Source: Agrobacterium vaccinii
Lineage (GTDB): Bacteria; Pseudomonadota; Alphaproteobacteria; Rhizobiales; Rhizobiaceae
Reading direction: 5' to 3'
DNA: 64,000 nt
Assembly: GCF_021310995.1 (NCBI RefSeq)
Contig: NZ_CP054151.1
Coordinates: forward strand, 124,001-188,000
Made by a program: the position numbers and the translations under genes. Below, in pieces: positions 1 to 64,000 of this stretch. Under the pieces are notes generated by a model, which worked only from the letters and a program-made list of their open reading frames with translations, was not told where the DNA came from and did not search any database. Each line of letters starts with the position of its first letter. The stretch's first letter is position 1.

Positions 1-81
1 CTTGAGATGGCAAAGGCGAACCGCTTGCTCAATACCAAGTATCTGGAAGAAGAGAACAAAAAGCTTTCTGCCGCGCAATGA
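1..81 (+). CDS. C-terminus of an ABC solute-binding protein (5' end outside window)
   Basis: An open frame runs from the first base to a TGA at 79-81 and gives a 26-residue tail that is rich in Lys, Glu and Leu. The tail itself is too short to identify by motif. It lies 23 bases before two amino-acid-type permeases and their ATPase, which is the usual place for the periplasmic solute-binding protein of such an operon. The call therefore rests on context. It could instead be the end of another operon gene. Confidence 0.5.
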   Translation, partial: LEMAKANRLLNTKYLEEENKKLSAAQ

Positions 82-104
82 GCGGAGACCAGCGGTAAAT
101 CCTT

Positions 105-851
105 ATGAATGATATAGATCTTACCAGCCTGTTTGTCGATCTGACGAGCAGGCTGGGTCTCAATTATGAATTTCTGGCGACGGGTTACGAGGCGCAAATC
201 TGGCGAGATGGTTTCATCACCACGCTTTATCTGGTCGCCATCACCATTCCCGTTAGTCTGATTTTCGGATTGATGTTTGCAGCCTGCCTGACCTCAGGCA
301 GGCTTTGGCTGTCTGCGCCGGTGCGTGCGTTCGTGGAGCTAACGCGCAATACACCGACACTCGTGCAGCTCATGTTCAGCTTTCTTGTGCTGAACACATT
401 TGTCTCCAACCTGTTTGGCGGCGCGCAGAACAATCCGCTGTCTCCCTTCTTCTGGGTGGTTGCCGTGGTTGGGCTGCATGTTGCGGCCTTGCATGCGGAA
501 GCCATCCGTGGCGGCATTGAGGCTGTACCATCATCGATGATCGAGGCGGCGCGCGGCATGGGGTTCAGCCAGTTCGAAATCCTGCGTTACGTACAGATAC
601 CGCTCGCGTTTCGCGCGTCCCTGCCAGCCATCGTCAACGGGCTCATCAGCCTAGTCAAATCGACAACAGTGGGCAATGCCATTGCCGTCAGCGAAATCAC
701 CTATGCGTCGATCATGGTGTGGACGCAGCGCGACAATGTGGTCGAACTGATGATCGTCCTTCTGGCGTTTTTCAGCCTGATCAATTTTCTGATCGCCCGC
801 GCCGGTTCTTGGGCAGAGCGTAAGCTCGCCATTCCGGGGTACGGCCTATGA
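105..851 (+). CDS. Polar amino acid ABC transporter permease (HisM/GlnP family)
   Basis: This 248-residue inner-membrane protein is one half of the transmembrane channel of a polar amino acid importer. Hydrophobic segments are visible at about residues 35-60, 85-103, 113-130 and 218-235. The stretch ELTRNTPTLVQLMF (78-91) matches the conserved family motif, and the EAA loop that docks on the ATPase spans about 131-170. The stop overlaps the start of the next permease (ATGA), indicating coupled translation of a heteromeric pair. The length is normal for the family. The substrate cannot be read from the permease. Confidence 0.9.
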   Translation: MNDIDLTSLFVDLTSRLGLNYEFLATGYEAQIWRDGFITTLYLVAITIPVSLIFGLMFAACLTSGRLWLSAPVRAFVELTRNTPTLVQLMFSFLVLNTFVSNLFGGAQNNPLSPFFWVVAVVGLHVAALHAEAIRGGIEAVPSSMIEAARGMGFSQFEILRYVQIPLAFRASLPAIVNGLISLVKSTTVGNAIAVSEITYASIMVWTQRDNVVELMIVLLAFFSLINFLIARAGSWAERKLAIPGYGL

Positions 852-1630
852 ACATGAAACCGACCCAAGCACCCAAGGCAAGCAGCCGAATTCTGCGCTA
901 CGCGGGTTTTGTCGCCATGCCGTTGCTGGTTGTCGTATGGTCTCTCGTCGACCTGACGCTTGGTAAGGAATTGCTGGATTGGATTCCCTACCTCGCCTCC
1001 GGCTTTGCGATGAATATCGTGATCGCACTCTGCGCGATTACGATCGGGACCACGGCTGGCGTTCTACTCGGCCTCATGCAACTGGCACCTTATTGGTTCA
1101 TTCGCTGGCCAGCGGCAATATACGTCCAGATTTTTCGCAATGCACCGGCGCTCGTGCTGATCTTTGCCACCACCTATATCTTTCCCTTTGAGATCGTGCT
1201 GTTCGGCAACTATCTGCCTTTCCCGGACTGGATCAAGGCGGTGATCGGTCTTGCTATTCTTGCCAGCGCCTACATTGCAGAAATCACTCGTGGTGCCGTC
1301 GTCTCCATACCGACGACGCAGTGGGAGGCGAGCAAAGGACTGGGCTTTTCCCGCATGCAGGCCCTTCGCTTCGTCATCCTGCCGCAATGCGTGCGCCGTT
1401 CGCTGCCGCCATGGATGAACGTCGCCTCTTCGATTGCCATGGGGACATCGCTGGCATCCCTTGTTGGCGTCCACGAGTTGATGCATGCCGCGACCGATGC
1501 CAGCACCGCAGTACGCAGGCTTGATTTCACCATCATCGCCTATGTCGTGGTGATGGCCGCGTTTTTCACGCTCTGCTACCCGATCGCCCGGCTTACCCGC
1601 CGCCTCGAACAGCGCTTCAACGCGGGCTGA
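848..1630 (+). CDS. Polar amino acid ABC transporter permease, second subunit
   Basis: This 260-residue permease pairs with the one before it. It has the family motif RNAPALVLIF at 97-106 and an EAA-type cytoplasmic loop at about 145-180, followed by hydrophobic helices near the C-terminus. The ATG overlaps the preceding stop by four bases. The two permeases and the ATPase that follows 12 bases later form a standard HisQMP-like set. The protein is confidently a channel subunit, but the transported compound is unknown. The downstream PrpD and monooxygenase genes suggest it carries the substrate of those enzymes. Confidence 0.9.
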   Translation: MNMKPTQAPKASSRILRYAGFVAMPLLVVVWSLVDLTLGKELLDWIPYLASGFAMNIVIALCAITIGTTAGVLLGLMQLAPYWFIRWPAAIYVQIFRNAPALVLIFATTYIFPFEIVLFGNYLPFPDWIKAVIGLAILASAYIAEITRGAVVSIPTTQWEASKGLGFSRMQALRFVILPQCVRRSLPPWMNVASSIAMGTSLASLVGVHELMHAATDASTAVRRLDFTIIAYVVVMAAFFTLCYPIARLTRRLEQRFNAG

Positions 1631-1642
1631 AGGATTTTAAAG

Positions 1643-2431
1643 ATGACTGTATCCACCGATACCGCGATCGTGAAACTGGAAGACGTGCATCTGTCTTTCG
1701 GGAATACACAGGTGCTCAAGGGCATAGATCTCACTGTCAACAAAGGCGACGCCGTTTCGATCATCGGCCCCTCAGGCTCTGGGAAGTCTACCCTGCTTCG
1801 CTGTATCAATGCCCTGGCTATGCCGCAAAGCGGTAAGATTACCGTCGCGGGCACACGGGTCGATGAGCTAACGAAGGAGAGCGAGCGCATCGAACTACGC
1901 AAGCGGGTGGGCATCGTCTTTCAGCAGTACAATCTGTTTCCGCATCTGACCGTTCTCGACAATATCGTGCTTGCGCCGACGCGCATTCTCGGCGCCAACC
2001 GCACGGCAACCGAGAAACTTGCGCGCGAATTGCTGGAAAAAGTCCGATTGTCGGAAAAAGCTGACGCCTATCCTGGCCAGCTTTCTGGTGGCCAGCAGCA
2101 GCGCGTGGCGATCGCCCGCGCACTTGCCATGAAGCCGGAACTCGTCCTGTTCGATGAGGTGACGTCTGCGCTCGACCCTGAAACCGTCGGCGAGGTTCTG
2201 TGGGTGATACGGGACCTCATCCGCGATGGCATGACCAGCATACTCGTGACCCACGAAATGCGTTTCGCCGAAGAGATCAGCGACACGGTGGTGTTTACCG
2301 AAAACGGTCGCGTCGTCGCTCACGGTTCACCAAAGGAGATATTCCACGATTCCGACAATCCGCGCATTCGCCAATTTGTCGGAGGCTTGTCGGGCGCCCG
2401 TGCCTTGATCCGTGACGGTGAAGGTATCTGA
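1643..2431 (+). CDS. Polar amino acid ABC transporter ATP-binding protein
   Basis: This 262-residue ATPase energises the importer encoded just upstream. Walker A is GPSGSGKST at 42-50, the Q-loop glutamine is in FQQYN near 93, the signature LSGGQ is at 147-151 and Walker B with the catalytic Glu is ELVLFDE at 166-172. The ATG at 1643 has AAGGA about eight bases upstream. The next gene starts two bases after the stop, so import and catabolism are likely transcribed together. Length and motifs are typical of the HisP/GlnQ family. Confidence 0.95.
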   Translation: MTVSTDTAIVKLEDVHLSFGNTQVLKGIDLTVNKGDAVSIIGPSGSGKSTLLRCINALAMPQSGKITVAGTRVDELTKESERIELRKRVGIVFQQYNLFPHLTVLDNIVLAPTRILGANRTATEKLARELLEKVRLSEKADAYPGQLSGGQQQRVAIARALAMKPELVLFDEVTSALDPETVGEVLWVIRDLIRDGMTSILVTHEMRFAEEISDTVVFTENGRVVAHGSPKEIFHDSDNPRIRQFVGGLSGARALIRDGEGI

Positions 2432-2433
2432 CC

Positions 2434-3774
2434 ATGGCCAACACCACATTTACAACCACCTTTGCCAAGGCAATTGTAACATCTGATCCGAGTAAGGATC
2501 ACGTTGCAATAGATGCCGCGCGCACGGCGATAATAGATTTTCTCGCATGCATGATCGCGGGCGCCAATGACCGCACAACGGGTGTTCTGGCCGGTGTCAT
2601 TGGCGCCGATTTGCCGGGAAAAGCGATTATCGTCGGTCGCGCCGAACAAACGGACCCTCTGGTCGCAGCAGTGCTAAACGGCTATGCGGGTCATGTGCTT
2701 GATTATGACGATGTGCACGCGAGCGTGCGTGGCCATCCGACAACGGTGATCGTTCCAGCGCTGCTCGCACTTGCCGCAGAACGGACTTTCAGTGCGGAGG
2801 CTTTCATTGCATCCTACATCGTCGGGCTGGAAGCCATGGCGCGGTTGGGGCTTTCCCTGGGCTCCAAACACTACGAAAATGGATTTCACGCTACCGCGAC
2901 GCTTGGGCCTGTGGGAGTAGCTGCCGCGATCTGTCACCTCACCGGTGCATCGGTGGAAAAGACAGCTATCGCGCTTGGCCTAGCCTCAACGCAAGCCGCT
3001 GGACTGCGCTTGCAATTCGGTTTCGACGCAAAGCCTTATCATGCGGGCATGGCCGCACGATCCGGCCTGCTCGCGGCGCGATTGGCCGCGGCTGGTTTCG
3101 GTGGCGCACCTGACTTTCTCGACAATCCGGTCAACTTCTATTCTGCCTATGCCTTCGGTGCAGGACAGCCGGAATTGACGATCGAAAACTGGGGGCAGCC
3201 ATGGCAGATCGTCTCGCCCGGCCTCACGCTGAAAGCCTATCCCTGCTGCACAGCAAGCCATCCCGTCGCTTCGCTGGGTATAGAGCTTCACCGTGAAGGC
3301 CTGGCAGCCGAGCAGGTAGACACGATCACCTTCACCTATCCGCCCGGGGCCGATGCAGCCCTCGTGGTAACGAAGCCGAGCAATGGCATCGAAGCACGGT
3401 TCAGCCCGGAATATGTCTTCTCCGCAGCCTTGCTCGACGGCGCTTTGCGGCTTGACCATTTCGACGAACGGCCGGTGGACGAGCGCATCATGGCGCTCGC
3501 CAGTCGTGCCAGCCGCCAACATGATAGGTCAGCACCGCGCATGTCGAGCGATCCAACCACGCGGTTCGTCGTGCTGGATATCGCTATGAACGACGGTAGT
3601 ACAATCAATCGCCGCTTCGATGGCCTGCCCGGCGTCACAGATCCAACAGAAAAATTCCACGACGCAACCGCTGGCAACCAGGCCTTTGTGGATATTCCAG
3701 ACCTTGTCCGCAGCATGAGAAGCGAGGCAGATTTTGCCCGGCTTCTTTCGCTGCTCAATCAGAACTTCGTTTGA
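2434..3774 (+). CDS. MmgE/PrpD family protein
   Basis: A 446-residue cytoplasmic protein of the MmgE/PrpD family, whose characterised members include 2-methylcitrate dehydratase and cis-aconitate decarboxylase. The family-like DYDDVHASVRGHPTTVIVPA segment lies near residues 90-110, followed by the GYHAT-like NGFHATATLG and KPYHAGMAA regions. Many PrpD relatives in ABC-transporter operons act on unknown substrates, so methylcitrate activity should not be assumed; no prpB or prpC lies in the window. It is packed tightly between the importer ATPase and a flavin monooxygenase, which suggests a shared peripheral catabolic route. Confidence 0.85.
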   Translation: MANTTFTTTFAKAIVTSDPSKDHVAIDAARTAIIDFLACMIAGANDRTTGVLAGVIGADLPGKAIIVGRAEQTDPLVAAVLNGYAGHVLDYDDVHASVRGHPTTVIVPALLALAAERTFSAEAFIASYIVGLEAMARLGLSLGSKHYENGFHATATLGPVGVAAAICHLTGASVEKTAIALGLASTQAAGLRLQFGFDAKPYHAGMAARSGLLAARLAAAGFGGAPDFLDNPVNFYSAYAFGAGQPELTIENWGQPWQIVSPGLTLKAYPCCTASHPVASLGIELHREGLAAEQVDTITFTYPPGADAALVVTKPSNGIEARFSPEYVFSAALLDGALRLDHFDERPVDERIMALASRASRQHDRSAPRMSSDPTTRFVVLDIAMNDGSTINRRFDGLPGVTDPTEKFHDATAGNQAFVDIPDLVRSMRSEADFARLLSLLNQNFV

Positions 3775-3788
3775 CGAGAGATTTTATC

Positions 3789-5093
3789 ATGAGTGCCAAA
3801 AGAGAAATCCATCTGGGTCTGTTCCTTCAGGGTGCGGGCCATCACGTTTCCGGCTGGCGTCACCCGAAAGCGGAAGCAGGCAGCGAAAACTTCGATCTGC
3901 TGCGCCGCGTTTCGCAAATGGCCGAGCAGGCGAAGTTCGATATGGTGTTTCTGGCGGACGGCCTGACCAGCGGCGTGGACGCCCACCCTTCGACCATCGC
4001 CCGTTTCGAACCTCTGACATTGCTTGCCGCACTGGCGCTGGTCACCGAAAAGATCGGTCTTGCCGCCACGTCCTCCACCACCTATGGCGAGCCCTATCAC
4101 ACGGCGCGCTCCTTCTCCTCGATCGACCATCTGAGCCATGGCCGTGCCGCCTGGAACATCGTGACGACTTCTTACGCCCGCACAGCCAACAACTTCTCAA
4201 AATCGCATCCCGAGCATGACGAGCGTTACGCTGTTGCAGAGGAGTTCGTGAATGTCGTGCGCGGTCTGTGGGACAGTTGGGACGATGACGGCTTCATCAA
4301 GGACAAGCAAAACGGTGTCTATGCCGATCCCAATAAGGTGCATATGCTGGACCACGAGGGCAAATATTATTCGGTCAAAGGTCCGCTCAACATTCCGCGT
4401 TCACCACAGGGTCATCCGATCCTGATTCAGGCCGGCTCTTCCGGCCCCGGTCAGGATTTGGCCGCTCGTACGGCGGACGTGGTGTTTACCGCTCAGCAAA
4501 GCCTCGCCGAAGCCCAGGCCTTCTACAAGAGCCTGAAATCCCGTGTCGAAAAGTTCGGTCGCCACCCCGATGAAGTCGCCGTCATGCCGGGCTTCCTGCC
4601 GGTCGTCGGTCGCACCTCTAAAGAAGCTGCGGAAAAGCTCGCCGAGCTCGACCAGTGGACAGAGCTGAAAAGCGCCATGCCGCTTCTCGAAGAGCGCATT
4701 GGCCACAGCCTTGCCGACTACGATCCCGATGGTCCTCTGCCAGAGTTGCCGATTTCCGACCAACTGCGCAGTCGCGCCGAACTCTTGACCGCTCTGGCAC
4801 GCCGGGAGAACCTGACAATCCGCCAGTTGGCTTTGCGTGTCGCCGCCGGTCGCGGCCACCACATCGTCCTCGGCACGCCAGTCGAAATTGCCGACCGCAT
4901 GCAGGAATGGTTCGAAGGCCGCGCCGCCGACGGCTTCAACGTCATGCCACCGTTTTTCCCGGAAGGGCTAGAGGATTTCACGCAACTTGTCGTGCCGATC
5001 CTTCAGGAAAGGGGTCTGTTCCGCACAGAATATCAGGGGTCAACGCTGCGAGATCACCTGGGTCTCGCGCGCCCTGCCCTTCCGCCGAGTTAA
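3789..5093 (+). CDS. NtaA/SnaA/DszA-type FMNH2-dependent monooxygenase
   Basis: A 434-residue luciferase-like (LLM) flavin monooxygenase. The N-terminal HLGLFLQGAGHHVSGWRHP is the hallmark opening of the nitrilotriacetate/dibenzothiophene-sulfone monooxygenase subfamily, and the AARTADVVFTAQQ stretch is a typical later family motif. Such enzymes use reduced flavin from a separate reductase. None is visible nearby. The ATG at 3789 is preferred over an in-frame TTG at 3771 because GAGAG lies about nine bases before it. Co-transcription with an amino acid-type importer suggests an amine-, carboxylate- or sulfur-bearing substrate, which is inference. Confidence 0.88.
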   Translation: MSAKREIHLGLFLQGAGHHVSGWRHPKAEAGSENFDLLRRVSQMAEQAKFDMVFLADGLTSGVDAHPSTIARFEPLTLLAALALVTEKIGLAATSSTTYGEPYHTARSFSSIDHLSHGRAAWNIVTTSYARTANNFSKSHPEHDERYAVAEEFVNVVRGLWDSWDDDGFIKDKQNGVYADPNKVHMLDHEGKYYSVKGPLNIPRSPQGHPILIQAGSSGPGQDLAARTADVVFTAQQSLAEAQAFYKSLKSRVEKFGRHPDEVAVMPGFLPVVGRTSKEAAEKLAELDQWTELKSAMPLLEERIGHSLADYDPDGPLPELPISDQLRSRAELLTALARRENLTIRQLALRVAAGRGHHIVLGTPVEIADRMQEWFEGRAADGFNVMPPFFPEGLEDFTQLVVPILQERGLFRTEYQGSTLRDHLGLARPALPPS

Positions 5094-5188
5094 CTTGTGA
5101 TTGCGATACGCATTTAAAGGGCGCATACCAGAGTTCGCTCGGCAGCTTTCCTTCGGACGTTGCTCGTAGCTTTCGTCAGGATTGCCAC

Positions 5189-5641
5189 ATGAACGTGCAA
5201 GAGATGACGGCGCCTGAATGTCAGGCGATGCTTGAAGCCAACAGTATCTGCCACTTGGGTTGCATCGCAGCGGGTAAGCCCTATGTGGTGCCGATCCAGT
5301 ACACTTATCAGGGCGGCATGCTTTACGCCTTCTCCATGCCCGGCAAGAAGATCGAGAGCCTGCGGGACAATCCGCATGTCTGTCTTCAGTTGGATCATGT
5401 GGAGACGAAACGGGAGTGGCAAAGCGTTCTGGTAGAAGGACGTTACCAGGAGTTGCCCGATAACGAAAAATGGCATGGGGAACACATCTATGCCTGGTCT
5501 CTTCTACAGAAGAAGAACGACTGGTGGGAACCAGGCGCGTACAAGCCGGCGAAGACAGAGCTGTCCAAAGCGGCGTCACTGCCAGTCTTCTTCAGTGTTC
5601 AGATTGAGAAACTCTCGGGCCGCCGTGCGAGAAGCAATTAG
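5189..5641 (+). CDS. Pyridoxamine 5'-phosphate oxidase-like (NimA-type) flavoprotein
   Basis: A 150-residue split-barrel flavin-binding protein of the pyridoxamine 5'-phosphate oxidase-like superfamily. The core runs from CHLGCIAAGKPYVVPIQY to the FSMPGKKIESLRDNP stretch and a VLVEGRYQEL strand, as in NimA-related proteins. The ATG at 5189 follows AGG at 5178-5180; the open frame extends far upstream but only overlaps the previous gene in another frame. It sits ten bases before acetate kinase, so all three genes of this block may be co-transcribed. The role is unknown; stress or redox adaptation is a guess from family members. Confidence 0.8.
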   Translation: MNVQEMTAPECQAMLEANSICHLGCIAAGKPYVVPIQYTYQGGMLYAFSMPGKKIESLRDNPHVCLQLDHVETKREWQSVLVEGRYQELPDNEKWHGEHIYAWSLLQKKNDWWEPGAYKPAKTELSKAASLPVFFSVQIEKLSGRRARSN

Positions 5642-5650
5642 GATGATCAG

Positions 5651-6877
5651 ATGCGCGAGCCGTTGGATTATCACGATCAAAATGACAAATTCAGCACCGA
5701 GAAACTACTGACATTCAACGCCGGCTCGTCGTCCGTCAAATTCGGCGTATTCATCCTAAAGGCAGGTACTCCCCTTAGCGTCGGCAAAGGCATAATCGAT
5801 TTTCAGCGGAATTGTTTGAAGTTTCAGTTCGGAGGCGCTGAGAAATCAGAGATTGCACTTCCAGCAACTTCTAAGACTTGCACCAGTGGGGTTGTCGATG
5901 CAGTATTTACAGCGCTAGCAACCCATTTTGAAATAGTAGACATCACAGCCGTTGGGCACAGGATGGTGCATGGCGGCGACCTGTTCCACGGCGCAGTGCC
6001 GATTGACGAGAAAACCCGTACATCAATCGAAAGCCTTCTTCCTCAGGCTCCGCTCCACCAGAAACACAGTATTCAACTGATTGACGCAGTCTCAACGCTG
6101 CAAACGGACATCTTTCAGACCGCGTCCTTCGATACTTCGTTCCACAGCACCAACAGTACGCTTGTGAGACGATATGCACTGCCCCGTGCCCTGCATGACC
6201 AAGGGGTAAAGCGTTTCGGTTTTCACGGCTTATCCTACTCTTTCGTCGCTCGCGAGGTGGCCCGTATTGCTCCAAACGTTGCCGACGGAAAAGTCGTGGT
6301 CGCTCATCTTGGTAGCGGCTGTAGCCTTTGCGGGATGGAAGGTGGAATGAGCCGCGATGTCAGCATGGGATTTTCTACGCTTGACGGCATACCGATGGCG
6401 ACACGTTGTGGCGCGTTGGATCCGGGCGTACTGCTCTATTTGCTTGCCGAGAAGAAACACACACCGGAAGAGCTAGAGCATCTTTTATATCACGAAAGCG
6501 GCCTATTAGGCGTTTCCGGCATCAGTTCAGATAGTCGCGAACTGCTTGAAAGTGGTCGACCAGAGGCAAAAGAAGCCATTGGCCTATTTGCGTTTCGAAC
6601 CGCTGGCGAGGCCGCACGTATCGTCAGCACGCTGGGCGGGATAGACGCATTCGTCTTCACAGCAGGCATAGGCGAGCACCAACCGGCCATAAGGGCTGCG
6701 ATCTCGTCACATCTTGGTTGGCTCGGCCTTGAGATCGACCAAAAGGCGAATAACTCAAATGCCCAACTCATCAGCAGCCCGGACAGCAGGATCAAGGTCT
6801 TCGTCATTCCGACAGACGAGGAACAGGTGATCGCAGACGATACCTTCCGCTTGCTGACAGCGCTGCAGACCAACTGA
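5651..6877 (+). CDS. ackA: Acetate kinase
   Basis: This 408-residue enzyme interconverts acetyl phosphate plus ADP with acetate plus ATP in the cytoplasm. The N-terminal phosphate motif [13 protein letters not shown] is near residues 20-32. GHRMVHGG, the catalytic-Asp region FDTSFHST, the adenosine-motif [11 protein letters not shown] and [13 protein letters not shown] are all present in family order. AGGA precedes the ATG at 5651. The downstream phosphoketolase makes acetyl phosphate, so the pair forms an ATP-yielding phosphoketolase bypass. By eye the base composition (about 52% GC in a sampled line) is lower than in the catabolic genes around it. Confidence 0.95.
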
Positions 6878-6969
6878 ACCAAGACATCGAGCAATCACAT
6901 TTCCAAACGGGAGAGGAATACTTTCTTATCCGTTGGCGAACGGCAGTACCCAATGCCACAGGAGCGATT

Positions 6970-9339
6970 ATGGATCATCTCAGTCACACCGAAAAGCCTC
7001 TCGATAGTGAAGAACTTCACAAGATCGACGCGTGGTGGCGGGCGGCTAACTATCTGAATGTCGGTCAGATTTATCTATCTGCCAATCCTCTATTGCGTGA
7101 ACCGCTGCAGGTCGAACACATTAAGCCAAGACTGCTGGGGCACTGGGGCACCTCTCCCGGCCTGAATTTGATTTACGCTCATATGAATCGTCTTATCAAG
7201 AAATTCGACCTCAACACAATTTACATGGCTGGCCCCGGTCATGGTGGCCCTGCACTCATCGCAAATGTTTACCTTGAGGGTAGTTACACGGAGTTTTATC
7301 CTGACGTGACGCAGGACGAGGTAGGGCTCCGGCGTCTGTTTCGCCAGTTCTCGACGCCTGGCGGAATTCCTAGCCATGTCAGTGTTCCCACGCCAGGCTC
7401 GATCCATGAGGGCGGGGAACTCGGTTATGTCTTGGCCCACGCATTCGGAGCCATTATGGACAATCCAGATCTCCTTGTTGTTGCCGTCGTTGGCGATGGT
7501 GAAGCGGAAACGGGACCTTTGGCTGGGAGCTGGAAAAGCATCGACTTCATCAACGCCGCGCGCGATGGAGCAGTCCTTCCGATCCTGCACCTCAACGGAT
7601 ACAAAATCGCTGGCCCTACAGTCCTTGCACGCCATAGCGATGAAGACTTGCGCAAGTTCTTTGAGGGCCAAGGCTACGAGCCCTATTTTGTCGAGGGTGA
7701 CGTACCAGAGGTCATGCACCAGCTTTTTGCCGCTGTGGTTGAACGTGCTGTTTCAAAAATCCGTTCGATACAGTCATCGGCTCGTGGCGGCATTTCCAAC
7801 AACAGGCCGCGTTGGCCGATGATTGTACTGCGGACGCCAAAAGGTTGGACGGGGCCGAAGGTCGTTGATGGCATCCCGATCGAAGGCACGTTTCGAGCCC
7901 ATCAGGTTCCTGTATCTGAGGTTCTGACGAACCCTGAGCATCTGACCATTCTCGAAGATTGGATGCGCAGCTACAAACCGGAAGAGCTGTTCGATGACAA
8001 TGGAACATTCCGTGCAGAATACGCCGATCTATCGCCCGCCGGGGAGTTGAGGATGGGGTCAAATCCGAATGCAAACGGCGGCAAGTTGACAAAGCCTCTC
8101 AATCTCCCGGACTTCAATTCTTACGCTGTTAATTTCGAGCATCGAGCCCGTGAGCGCATGGGCTCGACAGCAGTGCTGGGAGAATATCTCCGGGATATCT
8201 ATGTCAACAACCCGCATAACTTTCGCTTGTTTTGCCCTGACGAAACCAATTCCAACCGGCTCGGAGCAATTTTTGAAGTCAGCGATCGCTGCTTGGTCAG
8301 CGACATACTTCCGGCAGATGATCACGTCTCGCATGATGGTCGTGTTATGGAAGTTTTGAGCGAGCACTGCTGTCACGGATGGCTTGAAGGATACACGCTC
8401 ACTGGCCGGCATGGCCTTTTTGCCACCTACGAAGCCTTTGCCATGATCGTCGATTCCATGTCGATGCAACACGGCAAGTGGATGGAACATGCTAAACACG
8501 TCCCGTGGCGGGCCGATATCCCGTCACTCAATTATCTCCTGACATCGACCTGCTGGCGCAATGATCACAATGGCTTCAGCCACCAGGGACCAGGCTTTAT
8601 CGATACCATCATCCATCGCAAACCAGCAGTCGCCCGCGTTTATTTGCCGCCGGATGCAAATTGCCTTCTCTCCGTCGCTGACCACTGTTTTCGAAGCCGC
8701 AATTATCTCAATCTTATCGTCATCGACAAGCAGCCGCAGTTGCAGTGGCTGACGATGGAAGAGGCCCGTGAGCATTGTGAAAGAGGTGCTGGCATCTGGG
8801 ACATGTACAGCAACGAACCAGATGAGCCGGACGTTGTAATGGCCTGCGCAGGAGACATCCCAACCCAAGAAACAATTGCTGCAGCCTGGTTGCTTCGTAA
8901 ATATGCTCCGGGTTTGAAAGTCCGTATTGTCAACGTCGTCGACCTGATGCGGCTATGTCCCGCGGATCGCCATCCCCATGGAATGGGGGATATCGAATTT
9001 GCAGAAATTTTCACGACAACTGCACCTGTGGTCTTCACCTTTCATGGTTATCCGGGGGTCATCCATGATCTCTTGCACGGACGTGAAGCGCACGACCGGT
9101 TCCATGTGCGCGGCTACCTTGAAGAAGGAACAACAACCACGCCGTTCGACATGGTTGTTCTGAACAGGATCAGCCGTCTACATCTTTGCTTGGACGTATT
9201 GCGGTACGTTCCAAAAATGCTGATCGACGGTGCGAGCCTGCTCGCGTACTGCACAAACACCCTCGCAACACATAACGATTACATCCGCGAGCATTTTGAC
9301 GATCTGCCGGAGATTAAAAATTGGGTCTGGAGCTCTTGA
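6970..9339 (+). CDS. xfp: Xylulose-5-phosphate/fructose-6-phosphate phosphoketolase
   Basis: A 789-residue thiamine-diphosphate enzyme that splits xylulose 5-phosphate (and often fructose 6-phosphate) with phosphate to acetyl phosphate and an aldose phosphate. [11 protein letters not shown] and the [10 protein letters not shown] region are diagnostic, and the ThDP/Mg motif VGDGEAETG is followed by [10 protein letters not shown]. The length matches the usual 790-820 residues. ATG 6970 has GGAG eight bases before it. The 92-base gap after ackA contains a small CCGTT/AACGG hairpin at 6930-6943. Acetate kinase upstream completes the route to acetate and ATP. Confidence 0.95.
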
Positions 9340-9540
9340 GCGGATACGAACCATCGATCTATTAATTGAAACGCGACCTGCTTGGGTCCGTATTGTCGCC
9401 CCGGTTATTTAGAAGAGTGTAGCGGAGTCGGCACAACCCACGTATTTCTGATGGTTTATATCATCTATGGAGACAAGTATCGACCGCGCCTCAGACCAAA
9501 TCAGCGCTGTTTACTCCGTCTCATGTCGAAACTCACACCC

Positions 9541-10272
9541 TTATTTCACACCGTTCGATAGAAATGCCTGAAGCTCTGGCGTCTTTGGATTTGCGAAGAG
9601 TTCTGCAGACGGACCGGCTTCCCAGATCTTGCCCTGATGCATGAAGACGGTGATATTGGCGACGCTACGGGCGAAATTCATTTCATGTGTTACCAGCAAC
9701 ATGGTCATGCCCTCACGGGCAAGTTCTTCGATCACGAGAAGAACCTCACCCGTCAGTTCAGGGTCCAGAGCCGACGTTACCTCATCGAACAGCATCACTT
9801 TCGGTCGCATTGCCAGCGACCTTGCTATGGCCACACGCTGCTGCTGGCCACCCGAAAGCATTTCCGGATAGACTGAGAACTTATCGGCAAGCCCGACGCG
9901 CTCTAGTGCCTTTCGAGCCAAATCATCTGCATCAGGCTTCGACACCCCCTGAGTAATACGTGGGGAGAGCATGATGTTTTCGCCAACTGTCAGGTGGGGA
10001 AACAGATTATAGCTCTGAAAGACGATACCGACATCCTTGCGCAACGCCCGGAGCTTGGCTTGATCCTGCTCTACCTTATGACCAGCCGCGTGAATGCTTC
10101 CGGACTGGAATGCCTCCAGCCCGTTAATGCAACGCAACATGGTACTTTTACCGGACCCGCTGCGGCCGATGAGTGCCACGACCTGCCCGGTTTCGACACG
10201 CATCGAGACGCCTTTGAGAACTTCAAGCGCGCCATAGCGCTTGTGAACCTGATCAATGGCTACGACCGACAT
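9541..10272 (-). CDS. Polar amino acid ABC transporter ATP-binding protein
   Basis: A 243-residue importer ATPase with Walker A GRSGSGKST (36-44), the Q-loop in FQSYN, the signature LSGGQQQRV and Walker B VMLFDE. An in-frame TTG lies 15 bases further upstream, but the ATG at 10272 is preceded by AAAGGG at good spacing and is chosen. The start overlaps the end of the permease gene by about 20 bases. It converges with phosphoketolase across about 200 bases with no clear terminator. It belongs to the four-gene importer at 9541-12489. Confidence 0.93.
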   Translation of the reverse strand: MSVVAIDQVHKRYGALEVLKGVSMRVETGQVVALIGRSGSGKSTMLRCINGLEAFQSGSIHAAGHKVEQDQAKLRALRKDVGIVFQSYNLFPHLTVGENIMLSPRITQGVSKPDADDLARKALERVGLADKFSVYPEMLSGGQQQRVAIARSLAMRPKVMLFDEVTSALDPELTGEVLLVIEELAREGMTMLLVTHEMNFARSVANITVFMHQGKIWEAGPSAELFANPKTPELQAFLSNGVK

Positions 10273-10906
10273 GGAGAACCCTTTCAAGATAACGGCTTAG
10301 GCGCGACAGCGGAAAGCAGATGAAGAAGTAGATGAGCGCAACCACCATGAAGACCTTAAACGGTTCAAAGGTGGCGTTGTTGATCAACTGGCCAGCTCGC
10401 GACAATTCGATAAAACCGACGACCGAGACGATCGATGTGTTCTTGACCAATTGCACCAGAAAACCCACCGTTGGCGGCAGCGATATTCTCAAGGCCTGCG
10501 GCAGGATGATGTAGCGATATTGCTGAGCGCGGGTCAGCGCCAGGGAGGCCGAGGCTTCCCACTGCTGAAACGGCACCGCCTGGATAGATCCACGCCAGAT
10601 CTCTGCCAGATAGGCCGAAACATAGATCGCCAGCGACGCAGAGGCCGCCAACAGAGGTGGGATATCAAAGCCGATCAACGTCAGGCCGTAATAGGACATG
10701 AACAGGATCATCAGGACCGGAATGGACTGGATGACCAAAATATAGCCGATGCCAATGGCACGCAGAACGCCGTTTTGCGCCAGACGCATGATGGCGATAG
10801 CGCCACCGAAAGCAGCGCCGATGCTGAAGGCGATCGCTGTCAAAACAACGGTCCACCCAGCCGAGCGCAGCAGAAAAAGAAATTCAGGCCAACCGAAAGA
10901 GGTCAT
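10253..10906 (-). CDS. Amino acid ABC transporter permease
   Basis: A 217-residue membrane permease of the HisM/GlnP family. The motif VIQSIPVLMILF replaces the commoner RgTPllvQ in the same position. An EAA-type loop follows (AEIWRGSIQAVPFQQWEASASLALTRAQQ segment, about residues 95-125), and hydrophobic helices flank it. Its start overlaps the preceding permease stop (TGATG arrangement). Together with 10906-11616 it forms the channel of the importer whose binding protein is encoded at 11686-12489. Confidence 0.9.
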   Translation of the reverse strand: MTSFGWPEFLFLLRSAGWTVVLTAIAFSIGAAFGGAIAIMRLAQNGVLRAIGIGYILVIQSIPVLMILFMSYYGLTLIGFDIPPLLAASASLAIYVSAYLAEIWRGSIQAVPFQQWEASASLALTRAQQYRYIILPQALRISLPPTVGFLVQLVKNTSIVSVVGFIELSRAGQLINNATFEPFKVFMVVALIYFFICFPLSRLSRYLERVLHVGRSH

Positions 10907-11616
10907 CAGGCGGCACTCCCTTTGCTGGCGATTGCGGGAGTGACATCAGGCTTAACACGCTTACCAAAGAGAACGTGACCCAACCCGATCAAACCGAGCT
11001 TCAACGTGAGCGCAATGACCAGATAGGCAATGGTTACGATGATGTAGCTTTCGAAGCTGCGGAACGTGCGCTGCTCAACGATGGCAGCGGAACCGGAAAG
11101 TTCTGGTACGGAAATAAAAGAGCAAATACTGGAGGCTAAAAGCATCAGTACGAACTGACTAGACAGTGCTGGCCAGACCTTGGCGAACGCTGGTTTCAGT
11201 ATGATGTAACGGAACACTTGCAGTCTGCTGAGCGCCAGTGACAGGCCTGCCTCAAGCTGAGATTTGTGCGTGGAATCGACACCTGCCCGGATGATTTCGG
11301 TCGAATAGGCCGAGAGGTTCAGCGTCATGGCAAGCAGCCCCGCCTCGATACCCGACATTCGCAAGCCCAGGAGCGGAAGACCGAAAAATATCATGAACAG
11401 CTGTACCAGAAACGGCGTGTTGCGGAGAAGCTCGACATAAGCGTCAACACAAAAGGCAACGATGCCACCGGCAAGGCTGCGCAACCCGACGAGCAGAATA
11501 GCCAGCGCCGTTCCCAGAATGATCGCACCGGCGGAAAGTAGGATGGTGAGCTTGATCCCGTTCAGGATCAGGTCGGTTTCAGCCAACACGGGTTCGAACT
11601 GAAGTGTGAAACTCAT
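10906..11616 (-). CDS. Amino acid ABC transporter permease
   Basis: A 236-residue inner-membrane permease with the canonical ELLRNTPFLVQLFMIFFG motif (about residues 63-80) and an EAA loop containing SAYSTEIIRAGVDSTHKSQ. AAGGA precedes the ATG at 11616 at about ten bases. It is the first permease after the binding-protein gene. A very stable hairpin lies in the gap before it (11655-11678), which could let the binding protein be made in excess of the membrane subunits. Confidence 0.9.
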   Translation of the reverse strand: MSFTLQFEPVLAETDLILNGIKLTILLSAGAIILGTALAILLVGLRSLAGGIVAFCVDAYVELLRNTPFLVQLFMIFFGLPLLGLRMSGIEAGLLAMTLNLSAYSTEIIRAGVDSTHKSQLEAGLSLALSRLQVFRYIILKPAFAKVWPALSSQFVLMLLASSICSFISVPELSGSAAIVEQRTFRSFESYIIVTIAYLVIALTLKLGLIGLGHVLFGKRVKPDVTPAIASKGSAA

Positions 11617-11654
11617 GATCTGTGTCCTTGATCTAGCCGCTCGTCATAGCAAGC

Positions 11655-11678
11655 TTGGTGCCGCCGAAGCGGCACCAA
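11655..11678 (-). promoter_or_regulatory. Intergenic stem-loop with UUCG tetraloop
   Basis: A perfect 10-base inverted repeat, TTGGTGCCGC and GCGGCACCAA, encloses four bases that read UUCG in the minus-strand transcript, closed by a C-G pair. That is one of the most stable RNA tetraloops. It lies between the binding-protein stop and the first permease. No T-run follows, so it looks more like an RNA-stabilising or partial-termination element that sets the subunit ratio than a full terminator. Function is inferred. Confidence 0.7.
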
Positions 11679-11685
11679 AGTCGCC

Positions 11686-12489
11686 CTAGTAAGTCGGCAG
11701 CTTCGGGAGCGGCGATCCGACCCATTTTTTGGAGATCGCGTCCAGTTCCCCGCTGGATTTCATCTTCTCAATAGTGCCGTTGAGCCATTGCTGAAGCTCA
11801 ACAGCGTCCTTTCGAACAGCCATTGAATTGGGCTGCATGGAGAAAAAGAACTTCGCTTCAATGGTAGTTTCGCCGCGCGCCTTCATCGCAGCATTGGATT
11901 GTGCTTCAGGACTGGCAACAGCCTTGACCTGATGCGAGAATAAAGCCTGCATCGTCGTCGCATCATCATCGAAACGTAAAACCGTAAGGCCAAGCTCACG
12001 CTCGCGATCAACCAGTTGATGTTCGACGCTGGAGCCGCGGTTGACGCCGACCATCATGCCCTTCAGGCCCGACCAGTCGGTGATTTGCTCGTCCTTGCTG
12101 GCATAAATGCCGACCTGAAACGCGCTGTAGGGATTGGTGAAGGTGACGGCCTTTTCACGTTCCGGCGTTTTGGCCAGCGTTGCGACCAGAAAATCGACCT
12201 TGCGTGCTTCCAGCGCTGGAATACGCGATGGCGGCGTCAGTTGCACCATCTCGACAGGCACACCCATATATTTGCCGACGAGGGTCGCGACATCGGCATC
12301 GTAACCGATGGCATTGCCCATGGCGTCTACCGACCCGAAAGGAGGAGCGCCCACAAGCACGCCGATCTTGACCTTGCCTCGTTTGACGATTTCATCGACG
12401 CTTTGCGCGTAGGTTACGGTGGCCGTCAGCATACTGGCGCAGATTGCGACCATGGCACCGGCCAGTTTAAATGATTTGGAAATGCTCAT
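11686..12489 (-). CDS. Amino acid ABC transporter periplasmic binding protein
   Basis: A 267-residue family 3 solute-binding protein. The N-terminal Sec signal (about residues 1-28) has a Lys, a hydrophobic core and an ATVTYAQS cleavage region. The mature part begins with a VKIGVLVGAPPFGSVD strand and contains GYDADVATLVGKYMGV, typical of the fold. The ATG at 12489, with GGGAGAGAG just upstream, is preferred over a GTG three bases earlier. It serves the importer to its 3' side and lies downstream of a hydroxyacid dehydrogenase and a GntR regulator on the same strand. The ligand is unknown; sugar-acid or amino-acid derivatives fit the neighbourhood. Confidence 0.9.
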   Translation of the reverse strand: MSISKSFKLAGAMVAICASMLTATVTYAQSVDEIVKRGKVKIGVLVGAPPFGSVDAMGNAIGYDADVATLVGKYMGVPVEMVQLTPPSRIPALEARKVDFLVATLAKTPEREKAVTFTNPYSAFQVGIYASKDEQITDWSGLKGMMVGVNRGSSVEHQLVDRERELGLTVLRFDDDATTMQALFSHQVKAVASPEAQSNAAMKARGETTIEAKFFFSMQPNSMAVRKDAVELQQWLNGTIEKMKSSGELDAISKKWVGSPLPKLPTY

Positions 12490-12536
12490 CACTCTCTCCC
12501 TTGTTAATTGAGCTTACGGTCTTGTCGTCCTGTCGA

Positions 12537-12556
12537 ATCCGGCCTCCCCGCCGGAT
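12537..12556 (-). other. Small intergenic hairpin upstream of binding-protein gene
   Basis: A 7-base inverted repeat (ATCCGGC and GCCGGAT, six-base loop) lies just after the stop of the hydroxyacid dehydrogenase gene and 47 bases before the binding-protein start. No T-run follows on either strand. It may be an mRNA-processing or stabilising element. Confidence 0.4.
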
Positions 12557-12560
12557 GTCG

Positions 12561-13541
12561 TCAGCTGTCCTTTCTGACGATGTTGATGCAGGGCGCGCCT
12601 GCCAGGCGATGCGCGATATTGTCTGCGATCGTTTGCTGGCGCCGGCGCACAGTCCCATGGGTCCATCCCGACATGTGCGGCGTCATGATCAGGTTTTTCA
12701 ACGTGTGAAATGGCAGGCTGGATGGCAGCTGTGTCGGCTCGCCGGGACCTGGATAGGTGTACCAGGTATCGATCACCGCCCCGCCGATCTTTCCTTCATT
12801 CAGCGCATCGTAGAGCGCGTGCTCATCGATTGTCGGGCCGCGACCAACGTTGAAAATGACCGCATCGGCCTTCATTTTGCTGAAGGCGTCGGCGTTGACG
12901 ATCCCTGTGGTCGATGGCGTCATCGGCACCGATACCACGATGTAGTCAGCTGTCGGCCAGAAGTCGGCCAGTTCATTCAGCGTGAATGACTGGTCCACCA
13001 CCTCGGATTTTGCAACGGGGCTGCGATTGGCGACGCTGACCTGCATACCGAACGCCTTCGCGCGACGGGCAAGGGCCTGACCGATGTGGCCAAAGCCAAG
13101 CAGCCCGATCGTCTTGCCACAGACTTCATCATGGAGACGGTCTCGCGAGCCGGATGAATAGGCCCAGTTGCCCTGACGCAATTTCGTATCGGCATCGTCA
13201 AGCGGCACGTGACGGTTGAGGATAGCGGCGAAGACATATTCCGCAATCGCCGGGTCATGGCCGAAGCAGTTGCACACCATTGCGCCTGCAGGCAGCAAGT
13301 CCAAATTGACGGCGTCATATCCAGCGCCCGGCACGTGGAACAGAGACAGGTTTTCGGGCTGCGGCAGGGCGGCATCGAATTTGACGCCGACGATCACATC
13401 GGCGGTGGCATAGGCCTTCTTCTGCTCGCCTGTTTCCAGCACATCCGGCAACAGGATGATCTGCGCGTCTTTCGGCGCCAGATCAGCAAAATCATGGCTG
13501 AAGCAGGCGGCATTTTCACCGTGAAACACGATGCGTTGCAT
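12561..13541 (-). CDS. D-2-hydroxyacid dehydrogenase family protein
   Basis: A 326-residue NAD(P)-dependent oxidoreductase that would interconvert a 2-hydroxy acid and a 2-keto acid. The nucleotide-binding motif GLLGFGHIGQAL is followed by a VIFNVGRGPTID segment carrying the catalytic Arg and the TPHMSGWTHG segment carrying the catalytic His. Two ATGs are close together. The one at 13541 has GGAGGG at seven bases, while the one at 13547 is too close to that site, so 13541 is chosen. It follows the GntR gene directly and precedes the importer, so the operon appears to link regulation, oxidation and uptake of one compound. Confidence 0.85.
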   Translation of the reverse strand: MQRIVFHGENAACFSHDFADLAPKDAQIILLPDVLETGEQKKAYATADVIVGVKFDAALPQPENLSLFHVPGAGYDAVNLDLLPAGAMVCNCFGHDPAIAEYVFAAILNRHVPLDDADTKLRQGNWAYSSGSRDRLHDEVCGKTIGLLGFGHIGQALARRAKAFGMQVSVANRSPVAKSEVVDQSFTLNELADFWPTADYIVVSVPMTPSTTGIVNADAFSKMKADAVIFNVGRGPTIDEHALYDALNEGKIGGAVIDTWYTYPGPGEPTQLPSSLPFHTLKNLIMTPHMSGWTHGTVRRRQQTIADNIAHRLAGAPCINIVRKDS

Positions 13542-13543
13542 TG

Positions 13544-14311
13544 TCATTCCCTCCCCGGAATTCTGAAAATTGGCTCGATACTGCAATCCAGCAAACGCGG
13601 GTCCAGGCCTGATTCCATCGTGTCGAACATCGAATCTACGAAGGCGATGAGCTGGTTCGAGGCCGAGACCGCCGCATCCATATGCCGGTTGGCGACAGCG
13701 CTGAGTACGGCGAGATGGCAATCGATGGTGGGCGTCAGATCGATCTGCACCGAGCAGTGGGTGTGATGAATAAAGCCTATGCGGCGAAAGATCGTGTGAA
13801 GTGGCCGCAGCGTGTGTTCGAGGAAAGGCTCGTTTGCTGCCGCCAGCAGAATCTGATCGATGCGCCGGTCGATGTCGTTGAAGTCAGCCAGTGTGATCTC
13901 GTCGCGCTTCGCCTTCAATGCCCGCTCGATATGCAGCATCTGATTGCGATGCGACAGGCTGGCACGCTCAATTGCCAGTTTGACGACGAAACGCTCCATG
14001 TCGCCGCGCAGCTGTAATAGCATCCGCTCCCGCGCAAGGTCGATCGGGGCAACCTTCAGACCATGGCGCGGAACAATGGTGAAAAGCGTATCTGCGGCCA
14101 GACGATTGACGGCGTTATGAACCGGCGTGCGGCCCAAATTAGTCAGATCCTGCAACTCCTGCACGGTCAAGGACTGACCTGGCTTCAGTTTACAGTTGAT
14201 CAGCATTTCTTCTATGCGCTGGTAAGCAAGCTCGAAGAAATTTACGCGGTTGCGCCGTGGCAACGTCTCGCCGTCCACCACCAAGGATGGAACCGTCCGT
14301 TTTTTCGCCAT
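13544..14311 (-). CDS. GntR-family (FCD-type) transcriptional regulator
   Basis: A 255-residue regulator with an N-terminal winged helix (about residues 20-90; KPGQSLTVQELQ, then a GRTPVHNAVNRL recognition helix) and an all-helical ligand domain resembling FCD. FCD domains usually bind small carboxylic acids. The ATG at 14311 is strongly supported by GGGAGGA eight bases upstream, although the open frame extends further. It is transcribed away from the enolase-family gene, and two palindromes lie in the shared control region (14361-14390). It probably regulates both the minus-strand importer operon and the plus-strand catabolic operon. Confidence 0.85.
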   Translation of the reverse strand: MAKKRTVPSLVVDGETLPRRNRVNFFELAYQRIEEMLINCKLKPGQSLTVQELQDLTNLGRTPVHNAVNRLAADTLFTIVPRHGLKVAPIDLARERMLLQLRGDMERFVVKLAIERASLSHRNQMLHIERALKAKRDEITLADFNDIDRRIDQILLAAANEPFLEHTLRPLHTIFRRIGFIHHTHCSVQIDLTPTIDCHLAVLSAVANRHMDAAVSASNQLIAFVDSMFDTMESGLDPRLLDCSIEPIFRIPGRE

Positions 14312-14360
14312 GAACGATTTCCTCCCGTCACGACAGAGCTCATTTCGCTCATCTACAAAA

Positions 14361-14390
14361 ATGTTTAAAACATGTTGTGAAATATTACAA
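14361..14390. promoter_or_regulatory. Two candidate GntR operators in divergent promoter region
   Basis: Two adjacent palindromes lie between the divergent regulator and enolase-family genes. The first is ATGTTTAAAACAT at 14361-14373, a perfect 6-base repeat around one base. The second is TTGTGAAATATTACAA at 14375-14390, with TTGT/ACAA ends, close to the TNGTNNNACNA spacing known for FadR-type regulators. The region is AT-rich and probably holds both promoters. Binding by the neighbouring GntR protein is inferred. Confidence 0.5.
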
Positions 14391-14467
14391 GCATGATTAT
14401 TGTCTGCATCCAAGGGAGAGGTGCGACAGGCAAGAGGGCCGGCATCGCGTTGGGTAGGAGAGACACC

Positions 14468-15667
14468 GTGAAAATCACACAGATCGAGACACTGAAAACC
14501 GAAGAGTTTTCCAATGTCCTATGGGTCCGCGTTCACACGGACGCAGGGATCATCGGGCTTGGGGAGACATTTTACGGTGCGGGTGCCGTTGAAGCGCATA
14601 TCCATGATACGCTGGCGATGCGCCTGCTGGGCAAAAACCCGCTGCACATCGAAGCGCTGCACAGGGAGATGACCAATCTTCCCATGGCGCAGGCATCGAC
14701 AGGAGCAGAATCCCGTGCAACGTCTGCGATCGACATTGGCCTTTGGGATATCTTCGGCAAGGTCTGTGATCAGCCCGTCCATCAGATGTTGGGCGGTCTG
14801 TGCCGCGACAAACAGCGTGTCTACAACACATGTGCTGGCTACAAATATGTTCGATCCCACAACATCAAGCCGGTTTCCACATGGAACCTTGGCGATGCGA
14901 ACGGTCCTTACGAAGACCTCGACGGGTTCATGAACCGCGCCGACGCTGTGGCGGAAAGCCTACTGGAAAGCGGCATCACCGCCATGAAAATCTGGCCATT
15001 TGATCCGGCCGCCATTGAGAACCACGGCGTGCACATCACGCCTGAGCAGATGAAGAAGGCTGTCGAGCCCTTCGAGAAAATCCGCAAGGCGGTGGGCGAT
15101 AAAATAGAGATCATGGTCGAATTCCACTCACTGTGGAACCTGCCCACCGCCATCAAGATCGCCCGCGTATTGGAGCAATACCAGCCGACATGGTACGAAG
15201 ATCCCATCCGCATGAACTCTCCGCAGGCACTGAGTGAGTTTGCGCGCTCCACGACAGTACCAGTCTGCGCAAGCGAAACGCTCGGTTCGCGCTTTCCCTA
15301 CAAGGACATGCTGGACCGCGACGCGATGCAGATCGTCATGGCAGATCTCTGCTGGACCGGTGGTCTAACGGAGGGACGCAAGATTGCAGCGCTCGCCGAC
15401 ACCTATCACCGCCCTTTCGCGCCGCATGACTGCATCGGCCCTGTCGGTTTCATCGCGGCCATCCACGCCTCCTTCAGCCAACCCAACACGCTGATCCAGG
15501 AATCCGTTCGCGCTTTCTATACCGGATGGTACAAGGAGCTTGTGGACAATGTCCCGGTGATCGAGAATGGCTATGTCCTGCCGATGGAAGGTCCGGGACT
15601 GGGTGTCGACCTTCTTCCTGCCGTCTATGAACGTTCGGACCTCAGCGTCCGTCGCAGCACGTTGTGA
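14468..15667 (+). CDS. Mandelate racemase/muconate lactonizing enzyme family protein (probable sugar-acid dehydratase)
   Basis: A 399-residue enolase-superfamily enzyme. The N-terminal capping domain carries the LLGKNPLHIE segment. In the barrel, ITAMKIWPFD carries the Lys, the Mg ligands lie in MVEFHSLWN, WYEDPIR and CASETLGS, and the C-terminal APHDCIGPVG holds a likely catalytic His. This layout resembles acid-sugar dehydratases. The GTG at 14468 is chosen because TAGGAGAG lies at good spacing; no ATG fits the start of homology. The SDR and idonate-dehydrogenase-like genes downstream make a sugar-acid role likely. The exact substrate is unknown. Confidence 0.85.
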   Translation: MKITQIETLKTEEFSNVLWVRVHTDAGIIGLGETFYGAGAVEAHIHDTLAMRLLGKNPLHIEALHREMTNLPMAQASTGAESRATSAIDIGLWDIFGKVCDQPVHQMLGGLCRDKQRVYNTCAGYKYVRSHNIKPVSTWNLGDANGPYEDLDGFMNRADAVAESLLESGITAMKIWPFDPAAIENHGVHITPEQMKKAVEPFEKIRKAVGDKIEIMVEFHSLWNLPTAIKIARVLEQYQPTWYEDPIRMNSPQALSEFARSTTVPVCASETLGSRFPYKDMLDRDAMQIVMADLCWTGGLTEGRKIAALADTYHRPFAPHDCIGPVGFIAAIHASFSQPNTLIQESVRAFYTGWYKELVDNVPVIENGYVLPMEGPGLGVDLLPAVYERSDLSVRRSTL

Positions 15668-15675
15668 GGCCCACC

Positions 15676-16443
15676 ATGACCAATCCACTTTTCGATCTCA
15701 AGGGGCGCACCGCGCTCGTCACCGGCTCTTCGCGCGGCCTTGGTCGCGCCATGGCGGAAGGCTTTGCTGCTGCCGGTGCGCATGTCATTATCAACGGCAC
15801 CAACGGCGAACGCGTCGCCAGTACAGTCGCCGATTTCACGGCAAACGGCTATGAAGCCAGCGCCTCCGTCTTCGATGTCACCTCGGAAGAGGCCATCAAA
15901 GCGGCCTTTGCAGATTTCGACGCACAGGGCGTGGAAATCGATATTCTCGTCAACAATGCCGGTATTCAGTTCCGCAAACCAATGGTCGATCTGGAAACGG
16001 CAGACTGGCAACGGGTCATTGACACCAACCTGACCAGCGCCTTCATGTTGGGCCGCGAGGCGGCACGCCGCATGATACCGCGTGGTCGCGGCAAGATCAT
16101 CAATATCGGCTCCCTCACAAGCGAGTTGGCGCGCGCCACCGTCGCACCCTACACGGTTGCCAAGGGCGGCATAAAAATGTTGACCCGGGCCATGGCCGCC
16201 GAATGGGCACAGTTCGGCATTCAGGCCAACGCGATCGGACCTGGCTATATGATCACCGATATGAACCAGGCCCTGATCGACAATCCTGAATTCGACGCGT
16301 GGGTGAAAGGCCGCACGCCTGCGAAACGTTGGGGCAAACCGGAGGAACTGGCGGGAACAGCCGTCTACCTGGCGTCAGGGGCATCGGACTATGTCAACGG
16401 CCAGATCATCTATGTCGATGGCGGCATGCTTTCGGTGCTGTGA
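15676..16443 (+). CDS. SDR-family oxidoreductase, gluconate 5-dehydrogenase-like
   Basis: A 255-residue classical short-chain dehydrogenase with the cofactor motif TGSSRGLGRAMA, NNAGIQ, the catalytic Ser in INIGSLTSE and the YTVAKGG Tyr-Lys pair. Similarity of its N-terminal region (FDLKGRTALVTGSSRGLG) to gluconate/idonate 5-dehydrogenases is recalled, not searched. The ATG at 15676 follows GAGG; a GTG twelve bases earlier overlaps the previous stop. It is next to an L-idonate dehydrogenase-like gene, as in idonate pathways, which supports a ketogluconate-type substrate. Confidence 0.85.
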   Translation: MTNPLFDLKGRTALVTGSSRGLGRAMAEGFAAAGAHVIINGTNGERVASTVADFTANGYEASASVFDVTSEEAIKAAFADFDAQGVEIDILVNNAGIQFRKPMVDLETADWQRVIDTNLTSAFMLGREAARRMIPRGRGKIINIGSLTSELARATVAPYTVAKGGIKMLTRAMAAEWAQFGIQANAIGPGYMITDMNQALIDNPEFDAWVKGRTPAKRWGKPEELAGTAVYLASGASDYVNGQIIYVDGGMLSVL

Positions 16444-16480
16444 CACGGGCAGAAACTAAGTACCGGGAGGAGATAGAACC

Positions 16481-17527
16481 ATGCGAGGGATCATCATCCA
16501 CGCAGCCAAAGACCTGCGCGTTGAAGAAGTGGACGAACCGAAACTGGCTTCGAACGAGGCAAGTGTCCAGGTTTCAACAGGCGGCATTTGCGGGTCGGAC
16601 TTGCACTATTATCACCATGGCGGGTTCGGAACGATCCGCGTTTTGCAACCGATGGCGCTTGGTCATGAGTTTGCAGGCGTCGTGGCCAAGGTTGCCGACG
16701 GCGTGTCGCATCTCGCTCCGGGCATGCGCGTCGCCGTAAACCCCAGCCGGGCCTGTAGACACTGCCGCTTTTGTGCTGAAGGCATGCAGAACCAGTGCCT
16801 CGATATGCGCTTCATGGGCAGCGCCATGCGCGTTCCCCACGTCCAGGGCGGCTTTCGCGAAACCGTGACAGTCGATGCGTCGCAATGCGTGCCGATTGCC
16901 GACAGCCTGTCCATGGGAGAGGCTGCGATGGCTGAACCCTTGGCAGTCTGCCTTCACGCGGCCAAGCAGGCGGGCTCACTCCTGGGCAAGCAGGTGCTGA
17001 TCACCGGCGCCGGGCCAATCGGCGCACTCTGCGTTCTGATGGCACGGTTCGCTGGTGCAGCCCGCATCGTCGTTACGGATGTAGCCGACGAGCCGCTTAT
17101 GACTGCAACAAAAATCGGAGCCGATGAGGTCATCAACGTCGCCAAAAATGGTGCCGCGCTCGACGCCTACAACAAGGACAAGGGAACGTTCGACGTCCTG
17201 TTCGAAGCATCGGGCAATCAGGCAGCGCTCGCATCCGCACTGGACGTGTTGCGACCCGGTGGCGTGATCGTGCAGCTTGGACTAGGCGGGCAGATGACGT
17301 TGCCGGTCAACACAATCGTCACCAAGGAACTTCAGCTTCGTGGCACGTTTCGTTTCCACACCGAATTCGCTGAAGCCGTCGATCTGATGGGCAAAGGCCT
17401 GATTGATGTAAAACCACTTATCTCGGCGACCTTGCCATTTACATCAGCAACAGAAGCCTTCGACTTGGCCAGTGACCGGTCACGCAGCATGAAGGTCCAG
17501 CTTGATTTCACGCGGAGCAATCCATGA
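16481..17527 (+). CDS. Zinc-dependent alcohol dehydrogenase, L-idonate 5-dehydrogenase-like
   Basis: A 348-residue medium-chain dehydrogenase. Catalytic-zinc residues lie in GGICGSDLHYYHHGG and GHEFAG, and the structural-zinc lobe is ACRHCRFCAEGMQNQC. The cofactor motif GAGPIGAL follows. The HYYHHGGFG segment is characteristic of IdnD-like proteins. A very strong GGGAGGAG site precedes the ATG. Its stop overlaps the start of the AllA-like gene. Oxidation of a sugar acid at C5 fits the family and the neighbouring SDR, but the activity is unproven. Confidence 0.85.
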   Translation: MRGIIIHAAKDLRVEEVDEPKLASNEASVQVSTGGICGSDLHYYHHGGFGTIRVLQPMALGHEFAGVVAKVADGVSHLAPGMRVAVNPSRACRHCRFCAEGMQNQCLDMRFMGSAMRVPHVQGGFRETVTVDASQCVPIADSLSMGEAAMAEPLAVCLHAAKQAGSLLGKQVLITGAGPIGALCVLMARFAGAARIVVTDVADEPLMTATKIGADEVINVAKNGAALDAYNKDKGTFDVLFEASGNQAALASALDVLRPGGVIVQLGLGGQMTLPVNTIVTKELQLRGTFRFHTEFAEAVDLMGKGLIDVKPLISATLPFTSATEAFDLASDRSRSMKVQLDFTRSNP

Positions 17528-18000
17528 TTTCGATTGTCCCCCAAGCCTTGACGCAGGAAAAATTTGCACCGTATGGATTGGTTTCCGGTCTGACGGCGGC
17601 AGGTTCCCTGCTCATTGAAGGAGCTTTCGATGCGACGGAAGATGCCCAAAAACCGGTGATTCAAATCGTCAAAATCGAATTACCTCAAAAGACTATTCTC
17701 ATCAAGCAACTGGAGGCTCACCCTTTTTCGGCGCAGACTTTCCTGGCACTGGATATGGCGCCCTCCCTGATCGTCGTTTGTGACTGGAAGGGAACCGAAG
17801 GACCGGACCTGGCAACGCTCAAAGCCTTCATCGCCCAGCCAGATCAGATCGTCACCTATCGACGGGGCGTCCTGCATCACAAGATAACGCCACGCGCACC
17901 ATTAGCGACGTTCGCGATGGCGATGCGACAAACGGATCGAGGCGACGACACGGTGCTGTACGCACTTGGTGAACCAGTGAGTATCGATCTATCTCTTTAG
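17524..18000 (+). CDS. AllA-family ureidoglycolate lyase-like protein
   Basis: A 158-residue cupin-like protein matching the ureidoglycolate lyase (AllA) family. Recognisable stretches are KFAPYGLVSG near the N-terminus, the LEAHPFSAQTFLAL region and TYRRGVLHHKITP. AllA releases urea and glyoxylate from ureidoglycolate in purine breakdown. Here it ends a sugar-acid-type operon without other allantoin genes, so it may act on another hemiaminal or ureido compound. Translation is coupled to the dehydrogenase by an ATGA overlap. Confidence 0.8.
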   Translation: MISIVPQALTQEKFAPYGLVSGLTAAGSLLIEGAFDATEDAQKPVIQIVKIELPQKTILIKQLEAHPFSAQTFLALDMAPSLIVVCDWKGTEGPDLATLKAFIAQPDQIVTYRRGVLHHKITPRAPLATFAMAMRQTDRGDDTVLYALGEPVSIDLSL

Positions 18001-18575
18001 AAAGCTGGCTCCTGCCCAGTTCTTGAGGCGGAAATGCTCCAAGTATAAGCGTGGGTAGCTACGCCCTGCCTCTCCCGGGGCGTTCCATATCGCGCGACCG
18101 AATTCTGGTTCTACATGCCACAAATGGGCCTGCGCAATTGCCGCTTTGGACAACACGTTCACGAATATCATTTGATATCGGTGCGGTCATCAGATGCTGG
18201 CCTCCATCCAGCCAACATCAGTGAATCACATCAGAACTGATTTGGGAGCCAAACCCGATTTAGAAAAACGTGGAAACGCTCTAGGTTCTGGTCGAAATGG
18301 ACGGCGAATGCCACGTTTTCTAAGGCGAGATTGGACAAATACATGCAGAAGCCGGCTCGTATCGCGACGCATTTCCATGTGGCGTAAAATGTTCTTACGA
18401 AATAGACAGCGTGCTGGGCGCTAACCCTGGGGAACAGGATATTTCGGCTCTGGTGTATAGTGGTTGCCGTCTGCATGTGCTTCGATCCGGAATCTTCCAT
18501 CGAATGCGCGAGGAGTATCTTTTGCTGGCCATTTCGTGGCTGAACCGCCATACGACCTTTGAAAATGAAACAACG
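18001..18575. other. 575-base gap without a recognisable gene; possible decayed coding remnant
   Basis: No RNA gene, transposon end or convincing promoter was recognised. From about 18334 to 18620 a plus-strand frame stays open and reads protein-like (for example the segment EEYLLLAISWLNRHTTFENE). It has no plausible start and is preceded by stops, which would suit a gene remnant, but I do not recognise it. It runs antisense into the 3' end of the next gene. AllA and the NACHT-FGE gene converge here. Confidence 0.35.
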
Positions 18576-20600
18576 CTACCGCGAAACCACGATCCGAAAT
18601 CCATTGCCGCGCCAGAAGCCATCCGGTTCGAGGCTTCCCCGGTATGTGCAGCAGGCTTTCAGTTTACCGCTTGAAAAGCAGCCTCCGCGCAGAACGCGCC
18701 GGATTGACGGTGCCGCATCCGCAGCTTCACGCTCATCGTTCGAATAGGGATATTCGAAGTCGGGCGTTGCCATATCGTCGCCCCACAGCGTGGTGCACCA
18801 CTCCCAGACCTGACCGACCATATCGTAGCAGCCATAGGGTGAACGCCCTTTCGGAAACAGGCCAACCGTGCAGGTGGTATTGAAGCCGGCCTCTTCCGAA
18901 TTCGCCGCATCGTCCATCCAAGCATGTCCCCAAGGATAGCTGAGGACATCCGGCCCTATATCCGGCTGGTCGCCGCGCGCGGCACGCTCCCATTCCGGTT
19001 CCGTCGGCAATCGCACGAATTCGTCTGCCGAAATACGCCCTTGCACACGCCAGCGATGCGTCAACCAGTCACAATAGGCTCGTGCATCGTGCCATGTCAG
19101 GTCGGTCGCAGGAGCACTGCGTCGGTCATCCGAAAACCCGTCCGGGCTGCGCCACAGCCGGTTCGTGTCGCGCACGAAGGCACCATAGGCACTGTTGGTC
19201 ACCGGATAAAGGCCGATACGAAAGGCGTCGACGGTAACTGGATGAGGCGGTGCTGAATTGGGATGGCTGTGAGAGCCGAAGGTGAATTCCCCACCTGTAA
19301 CATCTGCCAATGCATCGAGTTCGCGCGGGTCACCCCATAGCGAGAGCCTGCGGCCCGCCGTCTCACGTTCCGGCGCTGAGAGCGCTCCGTGGCTGACGAT
19401 TTTTTGCAAATGCGCCGCAATGCGGTCACGCAGAGGTCCTGTGGCCGTCACCATATCCGCCGCCAGCAACGCGCCCCGCAGAACCGCATCACCCTCGCCT
19501 TCTATCAGCGCTTCAACCAGGGCGCTGGCCTCATTCTTGCCGGAAAGACGCGCAGCAAGGCTTGTCATGACCGGTGCCCAAAGGCCTGGCTTCTTGCGAA
19601 AATGTTCAACGGCCAAATCAGCGGGCTTGGATGCCAGATGCACCGCCGCCAGCAATTGCCGCACGCGGGTGATGGGCATGATGGTCGGGTCATCCACCTC
19701 GGCTGTCAGCGCATCGAGCGCCAGACCACAAAAGAGGTCGCTGGTCTGAGCATCACCGGAAATCTTTGCAAGCCAGCTGTCGGTGATGGTCTCGGCGCTC
19801 TCACCCACATCGCCGCCATGCATGGCCATGACGAACTGCGCGGGATTGGCCGCGGCAGTGCCAAGAGCAATCCCTGTCGCGCCGAGATCGAGGCCCGCCA
19901 GTCGCAAAGCCGTGTCCCGACGTTGGCTTTTCAGAAGCGGCAGCAGATCATAGCGCACATAGCCCGCGGGAAGCGCCCAGCTCTTGACGACAGAGACCTC
20001 GCCGAGTGCAAGCAGCTTCACAGCCGGATGGCGGCTCTGGAACGCCAGCGCTTCGGCAAGCAGCTGACACCCTGCGTCACCGGCCGCCTCTATGCCATCG
20101 AGGATCAGCAAAAGCCCAAGGTCCGCATGGAGCGCAACATCCGTGGAAGATGCGAGCAGTTCCTCGAAAGTTTTTGACGGGTCTACAGTCAGATAGAGCG
20201 GCACAACACCGCCCAGGGTCCATTGCTCATCATGCACTGCACCGAGATCGTTGCGCGGAATGGCGCGGGGCGCAAAGTCACCTTGCACGAGTGAGAACGC
20301 CAGATGCTTCGCAAACGTGGTCTTGCCGCTTCCAGTCTCCCCTGTCAGCAGGAGTGCTGGATAATCGCGCACCATTTCCAGCGCCGAGAAATAGACGGCG
20401 GGTTCGGGTTCTGCCTGATCGGTCAGCTTGCGCAGGCCCTTGGCCGCCTTGTCCTCAAATGTAAAGTTGACGAGCAGCGGAATATAACCCGTCGCCAGAT
20501 CGACAATCGAGGCATCCGGCAGTGCAAAAAGCTGAGCGGCACCAAACTCGCGTGCTTGCGAAATCAGGCTGTCCGCCGCGTCTATGTCCTCATTGTTCAT
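18576..20600 (-). CDS. NACHT-like P-loop ATPase fused to a formylglycine-generating-enzyme-like domain
   Basis: A 674-residue soluble protein with two parts. At the N-terminus is a STAND/NACHT-like ATPase with Walker A GETGSGKTT (87-95), a VVPLYLTVD strand near 132-140 and Walker B LLLILDGIEA (163-172). A helical middle part follows. From about residue 430 there is an FGE-sulfatase (SUMF1/EgtB/PvdO) domain, with GGEFTFGSHS, the diagnostic PTEPEWERAARG, GQVWEWC and RGGCF segments. The canonical copper-binding C-x4-C of true formylglycine generators is not in place, so oxidase activity is doubtful. The start overlaps the VOC gene stop, making it the last gene of the peptide-type transporter operon. 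The biological role is unknown. Confidence 0.85.
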   Translation of the reverse strand: MNNEDIDAADSLISQAREFGAAQLFALPDASIVDLATGYIPLLVNFTFEDKAAKGLRKLTDQAEPEPAVYFSALEMVRDYPALLLTGETGSGKTTFAKHLAFSLVQGDFAPRAIPRNDLGAVHDEQWTLGGVVPLYLTVDPSKTFEELLASSTDVALHADLGLLLILDGIEAAGDAGCQLLAEALAFQSRHPAVKLLALGEVSVVKSWALPAGYVRYDLLPLLKSQRRDTALRLAGLDLGATGIALGTAAANPAQFVMAMHGGDVGESAETITDSWLAKISGDAQTSDLFCGLALDALTAEVDDPTIMPITRVRQLLAAVHLASKPADLAVEHFRKKPGLWAPVMTSLAARLSGKNEASALVEALIEGEGDAVLRGALLAADMVTATGPLRDRIAAHLQKIVSHGALSAPERETAGRRLSLWGDPRELDALADVTGGEFTFGSHSHPNSAPPHPVTVDAFRIGLYPVTNSAYGAFVRDTNRLWRSPDGFSDDRRSAPATDLTWHDARAYCDWLTHRWRVQGRISADEFVRLPTEPEWERAARGDQPDIGPDVLSYPWGHAWMDDAANSEEAGFNTTCTVGLFPKGRSPYGCYDMVGQVWEWCTTLWGDDMATPDFEYPYSNDEREAADAAPSIRRVLRGGCFSSGKLKACCTYRGSLEPDGFWRGNGFRIVVSR

Positions 20601-20980
20601 GGAAAGAGCTTTGCCACATCTGGGTTATGAAATCTCTGGATTTCGATGGCATAACCTGCGGGATCTTCAAAGAAAAAATGCTCGCAGAAGGTTCCACGCA
20701 GCATCTCCGACTGACCGGCAACGCCTGCTTCCCTCAACCGCTTGTGCCAACCCTCCACATCTTGAGAGACGATGGTCAGCAGCACGGCGCTCTTTTCCTG
20801 ATGTTTCAGATGACCGCGATTGCCATCAACAATGCCGAAATAGCAGTTTTCAGCGATGCGGTAGATGCGTGCCATTGTCTGATCGAGCACCAGTTCGAAG
20901 CCCAGAACCTCTTCATAAAACGGCAGGACAGCATGGATATCGTCGTAATAGAAGAAGGTGATCGAATAGTCTTTTTTCAT
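20597..20980 (-). CDS. VOC (glyoxalase/bleomycin-resistance) family protein
   Basis: A 127-residue single-module vicinal-oxygen-chelate protein. It begins with the ITFFYYDDIHAVLPFYEEVLGF pattern, and its last strand contains FFEDPAGYAIEIQRF with the usual metal-ligand Glu. AGGA lies about eight bases before the ATG at 20980; the longer open frame upstream overlaps the binding-protein gene and is ignored. Its stop overlaps the NACHT-FGE start, so the two are probably translated together. The family covers lyases, dioxygenases and ligand-binding proteins, so the function is open. Confidence 0.8.
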   Translation of the reverse strand: MKKDYSITFFYYDDIHAVLPFYEEVLGFELVLDQTMARIYRIAENCYFGIVDGNRGHLKHQEKSAVLLTIVSQDVEGWHKRLREAGVAGQSEMLRGTFCEHFFFEDPAGYAIEIQRFHNPDVAKLFP

Positions 20981-20997
20981 TCTGTGCGTCCTCGTGT

Positions 20998-22383
20998 TCA
21001 GGCGATCGTCAGCGTGCCCTTGTGATCGATCGAAAGGCCGGCGATGTCCTTGCGCGCCGCGAAAACATCGACGGGATGCGCCAGATAAAGCCAGGGCGGA
21101 TTCGCGTTGAGATAGGTTAAGCAAGCGGCATAGGCGCGTTCACGGGTATCCTGCTCCACTGCCGCATTGGCCGCCGCGATCAGCCGTTCGGCTTCAGGAT
21201 CGTCGTAACCTTGCCACCACACGGCTTTCGTGACGCTCGATATCTTGTCATTGAGAATGCGGTAGGTGCTGTGCGGCGAGGAATCGAATATCGCCAGATC
21301 GCCCATCTTCTTAGCGCCAATCTGGCGGGCATATTCCGGCCGGTCGTTTTCGACCTCGATTTCTACCTCAAACCCAACAGCTTCAAGTGCGTTGGCCACG
21401 AACCGGCTGATTTCCGGCGCACGCTCCGGCATGAAAGTGGGCGTGCGAAGCTTTATCTTGCGGTCTCCATCTACCTCGGTCAGCAAGGCACGCGCCCGGT
21501 CGCGATCATAGGCGATGGGTGAAAGCCCAGCCGTTTTCATGCCGAGATGAAAGGGACTGACGATGCTGGAAGACGGCACGGCAAGATCGCCAAATATTTC
21601 GTGGCATATGGCCGCCGTATCCACCGCGTGATTGGCCGCTAACCGTGCCTCGGGAAACCGGAAAATGCCCTCGCTGCAATTGAGGTAATACATGACCGAC
21701 AACGTGTTGACAGCCCTGCCCCATTGAAAGGCATCATCGAACTCCAGCTTGCCCTCGACCCGCTCCAGATTGAGCGCGGCATCGACCTTGTCGGATTTCA
21801 ATAGTGCGTAGCGTTGGTCGGCGGACGGTTCGCAAAGCGCGATGATGCGCTGCGGTTCTGCATTACCGGAGACACGCTCCAGTTCAGTTCGGACCTTGGT
21901 TTCGAAATTCAGAACGCGGAATGGCCCTGTACCCAGAACCGGCGTGCCGTCAGGTGCGAAGCGGCAGATGTAAAACTCTGAGAAGATATCGAGAATATCG
22001 GCGATGGGATGGGGGTTGCGCACCACAATCGCTCCGTCACCATCCGCCACGATCTCGGCATCGGCAAGATAGCGGGCATAGGACCATTTCATGCCGAACG
22101 TATCGACGGCCTCCAGAATGCCATCGATGAAGTCGGTGATATCGGAAGCGACACAAGGCTTACCGTCATGGAACACAGCGCCTTCGCGAATGACGAAGCG
22201 CCATTCGCGTCCATCTGGTCTGTGCGTCCAATGCGAGAACAGGGCGGGCAAGACCTGGCCGTCATTCCATTTCAGCAGCGGTTCGAACACAAGATTTTTC
22301 AGCGTCAGAATACTGGTGTCATCCGTCACCCGTGCCGGTGGCAGGAAATCGACTTTTTCGAGGGCTATAGTCAGAGTGGACAT
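20998..22383 (-). CDS. Peptide/nickel-type ABC solute-binding protein lacking a signal peptide
   Basis: A 461-residue family 5 (DppA/NikA-like) solute-binding protein. Family features include the VFEPLLKWNDG region, GREWRFVIREGAVFHDGKP and VLGTGPFRV. The N-terminus reads MSTLTIALEKVDFLPPARV, with no hydrophobic signal core. The ATG at 22383 has TGAGG five bases before it, and no upstream in-frame extension supplies a signal (the extra 17 codons are not hydrophobic). It would therefore stay in the cytoplasm unless exported unusually. It lies in the transporter operon that already has a secreted binding protein. Confidence 0.85.
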   Translation of the reverse strand: MSTLTIALEKVDFLPPARVTDDTSILTLKNLVFEPLLKWNDGQVLPALFSHWTHRPDGREWRFVIREGAVFHDGKPCVASDITDFIDGILEAVDTFGMKWSYARYLADAEIVADGDGAIVVRNPHPIADILDIFSEFYICRFAPDGTPVLGTGPFRVLNFETKVRTELERVSGNAEPQRIIALCEPSADQRYALLKSDKVDAALNLERVEGKLEFDDAFQWGRAVNTLSVMYYLNCSEGIFRFPEARLAANHAVDTAAICHEIFGDLAVPSSSIVSPFHLGMKTAGLSPIAYDRDRARALLTEVDGDRKIKLRTPTFMPERAPEISRFVANALEAVGFEVEIEVENDRPEYARQIGAKKMGDLAIFDSSPHSTYRILNDKISSVTKAVWWQGYDDPEAERLIAAANAAVEQDTRERAYAACLTYLNANPPWLYLAHPVDVFAARKDIAGLSIDHKGTLTIA

Positions 22384-22390
22384 GGTTGCC

Positions 22391-23230
22391 TCAGTCGAGT
22401 TCGTTGCGACGGCGCGGATTGAACCAATCGGCAAGGGAATCGCCGATCAGGTTGAAGGAGAGCACCGCAAGCAGGATCGCCATGCCGGGGGCGAGCGCCA
22501 CCCAGGCGGCACTGCGCACGAATTGCAGGTTGGCGGACACATCCGCACCCCACTCCGCCATGGGCGGCTGCGCACCAAGTCCCAGAAAACCGAGGCTTGC
22601 GGTTTGCAGAATGGCACTGCCAAGCGCCAACGTCGATTGCACCAGCAGCGGCCCAAGACCGTTGACGAAGACATAGCGGAAGAGAATGCGCGGCGTCGGT
22701 AGCCCAAGCGAAACCGCCGCCTCGACATAGGGCTTGACGGAAATGCTAAGCGCTTGGCTGCGGGCGACGCGGGCAAATTGCGGGGCAAGCGTGATGGCAA
22801 CGGCCAGCATCGCATTTTCAAGGCTCGGGCCGAAGGCAGCAGCAAGCGCAATGGCCAGCACAAGGGCCGGAAACGCCAGAATGGCATCCACGATGCGCAT
22901 GACGACACTATCAAACCAGCCACCGAGAAAACCCGCCAGCATGCCGATGGTCACGCCAACCACAAAAGCGATGGCCACAACGCCCACGCCAATGGCCAAT
23001 GTGGCGCGACCGCCATACATGATGCGCGTGAAGATATCGCGCCCAAAGGCATCCGTGCCAAGCCAATGTTCGAAACTCGGCGCGGCCAGCTTGTGAAGCA
23101 CATCCAGCTTGGTTGGCGAATAGGGCGAGATCATCGGCCCGAACACGATCACGCAGACCAGCGATAGCAGGATGATACTGCCCGCCAGAGCCAGCGTGTT
23201 TTTGCGCAGGAAGTTGAAAAACTCTGACAT
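22391..23230 (-). CDS. Dipeptide/nickel-type ABC permease (DppC family)
   Basis: A 279-residue inner-membrane permease. The N-terminal cytoplasmic stretch and first helix (LAGSIILLSLVCVIVFG) are followed by the DppC hallmark HWLGTDAFGRDIFTRIMYGGR. The EAA-type loop and LGLGAQPPMAEWG near the C-terminus complete the family pattern. The start is the ATG at 23230; the longer open frame upstream is the wrong-frame shadow of the DppB gene. Five bases separate it from DppB and seven from the next gene. It works with 23236-24246 and the fused ATPase at 27180-28982. Confidence 0.92.
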   Translation of the reverse strand: MSEFFNFLRKNTLALAGSIILLSLVCVIVFGPMISPYSPTKLDVLHKLAAPSFEHWLGTDAFGRDIFTRIMYGGRATLAIGVGVVAIAFVVGVTIGMLAGFLGGWFDSVVMRIVDAILAFPALVLAIALAAAFGPSLENAMLAVAITLAPQFARVARSQALSISVKPYVEAAVSLGLPTPRILFRYVFVNGLGPLLVQSTLALGSAILQTASLGFLGLGAQPPMAEWGADVSANLQFVRSAAWVALAPGMAILLAVLSFNLIGDSLADWFNPRRRNELD

Positions 23231-23235
23231 CCGGC

Positions 23236-24246
23236 TCACTTCATCTTCTTGCGGACACGCGGGTCCAGAACGCCGTAGAGAACATCCACCACGATGGAGG
23301 TGAAGACGAACAGCAGCGCAAACACCAGCGTCGTACCTTGAATGATAGGATAGTCGCGGTTCTTGATCGCCTCGAACATGTAGCGCCCGATACCGGGCCA
23401 TGCGAAAATCGTTTCGGTCAGGATCGCGCCGCCCAGCATTTCGGCAAATTTCAGACCGACAACCGTGATGGCCGGCAGCAGGGAATTGCGCAATCCGTGG
23501 CCCAGAATGACATCCTTGCGCCGCAGGCCCTTCGCCTTGGCCGTGCGGATGAAATCCTCGCCCATCACTTCCAGCATGGTGTTGCGTACGAAACGCCCAA
23601 GGGTCGCTCCGAGAAAGGCAGCCAGCACGGCGGTGGGCAGGATCAAATGTTGCAGCGCGCTCCAGGCGGCTGCCCAGTTTCCGGTGATGATGCCGTCCAG
23701 AATGGCAAACCCCGTCACCGGTTCGGCAATGATGAATGAACTCATCCGGCCCGAAACAGGCAGCCACCCGAGATAGGTGGCGAACACCAGTTGCAGGATC
23801 AGCGCCAGGAGAAAGGCGGGCATCGAAACCCCAACGAGCGAAACGACGCGAGTGATATGGTCGAATGGCGAATTCGGGCGCGTGGCAGATAAAACGCCGA
23901 TGGGAATGCCGATGATGATGGCGACCATGACCGCCAAAACCGAAAGCTCGATCGTGGCGGGCAGGCGTGTGAGAATTTCATGTGCCACCGGCTGGCCGGT
24001 TTTCAAGGATACGCCGAAATCGCCTTGCAGCAGACCGGTAACATAGTTGAAAAACTGGACGGGGAAAGCCTGATCGAGATCCAGTTGCGCACGGAGTGCA
24101 TCGATTTGCTCCTGCGTCGCACCGGGGCCGAGCAAGGTCACTGCCGGATCGCCGGGAATGAACCGCACCAGCGAAAACACGATGATCAGCACGATACACA
24201 TGACAGGTATCAAGGCGATCAACCGGCGTGTAATAAAACTGGCCAT
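23236..24246 (-). CDS. Dipeptide/nickel-type ABC permease (DppB family)
   Basis: A 336-residue permease. The opening FITRRLIALIPVMCIVLIIVFSL followed by RFIPGDPAVTLLG is the classic DppB start. The TAKAKGLRRKDVILGHGLRNSLLPAIT stretch contains the coupling EAA loop. The ATG at 24246 is chosen because the family begins there; 38 extra upstream codons lack homology-like features. The gene follows the secreted binding-protein gene by 92 bases. Confidence 0.92.
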   Translation of the reverse strand: MASFITRRLIALIPVMCIVLIIVFSLVRFIPGDPAVTLLGPGATQEQIDALRAQLDLDQAFPVQFFNYVTGLLQGDFGVSLKTGQPVAHEILTRLPATIELSVLAVMVAIIIGIPIGVLSATRPNSPFDHITRVVSLVGVSMPAFLLALILQLVFATYLGWLPVSGRMSSFIIAEPVTGFAILDGIITGNWAAAWSALQHLILPTAVLAAFLGATLGRFVRNTMLEVMGEDFIRTAKAKGLRRKDVILGHGLRNSLLPAITVVGLKFAEMLGGAILTETIFAWPGIGRYMFEAIKNRDYPIIQGTTLVFALLFVFTSIVVDVLYGVLDPRVRKKMK

Positions 24247-24338
24247 TCTCTGCCCACTCACATCATCGAAAAATGATCTGCACCGGTTTCCCGTTTCAGA
24301 TCGGATCATCGGGCGCGCAGGGTGCGCGCCCGGAAAGG

Positions 24339-25904
24339 CTACTTCTTGGACACGCCCCAATATTCATTGAGTGGCGGTGCACTGTTGACGACGAGGCCTT
24401 CGACATTGGCGCGCTGGAAGACGATCAGCTTGGGGCTGAAGAGATAAACGCCGGGAACGCGCTTGACGATTTCTTCCTGCACCTGATGATACAATGCCGT
24501 GCGTGCCGGGACATCTACAGTCTGCTGCGCTTTCAGGATCAGATCATCCAGCGCCTTGTCTTCCGGCATACGGAACGTCATAGCCGAGTTGGCGAGCGAC
24601 GATAAGTATCCGATAGTGATGTGCGCATCCGGATCGTTGTACCAGGGCTGGCGACCATCAAGTGCTGCATCGAACTGGCCTGCGGTCTGAAGGGCGCGGT
24701 ACGCCGGGAACTCGGTCTGCTCGATGGTGGCGTTGATGCCGATATCGGCCAGATTGGCCTGCACATAGGTGGCAACGGCTGCCCAGAGCGGGCCCTGGAA
24801 ACTGTAAAGCTTCAGCTGGATTGTGGAGGCATCGACACCTGCTTCCCCGAGCAGCTTCTTCGAAGCTTCAGGATCATAATTCGGCGCCAGATCCTTGATC
24901 TTTGGATCGAACGCCCAGCTGTTGGTGGTCAATGGACCATAGACGCGTTCGGCAGTGCCACCGAACACGCCTTCCAGCAGGCCATCATAATCAATGGCAT
25001 GGGCGACGGCCTGACGTACGCGGATATCCGCGAACGGACCGTCTTTCTTGCTGTTGTTGAATTCAAGCTGGCGGATGATCTGGCTGGGTGCCTCAAGAAT
25101 CTTCACATCGCCATTGGACTTGAGTGCTGCAATGTCTTCAGCCGCAATGGCGGAAAGCTGGCCCTGCTGCTGCACCACATCGACGCCGCCGCTTTCAAGC
25201 TCCAGACGACGAGTCGAGGCCTCCGGGATGACGCGGTAGATGATGCGCGAAAGCTTCGGCGCACCACGGAAATAATCCGGATTGGCTTCCAACACCACAT
25301 TGGTATCGGCCTGTGCGCTCTTGAAGGCAAAGGGGCCGGTGCCGACCGGGTTGGCAGCAAATTTGTCGCCAAACTTCTCGACGGCAGCAGGGCTGACGAT
25401 GGCCGACTGCGGCTGCGCCAGAATGGAGAGGAAGGCCGGATAAGGCTCTGTGAGGCTGATCTTCACTTCTGTGGGTGAAACGACCGCGATGTCCTTGATG
25501 AGGCCGAAAGTCGCCTTGACGTAGGAATTTGTGGCCTTGGTACGCTCCAGCGAGAACTTAACCGCAGCAGCATCAAAAGGCGTGCCATCCTGAAACTTGA
25601 CGCCTTCGCGGATTTTGAAGTCGAACTCTTTACCGTCGGCAGACACAGTCCAGCTGGACGCCAGTCGGCCTTCCAACGCCTTGAAGTCCGGCGCAGTCCA
25701 GGCAACCAGCGTATCGAAAACATTGAGAATGATCTCGCTGCCGATCGGTTCGGCCTTGTTGGTGCCGGGCTCTAAGCTGACGGGATCGGATGGGACGGCG
25801 ATGACGAGTGTTTTCAACTGGTCATCACTCTGCGCGTTGACCGCGCCTGCAAACAGCGGAACAGCCACAAAGGCTACGGCGGCTAGTCCTTTAAAGAGTT
25901 TCAT
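24339..25904 (-). CDS. Peptide/nickel-type ABC periplasmic binding protein
   Basis: A 521-residue family 5 binding protein. The first 26 or so residues form a Sec signal ending near AGAVNAQS. TLVIAVPSDPVSLEPG, DGKEFDFKIREGVKFQDGTPFDA and NPVGTGPFAFKS are typical family landmarks. Two ATGs lie six bases apart; the second (25904) has AAAGGG at better spacing. It heads an operon running through two permeases to the NACHT-FGE gene. A palindrome shared with two other control regions of this block lies about 90 bases upstream (25991-26010). Confidence 0.92.
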   Translation of the reverse strand: MKLFKGLAAVAFVAVPLFAGAVNAQSDDQLKTLVIAVPSDPVSLEPGTNKAEPIGSEIILNVFDTLVAWTAPDFKALEGRLASSWTVSADGKEFDFKIREGVKFQDGTPFDAAAVKFSLERTKATNSYVKATFGLIKDIAVVSPTEVKISLTEPYPAFLSILAQPQSAIVSPAAVEKFGDKFAANPVGTGPFAFKSAQADTNVVLEANPDYFRGAPKLSRIIYRVIPEASTRRLELESGGVDVVQQQGQLSAIAAEDIAALKSNGDVKILEAPSQIIRQLEFNNSKKDGPFADIRVRQAVAHAIDYDGLLEGVFGGTAERVYGPLTTNSWAFDPKIKDLAPNYDPEASKKLLGEAGVDASTIQLKLYSFQGPLWAAVATYVQANLADIGINATIEQTEFPAYRALQTAGQFDAALDGRQPWYNDPDAHITIGYLSSLANSAMTFRMPEDKALDDLILKAQQTVDVPARTALYHQVQEEIVKRVPGVYLFSPKLIVFQRANVEGLVVNSAPPLNEYWGVSKK

Positions 25905-25990
25905 GGGCATGACCCTTTCGCGGTCTGATCGAGGCATTGTGCAGCCTCTGCTGGCTTCATGCTGTCAGTATAATCGCGGCTCGCGCCTCT

Positions 25991-26010
25991 GATATTCCAC
26001 GAAATATATC
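25991..26010. promoter_or_regulatory. Candidate operator, copy 3 of the GATAT/ATATC palindrome
   Basis: The sequence GATATTCCACGAAATATATC has outer half-sites GATAT and ATATC ten bases apart and a central CG. It matches the copy at 29855-29872 at 15 of 18 aligned positions. It lies 87 bases upstream of the secreted binding-protein start, suitable for control of the transporter/NACHT-FGE operon by the GntR regulator at 29024-29716. Binding is inferred. Confidence 0.6.
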
Positions 26011-26144
26011 ATCGCTTTTTAGACTGTAAAGGTAATCTGCGATCAATTTGAACAAATAGCTAATATTGCTTATTCATTGTGCAAAAGAGGAAATATTATA
26101 GTGTCGTGAGCGGGATTTGAGCAAAATCTGAGCGCCAGATTCGC

Positions 26145-27002
26145 TCAACCAGGATAGGCACCGGTGACGACAGGACGCGTTGGATCGCTGACCCAGGCAG
26201 ACCACGACCCGGGATACATAGCCGCTTTGATGCCGATGGAGGCAAGCGCCAGCACCGTGTGTGCAGCCGACATTCCCGCCCCGCAATAGACACCGACCGG
26301 TTTCTTGCCATCGGCACCCAGCGCCCGATACATTTCGCGCAACGTCTCTCCGTCGGTGAAATTTCCGTAGTCCGTAACATTGTCAGGCGCTGGTGCACTC
26401 AAGGCATGGGGAATATGCCCGCGTGGTGGCTGGCCAGGCGCGACTTTCCCGCCAATGTAATTGGGCCGAATACGCGCATCGAGAAGAACACCATCGGTCG
26501 CCAGCTTCAGTGCATCGTCGGCACCAAGCTCAGCCATATGTCCCGGCAACAGAACGATGTCGCTCGGCACCGGTGTCGTGCTTTCATCCGTCACCGGCAT
26601 ATCCGCCGCAATCCACGCTGGAAAACCACCATCCAGTACCCGCACATCCGGCAGGCCTGCCCAGCGCAAGACCCACCACGCGCGCGCAGCCGTCATGCTG
26701 CGGTCAGCATCGTAAATGACGATGGTACTGTCAGGTCGCAGACCCCAGCTGCGTGCCTTGGCCTGAAGTTCTGCAATGTCAGGCAGGGGTCTCTGCCCCC
26801 CTTCGACGCTCGCAGGAGACTGAAAATCGGTATAGGCTTGCGTATCTATCGCGCCTGTGATCCGCTGCACCTTGAACGAGTTCTGGCCCGTATAGGGATT
26901 AATGGAGTGCACGGCGATGACCGTGACATCCGCACCAGAGGACAACATTTCTTGCAACTGTGCTGGCGTCAAAAGAACCGAAATGCGCGTCGTGTCAGAC
27001 AT
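26145..27002 (-). CDS. Thiosulfate/3-mercaptopyruvate-type sulfurtransferase (two rhodanese domains)
   Basis: A 285-residue protein with two rhodanese modules. The N-terminal inactive one carries TIVIYDADRSMTAARAWWVLRWAG and VRVLDGGFPAW. The C-terminal one contains LLDARIRPNYIGG, GHIPHA and the active-site loop VYCGAGMSAAHT with the persulfide-forming Cys. The loop sequence CGAGMS is nearer to the mercaptopyruvate type (CGSGVT) than to classical rhodanese (CRxGxT). GGAGAT precedes the ATG at 27002. It is divergent from the fused transporter ATPase, and a shared palindrome lies between them. Confidence 0.88.
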   Translation of the reverse strand: MSDTTRISVLLTPAQLQEMLSSGADVTVIAVHSINPYTGQNSFKVQRITGAIDTQAYTDFQSPASVEGGQRPLPDIAELQAKARSWGLRPDSTIVIYDADRSMTAARAWWVLRWAGLPDVRVLDGGFPAWIAADMPVTDESTTPVPSDIVLLPGHMAELGADDALKLATDGVLLDARIRPNYIGGKVAPGQPPRGHIPHALSAPAPDNVTDYGNFTDGETLREMYRALGADGKKPVGVYCGAGMSAAHTVLALASIGIKAAMYPGSWSAWVSDPTRPVVTGAYPG

Positions 27003-27088
27003 GGTGATCTCCGAATATCAGGGCTGAAAGGAGCTACCTCTCTTATCATGGTAAAATCATCCAACGCGAAAAGGATGACAAGCAATAA

Positions 27089-27106
27089 ATATCTCACGTA
27101 ATATTC
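27089..27106. promoter_or_regulatory. Candidate operator, copy 2 of the GATAT/ATATC palindrome
   Basis: ATATCTCACGTAATATTC shares the core ACGTAATAT and the left ATAT half-site with the copies at 25991-26010 and 29855-29872 (13 of 18 positions match the latter). It lies between the divergent sulfurtransferase and fused-ATPase genes, where one regulator could control both. Confidence 0.5.
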
Positions 27107-27179
27107 TACTAGATATTTTTATTGACATTCGATCATCTGCGCGCTGCAATGCGGCTCTCATGAGCCGGAGTATCGAGAT

Positions 27180-28982
27180 TTGACAGTCCTTTCGGTCGAA
27201 AATCTGACAACTGCATTTCGCCGCAACGGCATCTGGAACTCCGTGGTCAATGATGTGAGTTTCAGCATCGATGCCGGTGAGACAGTGGCAATTGTCGGCG
27301 AATCCGGTTCTGGCAAAAGCGTCACGGCCATGTCGATCATGCGACTGTTGCCGGAGCGAACATCGCGCGTGGCAGGCACCGTCAGGCTTGGCGAAACCGA
27401 CCTGCTGTCGCTTCCCGAGCGGCAAATGCAGGACATTCGCGGCAATGATATCGCGATGATTTTCCAGGAGCCGATGACATCGCTCAACCCCGTCCTATCG
27501 GTGGGCCGTCAGATTGCCGAATCGATCATCCGGCATCGTGGTATCTCCAAGACCGAGGCGCGGGCGGAGACGGTGAGGCTTCTCGAGCGTGTGCGCATAC
27601 CCGCCGCATCCAGCCGTTTTGACGAATATCCGCACCAGCTTTCTGGCGGCATGCTTCAGCGCATCATGATTGCCATGGCACTGGCCTGTCGCCCGAAACT
27701 GCTGATCGCCGACGAGCCGACGACGGCTCTCGACGTCACCGTTCAGGCGGAAATCCTGCAACTGATCAAATCCTTGCAGGATGAGGAGAACATGGCTGTC
27801 CTCTTCATCACCCATGACATGGGTGTTGTGGCCGAAATTGCAGACCGGACCGTGGTCATGTTCCGCTCCCGCGCGCTCGAAACCGGCAAGACGGAACAGA
27901 TTTTTGCCCAACCTGCCAATGTCTATACCAAGGCGCTGCTCTCTGCCGTGCCAAGGCTGGGGTCGATGGTAGGTCACGATTATCCGGCCACATTTCCGCT
28001 GACCGATACGGATACCGGTGTTTCCTCAGTCGAGCGCGAGATTGCGGGAACGATACCCGCAAACAAACCACCGATCCTGGAAGTCGGCAATCTGATCACC
28101 AGGTTCGATATCAAATCCGGTGTCTTCGGGCGTGTCAGCGGCCGCGTTCATGCTGTCGAGAATATCTCGTTTGATCTACATGAGGGTGAAACGCTGGCGC
28201 TCGTCGGCGAGTCCGGCTGTGGCAAGTCCACCACCGGGCGGTCTGTGCTGCGACTGATTGAGCCGGTCAGCGGCTCCATCCGCATCAATGGACAGGAGGT
28301 CCGTTCCCTCACGCCAGCCGCGCTTTCGAAGCAACGCCAGCATATGCAGATGATCTTTCAAGACCCCTTCTCCAGTCTCAACCCGCGCATGCGCGTGGGT
28401 GAGGCCATCATGGAGCCGCTGGTGTCGCATGGTTTGGCATCGACCAAGGACGCGCGAGACAGGGCCACGGACCTGCTGGTCCGCGTGGGCTTGCAGGCGG
28501 ATATGGCAAAGCGCTTTCCACATGAATTCTCAGGCGGTCAGCGCCAACGCATCAGCATCGCGCGCGCTCTGACGCTCAATCCCGGCCTCATCGTTGCCGA
28601 TGAAGCTGTGTCTGCGCTTGATGTTTCGATCAAAGCTCAGGTTGTGAACCTGATGATGGAACTGCAGGAGCAGCTGAAAATCGCCTACCTCTTCATTAGC
28701 CACGACATGGCCGTGGTAGAGCGCGTCAGCCATCGGGTCGCAGTCATGTATCTGGGTGAGATCGTCGAGATCGGCACCCGCGCCCAGATATTCGGCAATC
28801 CACAGCATGCCTATACAAAGCGGTTACTCAGTGCCGTTCCGATTGCCGATCCCGCCAGACGCCATTTGCGGAAAGTGGCGGAAGGCGGAGAGATTGGCAG
28901 TGCGGTGCGTCCGGTAGATTATGTACCGGTGGTGGCACGCTATGCAGAGCCAGCACCCGGCCATCTCGTGAAGGTCGCCTGA
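27180..28982 (+). CDS. Fused dual ABC ATPase of a dipeptide/nickel-type importer (DppD-DppF fusion)
   Basis: A 600-residue cytoplasmic protein with two complete ATPase domains in tandem. Domain one has Walker A GESGSGKSV (40-48), QEPMTSLNPV, LSGGMLQR and LLIADEPTTALDV. Domain two has GESGCGKST at roughly residue 345, QDPFSSLNPRMRVG, FSGGQRQR and LIVADEAVSALDV. Its start is an unusual TTG at 27180 supported by GGAG nine bases before; no ATG fits. It energises the two permeases encoded on the other strand at 22391-24246, so the transporter is split into two divergently transcribed parts. Confidence 0.92.
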   Translation: MTVLSVENLTTAFRRNGIWNSVVNDVSFSIDAGETVAIVGESGSGKSVTAMSIMRLLPERTSRVAGTVRLGETDLLSLPERQMQDIRGNDIAMIFQEPMTSLNPVLSVGRQIAESIIRHRGISKTEARAETVRLLERVRIPAASSRFDEYPHQLSGGMLQRIMIAMALACRPKLLIADEPTTALDVTVQAEILQLIKSLQDEENMAVLFITHDMGVVAEIADRTVVMFRSRALETGKTEQIFAQPANVYTKALLSAVPRLGSMVGHDYPATFPLTDTDTGVSSVEREIAGTIPANKPPILEVGNLITRFDIKSGVFGRVSGRVHAVENISFDLHEGETLALVGESGCGKSTTGRSVLRLIEPVSGSIRINGQEVRSLTPAALSKQRQHMQMIFQDPFSSLNPRMRVGEAIMEPLVSHGLASTKDARDRATDLLVRVGLQADMAKRFPHEFSGGQRQRISIARALTLNPGLIVADEAVSALDVSIKAQVVNLMMELQEQLKIAYLFISHDMAVVERVSHRVAVMYLGEIVEIGTRAQIFGNPQHAYTKRLLSAVPIADPARRHLRKVAEGGEIGSAVRPVDYVPVVARYAEPAPGHLVKVA

Positions 28983-29023
28983 AAGGTCGGCGCATGCGCC
29001 GAGATTTGCGCGGGAACGGAGAC

Positions 29024-29716
29024 TTAGAGCGTCAACCCGCCCTGCCCAGTTGCGATCAGTGCGCCGAGGATGCCGCTCCGGGTATTCTCGTTGTGCTCCA
29101 CAATAACCTGCCGCGCGAGATCGGAATCACGCTTGCGCAGAGCCGCCACGATACGATGATGATCGACATTGGTTTCCGGATTGATGTCACGAACGCGCGC
29201 GCCCATGTAGAAAAGCCGCGCACATTCCTCAAGATGGCTCATCACCAGCGCATAGAGGCGAGGATTGCGGGAACCACGGGCAATGGCGGAATGAAATTCC
29301 TGATTGGAATCCACGAAGGTTTTCGTGCTGATCTCCTCACCGATCACGTAGCTCACATCGGCCAGCTGATCGAGCGCGTCGAGGTCTTCATTGGAAAGGT
29401 TCTTGGCCGCAAGCGCCGCCGCAGTCCCTTCCAGCATGCCGCGAATGGCAAAAAGGTCGTTCATATCCTTCACGGTGACAGGCGTGACGCGGTAGCCGCG
29501 GCGAGGATAGGCTTCCATGAAACCCTCGACGCAAAGCCGTGCAAGCGCCTCGCGCACCGGCGTCTTGCTGACGGAAAGCTGCTCGGCAAGCTCCGGCTCG
29601 GACACATCCATGCCCGGCGCCAGTTCTCCGGTGATGATGCGCTCCCGCAAGATGGCGTAAGCCTTCTCGGTCAGAGATTTGCTGCGCTTCTGCCCCGACA
29701 CATCCGCTTTGTTCAA
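29024..29716 (-). CDS. GntR-family (FCD-type) transcriptional regulator
   Basis: A 230-residue regulator. The winged helix spans about residues 10-75, with LRERIITGELAPGMDVSEPELAEQL and the SKTPVREALARL recognition helix. An FCD effector domain follows (FHSAIARGSRN, then NVDHHRIVAALRKRD, both His-containing as in metal-binding FCD domains). The likely start is TTG at 29716, seven bases after GGAG; another TTG six bases earlier is too close to that site. It sits in the middle of block D and is the obvious candidate to bind the three palindromes at 25991, 27089 and 29855. Confidence 0.87.
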   Translation of the reverse strand: MNKADVSGQKRSKSLTEKAYAILRERIITGELAPGMDVSEPELAEQLSVSKTPVREALARLCVEGFMEAYPRRGYRVTPVTVKDMNDLFAIRGMLEGTAAALAAKNLSNEDLDALDQLADVSYVIGEEISTKTFVDSNQEFHSAIARGSRNPRLYALVMSHLEECARLFYMGARVRDINPETNVDHHRIVAALRKRDSDLARQVIVEHNENTRSGILGALIATGQGGLTL

Positions 29717-29854
29717 AGCCAATCTCCAGTTTCGCGTCTACGCCATGCGTTTATGCTCGCAGGTTCAACATAGGTCAGTCATCCGGGCATTGCTATGCAC
29801 CGATTGCGCCTTGGCCTCATCACCAACAGAACTTTGACAAACAACGACGCTCTG

Positions 29855-29872
29855 ATATACTACGTAATATAT
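29855..29872. promoter_or_regulatory. Candidate operator, copy 1 of the GATAT/ATATC palindrome
   Basis: ATATACTACGTAATATAT is palindromic at every position except one central pair. It lies between the GntR gene and the divergent racemase/amidohydrolase operon, 46 bases upstream of the chosen racemase start, and could serve both promoters, giving autoregulation as well. Confidence 0.65.
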
Positions 29873-29917
29873 TTTGCGGATACAATCCTCGTATTCGTCC
29901 ACGCCGCAGGTATCGTC

Positions 29918-30580
29918 TTGTCAGAAATTCTGGTCATCAATCCCAACAGTTCCGTCTCTGTCACACGCTCCATGGAGGCCTGCCTTGGTCTCGTCCGCGA
30001 TGCCACCCGCCACAGCATCCGTTGTGCGGAACTTGCCAAATCCCCGCCCGGTATCGAGACGGACGCCCATGTGGGTGAGGTCATTCCCAACATAGTCGAA
30101 GCCGTGAACGAGGCCTCAGCCGATGCCTTCGTGCTTGCCTGCTTCTCGGATCCCGGCATTGCAACGGTCAGAAAAATGACGACGCAACCCGTCGTCGGCA
30201 TTGCCGAAGCGGCCTATCTGGCGGCCCTTGGCCTTGGTGAGCGCTTCGGCATCATCTCCCTCGGCCAATCCTCGATCAACCGGCACCTGCGCTATCTGAA
30301 ACATCTGGGCTTCGACGGTCGCCTTGCTGGAGACCGCTCCATCGACAAGACAGTGGTGGAGTTGATGGCGGGAGACGTCGTCGAAATCGTCTCACGCACG
30401 GCGAAAGTTCTGCGTGATGAGGACGGTGCCGATGTCATCATTCTCGGCTGTGCGGGCCTTGGCGGATACCGCCGCGCGCTCGAAGAGACACTCGGGCTTC
30501 CCGTCATCGATCCTGTTCAGGCCGGCGTGGCGCTGGCGTGTACAACACTGGACTTGCAATATGGAAGGCATGCATCATGA
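29918..30580 (+). CDS. Asp/Glu/hydantoin racemase family protein
   Basis: A 220-residue cofactor-independent racemase-family protein. It opens with SEILVINPNSS and carries the two catalytic cysteines expected of the family: C75 in FVLACFSDPG and C178 in IILGCAGLGG. The start is a TTG at 29918 with GCAGG about eight bases before; upstream codons in the frame look like non-coding promoter sequence. The next gene, a cyclic amidohydrolase, starts on its stop (ATGA). Racemase plus cyclic amidase is the standard pairing for hydantoin use. A second racemase lies at 53906-54574. Confidence 0.85.
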   Translation: MSEILVINPNSSVSVTRSMEACLGLVRDATRHSIRCAELAKSPPGIETDAHVGEVIPNIVEAVNEASADAFVLACFSDPGIATVRKMTTQPVVGIAEAAYLAALGLGERFGIISLGQSSINRHLRYLKHLGFDGRLAGDRSIDKTVVELMAGDVVEIVSRTAKVLRDEDGADVIILGCAGLGGYRRALEETLGLPVIDPVQAGVALACTTLDLQYGRHAS

Positions 30581-31944
30581 GCCATGATATCGTGATAACC
30601 GGCACCGTGGTACTGCCGGACGGCCCACTGGAAAACGGCTGGATTGCCATCAAGGACGGAAAGATTGCCGCCATCGGCAGCGGTGATCTTCCGGACGCAG
30701 GCGATCGGTTCGACGCAGGCCAAGACCTGATCATTCCCGGCGTCATAGATGGCCAGACCCATGCTTGCAGCTATGGCGGACTGCCCGGCATCGCGTCCAC
30801 CACCCGCTCGGCGGTGGCTGGCGGCATCACCACCATCGTGGATATGCCCTATGACAATCCCGATCCGCTGAATTCGGTCGCAAGACTGAATGCCAAGATC
30901 GACGCAATCAATAAGCATGCCCATTCCAACGTCGCACTTTACGCCACGGTGACGCCCGACCAGTCCACCGAAGAAATCGACGGTCTGATTGCCCGGGGCG
31001 TGGTGGCGTTCAAGATTTCGACCTTCGAAAGCAGCCCCACGCGCTTTCCGCGTATCTCCTCCAACCAGACACTGGAAATCTTTTCCGCCCTTGCCGATAC
31101 AAACATTCCTCTTGGCGTGCACAATGAAGATCAGGAAATCGTGCGCGCCCACATTGCAGCCGCCAAGGCCGCTGGACGTGATGGCATTGAGGCGCATTCC
31201 GAAAGCAGGCCACCGGCGGCGGAAATGGCCGCAACGGCGCAATTTCTGGAACTGGGTGCAGCCGCAGGCGCCCACGCGCATATCGTTCACCTCACGACGA
31301 CACGGGGCTTCGACATTGTCGAAAACTATTTGCTGGATGGTTTCCGCGCGACAGGTGAACTCTGCGTGCACTATCTCTGGCTGGACCCGGAAATCGACGG
31401 CCCCGAACTCGGCGCGAAAATGAAGGTCAACCCACCCATCCGCCCCGGCCAGATCGAGGCGCTGTGGGAGGATGTGGCGGACGGTCGTATCGCCTTCGTC
31501 AGCTCGGATCATTCCAGCTGGCCGGTCGACAACAAATTCACGCAGTCCATTTTCGACGCAGGCGCTGGAGTGCCGGGTCTCGAAACCCTTCTTCCGGCTT
31601 TCTACACCGGCGCGGAAATACGCGGTTACGATGCTGCGATGATGACGATCGAGCAACTCTGCGAACGGCCCGCCAAATTCTTCGGCCTCTGGCCCGAAAA
31701 GGGCACATTGCGTGTCGGTGCGGATGCCGACATCGCCATCCTGAAAACCGAACGGCAGATCTGGGACTCGTCAAAAGCCCATGATGAACTGTGCTGGAGC
31801 CCCTTCAATGGACGCGAATTTTCGGTTCGCGTGGTGCGCACCTATGTCGGCGGCAAGCTGGCGTGGGATGGTGCCGACATCGTCAATGCAGCCGGTGAAG
31901 GCCAGTACGTTTCTCGCGGCACATCCAGCTGGTTTGAAGCTTAA
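30577..31944 (+). CDS. Cyclic amidohydrolase (dihydroorotase/allantoinase/hydantoinase family)
   Basis: A 455-residue amidohydrolase-superfamily enzyme expected to open a cyclic amide ring. The putative carboxylated Lys lies in GVVAFKISTFES, later metal His residues lie in LGVHNEDQ and HIVHLTTT, and the catalytic Asp is in SSDHSSW. The first metal motif reads IDGQTHA instead of the usual H-x-H, so one expected His is Gln. This may alter metal content or substrate. GGAAGG precedes the ATG at 30577. The operon continues with a DapA-family protein and an SDR. Allantoinase is the nearest named group, but the substrate is open. Confidence 0.85.
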   Translation: MSHDIVITGTVVLPDGPLENGWIAIKDGKIAAIGSGDLPDAGDRFDAGQDLIIPGVIDGQTHACSYGGLPGIASTTRSAVAGGITTIVDMPYDNPDPLNSVARLNAKIDAINKHAHSNVALYATVTPDQSTEEIDGLIARGVVAFKISTFESSPTRFPRISSNQTLEIFSALADTNIPLGVHNEDQEIVRAHIAAAKAAGRDGIEAHSESRPPAAEMAATAQFLELGAAAGAHAHIVHLTTTRGFDIVENYLLDGFRATGELCVHYLWLDPEIDGPELGAKMKVNPPIRPGQIEALWEDVADGRIAFVSSDHSSWPVDNKFTQSIFDAGAGVPGLETLLPAFYTGAEIRGYDAAMMTIEQLCERPAKFFGLWPEKGTLRVGADADIAILKTERQIWDSSKAHDELCWSPFNGREFSVRVVRTYVGGKLAWDGADIVNAAGEGQYVSRGTSSWFEA

Positions 31945-31955
31945 AGGAGAATGAG

Positions 31956-32882
31956 ATGCCATTGATCAACAACCAGACGTCGGGCGTTTTCGTTATTGCC
32001 TGCACCCCCTTTACCGATGATGGCGCAATCGATGTGACAAGCATCGATTGCATGGTGGATTTCTATTACGACAAGGGCGCGGACGGTCTGACGATCCTTG
32101 GCATGATGGGCGAAGCCCCGAAGCTGACGCAGGCCGAGTCCATCGCCATCACCCGCCAGACGCTGGCACGCTCGGGCGACAAGCCCGTGGTCGTCGGTGT
32201 TTCCGCACCAGGTCTGGCTGCCATTGGCGAATTGACGAAAGCCGTGATGGACATGGGCGCGGCAGGCGTCATGGTCGCACCGCCATCCAGCCTGCGCACA
32301 GACGAACAAATCATCGGCTATTACCGCAACGTCGTTGAGACTATAGGCACCGACGTTCCGGTCGTCTTGCAGGATTTCCCACTCGTTACTGGCGTGCAGA
32401 TTTCCTCGAAAACGCTCGGCACCATCTTCGAAGAGCATCCCAGCATCGTCATGCTCAAGCATGAAGACTGGCCGGGCCTGCAAAAGATCACCGATCTGCG
32501 CAATGCCGAAGCCAAGGGTCGCCGCCGGACCTCGATCCTGTGCGGCAATGCTGGTGTGTTCTTGCCGGAAGAGATGCAGCGCGGAGCAGATGGCGCGATG
32601 ACCGGTTTTGCCTATCCCGAAATGATGGTGGAGGTCTGCCGCCTGAGCAATGAGGGGCGCTATGACGCTGCACAAGACTTGTTCGACGCCTATCTGCCGC
32701 TGATGCGTTACGAACAACAACCGGGCTTGGGCCTCGCCATCCGCAAATATGTACTGGCCAAGCGTGGTGCAATTGCCAGTGCTGCCCAGCGCCGTCCGGG
32801 CGCATCTCTCAACGCGCAGGCCATCGCTGAAGTCGAACGGCTGATCGAGCGCCAGAAACACAAACTTGAGGCATTGAAATAA
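31956..32882 (+). CDS. DapA/NAL-superfamily (dihydrodipicolinate synthase-like) protein
   Basis: A 308-residue TIM-barrel protein. GMMGEAPKLT matches the GxxGE region, and the Schiff-base Lys is in SIVMLKHEDWPGL (about residue 168). The usual Tyr of the Y-N-x-P motif is absent: the corresponding stretch is VVLQDFPLVTG. It is therefore unlikely to be lysine-pathway DapA and may be an aldolase or dehydratase for a keto acid. AAAGGAGAATGAG precedes the ATG. It is embedded in the racemase-amidohydrolase operon and its stop overlaps the SDR start by one base. Confidence 0.85.
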   Translation: MPLINNQTSGVFVIACTPFTDDGAIDVTSIDCMVDFYYDKGADGLTILGMMGEAPKLTQAESIAITRQTLARSGDKPVVVGVSAPGLAAIGELTKAVMDMGAAGVMVAPPSSLRTDEQIIGYYRNVVETIGTDVPVVLQDFPLVTGVQISSKTLGTIFEEHPSIVMLKHEDWPGLQKITDLRNAEAKGRRRTSILCGNAGVFLPEEMQRGADGAMTGFAYPEMMVEVCRLSNEGRYDAAQDLFDAYLPLMRYEQQPGLGLAIRKYVLAKRGAIASAAQRRPGASLNAQAIAEVERLIERQKHKLEALK

Positions 32883-33640
32883 TGGATTTTCTGATTTCCG
32901 GCAAAACCGCCCTCGTTCTGGGCGCAAGCCGTGGCTTGGGTGCCGCCATCGCCAAAGGGCTTGCCGCTGAAGGCGTCAAAGTCTTCGCCGCCGCCCGCAA
33001 CGTGGGCACAATAGAAAAGACCGACAACATCACGCCACTGACGGTCGATCTCTCCGACGCGACATCCGTCGCTACGATGATCGCAACCGTCACGGCAGCG
33101 GGTGGCGTCGATATTCTCGTCAACAATTCCGGTGGCCCCAAAGCCGGACCGGCCGCCGGCCAGTCGAAAGAAAGCTGGGCCAGCGCCTTCGACAGCATGG
33201 CAACCTCCATCTTTACAGTGACCGACGCCATGCTGGAAGGAATGATTGCGCGCAAATGGGGTCGCATCATCACCATTGGCTCCTCCGGTGTCGTGCAGCC
33301 CATTCCCAATCTGGCCCTTTCCAACGGCATCCGCGCTGCGGTGTCCGGTTGGTCGAAAACACTGGCTGGCGAGGTTGCCCGCCACGGCATCACCGTCAAC
33401 ATGATCCTGCCCGGCCGGATCGATACCGACCGCGTGCGTGAACTCGATGCAGGCAAGGCAGAGAAAACATCAAAGACGGTTGAAGCCGTGCAAGACGCCT
33501 CTCGCGCCGAAATCCCGGCGGGCCGTTACGGCAAGCCGGAAGAATTTGCAGCAGTCGCGGTCTTCCTTGCCAGCGCGCAGGCAAGCTATGTAACGGGTTC
33601 GGCCATCCGGGTGGACGGTGGCATGATCAAGGGGTTCTGA
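32882..33640 (+). CDS. Divergent SDR-family oxidoreductase lacking the Tyr-x3-Lys pair
   Basis: A 252-residue short-chain dehydrogenase fold with the cofactor motif LGASRGLGAAIA, VNNSGGPKAG in place of NNAG, and ITIGSSGV with the active-site Ser. Where Tyr-x3-Lys is expected the protein reads NLALSNGIRAAVSGW, so both catalytic residues are replaced. A recognised-looking SN-x2-R subgroup of SDRs has this feature. It ends with VTGSAIRVDGGMIKGF, normal for the family. TAATG overlap with the DapA-like gene indicates tight coupling. Confidence 0.85.
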   Translation: MDFLISGKTALVLGASRGLGAAIAKGLAAEGVKVFAAARNVGTIEKTDNITPLTVDLSDATSVATMIATVTAAGGVDILVNNSGGPKAGPAAGQSKESWASAFDSMATSIFTVTDAMLEGMIARKWGRIITIGSSGVVQPIPNLALSNGIRAAVSGWSKTLAGEVARHGITVNMILPGRIDTDRVRELDAGKAEKTSKTVEAVQDASRAEIPAGRYGKPEEFAAVAVFLASAQASYVTGSAIRVDGGMIKGF

Positions 33641-33645
33641 TCAGA

Positions 33646-34779
33646 ATGGTTGATTTCGACAAGGTTGTTGAGCGTCGCGGGACCGGAAGCTCCAAATGGA
33701 GCAAATACGGACCGGATATCCTACCCATGTGGGTGGCTGACATGGATTTTCCATCTGCCCCTGAAATTGTCGATGCCATCAAATCCCGCCTGGAACATCC
33801 TTGTCTTGGTTACGGCGTAGCGCGTGACGAGTTGCGCGCCTGCATCGTAGCGGATCTGCAAACCAAATATGACTGGACGATCACGCCTGAAGAAATTGTC
33901 TTCCTGCCGGGCGTCGAGCCCGGATTCAATATGGCGTTAAAAGCCATGCTTTCACCGGGCGATGGTGTGCTGGTGCAAACACCGGTGTATCGCCCGATCC
34001 TCAATGCCCCCGGCCATTGGGACATGAAGCGAATTGATGCGCCGCTGGTCGCCACTAACGGTGGCTACAAAATCGATCTGGACGATTTTTCCGCCAAGCT
34101 TAAGCAGTCCAAAGCCTTGTTGTTTTGCAATCCGCAGAACCCCACAGGAAAAGCCTTCACGCGTGGCGAAGTCGAAGCAATTGCCGGGCTTTGCGAAAGC
34201 AATGACACGCTGATCATCTCCGACGAAATTCATTGCGATCTGCTGTTGGACGGCAGAAAGCATGTCCCGATTGCCTCGCTTTCGTCCGATGCAGCAAGCC
34301 GGACGATCACGCTGATGTCAGCGGCAAAAACCTATAATATCGCTGGTTTGAAGACTGCCTTTGCCATTGTTCAAGACAGAAATATGCGCGAAAAGTACGT
34401 GCAGTATCGCTTGGGCATGGTCGACAGCGTCAACATACTCGGCCTCGAGGCCACCTTGGCGGCCTATAGTCATGCTGATGTTTGGAAAACGAAGATGTTG
34501 GCCTATATCGAGTCCAACCGCGATTTCCTCTCGCAAGAGATCGCCAAACGCTTCCCACAGATAAGGATGATAAAACCTGAAGCGACTTTTTTGGCCTGGC
34601 TCGACTGCTCTGCCCTCAACCTTCCGACCGATCCACAAAGCTTTTACCTGAAACACGGCAAAGTCGGCTTCAGTGCTGGCTCAGAATTCGGAGCGAACGT
34701 TTCCAACCACCTACGAGTCAATTTCGGCTGCCCCCGCGCGCTGCTTGAAGAGGCTATTAACAGAATGGCGCGGAGTTAG
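33646..34779 (+). CDS. MalY/PatB-type aminotransferase-fold C-S lyase
   Basis: A 377-residue pyridoxal-phosphate enzyme. The N-terminal RRGTGSSKWSKYGPDILPMWVADMDF is the PatB/MalY signature. FCNPQNPTGKAF and ISDEIHCDLL belong to fold type I, and the PLP Lys is in MSAAKTYNIAGLKTA. The final ANHLRVNFGCPR-like stretch provides the carboxylate-binding Arg. Characterised members cleave cystathionine or other cysteine S-conjugates to pyruvate, ammonia and a thiol. It closes the plus-strand operon, five bases after the SDR. With the sulfurtransferase nearby it points to sulfur-compound catabolism. Confidence 0.88.
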   Translation: MVDFDKVVERRGTGSSKWSKYGPDILPMWVADMDFPSAPEIVDAIKSRLEHPCLGYGVARDELRACIVADLQTKYDWTITPEEIVFLPGVEPGFNMALKAMLSPGDGVLVQTPVYRPILNAPGHWDMKRIDAPLVATNGGYKIDLDDFSAKLKQSKALLFCNPQNPTGKAFTRGEVEAIAGLCESNDTLIISDEIHCDLLLDGRKHVPIASLSSDAASRTITLMSAAKTYNIAGLKTAFAIVQDRNMREKYVQYRLGMVDSVNILGLEATLAAYSHADVWKTKMLAYIESNRDFLSQEIAKRFPQIRMIKPEATFLAWLDCSALNLPTDPQSFYLKHGKVGFSAGSEFGANVSNHLRVNFGCPRALLEEAINRMARS

Positions 34780-34804
34780 GCGGGCACCGCGTACGTGGCC
34801 CGCC
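34779..34804. terminator. Hairpin at a convergent gene end, possible terminator
   Basis: GGCGGGC and GCCCGCC form a 7-base stem with a 12-base interior, starting on the stop of the C-S lyase gene. No clear T-run follows on either strand. It is placed between convergent genes, where it could protect or end both transcripts. Confidence 0.4.
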
Positions 34805-34848
34805 CATTCGCTTACAAACAATCGAATTTAACGATGCTTAGGGCAGGT

Positions 34849-35634
34849 TTACTTAATTGTCTTGATCGGGTCCTTAGGGGTAGGGTCAAAGCCGACAAGA
34901 TCGCTTGTCAGTTTGGCATAGGTGCCATCGCCGACCATGTCGGCCAGTGCCTTGTTGACCGCTTCGACCAGATGCGGTTTGCCCATCTTGAAGGCAAAAC
35001 CCTTCTGGACATGGCTGACGTAATCATCGGTCATTGCCAGCGCCAAGCCGCCTGACTTGATGGCATAGGCCGCAGCGATGGAATCCGTAATGACGGCGTC
35101 GACATTGCCGTTGACCAAATCCTGCATGGCGTCGGATTCAGCCTTGTAGCCCTTGACCGTTGCACCCTTTTCCTCGGCGATCTTTGTCCAGGACGAGGAG
35201 ACCAGTGCGCCGACAGGCTTGCCCTTCAGGTCGGCCGCAGACTTGATCGGCGAGTCCTTGGCTGTGACGACGCGACCGCCTGATTCCAGCCAGCCATTTG
35301 AGAATGTCACCTGCTTCTGGCGTGCTTCAGTAATGTCCATAGCTGCGCTGATGACGTCATACTGGTCCGCCTGAAGGCCGACCAGAAGCGAATCCCATTT
35401 GATCAGGACTGGCGTGTATTCGAGGTTCAGTCGTTTTGCGACCTCCTGCATCACGCGGATTTCGAGACCGTCAAGTTTGCCATCCGGCGCGCGCATGCTG
35501 AAAGGCGCATAGGTGCCTTCGGTGGCAACCATGAGCTTGCCGGGCTGCAACAGTTCCAGATCGGCTGCATTGGCATTTGGGATGATGGCGAGGCCGGCGA
35601 AGACAGCGGCGACGATCAGAGATTTGAATTTCAT
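34849..35634 (-). CDS. Amino acid ABC transporter periplasmic binding protein
   Basis: A 261-residue family 3 binding protein with an obvious Sec signal (residues 1-24, ending PNANAAD). The mature N-terminus LMVATEGTYAPFSM and the LEIRVMQEVAKRLNLE helix are typical. The central DAVITDSIAAAYAI segment matches the hinge-lobe pattern. It is the last gene of a four-gene minus-strand set, after DUF1989, ATPase and permease genes. GGGAAC precedes the ATG. A single permease gene accompanies it, so the channel is probably a homodimer. Confidence 0.9.
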   Translation of the reverse strand: MKFKSLIVAAVFAGLAIIPNANAADLELLQPGKLMVATEGTYAPFSMRAPDGKLDGLEIRVMQEVAKRLNLEYTPVLIKWDSLLVGLQADQYDVISAAMDITEARQKQVTFSNGWLESGGRVVTAKDSPIKSAADLKGKPVGALVSSSWTKIAEEKGATVKGYKAESDAMQDLVNGNVDAVITDSIAAAYAIKSGGLALAMTDDYVSHVQKGFAFKMGKPHLVEAVNKALADMVGDGTYAKLTSDLVGFDPTPKDPIKTIK

Positions 35635-35702
35635 GTTTCAGTTCCCTTGTTGTTTGTGCATTCTCTGTTCAAAAGCATCGGTCGGACGCGATCATGGTTT
35701 GA

Positions 35703-36359
35703 TCACCCCAGGTTGCCGTAACGACGCTCAAGCCAGGAGGCGAGCGTGGTGAGGATCGTTGTCAAAGCCAGATAGATGAGCGCAACCGCGATGTAGAACT
35801 CAAACGGGCGAAAGGTAGAGGCGATCAGCGTCTGCGCATAGAGCGTCAGTTCCACCACGGTCACAGTCGACAGAAGCGAGGTGTTCTTCAGCGTCGAGAT
35901 TGCCTCGTTGGTGATGGATGGCAAAATGATGCGAAAGACCTGCGGCAGAATAATGCTGCGCATCGTCTCGGCCGGACTGAAACCGAGTGCCAGCGCCGAC
36001 TCCGTCTGGCCGCGCGGTATCGCGCTCAAGCCGCCGCGAACGATTTCAGCCACATAGGCACCACTGTTGATGCCGAGCGCAATGACACCGGCGGTAAAGG
36101 GCGAAAGTCTGATGCCAAGCTGCGGTAGACCGAAATAGATGATGAAGACCTGAATCAGCGTCGGCGTGCCGCGGATAAACCATATGTAGAAACCAGCCGC
36201 CATCCGAACGACCTTAAACTTGGAGCGCTGCGCCAGCGCTGCCACCAGACCGCAAACCCAGGAGACGGCGATGGTGAGAATGGTGATGCCGAAGACAGTA
36301 TAGGAGGCTTCGAGAAAGCCTGGACCGTAAAGGCGGACTTCATTCCAGAAATTGCCCAT
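35703..36359 (-). CDS. Amino acid ABC transporter permease
   Basis: A 218-residue permease with WFIRGTPTLIQVFIIYFG in the conserved position and an EAA loop beginning VAEIVRGGLSAIPRGQ. The ATG at 36359 overlaps the ATPase stop by one base; a GTG one codon earlier is less likely. It is the only permease gene of this transporter. The same operon carries a DUF1989 gene, which hints that the import substrate is nitrogen-rich. Confidence 0.9.
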   Translation of the reverse strand: MGNFWNEVRLYGPGFLEASYTVFGITILTIAVSWVCGLVAALAQRSKFKVVRMAAGFYIWFIRGTPTLIQVFIIYFGLPQLGIRLSPFTAGVIALGINSGAYVAEIVRGGLSAIPRGQTESALALGFSPAETMRSIILPQVFRIILPSITNEAISTLKNTSLLSTVTVVELTLYAQTLIASTFRPFEFYIAVALIYLALTTILTTLASWLERRYGNLG

Positions 36360-37168
36360 CACGCCTGCACTCCCCGGTCGCTGTCAGTGGAAATTGAACG
36401 ACCGACCTGGTCATGAAGGATGCGATGCAGGAACTGTTTTAAACGGTCGCTTTCCGGATGATGCAAGATATCGGGCGACCCGGCTTCGCCGATTACGCCC
36501 TTGTCGAAGAACAGCACACGGGAGGAGACGTCGCGAGCAAAGGCGATTTCGTGGGTGACGAGCAGCATCGTCATGCCATCAGAGGCAAGCGAGGCCATCA
36601 GCACCAGAACCTCGTGCACCAGTTCGGGATCAAGGGCAGAGGTCACTTCATCGAACAGCATCAGACGCGGCTTCATGGCAAGTGCGCGGACAATCGCGAC
36701 GCGTTGCTGCTGTCCACCGGAAAGACGAGCTGGATAGCTGTGGCGCTTCTCGAACAGCCCGATGCGGGACAAAAGCGCTTCAGCCTGCTCGATAGCCTGG
36801 CTGCGCGGTAATTTCAGAAGCTTCATCGGCGCATGGGTAACGTTCTCGAGCACTGTCATATGCGGCCAGAGATTATAGCTCTGGAACACCATGCCGACAC
36901 GGGCGCGCAACGCTTGCAACTGTGCCTGGCTGGGGAAGAAACGCGATTCCGGGCGAAAATCGAAGGACATCTCTTCGAAGTTCATGAAGCCGGATTGGGG
37001 CATTTCCAGTGCATTGATCGAGCGCAGGAATGTGCTTTTGCCGGAACCGCTCGCGCCGATGATCGAAACAACCTCGCCTGCATTGACGTCCAGTGAAACG
37101 CCCTTGAGGACCGCGTTGTCGCCGAAACTCTTGCAGATGTCCTTCAGGCTCAGAAGCGGCGCGCTCAT
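36359..37168 (-). CDS. Amino acid ABC transporter ATP-binding protein
   Basis: A 269-residue ATPase with Walker [10 protein letters not shown] (38-46), the [13 protein letters not shown]-loop, [15 protein letters not shown] and [14 protein letters not shown]. Between Walker A and the Q-loop it has a longer-than-usual insertion (about residues 60-85, [17 protein letters not shown] region), as in HisP-like relatives. Its start overlaps the DUF1989 stop. C-terminal extension of about 20 residues shows no motif. Confidence 0.92.
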
Positions 37169-37791
37169 GCGGCATCCTCCCCATGATATTCGTGTGTGAT
37201 GACGACCTCGACATCCTTGGGCGTGCGGGCCGTGCCATTGATCGGCGTGATGTCCTGGGGGCAGGCAGACAGCACGAGAGCCAGATCCATTTCGGCGCGT
37301 AGAACCACGTAATCGCCCGCAGCCGTCGCCGGGGGAACACGATCAACCGTGCCGTCTTCCTTCACAGGGACATTCATGAAAAGATTGAGGGACGCTGGCG
37401 TGAAGGGCACGGAGATACCGGCCTCGGTCAATCCCTCATGGAAATTGTCCGTGCAGCTGCGGTGCGCTTCGGTGCAGCCAAGCTGCTGATAAAGCTCAAC
37501 GCTGCAAGGGCAAAGCAACGTATCGTGGCGCACATCAGCGCTATCCGCCACCATGGTCAACATCGACCGGCGGCGCGAAGACATGACGCGCATACCTTTT
37601 GTGAAGAAGATATTGCTGTTGACGGAACGCGTATGATCCATCGACGAGACCTCGGATTCATCCTGCGCCGCGACCGCCCAGGCATCGACCACTTGATTGC
37701 CATGGGTGTTGATGATGCGGGCATGTTGTCCGGCGTTCATCTGAAACACACGCCCGTGGCTTGCGGCGACAATCTTGGTATCGAGATCCAT
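37165..37791 (-). CDS. DUF1989 (urea carboxylase-associated) family protein
   Basis: A 208-residue protein of the DUF1989 family, whose members lie beside urea carboxylase and amino-acid importers. The family traits seen are [30 protein letters not shown] and the Cys-rich [17 protein letters not shown] stretch. The C-terminal part contains [18 protein letters not shown], also typical. An ATG at 37791 is preferred over a GTG six bases earlier, though neither has a strong ribosome site. No urea carboxylase or allophanate hydrolase is present here, so the partner must lie elsewhere or differ. The gene heads a transporter operon. Confidence 0.85.
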
Positions 37792-37862
37792 ATCCACTCG
37801 TCTTTTTGGGTAACCGGGCTTCTTGCGCAGCTTTTTGGCGCTGTCGCAAAGCCCGTCATCAA

Positions 37863-38055
37863 TTTCAGTACACCGAGCTTATTCAGTATACCAGTGGAGT
37901 TCAAGTAGCCTTTTCAATAAATTAGCGATCAATTATTTTGCGACAAGCGCATTAAATAGTCAGCATCCGCTTATATATTAGGCGATACGCTGTTGTGGTA
38001 AGGCCAAACGAAAGATAACATTGACGAAAGGATACAGCCGGTGTACCGAAAATGA
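37863..38055. promoter_or_regulatory. Divergent control region with repeated TACACC-type motifs
   Basis: The 341-base gap 37792-38132 separates divergent operons and holds no gene. It contains TTTCAGTACACC at 37863-37874, a near copy TTCAGTATACC 18 bases further on (37882-37892), and the reverse form GGTGTACCGAAA at 38040-38051. The same 12-mer TTTCAGTACACC recurs at 46354-46365 in the pxp control region. A shared regulator is suggested. Confidence 0.5.
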
Positions 38056-38132
38056 TAATGAGATTGCCATGGCCGATACAGCAAAGTTTAGGGCTATGAC
38101 GCAAGCAATCAGATCGCATCCGGAGTAACGCC

Positions 38133-39308
38133 ATGCATCGGTATTTTCCCATCGAAGAATATGAAACCCGCTGGGCGCGTCTCCACGAGGAGATGATCCA
38201 GAGAGGCTTCGAAACGGCCGTCGTCTTTGGCCGTGGCGGTGGCACCACGGATAATTGCGGCGACGTCCTCTATCTTTCCAACCACTATGCGATCAGTGGC
38301 GGGATGGATTCATTGATCTGGACGGCCCGTTCCTTTGCCGCCGTCATCCTGCAACCCGGACGCTCCCCACAACTGCATATTGACGAGCCGGAAGTGCGCC
38401 GCGATCTCGTTTCGATTGAGGATGTTCTCAGCAGCAACCATCCGTTCGAAAGCGTGGCACAGACGCTTGTGGAACGGGGCATCAAGGGACGTGTGGCGCT
38501 GGTCGGCACGCATTTCATCCCGATCAAATATTACCGGCAGCTGGAAGCCATCGCGCCAGACATTGAATGGGTTCCCGCCGACGATCTGGTTCGCTCCGTA
38601 CGCCGCATCAAAAGCAGCCGTGAACTCGACTGTTATCGCTATGCGGGCGAAACCGCGACACTCGGTGTCAATGCCTTGATGGAAGGACTGGTCGGCGGGC
38701 TTTCGGAACGAGAGGCAGCAGGCGAAGCAGCCCGCGTGGTCGTCACCAGAGGCGGCCGTGTTCAGATGATCGGCACAAATCACGGAGAGACCCTTGGTTT
38801 CGACCAGCGTTTTCCGCTTACCGGCTATAGTGAAGACGTGCCAGCCATTGGCGATATCGTCACGGGCACGCTGCACGGCGCGCTGTATCAGGGCTACTAC
38901 CTCGACCCCGGTCGCACCGGCGTGCGTGGCGCTGCCAATGCGGAGCAACGGCGTCTGATCGAGGCGGCGAGCGGCATCGTGCATCGCCTGTCGGCCATGC
39001 TACGCCCCGGCGTAACATTGCTGGATGTGGCGGCAGAGGGCGACAGGATGACGGCAGCCTTTGGCGGCTCGATTTCGCCCATCATGAAGAATTTCCCGTT
39101 TTATGGCCACGGCATCGGCCTCGGCTTCGAGCTACCGCGCATCTCGACCACCATGTCCATGCCGGAAGACGTGGTCGAGGCCAATATGGTGTTCGGCGTC
39201 GAAGCGTTCCTGTCGCTCGATGGCGTTGGCGCGGCCTTCTACGAGGACATCATCATCGTTGGCGAGACTGGCAACGAGCTCATCACCAACTCGCCCAGCA
39301 TGTTTTAA
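38133..39308 (+). CDS. M24-family (Xaa-Pro peptidase/creatinase/ectoine hydrolase-like) protein
   Basis: A 391-residue pita-bread-fold protein. The N-terminal domain (to about 150) and the linker DDLVRSVRRIKSSRELDCYRYA are typical of the family. In the catalytic half, YLDPGRT, FYGHGIGLGFELP, GVEAFLSLDG and AFYEDIIIV keep four usual metal-ligand positions, but the first Asp is not evident (the strand reads IVTGTLHGALYQ). Partial metal binding or a creatinase-like role is possible. CGGAG precedes the ATG. It is transcribed alone and followed by a good terminator. Ectoine- or creatine-like C-N hydrolysis is a family-based guess. Confidence 0.82.
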   Translation: MHRYFPIEEYETRWARLHEEMIQRGFETAVVFGRGGGTTDNCGDVLYLSNHYAISGGMDSLIWTARSFAAVILQPGRSPQLHIDEPEVRRDLVSIEDVLSSNHPFESVAQTLVERGIKGRVALVGTHFIPIKYYRQLEAIAPDIEWVPADDLVRSVRRIKSSRELDCYRYAGETATLGVNALMEGLVGGLSEREAAGEAARVVVTRGGRVQMIGTNHGETLGFDQRFPLTGYSEDVPAIGDIVTGTLHGALYQGYYLDPGRTGVRGAANAEQRRLIEAASGIVHRLSAMLRPGVTLLDVAAEGDRMTAAFGGSISPIMKNFPFYGHGIGLGFELPRISTTMSMPEDVVEANMVFGVEAFLSLDGVGAAFYEDIIIVGETGNELITNSPSMF

Positions 39309-39363
39309 CGGACAGGCTCGTCCCTTCACCGGAAGTCATAAAATCCAAAAGTCACAAAAGCCG

Positions 39364-39390
39364 GGCGGATCAGCGATCCGCCTTGCTTTT
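39364..39390 (+). terminator. Rho-independent terminator after the M24 gene
   Basis: GGCGGATC and GATCCGCC form an 8-base GC-rich stem with a three-base loop, followed by TTGCTTTT. It lies 56 bases after the M24 stop and just before the end of the convergent VOC gene. Confidence 0.8.
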
Positions 39391-39395
39391 CCGCT

Positions 39396-39809
39396 TCAGC
39401 GAGCAAATACGCTGTCAAAATCCTTGAAGCCCTTGACCTCGATCGGATTACCGCTCGAATCGAAGAAGAACATGGTGCGCTGCTCACCCGGCTCGCCTTC
39501 GAAGCGAACGACGGGCGGGATGTCGAAGGCGACGCCACCCTTTTCGAGACGCTCGGCAAGCGCAAACCAGGCATCCAGCGGCAGGATGACACCGAGATGT
39601 GGCATCATCACCATATGGTCTCCGACCTTGCCGGTGCGGGTAACTTCAAAGGGCTTGCCGAGATGCAGGGAAATCTGGTGGCCGAAGAAATCGAAGTCGA
39701 CCCAGGTTTCGGTCGAACGGCCTTCTTCACAGCCGAGGATGTCGCCGTAGAAACGACGGGCCTCATCGAGATCGGTTACGTGGTAGGCGAGATGGAAAAG
39801 TGAACGCAT
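39396..39809 (-). CDS. VOC (glyoxalase/dioxygenase) family protein
   Basis: A 137-residue vicinal-oxygen-chelate protein with LFHLAYHVTDLDEARRFYGDILG at the start (first His ligand), FDFFGHQISLHL in the middle and FFFDSSGNPIEVKGF at the end (Glu ligand). This is the full two-module pattern of small extradiol-dioxygenase-like or lyase-like proteins. GGAG precedes the ATG. It is the last gene of the long minus-strand operon beginning at pxpB, 32 bases after the creatinase-like gene. The substrate is unknown. Confidence 0.85.
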   Translation of the reverse strand: MRSLFHLAYHVTDLDEARRFYGDILGCEEGRSTETWVDFDFFGHQISLHLGKPFEVTRTGKVGDHMVMMPHLGVILPLDAWFALAERLEKGGVAFDIPPVVRFEGEPGEQRTMFFFDSSGNPIEVKGFKDFDSVFAR

Positions 39810-39841
39810 GGCATGCTCCGTTTTGTCTGGATGGATGGAAA

Positions 39842-41026
39842 TCAGCGGATGGTCATTTGTCGAGGCAGGGTTGAGAGCGGTTCAGCGCCGTTTTCAGTGA
39901 CGATCACCGTCTCGGAGGCACCAACTGTCCACTCGCCGTAATGTCGCAATGTTGCAGGCAGATGGAACACCATGCCTGGCTCGATGATGCGGGTGACGTT
40001 TGAAAAGAGGCTGAGAATGGCCCCCTCGCCCCAATCGGGGGCAAAAGCAACGCCCATGGAATAACCGATACGCTTGCGGAAGGCTGCGGTGTAACCGGCG
40101 GCGTCTATCAATGCTTGCGCCGTATCATGGACATGAGCACAGGAGACGCCCGGCCTGATTTCCCCAAGGGCAGCATCCAGCGCCCACAGTGAACAACTCA
40201 TCATACGCTGCGCCTCGTCGGGCGGCGTGCCCATCCAGACGGTTCGCATCAATGCTGCGTGATAGCGCGCATGGCTGCCCGCCAGCTCGAGAAATAGCGG
40301 ATCACCCACTTGGAGGACGCGCCGACGCCAGGTCATATGCGGCAGACCGCTGCGCGGTCCCGATGAGACCAGCGGCTCCATTGCCATGACTTCAGAACCG
40401 GCGCGGGTTGCTGCGTGCAGCATGTCCGCGGCCACGGCGTTTTCATTCGCACCTTCGACACATGCCTCGATACCGGCAATCATGCCAGCCTCGGCATAAC
40501 CGGCTGCCTGACGGATCGCCTCCAGCTCCGCTGCGGACTTGATCATGCGCAGCGATGGCAGGATTTGCGAGCCGTCGGCAATGGATGAGACGCCCAGTCT
40601 TTCGGTGATTTCGGTTGCGAGCTTGGGCGAAAGGAACCACCCGGCAAGCTCGACCGCCGGGTGGGCGATGCCGCGCTGACGCAGGAGGTCTACCAGCGCC
40701 TCTGCCGGATTGTCGGCATCCTGATAGGTGACGATGTCCGGCAGATAAGTGTTGGCGAGCGTGCCGAACAATTCCAGCTGTCGGACGAGCAGCACCGGTT
40801 CGCCATCCGCAGGCAGGATCAGCGCCTGAAACGCGAAATAACCCGCTGTCTGGCGTCCCGTCAGCCAGTAGATCGTTTCCGGCCCGGTGACGATGAGCGC
40901 CTCATGGCCGCTGGCATTGATCGCGGCACGTGCGCGCGCCTGCCGTTCGGCAAATTCGGATGCAGGAAAGGAAGCCTCGATGCCGCGGAACTGGGCTTGT
41001 GTGTCGAAGGTCGGATGAAGGGTCAT
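39842..41026 (-). CDS. Creatinase-like M24-family protein without metal ligands
   Basis: A 394-residue pita-bread-fold protein. TGPETIYWLTGRQTAGYFAFQAL in the N-terminal domain is typical of creatinase/ectoine-hydrolase relatives. In the catalytic half the five metal-ligand positions of aminopeptidases are not conserved: ELAGSHARYHAALMRT replaces both Asp sites, and GYSMGVAF stands where GHGIG is expected. This resembles metal-free creatinase, which cleaves a C-N bond. GAGG lies about ten bases before the ATG. It follows a GntR gene and an M20 carbamoylase in one operon, consistent with breakdown of a ureido or guanidino compound. Confidence 0.82.
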   Translation of the reverse strand: MTLHPTFDTQAQFRGIEASFPASEFAERQARARAAINASGHEALIVTGPETIYWLTGRQTAGYFAFQALILPADGEPVLLVRQLELFGTLANTYLPDIVTYQDADNPAEALVDLLRQRGIAHPAVELAGWFLSPKLATEITERLGVSSIADGSQILPSLRMIKSAAELEAIRQAAGYAEAGMIAGIEACVEGANENAVAADMLHAATRAGSEVMAMEPLVSSGPRSGLPHMTWRRRVLQVGDPLFLELAGSHARYHAALMRTVWMGTPPDEAQRMMSCSLWALDAALGEIRPGVSCAHVHDTAQALIDAAGYTAAFRKRIGYSMGVAFAPDWGEGAILSLFSNVTRIIEPGMVFHLPATLRHYGEWTVGASETVIVTENGAEPLSTLPRQMTIR

Positions 41027-41038
41027 GCGGTCAAGACC

Positions 41039-41677
41039 TCAATTGCGCGCCAGCCAGCCGAGAAAGCGGGCTCTGACACTGTCGAAATGCACTTCCATCG
41101 CAGCACGGGCCGCAGCGCCGTCCCGCGCCTCGATGGCATCAATGACGGCGATATGTTCCAGCGCCTGCTGGTCAAAACGGTCATGGGTGCGGGTGATGGT
41201 ACAACGACGGGCAATGCTGCGCATTTCTGTCAGCATCGACGCGAGCAGCGGGAGGCCAGCGGCAACGGCGACGGCATCATGAAACGCGTCGTCATCGACC
41301 CAGAACAGGTCGAACTCGATATCGCCACCGCTGGTGAAATAGCGCATTCGCTCACGTGCCTGGGCCAGCGCCTCGGTAAAGGGCAGACCGGCCGCTTTCT
41401 GGGCGGCCGCACCTTCGAGAAGACGGCGTAGCTGCACGATTTCCAGCAATTGCTCGACGGTGACGGGTCTCACCATCAGCGCGCCGTTTGGCAGGCGGGA
41501 AATAACATTCTCCTTTTCGAGCCGCGATATGGCTGCGCGCAGCGGTGTACGCGAAATGCCGGACTCCAGAGCCAATGTCCGTTCCGTCAGCATCTCGTCA
41601 GACGAAAGCTGGCCTTGAAGGATGCGTTTCTTGAGGTCGCGATAAACCTGCTGCGCCAGGGTTTCCTTGTCGTTCAT
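41039..41677 (-). CDS. GntR-family (FCD-type) transcriptional regulator
   Basis: A 212-residue regulator. The winged helix (about 1-75) contains DLKKRILQGQLSSDEMLTERTLA and the SRTPLRAAISRL recognition helix. The FCD domain follows with FHDAVAVAAGLP. GGGAGG lies before the ATG at 41677, which overlaps the stop of the upstream M20 gene. It is one of two GntR genes inside the same operon. Local autoregulation or control of the TACACC motifs at 37863 and 46354 is possible but unproven. Confidence 0.87.
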   Translation of the reverse strand: MNDKETLAQQVYRDLKKRILQGQLSSDEMLTERTLALESGISRTPLRAAISRLEKENVISRLPNGALMVRPVTVEQLLEIVQLRRLLEGAAAQKAAGLPFTEALAQARERMRYFTSGGDIEFDLFWVDDDAFHDAVAVAAGLPLLASMLTEMRSIARRCTITRTHDRFDQQALEHIAVIDAIEARDGAAARAAMEVHFDSVRARFLGWLARN

Positions 41678-42930
41678 TTGCTGCCTCCCGTACCGAAATC
41701 GCGTATGGCGGCGTAAAGAACCTCGACTGCCGCAGCCAGATCGGCCGGGTCCATTCCTTCGTCTGGATTATGACTGCCGTTCCAGTTGCGCAGAAACACC
41801 ATGACGCTGTCCCACCCGGCCTGTGCAAAGGCCGCCGCATCATGACCACCGCCGGAAAGCATCCGACGCGGGCTATATCCAAGCTTTGTCGCGCCACTGG
41901 CAATCTGATCACCAAGCGTTGAGGACAGTTTTGTCGGCTGGCTGCGCGACTGCGGGCCGAGATCGAAGCGGACGCCGCGCGCCTTTTCGATCTCGTGGAT
42001 GTCCGCCTTGAACAGGCCATCCAGCTCATCGAGCACGGCAAGGTCGTCGCTGCGAAGGTCTACGCAGAAATTCACCCGGCCCGGCACTTTAGCAAAGGCA
42101 TGTTCCGACGATGCCGCATCGACACGACCGAAGGTGACGGCCAGATCCTGCGACCGCTCAAGTGCTTCTTGCCAGCGTCTGTCCATGCCAACGATCAGGT
42201 CTGCCAGTGCGAACACCGCATCGGCCCGCTCCGAACGCGCCGGACCACCGGAATGGGCCCAGGTCCCGTTGATTCGTGCCTCACGGTAACGCAGGCCACC
42301 GCGCACACCCGAGACGATGCCGAATGGTTCCTTGGCATTGTCGAGCACTGTGCCTTGCTCGATATGCAGCTCGATGAAATGTGCAGGCGCAAGACCTGGG
42401 CCTGTCAGTATCTCATCGGGCCTGCCGCCTTCTTCGAGAAGATGGTCGTAGAGCGTGCGACCCGTATCGGAACGCTTCGCTTGCAGCTCCGGTGCCGTCA
42501 GTCGCCCGAGTGCTGCGCGCGAACCCACATAGGAGACCGGGAACCAGACGCTTTCCTCGGCCCGGGTGACCGTGACAACCAGATCGACGGGCGGCTGCTC
42601 ACCGGTGTCGACAAAGGCGGCGGCCAGTGCCATGGCACCTGAAACGCCAGCCTGCCCATCATAGGCTCCACCCATCGAAACCGTATCGAGATGAGAGCCG
42701 ATGTAAATGGCAGGTGCAGAACGGTCGCGGCCCGGCAGGCGGGCAAACAGGTTGAGGGCGGCATCACGCGTGACCTCAAGTCCAAGCGCTTCGGCCTCCG
42801 CGACGATTACCTCATGCGCCTGACTTTCGAGCCGGCTGTAGGAGGGGCGGGTTAATCCCGGACCGACATCCGAGATTGCATTGATGCGATCCAGCAGGCT
42901 GTCGATGGTGTCCCTGATGACCAAGCTCAT
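41674..42930 (-). CDS. M20-family N-carbamoyl-L-amino acid/allantoate amidohydrolase
   Basis: A 418-residue zinc or manganese amidohydrolase that would release ammonia and CO2 from an N-carbamoyl (ureido) acid. Metal ligands are visible in order: H80 in GSHLDT, D91 in GAYDGQAGV, E125/E126 in TRAEES and His in ELHIEQG near 189; a final His is in SGGGHDAAAF. The HIEQG motif is typical of the hydantoinase/carbamoylase subgroup. It is coupled on both sides by four-base overlaps. It complements the D-specific N-carbamoylase at 51511-52437. Confidence 0.88.
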   Translation of the reverse strand: MSLVIRDTIDSLLDRINAISDVGPGLTRPSYSRLESQAHEVIVAEAEALGLEVTRDAALNLFARLPGRDRSAPAIYIGSHLDTVSMGGAYDGQAGVSGAMALAAAFVDTGEQPPVDLVVTVTRAEESVWFPVSYVGSRAALGRLTAPELQAKRSDTGRTLYDHLLEEGGRPDEILTGPGLAPAHFIELHIEQGTVLDNAKEPFGIVSGVRGGLRYREARINGTWAHSGGPARSERADAVFALADLIVGMDRRWQEALERSQDLAVTFGRVDAASSEHAFAKVPGRVNFCVDLRSDDLAVLDELDGLFKADIHEIEKARGVRFDLGPQSRSQPTKLSSTLGDQIASGATKLGYSPRRMLSGGGHDAAAFAQAGWDSVMVFLRNWNGSHNPDEGMDPADLAAAVEVLYAAIRDFGTGGSK

Positions 42931-43871
42931 GCGTTCACCCCTTGCAGGTCGATTGTCGTTGCCGGACGTTTGCCGGAAAGGGCCGTCAGCACATGGCCCG
43001 CGGCAGCCACCGCCACCCGCTCCAGAGCCTCACCCGTCGTGCCGCCCAGATGCGGCGTGAAGATCACCCGATTGGTGGCCGCAAGCGGACCTTGGGCGGC
43101 GCCCGGAGAATAGACGTCGAGACCAGCGCCGGCGATAATGCCGTTATTGATGGCTGCGACGAGTGCTGTCTCGTCTACCAGCCCGGCCCGCGCAGTGTTG
43201 ACGAGGATCGCGCCACGCTTGACGGCTGCAAAGGCCTTCGCGTCGAACATGTTGCGGTTGTCCTCGCGCAAGGGCGTGTGGATGGAAATGAGATCGGCGG
43301 CGGCAAGCCCCTCTTCGAGCGTCGCGACACGCTCATAGGCCAGTGTGCCTGTGCTGCGCGGCGAATAGATAAGGACCCGCATGCCGAAAGCGACATCGAG
43401 CATATGCGCGAGACCCTGCGCGATTGCGCCCCAACCGACGACAAGAACGGTTTTGCCAAAAAGCTCCTGGAAGCTCGACGCCTCACGAAAGCCACGCGAT
43501 CCGGAACGCACAGCCTGATCTGCCGCCGGGATCAGCCTTGCGGCCGCTATAGCAAGGCCAAGCGCCAGTTCGCTGACGGAGCGGGCATTGGCACCCGGCG
43601 TATTGCAGACGAGAATATGGCGCCTGGCGGCTGCGACCTTGTCAATCGAATCGTGGCCCGCGCCATGTGAGACGATGACCTTCAACGTGTCGGCAGAGTC
43701 AATGGCATCGGCCGAGAGTCCGACATCGCGGGTGATGACCGCTTGGCAATCACGGATCAGACGTGTGACGGTCGCAAGATTTGTATCCGGGCACATAACG
43801 GGCTCGACAGCGGCACCCGTCAGAAGAGCGACGCCCGCTGCATGGATGGGTTGTACGATGAGACATTTCAT
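42927..43871 (-). CDS. D-2-hydroxyacid dehydrogenase (phosphoglycerate dehydrogenase-like)
   Basis: A 314-residue NAD-dependent enzyme. KTVLVVGWGAIAQGLAHML is the cofactor loop, LVNTARAGLVDE carries the catalytic Arg, the GAGLDVYSPGAAQG stretch lacks a clear Glu, and VIFTPHLGGTT carries the catalytic His. It resembles SerA-like proteins found in peripheral operons rather than the housekeeping SerA, as it has no C-terminal regulatory domain. It would interconvert a 2-keto and a 2-hydroxy acid. Starts and stops overlap both neighbours. Confidence 0.86.
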   Translation of the reverse strand: MKCLIVQPIHAAGVALLTGAAVEPVMCPDTNLATVTRLIRDCQAVITRDVGLSADAIDSADTLKVIVSHGAGHDSIDKVAAARRHILVCNTPGANARSVSELALGLAIAAARLIPAADQAVRSGSRGFREASSFQELFGKTVLVVGWGAIAQGLAHMLDVAFGMRVLIYSPRSTGTLAYERVATLEEGLAAADLISIHTPLREDNRNMFDAKAFAAVKRGAILVNTARAGLVDETALVAAINNGIIAGAGLDVYSPGAAQGPLAATNRVIFTPHLGGTTGEALERVAVAAAGHVLTALSGKRPATTIDLQGVNA

Positions 43872-44512
43872 CTGGATGTTCTCTGTGTCGGCGTGCTTAG
43901 TCGCTCAAGGATGGCATCGCGGGCGTGGGAAATATGCTCCCGCATCAACACTCCCGCCCTATCGCCGTCACCAGCCCGAAGCGCCTGAAGAATGTCGAAA
44001 TGCTCCCGGCAACTGGTGAGGAAGCGGGCCGGAACCTGAGTGTGGTCGAACATGCATGTGCGGCGGCGCAGGTCGCCGATTGCACGCATCATCATCTGGT
44101 TTCCGGCGGCAAGCGCCAGCGCGTGATGCAGATCATCGTCTACGCCGCGCTGCTCGTCGTCGTCGCCCGGCCCCTCATTTTGCAAAGTGATGACGCGGCT
44201 CTCCAGATCATCGAGAACAGTAGCAGAAATGCCCGTCGCATGTCGCGCGCAGTAGCTTTCCAGCTGCTGGCGCAGGAAGAATATCTCCTCTATTTCAGGG
44301 ATTGTCAGGGTACGGACCTTCAAGAAACGGCCCTCCTGAACGGCAAGGCCCTCCGCCTCGATACGCTTGATCGCTTCGCGCACGGGCGTGCGCGACATCG
44401 CAAGCTCGTCGCCCAGCTTGGCTTCCTGTAAAAGGTCGCCGGGTTTCAGCACACCGGCGAGGATCATCTCGATAATCTTGCCATAGGCCTGCTTGGCGAG
44501 CGGTTTGTTCAA
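43868..44512 (-). CDS. GntR-family (FCD-type) transcriptional regulator
   Basis: A 214-residue regulator with a winged helix containing KIIEMILAGVLKPGDLLQEAKLGDEL and SRTPVREAIKRIEAEGL, then an FCD domain. The start is a TTG at 44512; AAAGGAGA lies eight bases before it, which settles the choice. It follows pxpC by 12 bases and overlaps the dehydrogenase gene. Together with 41039-41677 it is a second, distinct GntR protein in one operon. Confidence 0.87.
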   Translation of the reverse strand: MNKPLAKQAYGKIIEMILAGVLKPGDLLQEAKLGDELAMSRTPVREAIKRIEAEGLAVQEGRFLKVRTLTIPEIEEIFFLRQQLESYCARHATGISATVLDDLESRVITLQNEGPGDDDEQRGVDDDLHHALALAAGNQMMMRAIGDLRRRTCMFDHTQVPARFLTSCREHFDILQALRAGDGDRAGVLMREHISHARDAILERLSTPTQRTSR

Positions 44513-44524
44513 GACCTGTCTCCT

Positions 44525-45490
44525 TTACACATCTGCCGCACCCGTCGCATGATCGAGGCTGGACAAAACCTCGTCCATAGAACGGCTCTGGGCAATCCAG
44601 AGATCTTCCGCCTGTTCCTGCGTCACGAGCCTGAGGCGGATCAGACTGCCGGTCACCGCCTGTGCCAGCCTCGGCAGATCAACGGAAGCGACGGTTGCGA
44701 TCTTCGGATAACCGCCGGTCGTCTGGCGCTCGGCCATCAGGATGATCGGGCGACCGGAAGCTGGCACCTGGATCGAGCCCATGACTGTGCCGTCGGACAC
44801 GATGTCATGGCCACCGGCCGCGACGATCTGCTGCCCGTCCAGAAACTGTGCCATGCGATCCCGGCTGCCGGAGACGACGAACGGCCCCCGCAGAAATTGT
44901 TGCCACGCGGCGGCATCGAAATGCTCCGCCTGCGGGCCTTTGATGACACGGATGGGGCCTGCGGAGCGGTGCAGAGGCGTGCAAAGAACCCTTTGCGGCG
45001 CGGCGAGTGCGCTATCGGGTGTCCCGCCGAGCGGCAAACTATCGCCAGGCTCAAGACGCCGACCGTCAAGACCCCCGATGCCCGAGCGCAGATGTGTCGA
45101 ACGCGCACCGAGGACCGGCTCGGTCTGAATGCCCCCGGAAAGCGCAAGATAGCCCCAGACGGCGTTGGTCAGAGCTCCAATGCGCAGGGTCTGACCCGGA
45201 AGCAGTTTGTGGCTCGCCCAGCAATCCACACGCTCGCCATCGACCGTGACCGACACTGCGCCACCGGTCACGGCGAAAAGCACCGGCTCGTCCACTTCAA
45301 ACTGGCCACCGACACTGGCGAACTCGATCAACGCATCGTCTTTGGCATTGCCTACGAGACGGTTCGCGATCAGCATCGCGACGCCATCCATGGGACCGGA
45401 CGCGGACACGCCCATCTGCACGAGACCAGTGCGACCGAGGTCTTGCACGGACGTCATTGGCCCGGCCTGATTGACGATCAGCGTGCTCAT
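44525..45490 (-). CDS. pxpC: 5-oxoprolinase subunit C (biotin-dependent carboxyltransferase-like, KipA family)
   Basis: A 321-residue subunit of the prokaryotic ATP-dependent 5-oxoprolinase, which converts 5-oxoproline to glutamate. The N-terminus VNQAGPMTSVQDLGRTGLVQMGVSASGPMD is the diagnostic opening, and SASGPMDGVAM and FLDGQQIV-like segments follow. GGAGGA precedes the ATG at 45490, which overlaps the pxpB stop. PxpB and PxpC act as a complex with PxpA, encoded here on the opposite strand. Confidence 0.9.
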   Translation of the reverse strand: MSTLIVNQAGPMTSVQDLGRTGLVQMGVSASGPMDGVAMLIANRLVGNAKDDALIEFASVGGQFEVDEPVLFAVTGGAVSVTVDGERVDCWASHKLLPGQTLRIGALTNAVWGYLALSGGIQTEPVLGARSTHLRSGIGGLDGRRLEPGDSLPLGGTPDSALAAPQRVLCTPLHRSAGPIRVIKGPQAEHFDAAAWQQFLRGPFVVSGSRDRMAQFLDGQQIVAAGGHDIVSDGTVMGSIQVPASGRPIILMAERQTTGGYPKIATVASVDLPRLAQAVTGSLIRLRLVTQEQAEDLWIAQSRSMDEVLSSLDHATGAADV

Positions 45491-46230
45491 GCGTCCTCCC
45501 ACTCAGTATGTGGGTTTCCTGCCGCGACAGCTGCATCCAGCTCGGCGGCCTCGTCGTGCTCGATCTGGCGAAACCGGACATGGTCGCCAGCCCTCAACAA
45601 AAAGGCATCGCTTCGGGTCGGATCAAACATCCTGATCGGCGTGCGACCTATGAAACGCCAACCGCTTGGCCCGTGAACCGAATTGATGCTCGCCTGCTTG
45701 CCACCAATTCCGATGGCGCTCGCCTCTATCCGCTGGCGCGGCACCGGAAGCCTTGGCGTATGCAATTTTTCCGGCAGGCCTCCCAGATAGGCAAATCCGG
45801 GCGCAAAGCCGATCATGTAAACGCGGTAATCCCCCGAGACATGCATGGCGATGACGTCTGCCACGCTTATTGCCTTCATCTCTGCCAAGTATTCCAGATC
45901 CATGCCGGGATCGCCGCCATAGACCACCGGCACGACGAGCCGCCGCCCGCGAGTTCCGTCAATACGAATGGCCGAAAGCCGCTCGATAAGGCGCACCGAA
46001 AGATTGCGGCCACGCACGATCAACGGATCATAGGAGACGAGCAACGACCGGTAGGTTGGCACCGTCTCGACTATTCCCGCGATTGCGTTCTGCCGAAGAT
46101 CCCTGGCCAGTGCCACGATGCGCATGTTCGTCTCTTCGGAAATCTCATCCGAGAGTTCGATGACGATGGCGCGATCACCGCTGGCGGCAATTCGCGGATA
46201 AGGCAAATGCGCGTTTTCAGACACTGTCAT
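45487..46230 (-). CDS. pxpB: 5-oxoprolinase subunit B (KipI family)
   Basis: A 247-residue partner of PxpC. The PRIAASGDRAIVIELSDEIS opening, the VPVVYGG segment, the YMIGFAPGFAYLGGLP hallmark and GGKQASINSVHGPSGWRFIGRTP are unmistakable for the family. The ATG at 46230 has GGGA at good spacing; an ATG 84 bases earlier lacks any ribosome site and adds a basic, non-family stretch. It is the first gene of the eight-gene minus-strand operon. Confidence 0.9.
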   Translation of the reverse strand: MTVSENAHLPYPRIAASGDRAIVIELSDEISEETNMRIVALARDLRQNAIAGIVETVPTYRSLLVSYDPLIVRGRNLSVRLIERLSAIRIDGTRGRRLVVPVVYGGDPGMDLEYLAEMKAISVADVIAMHVSGDYRVYMIGFAPGFAYLGGLPEKLHTPRLPVPRQRIEASAIGIGGKQASINSVHGPSGWRFIGRTPIRMFDPTRSDAFLLRAGDHVRFRQIEHDEAAELDAAVAAGNPHTEWEDA

Positions 46231-46318
46231 TTTCGTCCCAACTTCCGCCAGCGCCCTTTGCCTGTCTGCATCCTTAAGGGCACGGCGTATCCGCTTATTC
46301 TGTCTTGTTCCCATTGTC

Positions 46319-46365
46319 GGTGTAGATAAACAAGTCTAACAACCTCCTTGTCATTTCAGTACACC
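46319..46365. promoter_or_regulatory. Inverted TACACC-type motifs in the pxp divergent promoter region
   Basis: GGTGTAGATAAA at 46319-46330 and TTTCAGTACACC at 46354-46365 face each other, sharing the pattern TTT-N3-TACACC on opposite strands. The second is identical to the 12-mer at 37863. The region lies between divergent pxpB and pxpA. A further copy of the first form occurs at 48147-48158. Confidence 0.5.
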
Positions 46366-46454
46366 AATTGTATGTCAAGACTGCTTTACGGTTATGATCG
46401 GCAATTTCGATTGAGCGGACCTGACTTCTGAATGGCTAAAACGGGATGATCCAC

Positions 46455-47228
46455 ATGCCTACGATCGACCTTAATTGCGACATGGGAGAAAGCTTCGGCG
46501 CCTACAAGATTGGCGACGACACAGCCATGATGGGTATCATCACCACCGCAAACATCGCCTGCGGTTTTCATGCGGGCGACCCGAGTGTAATGCGCGATAC
46601 AATCGTCTCCGCACGCGAAAAGGGAGTGGCAATCGGCGCGCATCCCTCATTCATGGATCTTTACGGCTTCGGCAGGCGCCGCATTTCTGGCGAACGCCCT
46701 GAAGATATCGAGGCGCAGATTATCTATCAGATCGCCGCCATTCAGGGCATGGCGACGACACTTGGCTGGCCGATCACCCATGTGAAGACCCACGGCTCGC
46801 TCGGCAATATGGCCGCCGAAGACGAGGCATTGGCGAAGGTCTGCGTCCAGGCAATCAAGGCGGTCGATCCAACCCTCATCTTCATTACTCTTCCCTATTC
46901 CCAGACGATGCGCGCTGCCGAAGCAACTGGCCTTAGCGTTGCCTGCGAGGTCTATGCCGATCGCCGCTATCTCGACAACGGCATGCTTGCGCCGCGCCAG
47001 ATGGAAGGCTCGGTGATCCATGATCTATCGGCGAGTGTCGATCAGGTTCTTTCGATGGTTTGCGACAACAGGATCCCGACCATCAACGGATCGCATCTCT
47101 CGGTCGATGCGGCAACCGTTTGCATCCATGGCGACACGCCGGGCGCACCGGCAACCGCGTGGGCCTTGCGCAACAAGCTGACCGAATCAGGCGTCACCAT
47201 TGCACCATTTACCAAACCAAAGATGTGA
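46455..47228 (+). CDS. pxpA: 5-oxoprolinase subunit A (LamB/YcsF family)
   Basis: A 257-residue protein of the LamB/YcsF family. IDLNCDMGESFGAYKIGDD, NIACGFHAGDP, GAHPSFMDLYGFGRR and VKTHGSLGNMAA are the characteristic blocks. PxpA probably performs the hydrolytic or ring-opening half of the 5-oxoprolinase reaction with PxpBC. The second ATG (46455) is preferred because GGGATG lies just upstream; a first ATG is nine bases earlier. It is separated from pxpBC by a divergent promoter, unlike the usual contiguous pxpABC order. Confidence 0.9.
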   Translation: MPTIDLNCDMGESFGAYKIGDDTAMMGIITTANIACGFHAGDPSVMRDTIVSAREKGVAIGAHPSFMDLYGFGRRRISGERPEDIEAQIIYQIAAIQGMATTLGWPITHVKTHGSLGNMAAEDEALAKVCVQAIKAVDPTLIFITLPYSQTMRAAEATGLSVACEVYADRRYLDNGMLAPRQMEGSVIHDLSASVDQVLSMVCDNRIPTINGSHLSVDAATVCIHGDTPGAPATAWALRNKLTESGVTIAPFTKPKM

Positions 47229-47241
47229 AAGGGCCTCACCA

Positions 47242-48096
47242 TTGTCTCGTATTGTCTACCTGAACGGCGAGTGGCTGCCGGAAGCGGATGCCAAGGTCTC
47301 GATTTTTGATCGCGGCTTTCTGTTTGCCGACTCAATCTATGAAGTAACCGGCGTCGTCGGTGGCAAGCTGATCGAATATGAGGGCCATTCTGCCCGCTTG
47401 CAGCGTTCAACGGCGGAACTTGGCATCACCTGCCCGCTGTCACCGGAACAACTGCTCGAAGTCCACCGCGAAATCGTCCGTCGCAATGATCTGAAGGAAG
47501 GCCTGATTTACCTACAAATCTCGCGCGGCACCGCCGACCGCGATTTCGCCTATCCGGTTGACCCGACGCCGACCTTGACGCTTTTCACCCAGGCAAAGGC
47601 GGTTCTTGACAATCCGCGTGTAAAGACAGGCATCTCGGTCGCTCTCGTCCCCGATCTGCGCTGGGGACGCCGCGATATCAAGACGGTACAGCTTCTTTAT
47701 CCTTCCATGGCAAAGATGGAAGCCGCCGCAAAGGGCGCTGACGATGCCTGGCTAGTGGAAAACGGGTTCGTGACCGAGGCAAGCTCGGCAACGGCCCATA
47801 TCATCACCAAAAACGGCACGCTGATCACACGCGAACTGTCGCACGCGATCCTGCACGGCATCACCCGCGCCAGCGTTCTCGATATCGCCAAAGAGGCAGG
47901 CATCGCTTACGAAGAACGCGCTTTCACGCCCGAAGAAGCGCTGGATGCAGCGGAAGCCTTCATCACCTCCGCCACAAGTTTCGTTCTGCCGGTCGTTGCC
48001 ATTGACGGCAAGGCAATCGGTGACGGCAAGCCTGGTCCGCTGACACTGAAGCTGCGTCAACTTTACGTGAAACAGAAGACGGCAAGCGCCATCTAA
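47242..48096 (+). CDS. D-amino acid aminotransferase (class IV)
   Basis: A 284-residue pyridoxal-phosphate enzyme. The opening VYLNGEWLPEADAKVSIFDRGFLFADSIYEV, the PLP Lys in DIKTVQLLYPSMAKMEA and VTEASSATAHII match D-alanine/D-amino acid transaminases rather than branched-chain ones. It would pass an amino group from a D-amino acid to a 2-keto acid. The start is TTG at 47242 with AAAGGG nine bases upstream. It follows pxpA by 13 bases. With the D-hydantoinase and D-carbamoylase downstream it supplies a logical end step. Confidence 0.86.
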   Translation: MSRIVYLNGEWLPEADAKVSIFDRGFLFADSIYEVTGVVGGKLIEYEGHSARLQRSTAELGITCPLSPEQLLEVHREIVRRNDLKEGLIYLQISRGTADRDFAYPVDPTPTLTLFTQAKAVLDNPRVKTGISVALVPDLRWGRRDIKTVQLLYPSMAKMEAAAKGADDAWLVENGFVTEASSATAHIITKNGTLITRELSHAILHGITRASVLDIAKEAGIAYEERAFTPEEALDAAEAFITSATSFVLPVVAIDGKAIGDGKPGPLTLKLRQLYVKQKTASAI

Positions 48097-48102
48097 GTTT
48101 TA

Positions 48103-48128
48103 GTTGCCGCCCTCTCGCGGGCGGCAAC
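48103..48128 (+). terminator. Strong hairpin after the aminotransferase gene
   Basis: GTTGCCGCCC and GGGCGGCAAC form a perfect 10-base stem with a six-base loop, seven bases after the stop. No T-run follows, so it may act as an mRNA end or a Rho-independent terminator of weak type. Confidence 0.55.
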
Positions 48129-48146
48129 GCGACAAAACCGTGTCAC

Positions 48147-48300
48147 TTTATCTACACCCATTTGGTGATAGCCAGCCTGTCGCTGCTGGCGGTCAAGCGG
48201 CAAAAGGAAAGGGCGCCGCATCATTCCACACGGAACCCGACGGTTCTACGACCTATATGAAAAACGTATAATTCTAATTCTATTATAATTAAAAATTATA
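48147..48300. promoter_or_regulatory. Control region of the hydantoin transporter operon
   Basis: TTTATCTACACC at 48147-48158 is the same 12-mer (reverse complement) as at 46319-46330. Further on, TATAATT-AAA-AATTATA at 48284-48300 is a perfect 7-base inverted repeat in very AT-rich sequence; its left arm also resembles a -10 box. Both could control the importer/hydantoinase operon. The LysR protein at the operon end is one candidate regulator. Confidence 0.4.
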
Positions 48301-48379
48301 TTGCAGTGCGGAAAATTCGATGGAACTATGCCCATAACAAGGGTCGCTAAAGGCCTGGACCACCAGTAGGAGAACATCG

Positions 48380-49231
48380 ATGAAACCCTTGATAAAGGCC
48401 GGCATTGTCGGCTTATCGACGCTTTTTGCCTGCAATTCGGCCTTCGCGCTCGGAGATCCCATCAAGACTGCGATCGACGCGACCTTCGCGCCGCACGCCA
48501 TGCCAACCCTCGATGGCAAGATCGAGGGCTTCAACGTCGACATGGCCAATCTGATCGGTGACCGCCTCGGCAAAAAGGTCGATCTGACCGGCGCCCAGTT
48601 TTCCGGCCTCATCCCGGCACTCCAGGCTGGCACATATGATTTTCTGGTTGCACCGGTAACGGTCAACAAGGAGCGGGCTGCCAACCTTCTTTTCACCGAA
48701 GGCTTCATGGATACGAATTTCGCCTTCGTCGTCCCGGCAAACTCACCGGAATACAAGACCCTTGAGAACTTCAAAGGCAAGACGATCGCCGTCAACAAGG
48801 GCTCGGCCTATGACAGCTTCCTGCGTGAGAAGGAAAAGGAATTTGGCTGGAAGGTCGAGAGCTATGGCACCAATACGGATGCCGTTGCAGCCGTGATAGC
48901 AGGTCGCGCAGATGCCAATCTCGCTGGCAACACGGTTGCTGCGTGGTCTGTCAAGCAGAACCCGCGCCTCAAGCTGTCGTATGAATACGCCACAGGGCTC
49001 GTCTGGGCGATTTCCTTCCGCAAAGGCGACGAGCAAAATCGCGATCTGGTGGACCGGGCAATCGAATGCCTCAAGCTGGATGGCTCCATGGCAAAGCTTT
49101 CCGAAAAGTGGTTCGGCGTAACCCCGGTGGCGGGCACAACGATCGTCACACCGAGTAAGGGTTTCGGCACACCTGGCTTCGAGGGCTACCAGGATGACGA
49201 CCATACGGCATCCTGCGACAATCTGAAGTAG
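48380..49231 (+). CDS. Amino acid ABC transporter periplasmic binding protein
   Basis: A 283-residue family 3 binding protein. The Sec signal occupies residues 1-24 (ending NSAFALGD). EGFNVDMANLIGDRLGKKVDL and AGTYDFLVAPVTVNKERA are typical. GTNTDAVAAVIAGRADANL fits the second lobe. The tail beyond FGVTP (about 30 residues, with a Cys near the end) is longer than usual. It starts the operon whose enzymes open hydantoins, so a hydantoin, N-carbamoyl acid or ureido acid is a reasonable ligand guess. Confidence 0.9.
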   Translation: MKPLIKAGIVGLSTLFACNSAFALGDPIKTAIDATFAPHAMPTLDGKIEGFNVDMANLIGDRLGKKVDLTGAQFSGLIPALQAGTYDFLVAPVTVNKERAANLLFTEGFMDTNFAFVVPANSPEYKTLENFKGKTIAVNKGSAYDSFLREKEKEFGWKVESYGTNTDAVAAVIAGRADANLAGNTVAAWSVKQNPRLKLSYEYATGLVWAISFRKGDEQNRDLVDRAIECLKLDGSMAKLSEKWFGVTPVAGTTIVTPSKGFGTPGFEGYQDDDHTASCDNLK

Positions 49232-49247
49232 CCACCGGATCGTGGAC

Positions 49248-49306
49248 GGGCGGGACCTCCCACTCGCCTGTTCACACTCATTTTCAAACAAGGACGCGAC
49301 CCGCCC
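49248..49306 (+). other. Intergenic inverted repeats between binding-protein and ATPase genes
   Basis: GGGCGGG (49248-49254) can pair with CCCGCCC (49300-49306) across a 45-base loop, and a small GTCCC/GGGAC hairpin follows at 49338-49350. The 159-base gap otherwise shows nothing. Folding here could raise binding-protein expression over the membrane subunits. Confidence 0.35.
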
Positions 49307-49390
49307 TCGCAGGCCGTGTCCAAGGGTGCTCGCTCGCGTCCCATCGGGACCACCTTCCCGCGTTGCAACGTGCCTGTTGGAGTATCCTGA

Positions 49391-50134
49391 ATGGCCCATC
49401 GCCCTATGCTGGAAATCGTATCGCTGGAAAAGCGTTTCGGTCCCAACACCATTCTCAAGAAGATCGACCTGAGGGTTGCGCAAGGCGAGCTCGTCTTCGT
49501 CATCGGCCCGTCAGGTTCGGGCAAAAGCACGATGCTGCGCTGCTGCAATCGCCTGGAAGAACCGACATCCGGCGATATCATTGTCGATGGCCGCAACATC
49601 ATGGCCGGGACGCGCCGCGATCTCGACCGCATGCGGTTGCAGATCGGGATGGTTTTTCAGGGCTTTCACCTCTACCCGCATATGACCGTGCTGAAGAATG
49701 TCACGCTGGCCCAGCGCAAGGCGCTGAAGCGCAGCAAGGATGAAGCCGATGCACGCGCAATGGACATGCTCGATCAGGTCGGAATGGCGCACAAGGCGGA
49801 CGCCTATCCAGGCGAGCTCTCCGGTGGTCAGCAGCAGCGCGTCGCCATTGCCCGCGCGCTGGCGCTGGACCCGAAAGTCATGCTTTTCGACGAGCCCACT
49901 TCGGCGCTTGACCCGGAACTCGTCGGCTCGGTCCTCAAAGTGATGAAGGACCTCAAGTCCAAAGGCATGACGATGGTCGTCGTCAGCCATGAAATGGGCT
50001 TTGCTCGCGAGACTGCCGATCGTGTCGTCTTCATGGATGGCGGTCTGGTCGTCGAACAGGGTCCGCCGGACGAGATTTTCGGCGCACCGAAGGCCGAGCG
50101 CACACGCGCTTTTCTCTCGCGCGTTTCTGGGTAG
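49391..50134 (+). CDS. Amino acid ABC transporter ATP-binding protein
   Basis: A 247-residue ATPase with Walker [10 protein letters not shown] (39-47), [12 protein letters not shown] at the Q-loop, [15 protein letters not shown] and [14 protein letters not shown]. The variation FQGFH instead of FQQYN is common in GlnQ relatives. It belongs to the importer formed with the binding protein before and the two permeases after it. Confidence 0.94.
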
Positions 50135-50139
50135 GTGTG

Positions 50140-50814
50140 ATGGACAGGTTTCTTCAAACCTTCTTCAACCCGATGGTGATGGCGCAATATACGCCGGACA
50201 TCATCGCTGGCGTCTGGGTGACGCTCCAGATCGCCACCGCCGTTATCGTCGCCGGCATCGGGGCCGGACTGCTGCTCGCCTGTCTGCGCAGCTACCGCAT
50301 CAGGACGTTGAATTTTTTCATCATCTGTTTTGCCGACATTTTCCGCGCCCTGCCTTCGCTTGTCGTCATCCTGATCCTCTATTTCGGCTTTCCCTCGATT
50401 GGCATACAGCTTTCGGGCCCGATGGTGCTCTTCATCGTGCTGGCAGCGACGCTTGCCGCCTTTGCCGAGGAAATCTTTTGGGCGGGCATCCTGTCGGTTG
50501 AAAAGGGGCAGTGGGAAGCTGGCATCGCTACGGGTCTCGGCTTTACCCGTACCCTCGCCTATGTCGCCCTGCCCCAAGCGGTCAGACTCGCCATTCCGCC
50601 GCTCGTCAACCGCGTCCTTGCTATCACCAAGATGACTGCCCTGGGTTCTGCCATCGGCGTGTCGGAAATCCTGTCGAGCGCCACGACAGCGCAGAGCTTT
50701 TCAGGCAGCGCCACGCCGCTCACCATGTCGGTCGTCGCCTATCTGGTGATTTTCCTGCCCATGGTCATCGCTGCCCGCTGGCTGGAAAGCCGCACAGCCT
50801 GGAAGAAGCGGTAG
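50140..50814 (+). CDS. Amino acid ABC transporter permease
   Basis: A 224-residue permease of the HisM family. DIFRALPSLVVILILYFGFP is the conserved segment, and AEEIFWAGILSVEKGQWEAGIATGLGF the coupling loop. The ATG at 50140 follows GGGTAGG; an in-frame GTG one codon before is less favoured. Five bases separate it from the ATPase gene. Confidence 0.9.
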   Translation: MDRFLQTFFNPMVMAQYTPDIIAGVWVTLQIATAVIVAGIGAGLLLACLRSYRIRTLNFFIICFADIFRALPSLVVILILYFGFPSIGIQLSGPMVLFIVLAATLAAFAEEIFWAGILSVEKGQWEAGIATGLGFTRTLAYVALPQAVRLAIPPLVNRVLAITKMTALGSAIGVSEILSSATTAQSFSGSATPLTMSVVAYLVIFLPMVIAARWLESRTAWKKR

Positions 50815-50824
50815 GAGGGTGGAC

Positions 50825-51490
50825 ATGGATATTTTTCTCGACCAGTTCTTCAATATCGAGATCATGCGCAAGTCGCTGCCGCTTTTGCTCACCGGCCTAT
50901 GGACGACATTGCAGCTTTGTGGCGCGGTGATCCTGCTCGGGCTTATCGGCGGCCTGTTCGTTGCACTCGGCAACCTGAGTGAACGTCGCTGGCTTCGCTG
51001 GATCTCGATTGCGTATACTGATCTTTTTCGCGCACTCCCCCCGCTGGTTCTGTTGATCTTTATATATGCTGGACTGCCTTTCGCCGGCATCAACATATCG
51101 CCCTTCGCCGCTGTCGTCATCGCCTTCCTGCTCAACAACTCCTCCTATTATGCGGAGGTCTATCGTGCAGGCCTTCTCTCCGTCGCCAAGGGGCAATGGG
51201 AAGCGGCGCAATCGACTGGCCTTAATCCAGCGCAGACGCTCATCCATATCGTCCTGCCACAGGCGGTGCGCAACGTCCTGCCCGACCTGTTGTCGAACAC
51301 AGTGGAGGTGGTGAAGTTGACCTCGCTTGCCTCCGTCATTTCGCTGTCTGAGCTCCTCTACAATGCTGGCATGGCCCGCTCGGTGACCTACAATGCTTCA
51401 CCGCTCGTATTGGCAGCTCTCATTTATCTCGTGCTGCTGTGGCCGCTGGTGCGGCTCGTCAGCCATTTCCAGCGGCGTTTAGCCGCCTAA
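50825..51490 (+). CDS. Amino acid ABC transporter permease
   Basis: A 221-residue permease. TDLFRALPPLVLLIFIYAG and the loop YYAEVYRAGLLSVAKGQWEAAQSTGL identify it as the second channel subunit. GGAGGG ends five bases before the ATG at 50825, which is preferred over the GTG at 50819. The N-carbamoyl-D-amino acid hydrolase gene follows after 20 bases. Confidence 0.9.
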   Translation: MDIFLDQFFNIEIMRKSLPLLLTGLWTTLQLCGAVILLGLIGGLFVALGNLSERRWLRWISIAYTDLFRALPPLVLLIFIYAGLPFAGINISPFAAVVIAFLLNNSSYYAEVYRAGLLSVAKGQWEAAQSTGLNPAQTLIHIVLPQAVRNVLPDLLSNTVEVVKLTSLASVISLSELLYNAGMARSVTYNASPLVLAALIYLVLLWPLVRLVSHFQRRLAA

Positions 51491-51510
51491 TCGCTTCGAA
51501 AGGAACACCA

Positions 51511-52437
51511 ATGACTGTCATGAAGATTGCGGGTGCACAACTCGGCGCCATCCAGAAGGCCGACAGCCGCGAAAGTGTCGTCAAACGCATGATCGCACTG
51601 CTTGATGAGGCAGCCGCAAAGGGGGCCAATCTGGTCATTTACCCGGAATTGGCACTCACCACTTTCTTTCCCCGCTGGTATATGGAAAACCAGGCCGAGA
51701 TCGATTTCTGGTTCGAAACGGAAATGCCGAATTCGGCCACACAGCCTCTCTTCGACCACGCCCGCGATCTCAACATCGCGATCACTTTCGGTTACGCTGA
51801 AAAGACGCCGGACGGCCACTACTACAATACTTCGATCATCACGGACCGGCATGCCAACATCGTCGGAAAATATCGCAAGATCCATCTTCCCGGTCATTCC
51901 GAATACGATACGCAACGCGCTTTTCAACATCTGGAAAAGCGGTATTTCGAACCAGGCGATCTCGGCTTCAATGTCTGGCGCAACGAAGGCGTTGTCATGG
52001 GCATGGCGATCTGCAACGACAGACGCTGGCCGGAAACGTTCCGTTGCATGGGTCTGCAGGGCGTCGAACTGGTAGCGATCGGCTACAACACGCCTTCGGT
52101 AAATGCCCAGATGAGCGACGAGGGACTGGACAAGCGACTGTTTCACTCGGAACTGTCGCTGCAAGCCGGTGCCTACCAGAACGCGACCTATGTTGTCGGC
52201 GTCGCCAAGGCGGGAGTCGAGGACGGCCATCCGCTGATGGGCGGCTCAATCATCGTTGATCCGGATGGCTTCATCCTGGCAAAGGCCATGACCGAGGAAG
52301 ACGAACTGATCATCGCCGAATGCGACTTCGCCAAATGCGATTTCGGCAAGAAGACGATCTTTGATTTCGAACGCCATCGTCGTATCGAGCACTATGGCCG
52401 TATAACGAGCCAGACTGGCGCAATCGTCGAAGTGTGA
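51511..52437 (+). CDS. N-carbamoyl-D-amino acid hydrolase
   Basis: A 308-residue nitrilase-superfamily amidase that releases a free D-amino acid, CO2 and ammonia from N-carbamoyl-D-amino acids. The catalytic triad is E46 (YPELALTTFFPRW), K123 (YRKIHLPGH) and C168 (AICNDRRWPE). HLEKRYFEPGDLGF and the QAGAYQN stretch match, from memory, the well-known Agrobacterium enzyme closely. AAGGA precedes the ATG at 51511. The D-hydantoinase gene downstream supplies its substrate. Confidence 0.93.
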   Translation: MTVMKIAGAQLGAIQKADSRESVVKRMIALLDEAAAKGANLVIYPELALTTFFPRWYMENQAEIDFWFETEMPNSATQPLFDHARDLNIAITFGYAEKTPDGHYYNTSIITDRHANIVGKYRKIHLPGHSEYDTQRAFQHLEKRYFEPGDLGFNVWRNEGVVMGMAICNDRRWPETFRCMGLQGVELVAIGYNTPSVNAQMSDEGLDKRLFHSELSLQAGAYQNATYVVGVAKAGVEDGHPLMGGSIIVDPDGFILAKAMTEEDELIIAECDFAKCDFGKKTIFDFERHRRIEHYGRITSQTGAIVEV

Positions 52438-52448
52438 GGAACAGCGTC

Positions 52449-53909
52449 ATGACGGAGTTCGATACCGTAATCCATGGCGGACGCATCGCCACAGCATCCG
52501 ATGTCTTCGAAGCCGATATCGGCATCATCGACGGCCGCATCGCCGCAATCAGCGAGAAGATCTGTGGCGGCGAGCGGCGCATCGATGCGACCGGCAAGCT
52601 GGTGGTTCCCGGCGGCATCGAAGCGCATGCGCATATCGCCCAGGAGAGTTCGAGCGGCCTGATGTCCGCTGACGACTATTATTCGGGCTCTGTCTCCGCA
52701 GCCTTTGGTGGGAATTCGTCCTTCATTCCTTTTGCAGCACAGCATCGCGGCCAGTCGATTGCCGATGTCATCGCCACCTATGACACCCGCGCGGCGCCGC
52801 AATCGGTGCTCGATTACTCCTACCACCTTATCATTTCCGATCCCTCCGACGCTGTTCTGGAAGAACTGCCGGGCGTCTTTGCCCGCGGTATCACCTCCTT
52901 CAAAGTCTTCATGACCTATGACTTGATGAAAATCGGCGATGGCGGCATGCTTGACATTCTCACAGTCGCGAAAACCCATGGTGCGCTCACCATGGTCCAT
53001 GCCGAAAACAATGACATGGTCAAATGGATGAACAAGCGGTTGGCAGCGGCCAGCCTTTCGACACCGAGATATCATGCCATCAGCCGTCCGGAACTGGCGG
53101 AAGAGGAAGCGATCAACCGCGCCGTCTCGCTGGCAAAATTGGTCGATGCCGCACTCTTTATCGTCCATGTCTCAACGGCTGGCGGTGCCGCCCTTGTCCA
53201 GCGTGAAAAGCTTGCCGGCACGAAACTGTTTGCCGAGACCTGCCCGCAATATCTGGCTTTGACCCGTAAAGACCTCGATCGCCCGGGCATGGAAGGCGCA
53301 AAATATATCTGCTCGCCGCCGGTTCGCGATGCGGAAACGCAGGCAGCACTCTGGAGGCACGTACAGTCCGGCACGTTCGATAGCGTGTCCTCCGACCACG
53401 CGCCTTATCGCATGGATGCATCGGGCAAGTTTGCCAATGGTGCACACGCACCCTATCCGAAGATTTCGAGCGGCATGCCCGGCATCGCCATGCGCCTGCC
53501 CTATCTGTTCTCCGAGGGTGTCGCAAAGGGGCGCATCACGCTCCAGCAATTCGTCGCTCTTTCGAGCACCAACGCGGCCAAGACGTTTGGCGTGCCGAGG
53601 AAAGGTGCGATCGCGCCCGGATATGACGCCGACATTGCCATATGGGATCCGGAAGCCCGTCGCACAGCAACGCTTGCCCACCAACATGACAATATGGACT
53701 ATACACCCTTCGAGGGCATGGAGATCGAAGGGTGGCCGGTTCTGACCATCAACCGTGGTGATGTCATCGTCGAGAACGGAGAACTGAAGGCAATGCGCGG
53801 TCGTGGACGCTTCATCGCCCGCAATCCCGTCGATCTGACGGGCAAGCCCGGTCATCGCGCCAAAGAGCTTGATCCGGCGCAGAATTTCGGTGCGGTGATT
53901 GCACCATGA
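52449..53909 (+). CDS. D-hydantoinase / dihydropyrimidinase
   Basis: A 486-residue amidohydrolase that opens 5-substituted hydantoins or dihydropyrimidines to N-carbamoyl acids. All metal-site residues are visible: H60 and H62 (EAHAHIAQ), Lys152 (ITSFKVFMTYD, the expected carboxylated Lys), H184 (MVHAENND), H240 (FIVHVSTAGG) and D316 (SSDHAPY). The start at 52449 has GAGGA eight bases upstream; a GTG overlapping the previous stop is rejected. Its stop overlaps the racemase start. Unlike the amidohydrolase at 30577-31944 it keeps the full H-x-H motif. Confidence 0.93.
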   Translation: MTEFDTVIHGGRIATASDVFEADIGIIDGRIAAISEKICGGERRIDATGKLVVPGGIEAHAHIAQESSSGLMSADDYYSGSVSAAFGGNSSFIPFAAQHRGQSIADVIATYDTRAAPQSVLDYSYHLIISDPSDAVLEELPGVFARGITSFKVFMTYDLMKIGDGGMLDILTVAKTHGALTMVHAENNDMVKWMNKRLAAASLSTPRYHAISRPELAEEEAINRAVSLAKLVDAALFIVHVSTAGGAALVQREKLAGTKLFAETCPQYLALTRKDLDRPGMEGAKYICSPPVRDAETQAALWRHVQSGTFDSVSSDHAPYRMDASGKFANGAHAPYPKISSGMPGIAMRLPYLFSEGVAKGRITLQQFVALSSTNAAKTFGVPRKGAIAPGYDADIAIWDPEARRTATLAHQHDNMDYTPFEGMEIEGWPVLTINRGDVIVENGELKAMRGRGRFIARNPVDLTGKPGHRAKELDPAQNFGAVIAP

Positions 53910-54574
53910 ACACGATTGGACCAATCCTCGTCATCAATCCGAACAGTTCGGAAAGCGTCACCGAAGGCCTGCGTGAGGCGGTTGCCGGCATGCAGTTTCC
54001 CGGCGGCCCTATGATAGAATGCGTCACCATCAAGGACGGGCCGCCCGGCGTCGTCACCCAGCGCCATGTCGATGAGGCTTCGCTTCGCACGGCAGACCTG
54101 ATCGAAAGCCGGTCGGATGCTTCGGCCTATGTGCTTGCCTGTTATTCGCAGCCCGGCCTCGATCTCGCGCGCTCGATCACGACCAAGCCCGTCTATGGCA
54201 TTCAGGATGCCGGAGTTTTGACTGCGCTGGCGCTGGCCGACCTTTTTGGCGTCATTGCCGTTGCAGAAGGCTCCATCGCGCGCCATCTCCGCAATCTTCG
54301 CCGCCTCGGTGTCGATGGCAGGCTTGCGGGCGAGGTCGCACTCGAGGGTTCGATCAGCGTCGCGGAAAGCGGGCATGGAGACAAGAGCTTTGCGGCACTG
54401 CTGAAGGCCGGCGCACAACTGCGGCGGATGGGTGCCGGAGCCGTCGTGCTCGGCTGCGCTGGGATGTCCGGCCACCGCAGCAGGCTGGAAAAAGAGCTTG
54501 AGATCCGCATTATTGACCCGACACAGGCGGCCGTCGCCATGGCGCTCGGCGCGCTTTTGACCATACAGCCATGA
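53906..54574 (+). CDS. Hydantoin/Asp/Glu racemase family protein
   Basis: A 222-residue two-cysteine racemase. ILVINPNSSESV opens it, with C79 (YVLACYSQPG) and C184 (VVLGCAGMSG) as the catalytic pair. It would equilibrate L- and D-5-substituted hydantoins, so the D-specific hydantoinase and carbamoylase can use racemic substrate. It overlaps the hydantoinase stop and the LysR start. It is clearly related to 29918-30580 but not a close copy. Confidence 0.9.
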   Translation: MNTIGPILVINPNSSESVTEGLREAVAGMQFPGGPMIECVTIKDGPPGVVTQRHVDEASLRTADLIESRSDASAYVLACYSQPGLDLARSITTKPVYGIQDAGVLTALALADLFGVIAVAEGSIARHLRNLRRLGVDGRLAGEVALEGSISVAESGHGDKSFAALLKAGAQLRRMGAGAVVLGCAGMSGHRSRLEKELEIRIIDPTQAAVAMALGALLTIQP

Positions 54575-55485
54575 CCGAGAACGAGCAAAAGCCGGATATC
54601 TCGCTGCGCCTCCTCGAAATCTTCGGTGCGATGATGCGTTGCGAGACAACCGTCGAGGCCGCCGAGCAGCTCGGTATCTCCCAGCCCGCAGTGTCGAACG
54701 GCATCCGTCAACTCGAAAACCAGCTCGGGGTAACGCTGTTTGAACGCCTGCATCGGCGTCTCGAGCCGACCGAGGAAGCACTGCTTCTTTTCGAGGAAGT
54801 TCGCCCAGTTTTTAGCATGTTGCGTAATTTCTCTGCCCGCGCGCGCGCTATCAGACATGGTACATCTGGCCGATTGCGGGTCATATCGACGCCACCGCTC
54901 GGAAATACAGTCGCGCCCTTGGCGCTCGCCCGGTTCCTAAAGGATCGACCTGATGTTTCCGTTGCCTATGACGTACGTCGCCTCGAACATGTCATCGACG
55001 CGGTCCAGAGCGGCGCTGCAGATATCGGGCTCGCGGTTGCACTAGAACGTCATCCCTCCGTCAATGTTGAGGTTTTGGCCCGAACACATATGGTGGCTTT
55101 AGTACCCTATGGGCACGAAGTTGCGACGAGGCAGGAGGTAACCGTCGCAGATCTGGCGACACATGGCTTTATCGGCTTGGAGATCGAATCGCGCATGGGC
55201 CAGATGCTGCGAGACGCTTTCGAACGCGACGGTATCGCCTATGAGCCGCGGGTTGAGGTCCGCTATTGCGCAACAGCCGCGGTGCTCGCTGGCGTGGGAG
55301 TAGGAGCGGCGGTCGTGGACGCCTACAGCGCCGCTTACCAGTCTTCCACGGGATTGGTGCAGTTGCCCTTCCAGCCACCATGCGAAATCCCTGCTGTTTT
55401 GATCACCCGAAAGGGTATTCCGCGCTCACGTCTGTTGCACGGCTTCATCGCAGAATTGAAGAGAGCAGTCTCCTATGTGCTTTGA
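54571..55485 (+). CDS. LysR-family transcriptional regulator
   Basis: A 304-residue regulator. The N-terminal helix-turn-helix runs about 10-65 (FGAMMRCETTVEAAEQLGISQPAVSNGIRQLENQLGVTLFER), followed by the effector-binding domain. It is co-transcribed at the end of the hydantoin operon by a four-base overlap, an unusual place for LysR genes, which are more often divergent. It may control this operon through the region before 48380, but no T-N11-A site was confirmed. Confidence 0.88.
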   Translation: MTENEQKPDISLRLLEIFGAMMRCETTVEAAEQLGISQPAVSNGIRQLENQLGVTLFERLHRRLEPTEEALLLFEEVRPVFSMLRNFSARARAIRHGTSGRLRVISTPPLGNTVAPLALARFLKDRPDVSVAYDVRRLEHVIDAVQSGAADIGLAVALERHPSVNVEVLARTHMVALVPYGHEVATRQEVTVADLATHGFIGLEIESRMGQMLRDAFERDGIAYEPRVEVRYCATAAVLAGVGVGAAVVDAYSAAYQSSTGLVQLPFQPPCEIPAVLITRKGIPRSRLLHGFIAELKRAVSYVL

Positions 55486-55639
55486 GTTGCGCCATGGAAG
55501 AAGCTGTGACGTCAGGAACCAATAGTTTGATTGGTGCCGAAATGAAATCCTGACAGGTGCCGGCGTCGACTATATCTTTAAACAGCACTCACCCTCCGAT
55601 CGTGGGGCGACCAAACCTGTCGGCTGGAGCAGGGCGTTC

Positions 55640-56365
55640 ATGGATTTAGCTCGTGAACTCGCGCGACCGCCAGCCGAGCGAACCCCTCACGAAGCCCTCG
55701 TCAAAACGAACCGCTTCTGCCCAGGCCGACCTATGGCTATCGGCAGATCCTCGCGCTCTCAATCGCGAAAGGCGAGCCGCCGATAAGTCTGTCGTCAACG
55801 CCAAAGGGGTTAATCGCATTATGGGCAAACACGCGATTTTGCTGGAGAAACGTACGGCCAGTCGCCAGGGCCGCCTCACGACGGCAAGGTCATGCGTTCT
55901 AATCTGCGCTGGTGCTAGGATGAGCTGGAGTTCACCTGCTGGAATGGCGAGGTCATTCGTTTCGCCTTCATCATCGACGCCTTCGACCGCGAGATCATCG
56001 CCTGGACGGCGGTCGCGAATGCAGGCATCTCCGGCTCAGACGTACGCAACATGATACTGGAGGCGGTGAAAAGACGCTTCAGCGCAACCCGAGCCCCACA
56101 TGCAATCGAGCATCTGTCGGATAATGGTTCGGCTTATACTGCGAGGGATACGAGGCTGTTGCTCAGGCGCTCAATCTGACGCCCTGCTTCACGCCGGTAG
56201 CTAGCCCCGTCGAATGGTATGTGGCGTTCATCAAGACCCAGAAGCGAGACTACATCCGCATATTAGCTCTAACAAACGCCGAGATAGCGCTCCGGCTCCT
56301 TGACGGATAGATCGAGGACTATAACGAAATCCATCACCATTCCGCGATCAAGATGGCCCCCTAGC
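55640..56365 (+). pseudogene. Decayed IS3-family (IS2-type) transposase OrfB
   Basis: Fragments of an IS2-type OrfB integrase can be followed through changing frames: TYGYRQI around 55733, NAKGVNRIMGKHAILLEKRT near 55798-55860, then HDGKV-RSNLRW up to an in-frame TAG at 55916-55918. Beyond it comes FDREIIAWTAV-AGISGSDVRNMILEAVKRRF, HLSDNGSAYTARDTR and finally remnants of the SNGM / KRDYIRI region near 56205-56260. The DDE core is thus present but interrupted by a stop and frameshifts. No terminal inverted repeats or target duplications were found. The flanks 55486-55639 and 56366-56557 show no gene. Confidence 0.85.
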
Positions 56366-56557
56366 AGGCCGTTTTAGCACCTCCGGCACCCCATTTTGAC
56401 ATCTCAGACATCTCAATAGTCAGCCACTGGAAGGTTCATGGCAGCGACCTGTTCCACATTACGATGCGGATGGACAAGCCGCCCCCACATCAATCGCGCC
56501 TGAACCGCTGCGGATTCGTCAGCCGCAGCGGCCAGTTTGTCGTTCGGCTTTCCCGAA

Positions 56558-57649
56558 TTACGCTGTTCTGTAGCGTTCCAGCCAGTGAGCATACGGCGCA
56601 GGTAGCGTCCACGACGGCCTATCGATACCGAGTTCGAGCGCCGCTTTGTATGGCCAATGGTTGTTGGCAAGCAACGGACGACCGAGCGAAACCATATCGA
56701 TGACATCATCTGCGATCAGTGCATCAGCCTGTTTTGCTTCGCTGATGAACCAGCTCGTGGTGGCTGGAAGTCCGGCCTCGCGTCGTACCCGCTGGGCTAC
56801 AGGCGCCATGAAAGCTGGACCCCAGGGGATATTGGCGGTCGGCGTGGAAAATCCGATGCTGACATCGATAATGTCGAGGCCGCCAGCCTTGAAGCGGCGA
56901 ACCATCTCGATTCCGTCTTCAAGGTCATCAGAACCATCGAATTCAGTCACGCCAAAACGGGCGGCAAGTGGCAGGTTTTCAGGCCAGACATCACGAACGG
57001 CAGCCAGTGTTTCGAGCAGAAACCTTGCACGCCCGTCAAAGTCGCCGCCGTAGTTGTCCGTGCGCTTGTTAGACCAGGTCGAGAAGAAGCTTTGGCCAAG
57101 ATAACCATGTGCGAAGTGAAGCTCAAGCCATTCAAAACCAGCGGCAAGCGCCCGCTTCGCAGCAGCGACGAAGTCTGCTTTGATCCGTTCGATATCGGCA
57201 ATCGTCATGGCTTGCGGCACCTTGCCGAGGTTTGCACCGAAGGCAATGGCAGACGGCGCAAATGTTTGCCAGCCACGCGGATCGGACTCTGGGATATGGT
57301 CGTCGCCTTCCCATGGACGGTTGGCGCTGGCTTTGCGGCCAGCATGCCCGATCTGAATTCCAGGGACGGCACCGGCGGCCTTGATCAAACTCACGGCCTG
57401 TTTCCAAGGCTCGATCTGTTCATCGCTCCAGATGCCGGCGCATCCGGGCGTGATACGGCCTTCGGGCGACACAGCCGTCGCCTCTGCAATCACCAAGCCC
57501 GCTCCGCCACGCGCAAGCCCGGCCAAATGGACATGATGCCAGTCATTGATAACGCCGTCTTCTGCCGAGTACTGGCACATCGGCGAGACCACGATGCGGT
57601 TTCGCAGCGTTATGTCTTTGAGTGTGAATGGGGTAAATAGAGATGACAT
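56558..57649 (-). CDS. Old-yellow-enzyme family NADH:flavin oxidoreductase (XenA/YqjM type)
   Basis: A 363-residue FMN enzyme that reduces activated C=C bonds or nitro compounds with NAD(P)H. MCQYSAEDG holds C25 and Y27, the redox-tuning Cys and Tyr of the thermophilic-like subclass. LELHFAHGYLGQSFFS provides the His-His substrate pair (H178, H181), and VSLGRPLLANNHWP lies near the C-terminus. GGAG precedes the ATG. It is divergent from an ArsR-type repressor across a perfect palindrome, suggesting induction by reactive electrophiles. Confidence 0.92.
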   Translation of the reverse strand: MSSLFTPFTLKDITLRNRIVVSPMCQYSAEDGVINDWHHVHLAGLARGGAGLVIAEATAVSPEGRITPGCAGIWSDEQIEPWKQAVSLIKAAGAVPGIQIGHAGRKASANRPWEGDDHIPESDPRGWQTFAPSAIAFGANLGKVPQAMTIADIERIKADFVAAAKRALAAGFEWLELHFAHGYLGQSFFSTWSNKRTDNYGGDFDGRARFLLETLAAVRDVWPENLPLAARFGVTEFDGSDDLEDGIEMVRRFKAGGLDIIDVSIGFSTPTANIPWGPAFMAPVAQRVRREAGLPATTSWFISEAKQADALIADDVIDMVSLGRPLLANNHWPYKAALELGIDRPSWTLPAPYAHWLERYRTA

Positions 57650-57678
57650 GGAAGCTCCAACTGATAATTAGCAATCCC

Positions 57679-57731
57679 CATATAAAACTTCGATAGTTCG
57701 ATTACAATCGAACTTTCAAATAAGATATTAT
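57679..57731. promoter_or_regulatory. Divergent promoters sharing a -35 inside a perfect operator palindrome
   Basis: AGTTCGATT-AC-AATCGAACT at 57695-57714 is a perfect 9-base inverted repeat. At its centre, 57702-57707 reads TTACAA on plus and TTGTAA on minus, each a fair -35. Plus has TATTAT 18 bases on (57726-57731) toward the ArsR gene, and minus has TATATG (57679-57684) 17 bases on toward the flavin enzyme. One bound repressor would block both. Confidence 0.7.
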
Positions 57732-57748
57732 GATGCTAGGGATGGCCC

Positions 57749-58060
57749 ATGCGCGCCATTCCACATCCCGCCCTGAAAGACGTCACTCTCACTCAGGTGC
57801 TCTATGCCCTCAGCGATCCAGTCCGGCTGGGCGTCGTGAGACAACTTTCACATGAGGGGCAGTCCACATGTTCTGCACTGGATGGCGGACGGCCAAAGTC
57901 CAGTATGTCCCACCACTTCAAGGTTTTGAGAGAGGGCGGTCTGGTTTTCACCCGTACGGACGGACCAGCACACTTGAATGAGCTGCGTCGCGAAGAGATC
58001 AATGAGCGGTTTCCGGGGCTACTCGATGCCGTATTGGCCGCATCGGACGAACGGGGCTGA
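57749..58060 (+). CDS. ArsR-family winged-helix regulator
   Basis: A 103-residue winged-helix repressor-like protein. LTQVLYALSDPVRLGVVRQLSHEG begins the domain and the recognition helix is SSMSHHFKVLREGGLV. It lacks the metal-binding ELCVCDL motif of metal sensors and contains only one cysteine, C41 (QSTCSALD), which is placed at the start of the recognition segment and could be a redox or electrophile sensor. AGGGATGG precedes the ATG. It likely represses the adjacent flavin oxidoreductase and itself. Confidence 0.88.
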   Translation: MRAIPHPALKDVTLTQVLYALSDPVRLGVVRQLSHEGQSTCSALDGGRPKSSMSHHFKVLREGGLVFTRTDGPAHLNELRREEINERFPGLLDAVLAASDERG

Positions 58061-58166
58061 TGGCAGCATACTTGATCCGCGCTGTCGAGGATCGCTGCCC
58101 CGGCAGGCGAGCAATTCAAAAGCCAAACGATGGTGGATCGGGTGATGATGCTCAGAGAAACTACTG

Positions 58167-58391
58167 TTAATTCGGCAAGTTTTTCAGCATCAGCAGCCGA
58201 TTTCCGGGCGTGTAAGCGATGATCTTTTCCTGCTCCAGCGCATTCAGGACAGTCAAGATCTCGTCCTGCGAAAAGCCATCAGCCTTCATCGGGGTGAAGA
58301 TATTGTTCAAACTGATCGATACCTCAGGTGCTGCCTTGAGGGCACGCAGACGTCCTATCAGGGCCACTTCTATTTCTGAGAATCTGCTCAT
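58167..58391 (-). CDS. Small protein of unknown function (74 residues)
   Basis: A 74-residue soluble protein with no family recognised. It starts MSRFSEIEVALIGRLRALK and has two predicted helices with a small strand pair near the C-terminus (KIIAYTPGNRLLML), a layout that could form a winged-helix-like unit. AAGG lies five bases before the ATG at 58391. It stands alone between the ArsR gene and the sugar-acid operon. The codon use and ribosome site argue that it is real. Confidence 0.6.
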   Translation of the reverse strand: MSRFSEIEVALIGRLRALKAAPEVSISLNNIFTPMKADGFSQDEILTVLNALEQEKIIAYTPGNRLLMLKNLPN

Positions 58392-58517
58392 GTCGGCCTT
58401 ATAAGCGTTTTTCCCTCAACTTGTCTCCACTGATTGCGCAGCGGTCACGCCAGCGTCCTTTCATCGAACGCTGGAGGAGCGGCAGGCCTGCTGCCGGAGT
58501 GGGACTGATGAGCTCCA

Positions 58518-59228
58518 CTATCTGCCGTTTGCCTTTCGCCAAGCAGCAAACATTTCGAGATTTTTTTCGTCGGTCGCGGGGTATAGGCCGATGATCGTGT
58601 GTCCGTCCTTGACCCTCCCGATGACGAAATCTTCGTAAGCCGTCATCTCCACTGCCTCGTCGGCCACCTCATCGGCAATTTCTGCCGGTATGATGATGAC
58701 GCTGTCGTCGTCACCGACAACGATATCTCCCGGAAACACCGCCACATCGCCGCAGCCGATTGGCACATTGATATCGATCGCTTCGTGCAAGGTCAGATTC
58801 GTCGGGCTGGACGGGCGGTTGTGGTAGGCAGGTATGTCCAGTTCCCCTATGGTCTTTGCATCACGAAAGCCCCCGTCCGTTACCACGCCTGCGCCTCCGC
58901 GCACCATCAGGCGGGTGATCAGAATATCACCAGCGGAAGCAGCGCGCGCATCCTTGCGGCTGTCCATGACGAGCACGTGCCCCTGCGGGCAGGTCTCGAT
59001 GGCATGACGCTGCGGATGTTCCGGGTTGCGGAAGACCGACATCGGATTGCGGTCCTCGCGGGCTGGCATGTAGCGCAATGTGAAGGCCGGGCCAACCATG
59101 TTTCGCCCCTTGGGCAAGACAGGCCGAACATCCTGGATCGTCTGGTTTTTCAGCCCACGCTTGTAGAGCGCCGAGCAGAGTGTTGCGACGGAAACGCCCA
59201 TCAGTTTTTCACGGGTTGCAGGGTTCAT
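58518..59228 (-). CDS. RraA/HMG-aldolase family protein
   Basis: A 236-residue protein of the RraA-like fold (formerly annotated as demethylmenaquinone methyltransferase). Recognisable parts are GPAFTLRYMPA, GHVLVMDSRKDARAASAGDILITRLMVRGGAGVVTDGGFRD and VFPGDIVVGDDDSVIIIPA. Some members are 4-hydroxy-4-methyl-2-oxoglutarate or oxaloacetate-type aldolases/decarboxylases. It is the last gene of a sugar-acid operon, 20 bases after the IlvD/Edd gene, so an aldolase or decarboxylase step on the dehydration product is the best guess. GAGGAG precedes the ATG. Confidence 0.85.
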   Translation of the reverse strand: MNPATREKLMGVSVATLCSALYKRGLKNQTIQDVRPVLPKGRNMVGPAFTLRYMPAREDRNPMSVFRNPEHPQRHAIETCPQGHVLVMDSRKDARAASAGDILITRLMVRGGAGVVTDGGFRDAKTIGELDIPAYHNRPSSPTNLTLHEAIDINVPIGCGDVAVFPGDIVVGDDDSVIIIPAEIADEVADEAVEMTAYEDFVIGRVKDGHTIIGLYPATDEKNLEMFAAWRKANGR

Positions 59229-59248
59229 TTGTCTCTCCTCACGAATGC

Positions 59249-60985
<1,737 letters not shown>

Positions 60986-61033
60986 TCCAAACTCCTGCGC
61001 CGGTGGGCGCTTCTGCGGGATCGAGCCGATCCA

Positions 61034-62533
61034 TTATTCGGTGAAAGCCTCTTCGCGTTTGCGGCTGATACTTGGCGAAAGCACGAGCGCCAGAACGACG
61101 ACGGCGAAAATCAGCAGCGACAGACTGAGAGGACTGCGCAGGAAGATCGAAGGATCGCCCTGGCTGATCAGCATGGCGCGGCGCAAATTCTCTTCCAGCA
61201 TCGGTCCCAGAATGAAGCCCAGAAGAAGCGGCGCTGGTTCGAACCGCATCTTCGAGAGCGCAAAGCCGATGACGCTGAATCCTGCCATGACAAACACATC
61301 GAAGACGCTGTTGTTGATGCTGTAGGCACCGATGCAGCAAAAGCCGATGATCGCCGGAAAGAGAAGATGGTAGGGGACGGTCAGCATTCTAACCCACAGC
61401 CCGATCAGCGGCAGGTTGAGGATCACCAGCATCAGATTGCCAGACCACATCGAGACGATCATGCCCCAGAATAGTTTTGGCTCGTCCGAGATAACATTCG
61501 GGCCGGGGGTAATGCCCTGAATGATCATCGCCCCCACCATGAGTGCCATGACCGGATTGCCGGGAATGCCGAGTGTTAGCATCGGAATGAATGAGGTCTG
61601 CGCTCCGGCATTGTTGGCCGATTCCGGTGCGGCAACGCCTTCTATCGCTCCCTTGCCGAACTCGGCGCGGTTGGGCGACACGCGCTTTTCCAATGCATAG
61701 GAGGCAAAAGAGGCCAGCATGGCTCCGCCACCTGGCAGCACACCGAGAAAGGAGCCAAGTGCTGTCCCGCGCAGGACGGGTGCGATGATCCGTTTGAAAT
61801 CCTCTTTGGTCAGCATCAATCCGGTCACTTTCTTGACGCCGACCGATCGCTCCTGCTCATTTTCCAGATTGCGCAGTATCTCGCAGATGCCGAAAATACC
61901 CATGCTGACGGCGACGAAATTCAGCCCATCATAGAGTTCGGGAATGCCGAAGACATAGCGCGGCGTACCACTCTCGACGTCCGTGCCGATGGTCCCGAGG
62001 ATCAAGCCGAACACGATCATCGCGAAAGCTTTCAGCAGCGAACCACTGGCCAGTGCAACCGACGCAACGAGACCGAGAACCATCAGTGAAAAATACTCGG
62101 CTGGCCCAAAATTGAGCGCGACGGCGGCAAGCGGAGGTGCTGCAACCGCAAGCAGAATGGTCGCCACGGTTCCAGCAAAGAAGGAGCCCAGCGCCGCAGT
62201 CGCAAGTGCGGCGCCTGCCCGGCCATTGCGCGCCATCTGATACCCGTCGATCGCAGTGACGACGGAGGAGCTTTCACCCGGAAGATTGATGAGAACGGCG
62301 GTGGTAGAGCCGCCATATTGCGCGCCGTAAAAGATACCGGCCAGCATGATGAGAGCCGATTCAGGCGGCAGGCCGAAGGTAATCGGCAAAAGCATGGCGA
62401 TGGTCGCCGTCGGTCCGAGCCCAGGCAGCACGCCGATGGCGGTGCCAAGCAGACAGCCGATGAAACCATACATAAGGTTCATCGGCATGAAAGCGGTCGA
62501 GGCACCGAGCCAGAGGTTAGAGAAGATATCCAT
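61034..62533 (-). CDS. tctA: Tripartite tricarboxylate transporter large permease (TctA)
   Basis: A 499-residue membrane protein. The GTAIGVLPGLGPTATIAMLLP signature, the repeated LTLGIPGNPVMALMVGAM segment, and about twelve hydrophobic helices identify TctA. GALIGxTPGxxP-type patterns also occur around GVLPGGGAMLASFASY. The ATG at 62533 is chosen over a TTG two codons earlier. It forms the channel with TctB and uses the extracytoplasmic TctC encoded next. Substrate is a carboxylic acid; a sugar acid fits the dehydratase downstream. Confidence 0.9.
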   Translation of the reverse strand: MDIFSNLWLGASTAFMPMNLMYGFIGCLLGTAIGVLPGLGPTATIAMLLPITFGLPPESALIMLAGIFYGAQYGGSTTAVLINLPGESSSVVTAIDGYQMARNGRAGAALATAALGSFFAGTVATILLAVAAPPLAAVALNFGPAEYFSLMVLGLVASVALASGSLLKAFAMIVFGLILGTIGTDVESGTPRYVFGIPELYDGLNFVAVSMGIFGICEILRNLENEQERSVGVKKVTGLMLTKEDFKRIIAPVLRGTALGSFLGVLPGGGAMLASFASYALEKRVSPNRAEFGKGAIEGVAAPESANNAGAQTSFIPMLTLGIPGNPVMALMVGAMIIQGITPGPNVISDEPKLFWGMIVSMWSGNLMLVILNLPLIGLWVRMLTVPYHLLFPAIIGFCCIGAYSINNSVFDVFVMAGFSVIGFALSKMRFEPAPLLLGFILGPMLEENLRRAMLISQGDPSIFLRSPLSLSLLIFAVVVLALVLSPSISRKREEAFTE

Positions 62534-62584
62534 ATGCAATCCAATCCGGTTTCGTCAGCTGGCCGAAAGGCTCTGGAAGCGACC

Positions 62585-63064
62585 TCAGCCGAGTTCGCCG
62601 ATGAACGGCATCCAGGGACCGAAGGCTGCGACGGGAAGCGAGAGGAGCTTTGTGAACAACAGAACGGAGCAACCAGCGAGGAAAAGCCCAAGCAGGATGG
62701 AATGGCGCCAATTCGCATATCTGCTCGCAGTGGCAACGCCGAAGATCAGCAACAGCATGGTGGGCGCAAGACCCAGCCCCGAAAGCAGCAGGCCGAAGAC
62801 GATCGGTGCTGCGATCACAAGGCTGGAAGCCTTCCAGTTCCAGACTTCAGGCTCGTCGTCCTCAGCATCGACCATCAATGATTGAACGATGATCAGCCCA
62901 CCGATCACCACAAGTATGAGGCTGAGCATGATCGGGAAATAGCCTGGGCCCATCTGGAAGGAGTTTCCAACTTCCAACTCTTGACCGAACCAGATAAACA
63001 CCAGTCCGACGCAGATCATCATCACTCCGCCGACAAAGTCGCGGCTGTTTCTAATTCTCAGCAT
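62585..63064 (-). CDS. tctB: Tripartite tricarboxylate transporter small permease (TctB)
   Basis: A 159-residue membrane protein with four hydrophobic helices (about residues 10-28, 43-62, 82-115 and 122-155) and the MGPGYFPIMLSLILVVIGGLI stretch characteristic of the family. It stands between the binding protein and TctA genes, the usual order. A cytoplasmic acidic loop (DAEDDEPEVWNWK) separates helices two and three. The ribosome site is weak. Confidence 0.88.
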   Translation of the reverse strand: MLRIRNSRDFVGGVMMICVGLVFIWFGQELEVGNSFQMGPGYFPIMLSLILVVIGGLIIVQSLMVDAEDDEPEVWNWKASSLVIAAPIVFGLLLSGLGLAPTMLLLIFGVATASRYANWRHSILLGLFLAGCSVLLFTKLLSLPVAAFGPWMPFIGELG

Positions 63065-63125
63065 GTCTTGACACTCGCAGATGACAGGAGAGGCCGGTCA
63101 GGGGTTAACCGACCGGCCAGTTGCC

Positions 63126-64000
63126 CTATTGCAGAGAAACGTTGGCGGCCTTGATGACCTCGGCCCACTTGGCCGTTTCCTTGTCGATGAAAGCCTGGAA
63201 CTCCGCTGGCGTGTTGCCAACCGGCGTGACACCCATCGCCTTGAGCTTTGCCTGCATGGCCGGATCAGCGATGATCGCCTGCACTTCGGAGCTCAGCTTA
63301 TCGACAATTTCCGGTGGCGTGCCGGGAGGCGCGAAGAGACCGTGCCACGAGGTTGCCTCGAAGCCGGGAATAACGCTTGCCATCGTCGGCACGTCGGGCA
63401 GAAGATCGGCCTTCTCAAGGCTTGTCACCGCCAACGCCTTAAGCTTTCCAGCCTTCACCTGCTGGGCGGCCGTTGGGATGTTATCAAACATCATGTCGAC
63501 GTGGCCAGCCACGACATCAAGGATTGCCTGGCTGCTGCCTTTGTAGGGCACATGGGTAATCTTTATGCCCGTTTTGGTGGCCAGGAGTTCCCCTGCAAGA
63601 TGGATTGAGGTCCCCACGCCGGAAGACGCATAAGTGTGTTTGCCCTCGTCCGTTTTGAGGAATGCGATAAGCTCCTCGACAGTGTTCGCCTTGATCTTGT
63701 CCGGGTTCACGACCAAGACATTCGGCAGGCTGGCAATCAACGAAATAGGCGCAAAGCCTTTTTCCTTATCGTAAGGCAGGGTCTTGTAGAGTGTCTGATT
63801 GATCGCATTCGAGCTGACAGTACCCATGCCGATCGTGTAGCCGTCTGGCTTGGACCGAGCGAGATCGCCAAGACCGATATTGCCGCCGGCTCCGGGTTTG
63901 TTTTCAACGATGAAACGTTGACCCAGCCGCTTATCAAGCTCTTCGGCGACGAGACGCCCGAACGTATCAGTATTGCCGCCTGCCGCGAACGGCACCACCA
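63126..64000 (-). CDS. tctC: Tripartite tricarboxylate receptor (TctC/Bug family), 5' end outside window
   Basis: At least 290 residues of a Bug-family extracytoplasmic receptor. VPFAAGGNTDTFGRLVAEEL is the family opening after the first strand, then ENKPGAGGNIG, VPYKGSSQAILDVVAGHVDMMFDNIPTA and the DVPTMASVIPGFEATSWHGLFAPPGTP segment. The signal peptide and the first about 30 residues lie beyond the window edge. It captures the organic acid for TctAB. Two hairpin-free bases of context precede TctB, so all are likely one operon. Confidence 0.92.
   Translation of the reverse strand, partial: VVPFAAGGNTDTFGRLVAEELDKRLGQRFIVENKPGAGGNIGLGDLARSKPDGYTIGMGTVSSNAINQTLYKTLPYDKEKGFAPISLIASLPNVLVVNPDKIKANTVEELIAFLKTDEGKHTYASSGVGTSIHLAGELLATKTGIKITHVPYKGSSQAILDVVAGHVDMMFDNIPTAAQQVKAGKLKALAVTSLEKADLLPDVPTMASVIPGFEATSWHGLFAPPGTPPEIVDKLSSEVQAIIADPAMQAKLKAMGVTPVGNTPAEFQAFIDKETAKWAEVIKAANVSLQ

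Follow-up and report, generated by a model that had tools for sequence, protein, structure and literature searches.

Gene organisation of the locus

The window, i.e. the whole stretch of 64,000 nucleotides of Agrobacterium vaccinii DNA that was analysed, carries a unit of approximately 18576–34779, reaching beyond the span of 18576–22383 first proposed. Its features, in window positions, are:

18576..20600, minus strand: NACHT-like P-loop NTPase with a helical middle (residues ~250–425) and a C-terminal formylglycine-generating-like (FGE-fold) domain (~428–674), 674 aa; NACHT-FGE
20597..20980, minus strand: VOC-fold protein, 127 aa (Pfam Glyoxalase)
20998..22383, minus strand: SBP_bac_5 binding protein (SBP) without signal peptide, 461 aa (Pfam SBP_bac_5, 122 bits)
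22391..23230, minus strand: ABC permease 2, 279 aa
23236..24246, minus strand: ABC permease 1
24339..25937, minus strand: exported SBP_bac_5 with an N-terminal signal-like segment (profile and hydropathy)
26145..27002, minus strand: rhodanese/3-mercaptopyruvate-sulfurtransferase-like protein, first gene of the operon (95 bits, cut-off 250)
27087..27120, no strand: conserved near-palindrome in the divergent promoter region, putative operator
27180..28982, plus strand: fused double ABC ATPase (nearest model GsiA, 803 bits, cut-off 1077)
29024..29722, minus strand: GntR regulator, FCD-type (profile)
29795..30580, plus strand: Asp/Glu/hydantoin racemase family (profile)
30538..31944, plus strand: cyclic amidohydrolase (nearest model ErtD hydantoin-5-propionate amidohydrolase, 504 bits, cut-off 600)
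31956..32882, plus strand: DHDPS-family enzyme
32882..33640, plus strand: short-chain dehydrogenase (SDR)
33646..34779, plus strand: PatB-family PLP C-S lyase, marker of type A loci (412 bits, cut-off 340)

The signal-less SBP, VOC and NACHT-FGE genes are the final three of a seven-gene importer operon. The original prediction had placed them last in a peptide-type importer operon, which gene order confirmed, and had described a 674-residue NACHT-like ATPase with a C-terminal FGE domain, whose coordinates, Walker motifs and FGE-sulfatase match (145 bits) were likewise confirmed. The coupling it proposed was also found, the VOC stop and the NACHT-FGE ATG overlapping as ATGA. The neighbouring racemase, hydantoinase-like, DHDPS-family, SDR and PatB genes mark this as a locus for catabolism rather than for defence; these neighbours and the rhodanese were unused in the first interpretation.

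The lack of a signal peptide on the second SBP, as originally claimed, was supported by inspection of the N terminus, where ATG 22383 opens directly at a mature-type sequence, and by hydropathy. Near the N terminus, the maximum 11-residue hydropathy was 1.08–1.84 for signal-less SBPs (n = 11) and 1.93–2.68 for exported ones (n = 8), a narrow gap in a simple heuristic that was combined with N-terminus inspection to call export. By both means, no signal peptide was seen in the N termini of the signal-less SBPs examined. Homologues occurred in Rhizobiaceae, Methylobacteriaceae, Stappiaceae, Roseobacteraceae and other families, and this lineage of family 5 seems, from these sequences, to be cytosolic in several alphaproteobacterial families. 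No paper matching a cytosolic family-5 SBP lineage was found by title or abstract in the open-access literature. The VOC protein matched Pfam Glyoxalase (42 bits, cut-off 20.6) and kept Glu113, with Ile at position 7 in 11/11 rows and Ala, Pro or Thr at position 65. The protein thus lacks His at two of the three places that bind metal in metal-dependent VOC enzymes of the glyoxalase I and FosB type, whose ligands are His, His and Glu, the first presumably at position 7.

Occurrence of the gene set in type A and type B loci

In 21/21 type A loci the genes followed one order: rhodanese, exported SBP, the two permeases, signal-less SBP, VOC, NACHT-FGE. Besides the window, 12 of the loci were reached through NACHT-FGE, making thirteen, and eight (L044–L047, L054–L057) through VOC or SBP, so the association was tested in both directions. 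Plasmid NZ_CP049249.1 of Rhizobium rhizoryzae is one carrier of a type A locus. L057, which has frame breaks, was omitted from protein alignments and counted among the 21 by its tblastn pieces. The predicted conservation of gene order therefore held, with VOC and the signal-less SBP beside NACHT-FGE throughout, and orthologues at random positions without these two genes were observed in 0/21 loci.

In type B loci (n = 6), the SBP, VOC, racemase and DHDPS-family genes were retained alongside a different importer of the same general family, and NACHT-FGE was absent. Rhodanese was found in 0/6 type B stretches. PatB with at least 44% identity occurred in 16/16 type A genomes or records searched (by coordinates, near the locus in 14/16 and distant in 2/16) versus 0/6 for type B, whilst the type B amidohydrolase was present in 6/6 type B and 0/17 type A genomes or records (E 1e-60). 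Tallies from scans that scored at most four candidates per genome are lower bounds, and one type A record (H4) and the type B records behind H29–H31 are known from match tables alone. NACHT-FGE, rhodanese and a close PatB, all missing from type B, thus form a type-A-only, sulfur-flavoured set. The type A amidohydrolase had no close relative in four of the six type B loci (27–31% identity only), so the pathway may be only partly common to both types.

In four further loci the signal-less SBP had neither VOC nor importer homologues close by; where the L069 SBP starts is uncertain. With six type B loci keeping SBP and VOC without NACHT-FGE and these four having the SBP with no VOC nearby, the idea that the two proteins exist to supply the ATPase with its ligand was not supported. 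The motif FDSSPxS[TS]xR was common to the signal-less SBPs of both types. Seven more genomes from the order gave VOC-like matches (E 5e-26 to 6e-21); around six of these (L048–L053, L048 comprising only 3984 bases) neither the signal-less SBP nor the operon was seen. A Novosphingobium record (H16) gave a 37% VOC match and was not among the SBP matches.

FGE-only relatives, which are non-orthologous, occurred elsewhere without VOC or SBP genes. Of five non-orthologous FGE proteins checked, three were KAP-FGE or NACHT-FGE. Neither the FGE-only match in G192, which had no NTPase profile, nor a decayed C-terminal remnant in G009 was counted as a locus with this gene set. FGE-only matches were also seen on Streptomyces, Azospirillum and Chlorohelix plasmids. 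The KAP-FGE and NACHT-FGE proteins, together with the STAND-FGE and FGE-bearing conflict systems described in PMC10907252 and PMC7159879, could indicate a defence or conflict NTPase hitch-hiking in the operon. However, the operon position was identical in all 21 loci, no effector was found, and PADLOC returned four weak matches for NACHT-FGE (best E 0.00024), all inside residues 71–110 of the P-loop region. In addition, no repeats of at least 40 bases were found in 16500–24500 of the window, and the FGE domain is conserved, not diversified. A defence-like device, as first suggested, is therefore very improbable, and a defence system was rejected on the catabolic context and weak PADLOC matches. 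A retroelement-diversified STAND-FGE target was rejected on the lack of repeats and the conserved FGE end.

The two halves of NACHT-FGE

Walker A (GETGSGKT) lies at residues 87–94 and Walker B (LLLILDG) at 163–169. Against Pfam, nSTAND3 scored 27.2, exactly equal to its cut-off of 27.2, and NACHT (23.1, cut-off 26.7) and AAA_16 (24.4, cut-off 32.6) fell below theirs, which makes the profile-based NTPase call weak. Among five orthologues scanned, L045 was above the cut-off (NACHT 30.9), L046, L047 and L023 were below, and the Alloyangia orthologue (L044) had no NTPase profile match at E 0.01. Lys93 of Walker A and Asp168 of Walker B were nevertheless retained in 20/20 NACHT-FGE sequences, the first Gly of Walker A being Ala in some orthologues of this alignment. 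Foldseek searches with a low-confidence whole-protein model (FGE half pLDDT 58, pTM 0.42) gave NLRC4, NOD2 and NLRP3 as top matches, plus ToxD and FGE, followed by RFC, ORC, TnsC and Avs4, all at low TM-score. The FGE domain takes the place of the C-terminal sensor repeats of NACHT/STAND NTPases. Neither an N-terminal effector domain (profile scans, alignment) nor a DNA-binding domain (profile scans of the window protein and five orthologues) was found.

The NACHT-type fold matches and the ATP site retained in all 20 sequences favour a STAND sensor. Here the FGE domain, which is C-type-lectin-like, would sense an imported ligand, alone or carried by SBP or VOC, and ATP-dependent oligomerisation would signal to a partner, either gating the importer or controlling genes. 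Two binding proteins within one operon fit this scheme, as does a STAND-FGE protein with FGE as the proposed sensor in a putative conflict system (PMC10907252). However, no effector or DNA-binding domain was found, some orthologues have as many as 96 fewer residues ahead of FGE, the locus already has its own GntR regulator, and the supposed input proteins persist in type B without NACHT-FGE. We consider this main rival possible, if doubtful.

The FGE-sulfatase match covers residues 432–671 and exceeds its cut-off of 23.3 by a wide margin; the fold was also recovered by Foldseek on a domain-only model (pTM 0.69, C-terminal half pLDDT <50). Among 20 sequences, 88/247 positions of the FGE domain were invariant versus 25/388 in residues 40–427, and the only invariant Cys of the domain were 510, 591 and 641. 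In alignment to T. curvata FGE, the pair of copper-binding cysteines near the C terminus was absent, one place being Ser and the other Ala. The iron-binding histidines of EgtB-type sulfoxide synthases sit on a DinB domain, and profile scans found no DinB match in NACHT-FGE. Scores for SenA (67 bits, cut-off 420) and EgtB (63, cut-off 360) were far under threshold, as was that for OvoA. The fold, these weak SenA and EgtB matches and the action of EgtB ahead of a C-S lyase (PMC10805701), comparable to PatB accompanying NACHT-FGE, would favour a classical copper FGE making formylglycine in a protein client or an EgtB/SenA-type iron sulfoxide synthase, yet with the cysteine pair and DinB missing either identity is scarcely credible, and both were rejected. 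As no FGE catalytic site was recognisable, catalysis is a guess, and binding without chemistry fits equally.

Median pairwise identity across 18 loci (L011 and L012 left out as near-duplicates, L057 for frame breaks) was 0.70 for FGE, 0.40 for residues 40–427, 0.66 for rhodanese, 0.79 for VOC and 0.62 for the signal-less SBP. The NACHT-FGE gene is under purifying selection (dN/dS 0.12–0.23); in all three comparisons it had the highest ratio of the nine genes. This selection and the gene order common to 21/21 loci indicate more than a chance arrangement. A structural role is possible for FGE-fold proteins, and PorK/GldK are among the sequence matches of the domain, so NACHT-FGE, as the last gene of the importer operon, could be an assembly or maturation factor for the importer, rhodanese or PatB, with its client bound by the FGE domain. 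This is distinctly unlikely, given that the type B importers, although generally of one family with those of type A, manage without it and that FGE is conserved to about the same degree as rhodanese.

A possible role in catabolism and relation to known systems

Our best explanation, held tentatively and at somewhat below an even chance, is that an NTPase-FGE protein was recruited to help break down a hydantoin-like solute that probably contains sulfur, with FGE as its working end. The Opp-type importer would take up this small solute, and the signal-less SBP and VOC would bind it or an intermediate in the cytosol. Core degradation would proceed through the racemase, amidohydrolase, DHDPS-family and SDR enzymes, with the type-A-only set (rhodanese, PatB, NACHT-FGE) apparently standing where type B has the other amidohydrolase. 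The FGE domain would hold or oxidise a sulfur-bearing intermediate, the ATP-binding half would gate or assemble it, and PatB and rhodanese would then detach the sulfur and carry it away. Counting against this explanation, both rhodanese and PatB can act in sulfur metabolism at large, and PatB is distant from the locus in 2/16 genomes or records. The missing NTPase match in the Alloyangia orthologue, the amidohydrolase score under the ErtD cut-off, the four type B loci without a close amidohydrolase relative and the top dN/dS of the NACHT-FGE gene weigh against it as well.

A bolder version is rather improbable: an immune-type STAND ATPase turned catabolic enzyme or handover machine, assembled by ATP, its FGE head fed by the cytosolic SBP and VOC carrier, with an FGE chemistry free of copper and iron sites releasing sulfur from an imported heterocycle and replacing the type B amidohydrolase. 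Precedents for the best explanation are FGE-fold proteins of small-molecule pathways, namely EgtB, ToxD and PvdO; purified PvdO was inactive and its cofactor undetectable, as described in PMC6206403, which makes it a weak precedent. The gene order, the A/B exchange, the conservation of the FGE domain and ATP site, the missing signal peptide and the absence of known FGE-family metal sites are observations independent of either version. The locus may represent an immune-type architecture put to metabolic use in nutrient degradation. It offers a natural with/without comparison for NTPase-FGE function outside immunity, with NACHT-FGE, rhodanese and PatB on one side and another amidohydrolase on the other.

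No paper in the open-access literature matched this gene set by title or abstract, in line with the original prediction, which knew of no described system with this set. ErtD of ergothioneine utilisation (NF058538) is the nearest model to the locus amidohydrolase; of the window proteins scanned, none passed the cut-off of another Ert family, and no paper describing ErtA–E was found by title or abstract in the open-access literature. A full ergothioneine pathway was rejected, ErtD falling under its cut-off. In ergothioneine synthesis, EgtB is followed by the PLP C-S lyase EgtE (PMC10805701). The EgtB/EgtE and OvoA/SenA sulfoxide/selenoxide synthase systems likewise pair an FGE domain with a partner PLP C-S lyase but differ from this locus in having DinB, in their family scores and in neighbourhood. 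The periplasmic family-5 SBPs NikA, DppA and GsiB have the SBP_bac_5 domain in common with the signal-less SBP, which lacks a signal peptide in the examined N termini and carries the FDSSP-type motif.

Among solved structures, sequence profile and Foldseek both placed ToxD (PDB 7spq), from the toxoflavin biosynthesis of Burkholderia glumae, closest to the FGE domain; it is likewise an FGE-fold protein of a small-molecule pathway. Its 328-residue chain is too short for an NTPase half, its locus is biosynthetic, and identity in Foldseek alignments was 26–28%. STAND/NTPase-FGE proteins of putative conflict systems (PMC10907252, PMC7159879) have, as here, a STAND-kind P-loop NTPase and an FGE/C-type-lectin-fold domain at the C-terminal end. 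Some of them are diversified by retroelements; PMC10907252 describes an nSTAND1 protein that has EAD8 and, at its C terminus, FGE, and PMC7159879 an FGS domain as predicted effector. In contrast, neither an effector-associated domain nor a template/variable repeat was found here, the FGE domain is conserved, and the gene has a fixed place in a catabolic operon.

The operon and its neighbourhood

The contig that carries the window (G000:C2) is 1.56 Mb long, and the closest named relatives of the locus belong to Agrobacterium and Rhizobium. The NACHT-FGE protein (P0001) is encoded at the end of a reverse-strand operon, where the stop codon of the VOC gene overlaps its own start codon (ATGA).

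Features of the locus (window coordinates, strand, description)
26145-27002, -, rhodanese, first gene of the operon
24339-25937, -, exported family-5 binding protein (SBP_bac_5)
between the exported and signal-less SBPs, -, two permeases
20998-22383, -, SBP_bac_5 without signal peptide
20597-20980, -, VOC protein
18576-20600, -, NACHT-FGE protein, 674 aa
divergent from the operon, fused OppDF-type ATPase
between the OppDF-type ATPase and racemase genes, FCD-GntR gene
past the FCD-GntR gene, racemase, ErtD-like amidohydrolase, DHDPS-family enzyme, SDR and PatB C-S lyase
about 27087-27120, divergent promoter region, near-palindrome

The window and loci L010-L014 have a conserved copy of the near-palindrome, L016 and L054-L056 a degenerate one; the element is a probable operator, and the locus is probably controlled by the GntR regulator. 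The context of NACHT-FGE is catabolic, with genes for an importer, a cyclic amidohydrolase and a racemase as well as aldolase-like and dehydrogenase genes.

Other clusters were present in the window. At 14393-18000 (+), profile searches identified an MR/MLE-family dehydratase and a ureidoglycolate-lyase-family gene, between which SDR-like and alcohol-dehydrogenase-like genes were recognised by eye. The segments 34849-37797 and 38133-42930 carried SBP_bac_3 importer genes, a DUF1989 protein and two M24-type peptidases, one of which had ectoine hydrolase as its nearest model (below cut-off, the model's curated threshold), as well as an ErtE-like carbamoylase (41674-42930, far below cut-off).

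Conservation of the gene set and related loci

Searching for related loci with P0001 retrieved seven full-length relatives (59-93% identity) and three FGE-only matches. A NACHT-FGE match at E 1e-20 occurred in 8 of 247 family genomes searched: the window genome and five others had the locus, G192 had FGE only, and G009 a remnant. The latter (L026 15352-15534, G009:C40) is a decayed C-terminal fragment whose open frame spans 42 aa (80% identity); it lies close to the end of a contig.

We compared 21 loci possessing both NACHT-FGE and rhodanese (type A) from family genomes, genomes of the order and plasmid records, 13 of them found via NACHT-FGE and eight via VOC or SBP. Rhodanese, exported SBP, both permeases, signal-less SBP, VOC and NACHT-FGE occurred in identical order in all 21. 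Close OppDF was not found in the fetched stretches of L015 and L020, nor in that of L045, where the record ends. Among plasmid records, the eight with a close P0001 relative were the same eight with close VOC and SBP relatives. Pairwise distances of the FGE domain correlated with those of six other operon proteins (r 0.85-0.95; 153 pairs, 18 loci), as expected for co-inherited genes; the correlation does not add separate evidence that the proteins interact. In L047 (7371-10444), NACHT-FGE is followed immediately by a PatB gene in the same orientation, which effectively extends the operon to eight genes.

Six related loci (type B; Microvirga, Sulfitobacter, Labrenzia, Ensifer, G914 and G1233, with annotation for three) shared with the window the VOC protein (36-41% identity), signal-less SBP (26-31%), racemase (42-68%) and DHDPS-family enzyme (60-64%), and five had an SDR. 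Their importer differed (exported SBP and permeases 29-36%, ATPases 45-51%), and neither NACHT-FGE nor rhodanese was found in any of the six fetched stretches. Only Microvirga (64%) and Ensifer (60%) had an enzyme closely related to the ErtD-like amidohydrolase, compared with 27-31% in the other type B loci. All six had a different amidohydrolase directly after the signal-less SBP, here labelled 'TRZ/ATZ type', whose nearest models were chlorohydrolase/deaminase-like (far below cut-off); at E 1e-60 it was absent from the window genome and from the other 16 of the 17 type A genomes or records searched. PatB at 44% identity or above was found in 16/16 type A genomes or records versus 0/6 type B (G1233 had one paralogue at 34%). 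For four type B and two type A members, the search covered the plasmid record alone.

In the loci inspected from both types, the N terminus of the signal-less SBP was of the mature type, and the motifs FDSSPxS[TS]xR and WWxG were common to both. The VOC protein has kept the usual Glu while both His positions are changed, and so resembles ligand-binding members of its family more than metal-dependent ones. Four further loci (L067, L068, L069 and L071, about 9500-11800 of each) encoded an SBP_bac_5 of the same family, apparently signal-less (the L069 N terminus is unsettled), in unrelated contexts lacking VOC, importer or pathway homologues nearby; these represent a wider family of possibly cytosolic binding proteins. 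The type B and lone-SBP comparison thus places SBP and VOC in a broader system, with NACHT-FGE travelling with rhodanese and PatB.

The NTPase half and FGE domain

By sequence, the NTPase is divergent yet recognisable. The window protein matched nSTAND3 at cut-off and NACHT below it, the Terrarubrum orthologue matched NACHT above cut-off, and no NTPase profile matched the Alloyangia orthologue. Lys93 and Asp168 were invariant across 20 sequences, the region before FGE ranging from 326 to 460 residues, and the middle part was helical in the predicted model. Top Foldseek matches (NLRC4, ToxD, NOD2 and FGE chains) all had low TM-scores owing to the poor model. Between the window and L013, dN was 0.096 in FGE, 0.17 in the rest of the NTPase, 0.16 in the helical part and 0.066 in the short P-loop segment (40-110); conservation thus extends to the ATP site.

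The NTPase-FGE architecture is already known, since the five non-orthologous FGE proteins checked included two KAP-FGE and one NACHT-FGE (two lacked a recognised NTPase). In published work, putative conflict systems combine FGE domains and STAND NTPases (PMC10907252, PMC7159879), and FGE domains are also paired with caspase-like domains (PMC3501461).

FGE was the most conserved large part (88/247 positions invariant versus 25/388 in residues 40-427). Cys641 occupied the Ser position of the RGGS motif in 20/20 sequences, in which Cys591 and Cys510 were likewise invariant. The copper pair of classical FGE was absent from the domain and no DinB domain was found, which excludes a classical FGE and an EgtB-type synthase, respectively. 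PvdO, another FGE-fold protein, is described in PMC6206403 as genetically required for small-molecule oxidation, the purified protein being inactive and without detectable cofactor.

Proposed role

That type A loci have rhodanese, NACHT-FGE and PatB in exchange for the type B amidohydrolase suggests that they would import a sulfur-bearing substrate, with NACHT-FGE serving that step. We tentatively favour catalysis or handover by the FGE head; that the head senses is a somewhat less likely reading, and that it assists assembly an unlikely one. In ergothioneine synthesis, an FGE-family enzyme (EgtB) belongs to the same pathway as a PLP C-S lyase (EgtE) (PMC10805701), a pair to which type A NACHT-FGE and PatB compare by analogy only.
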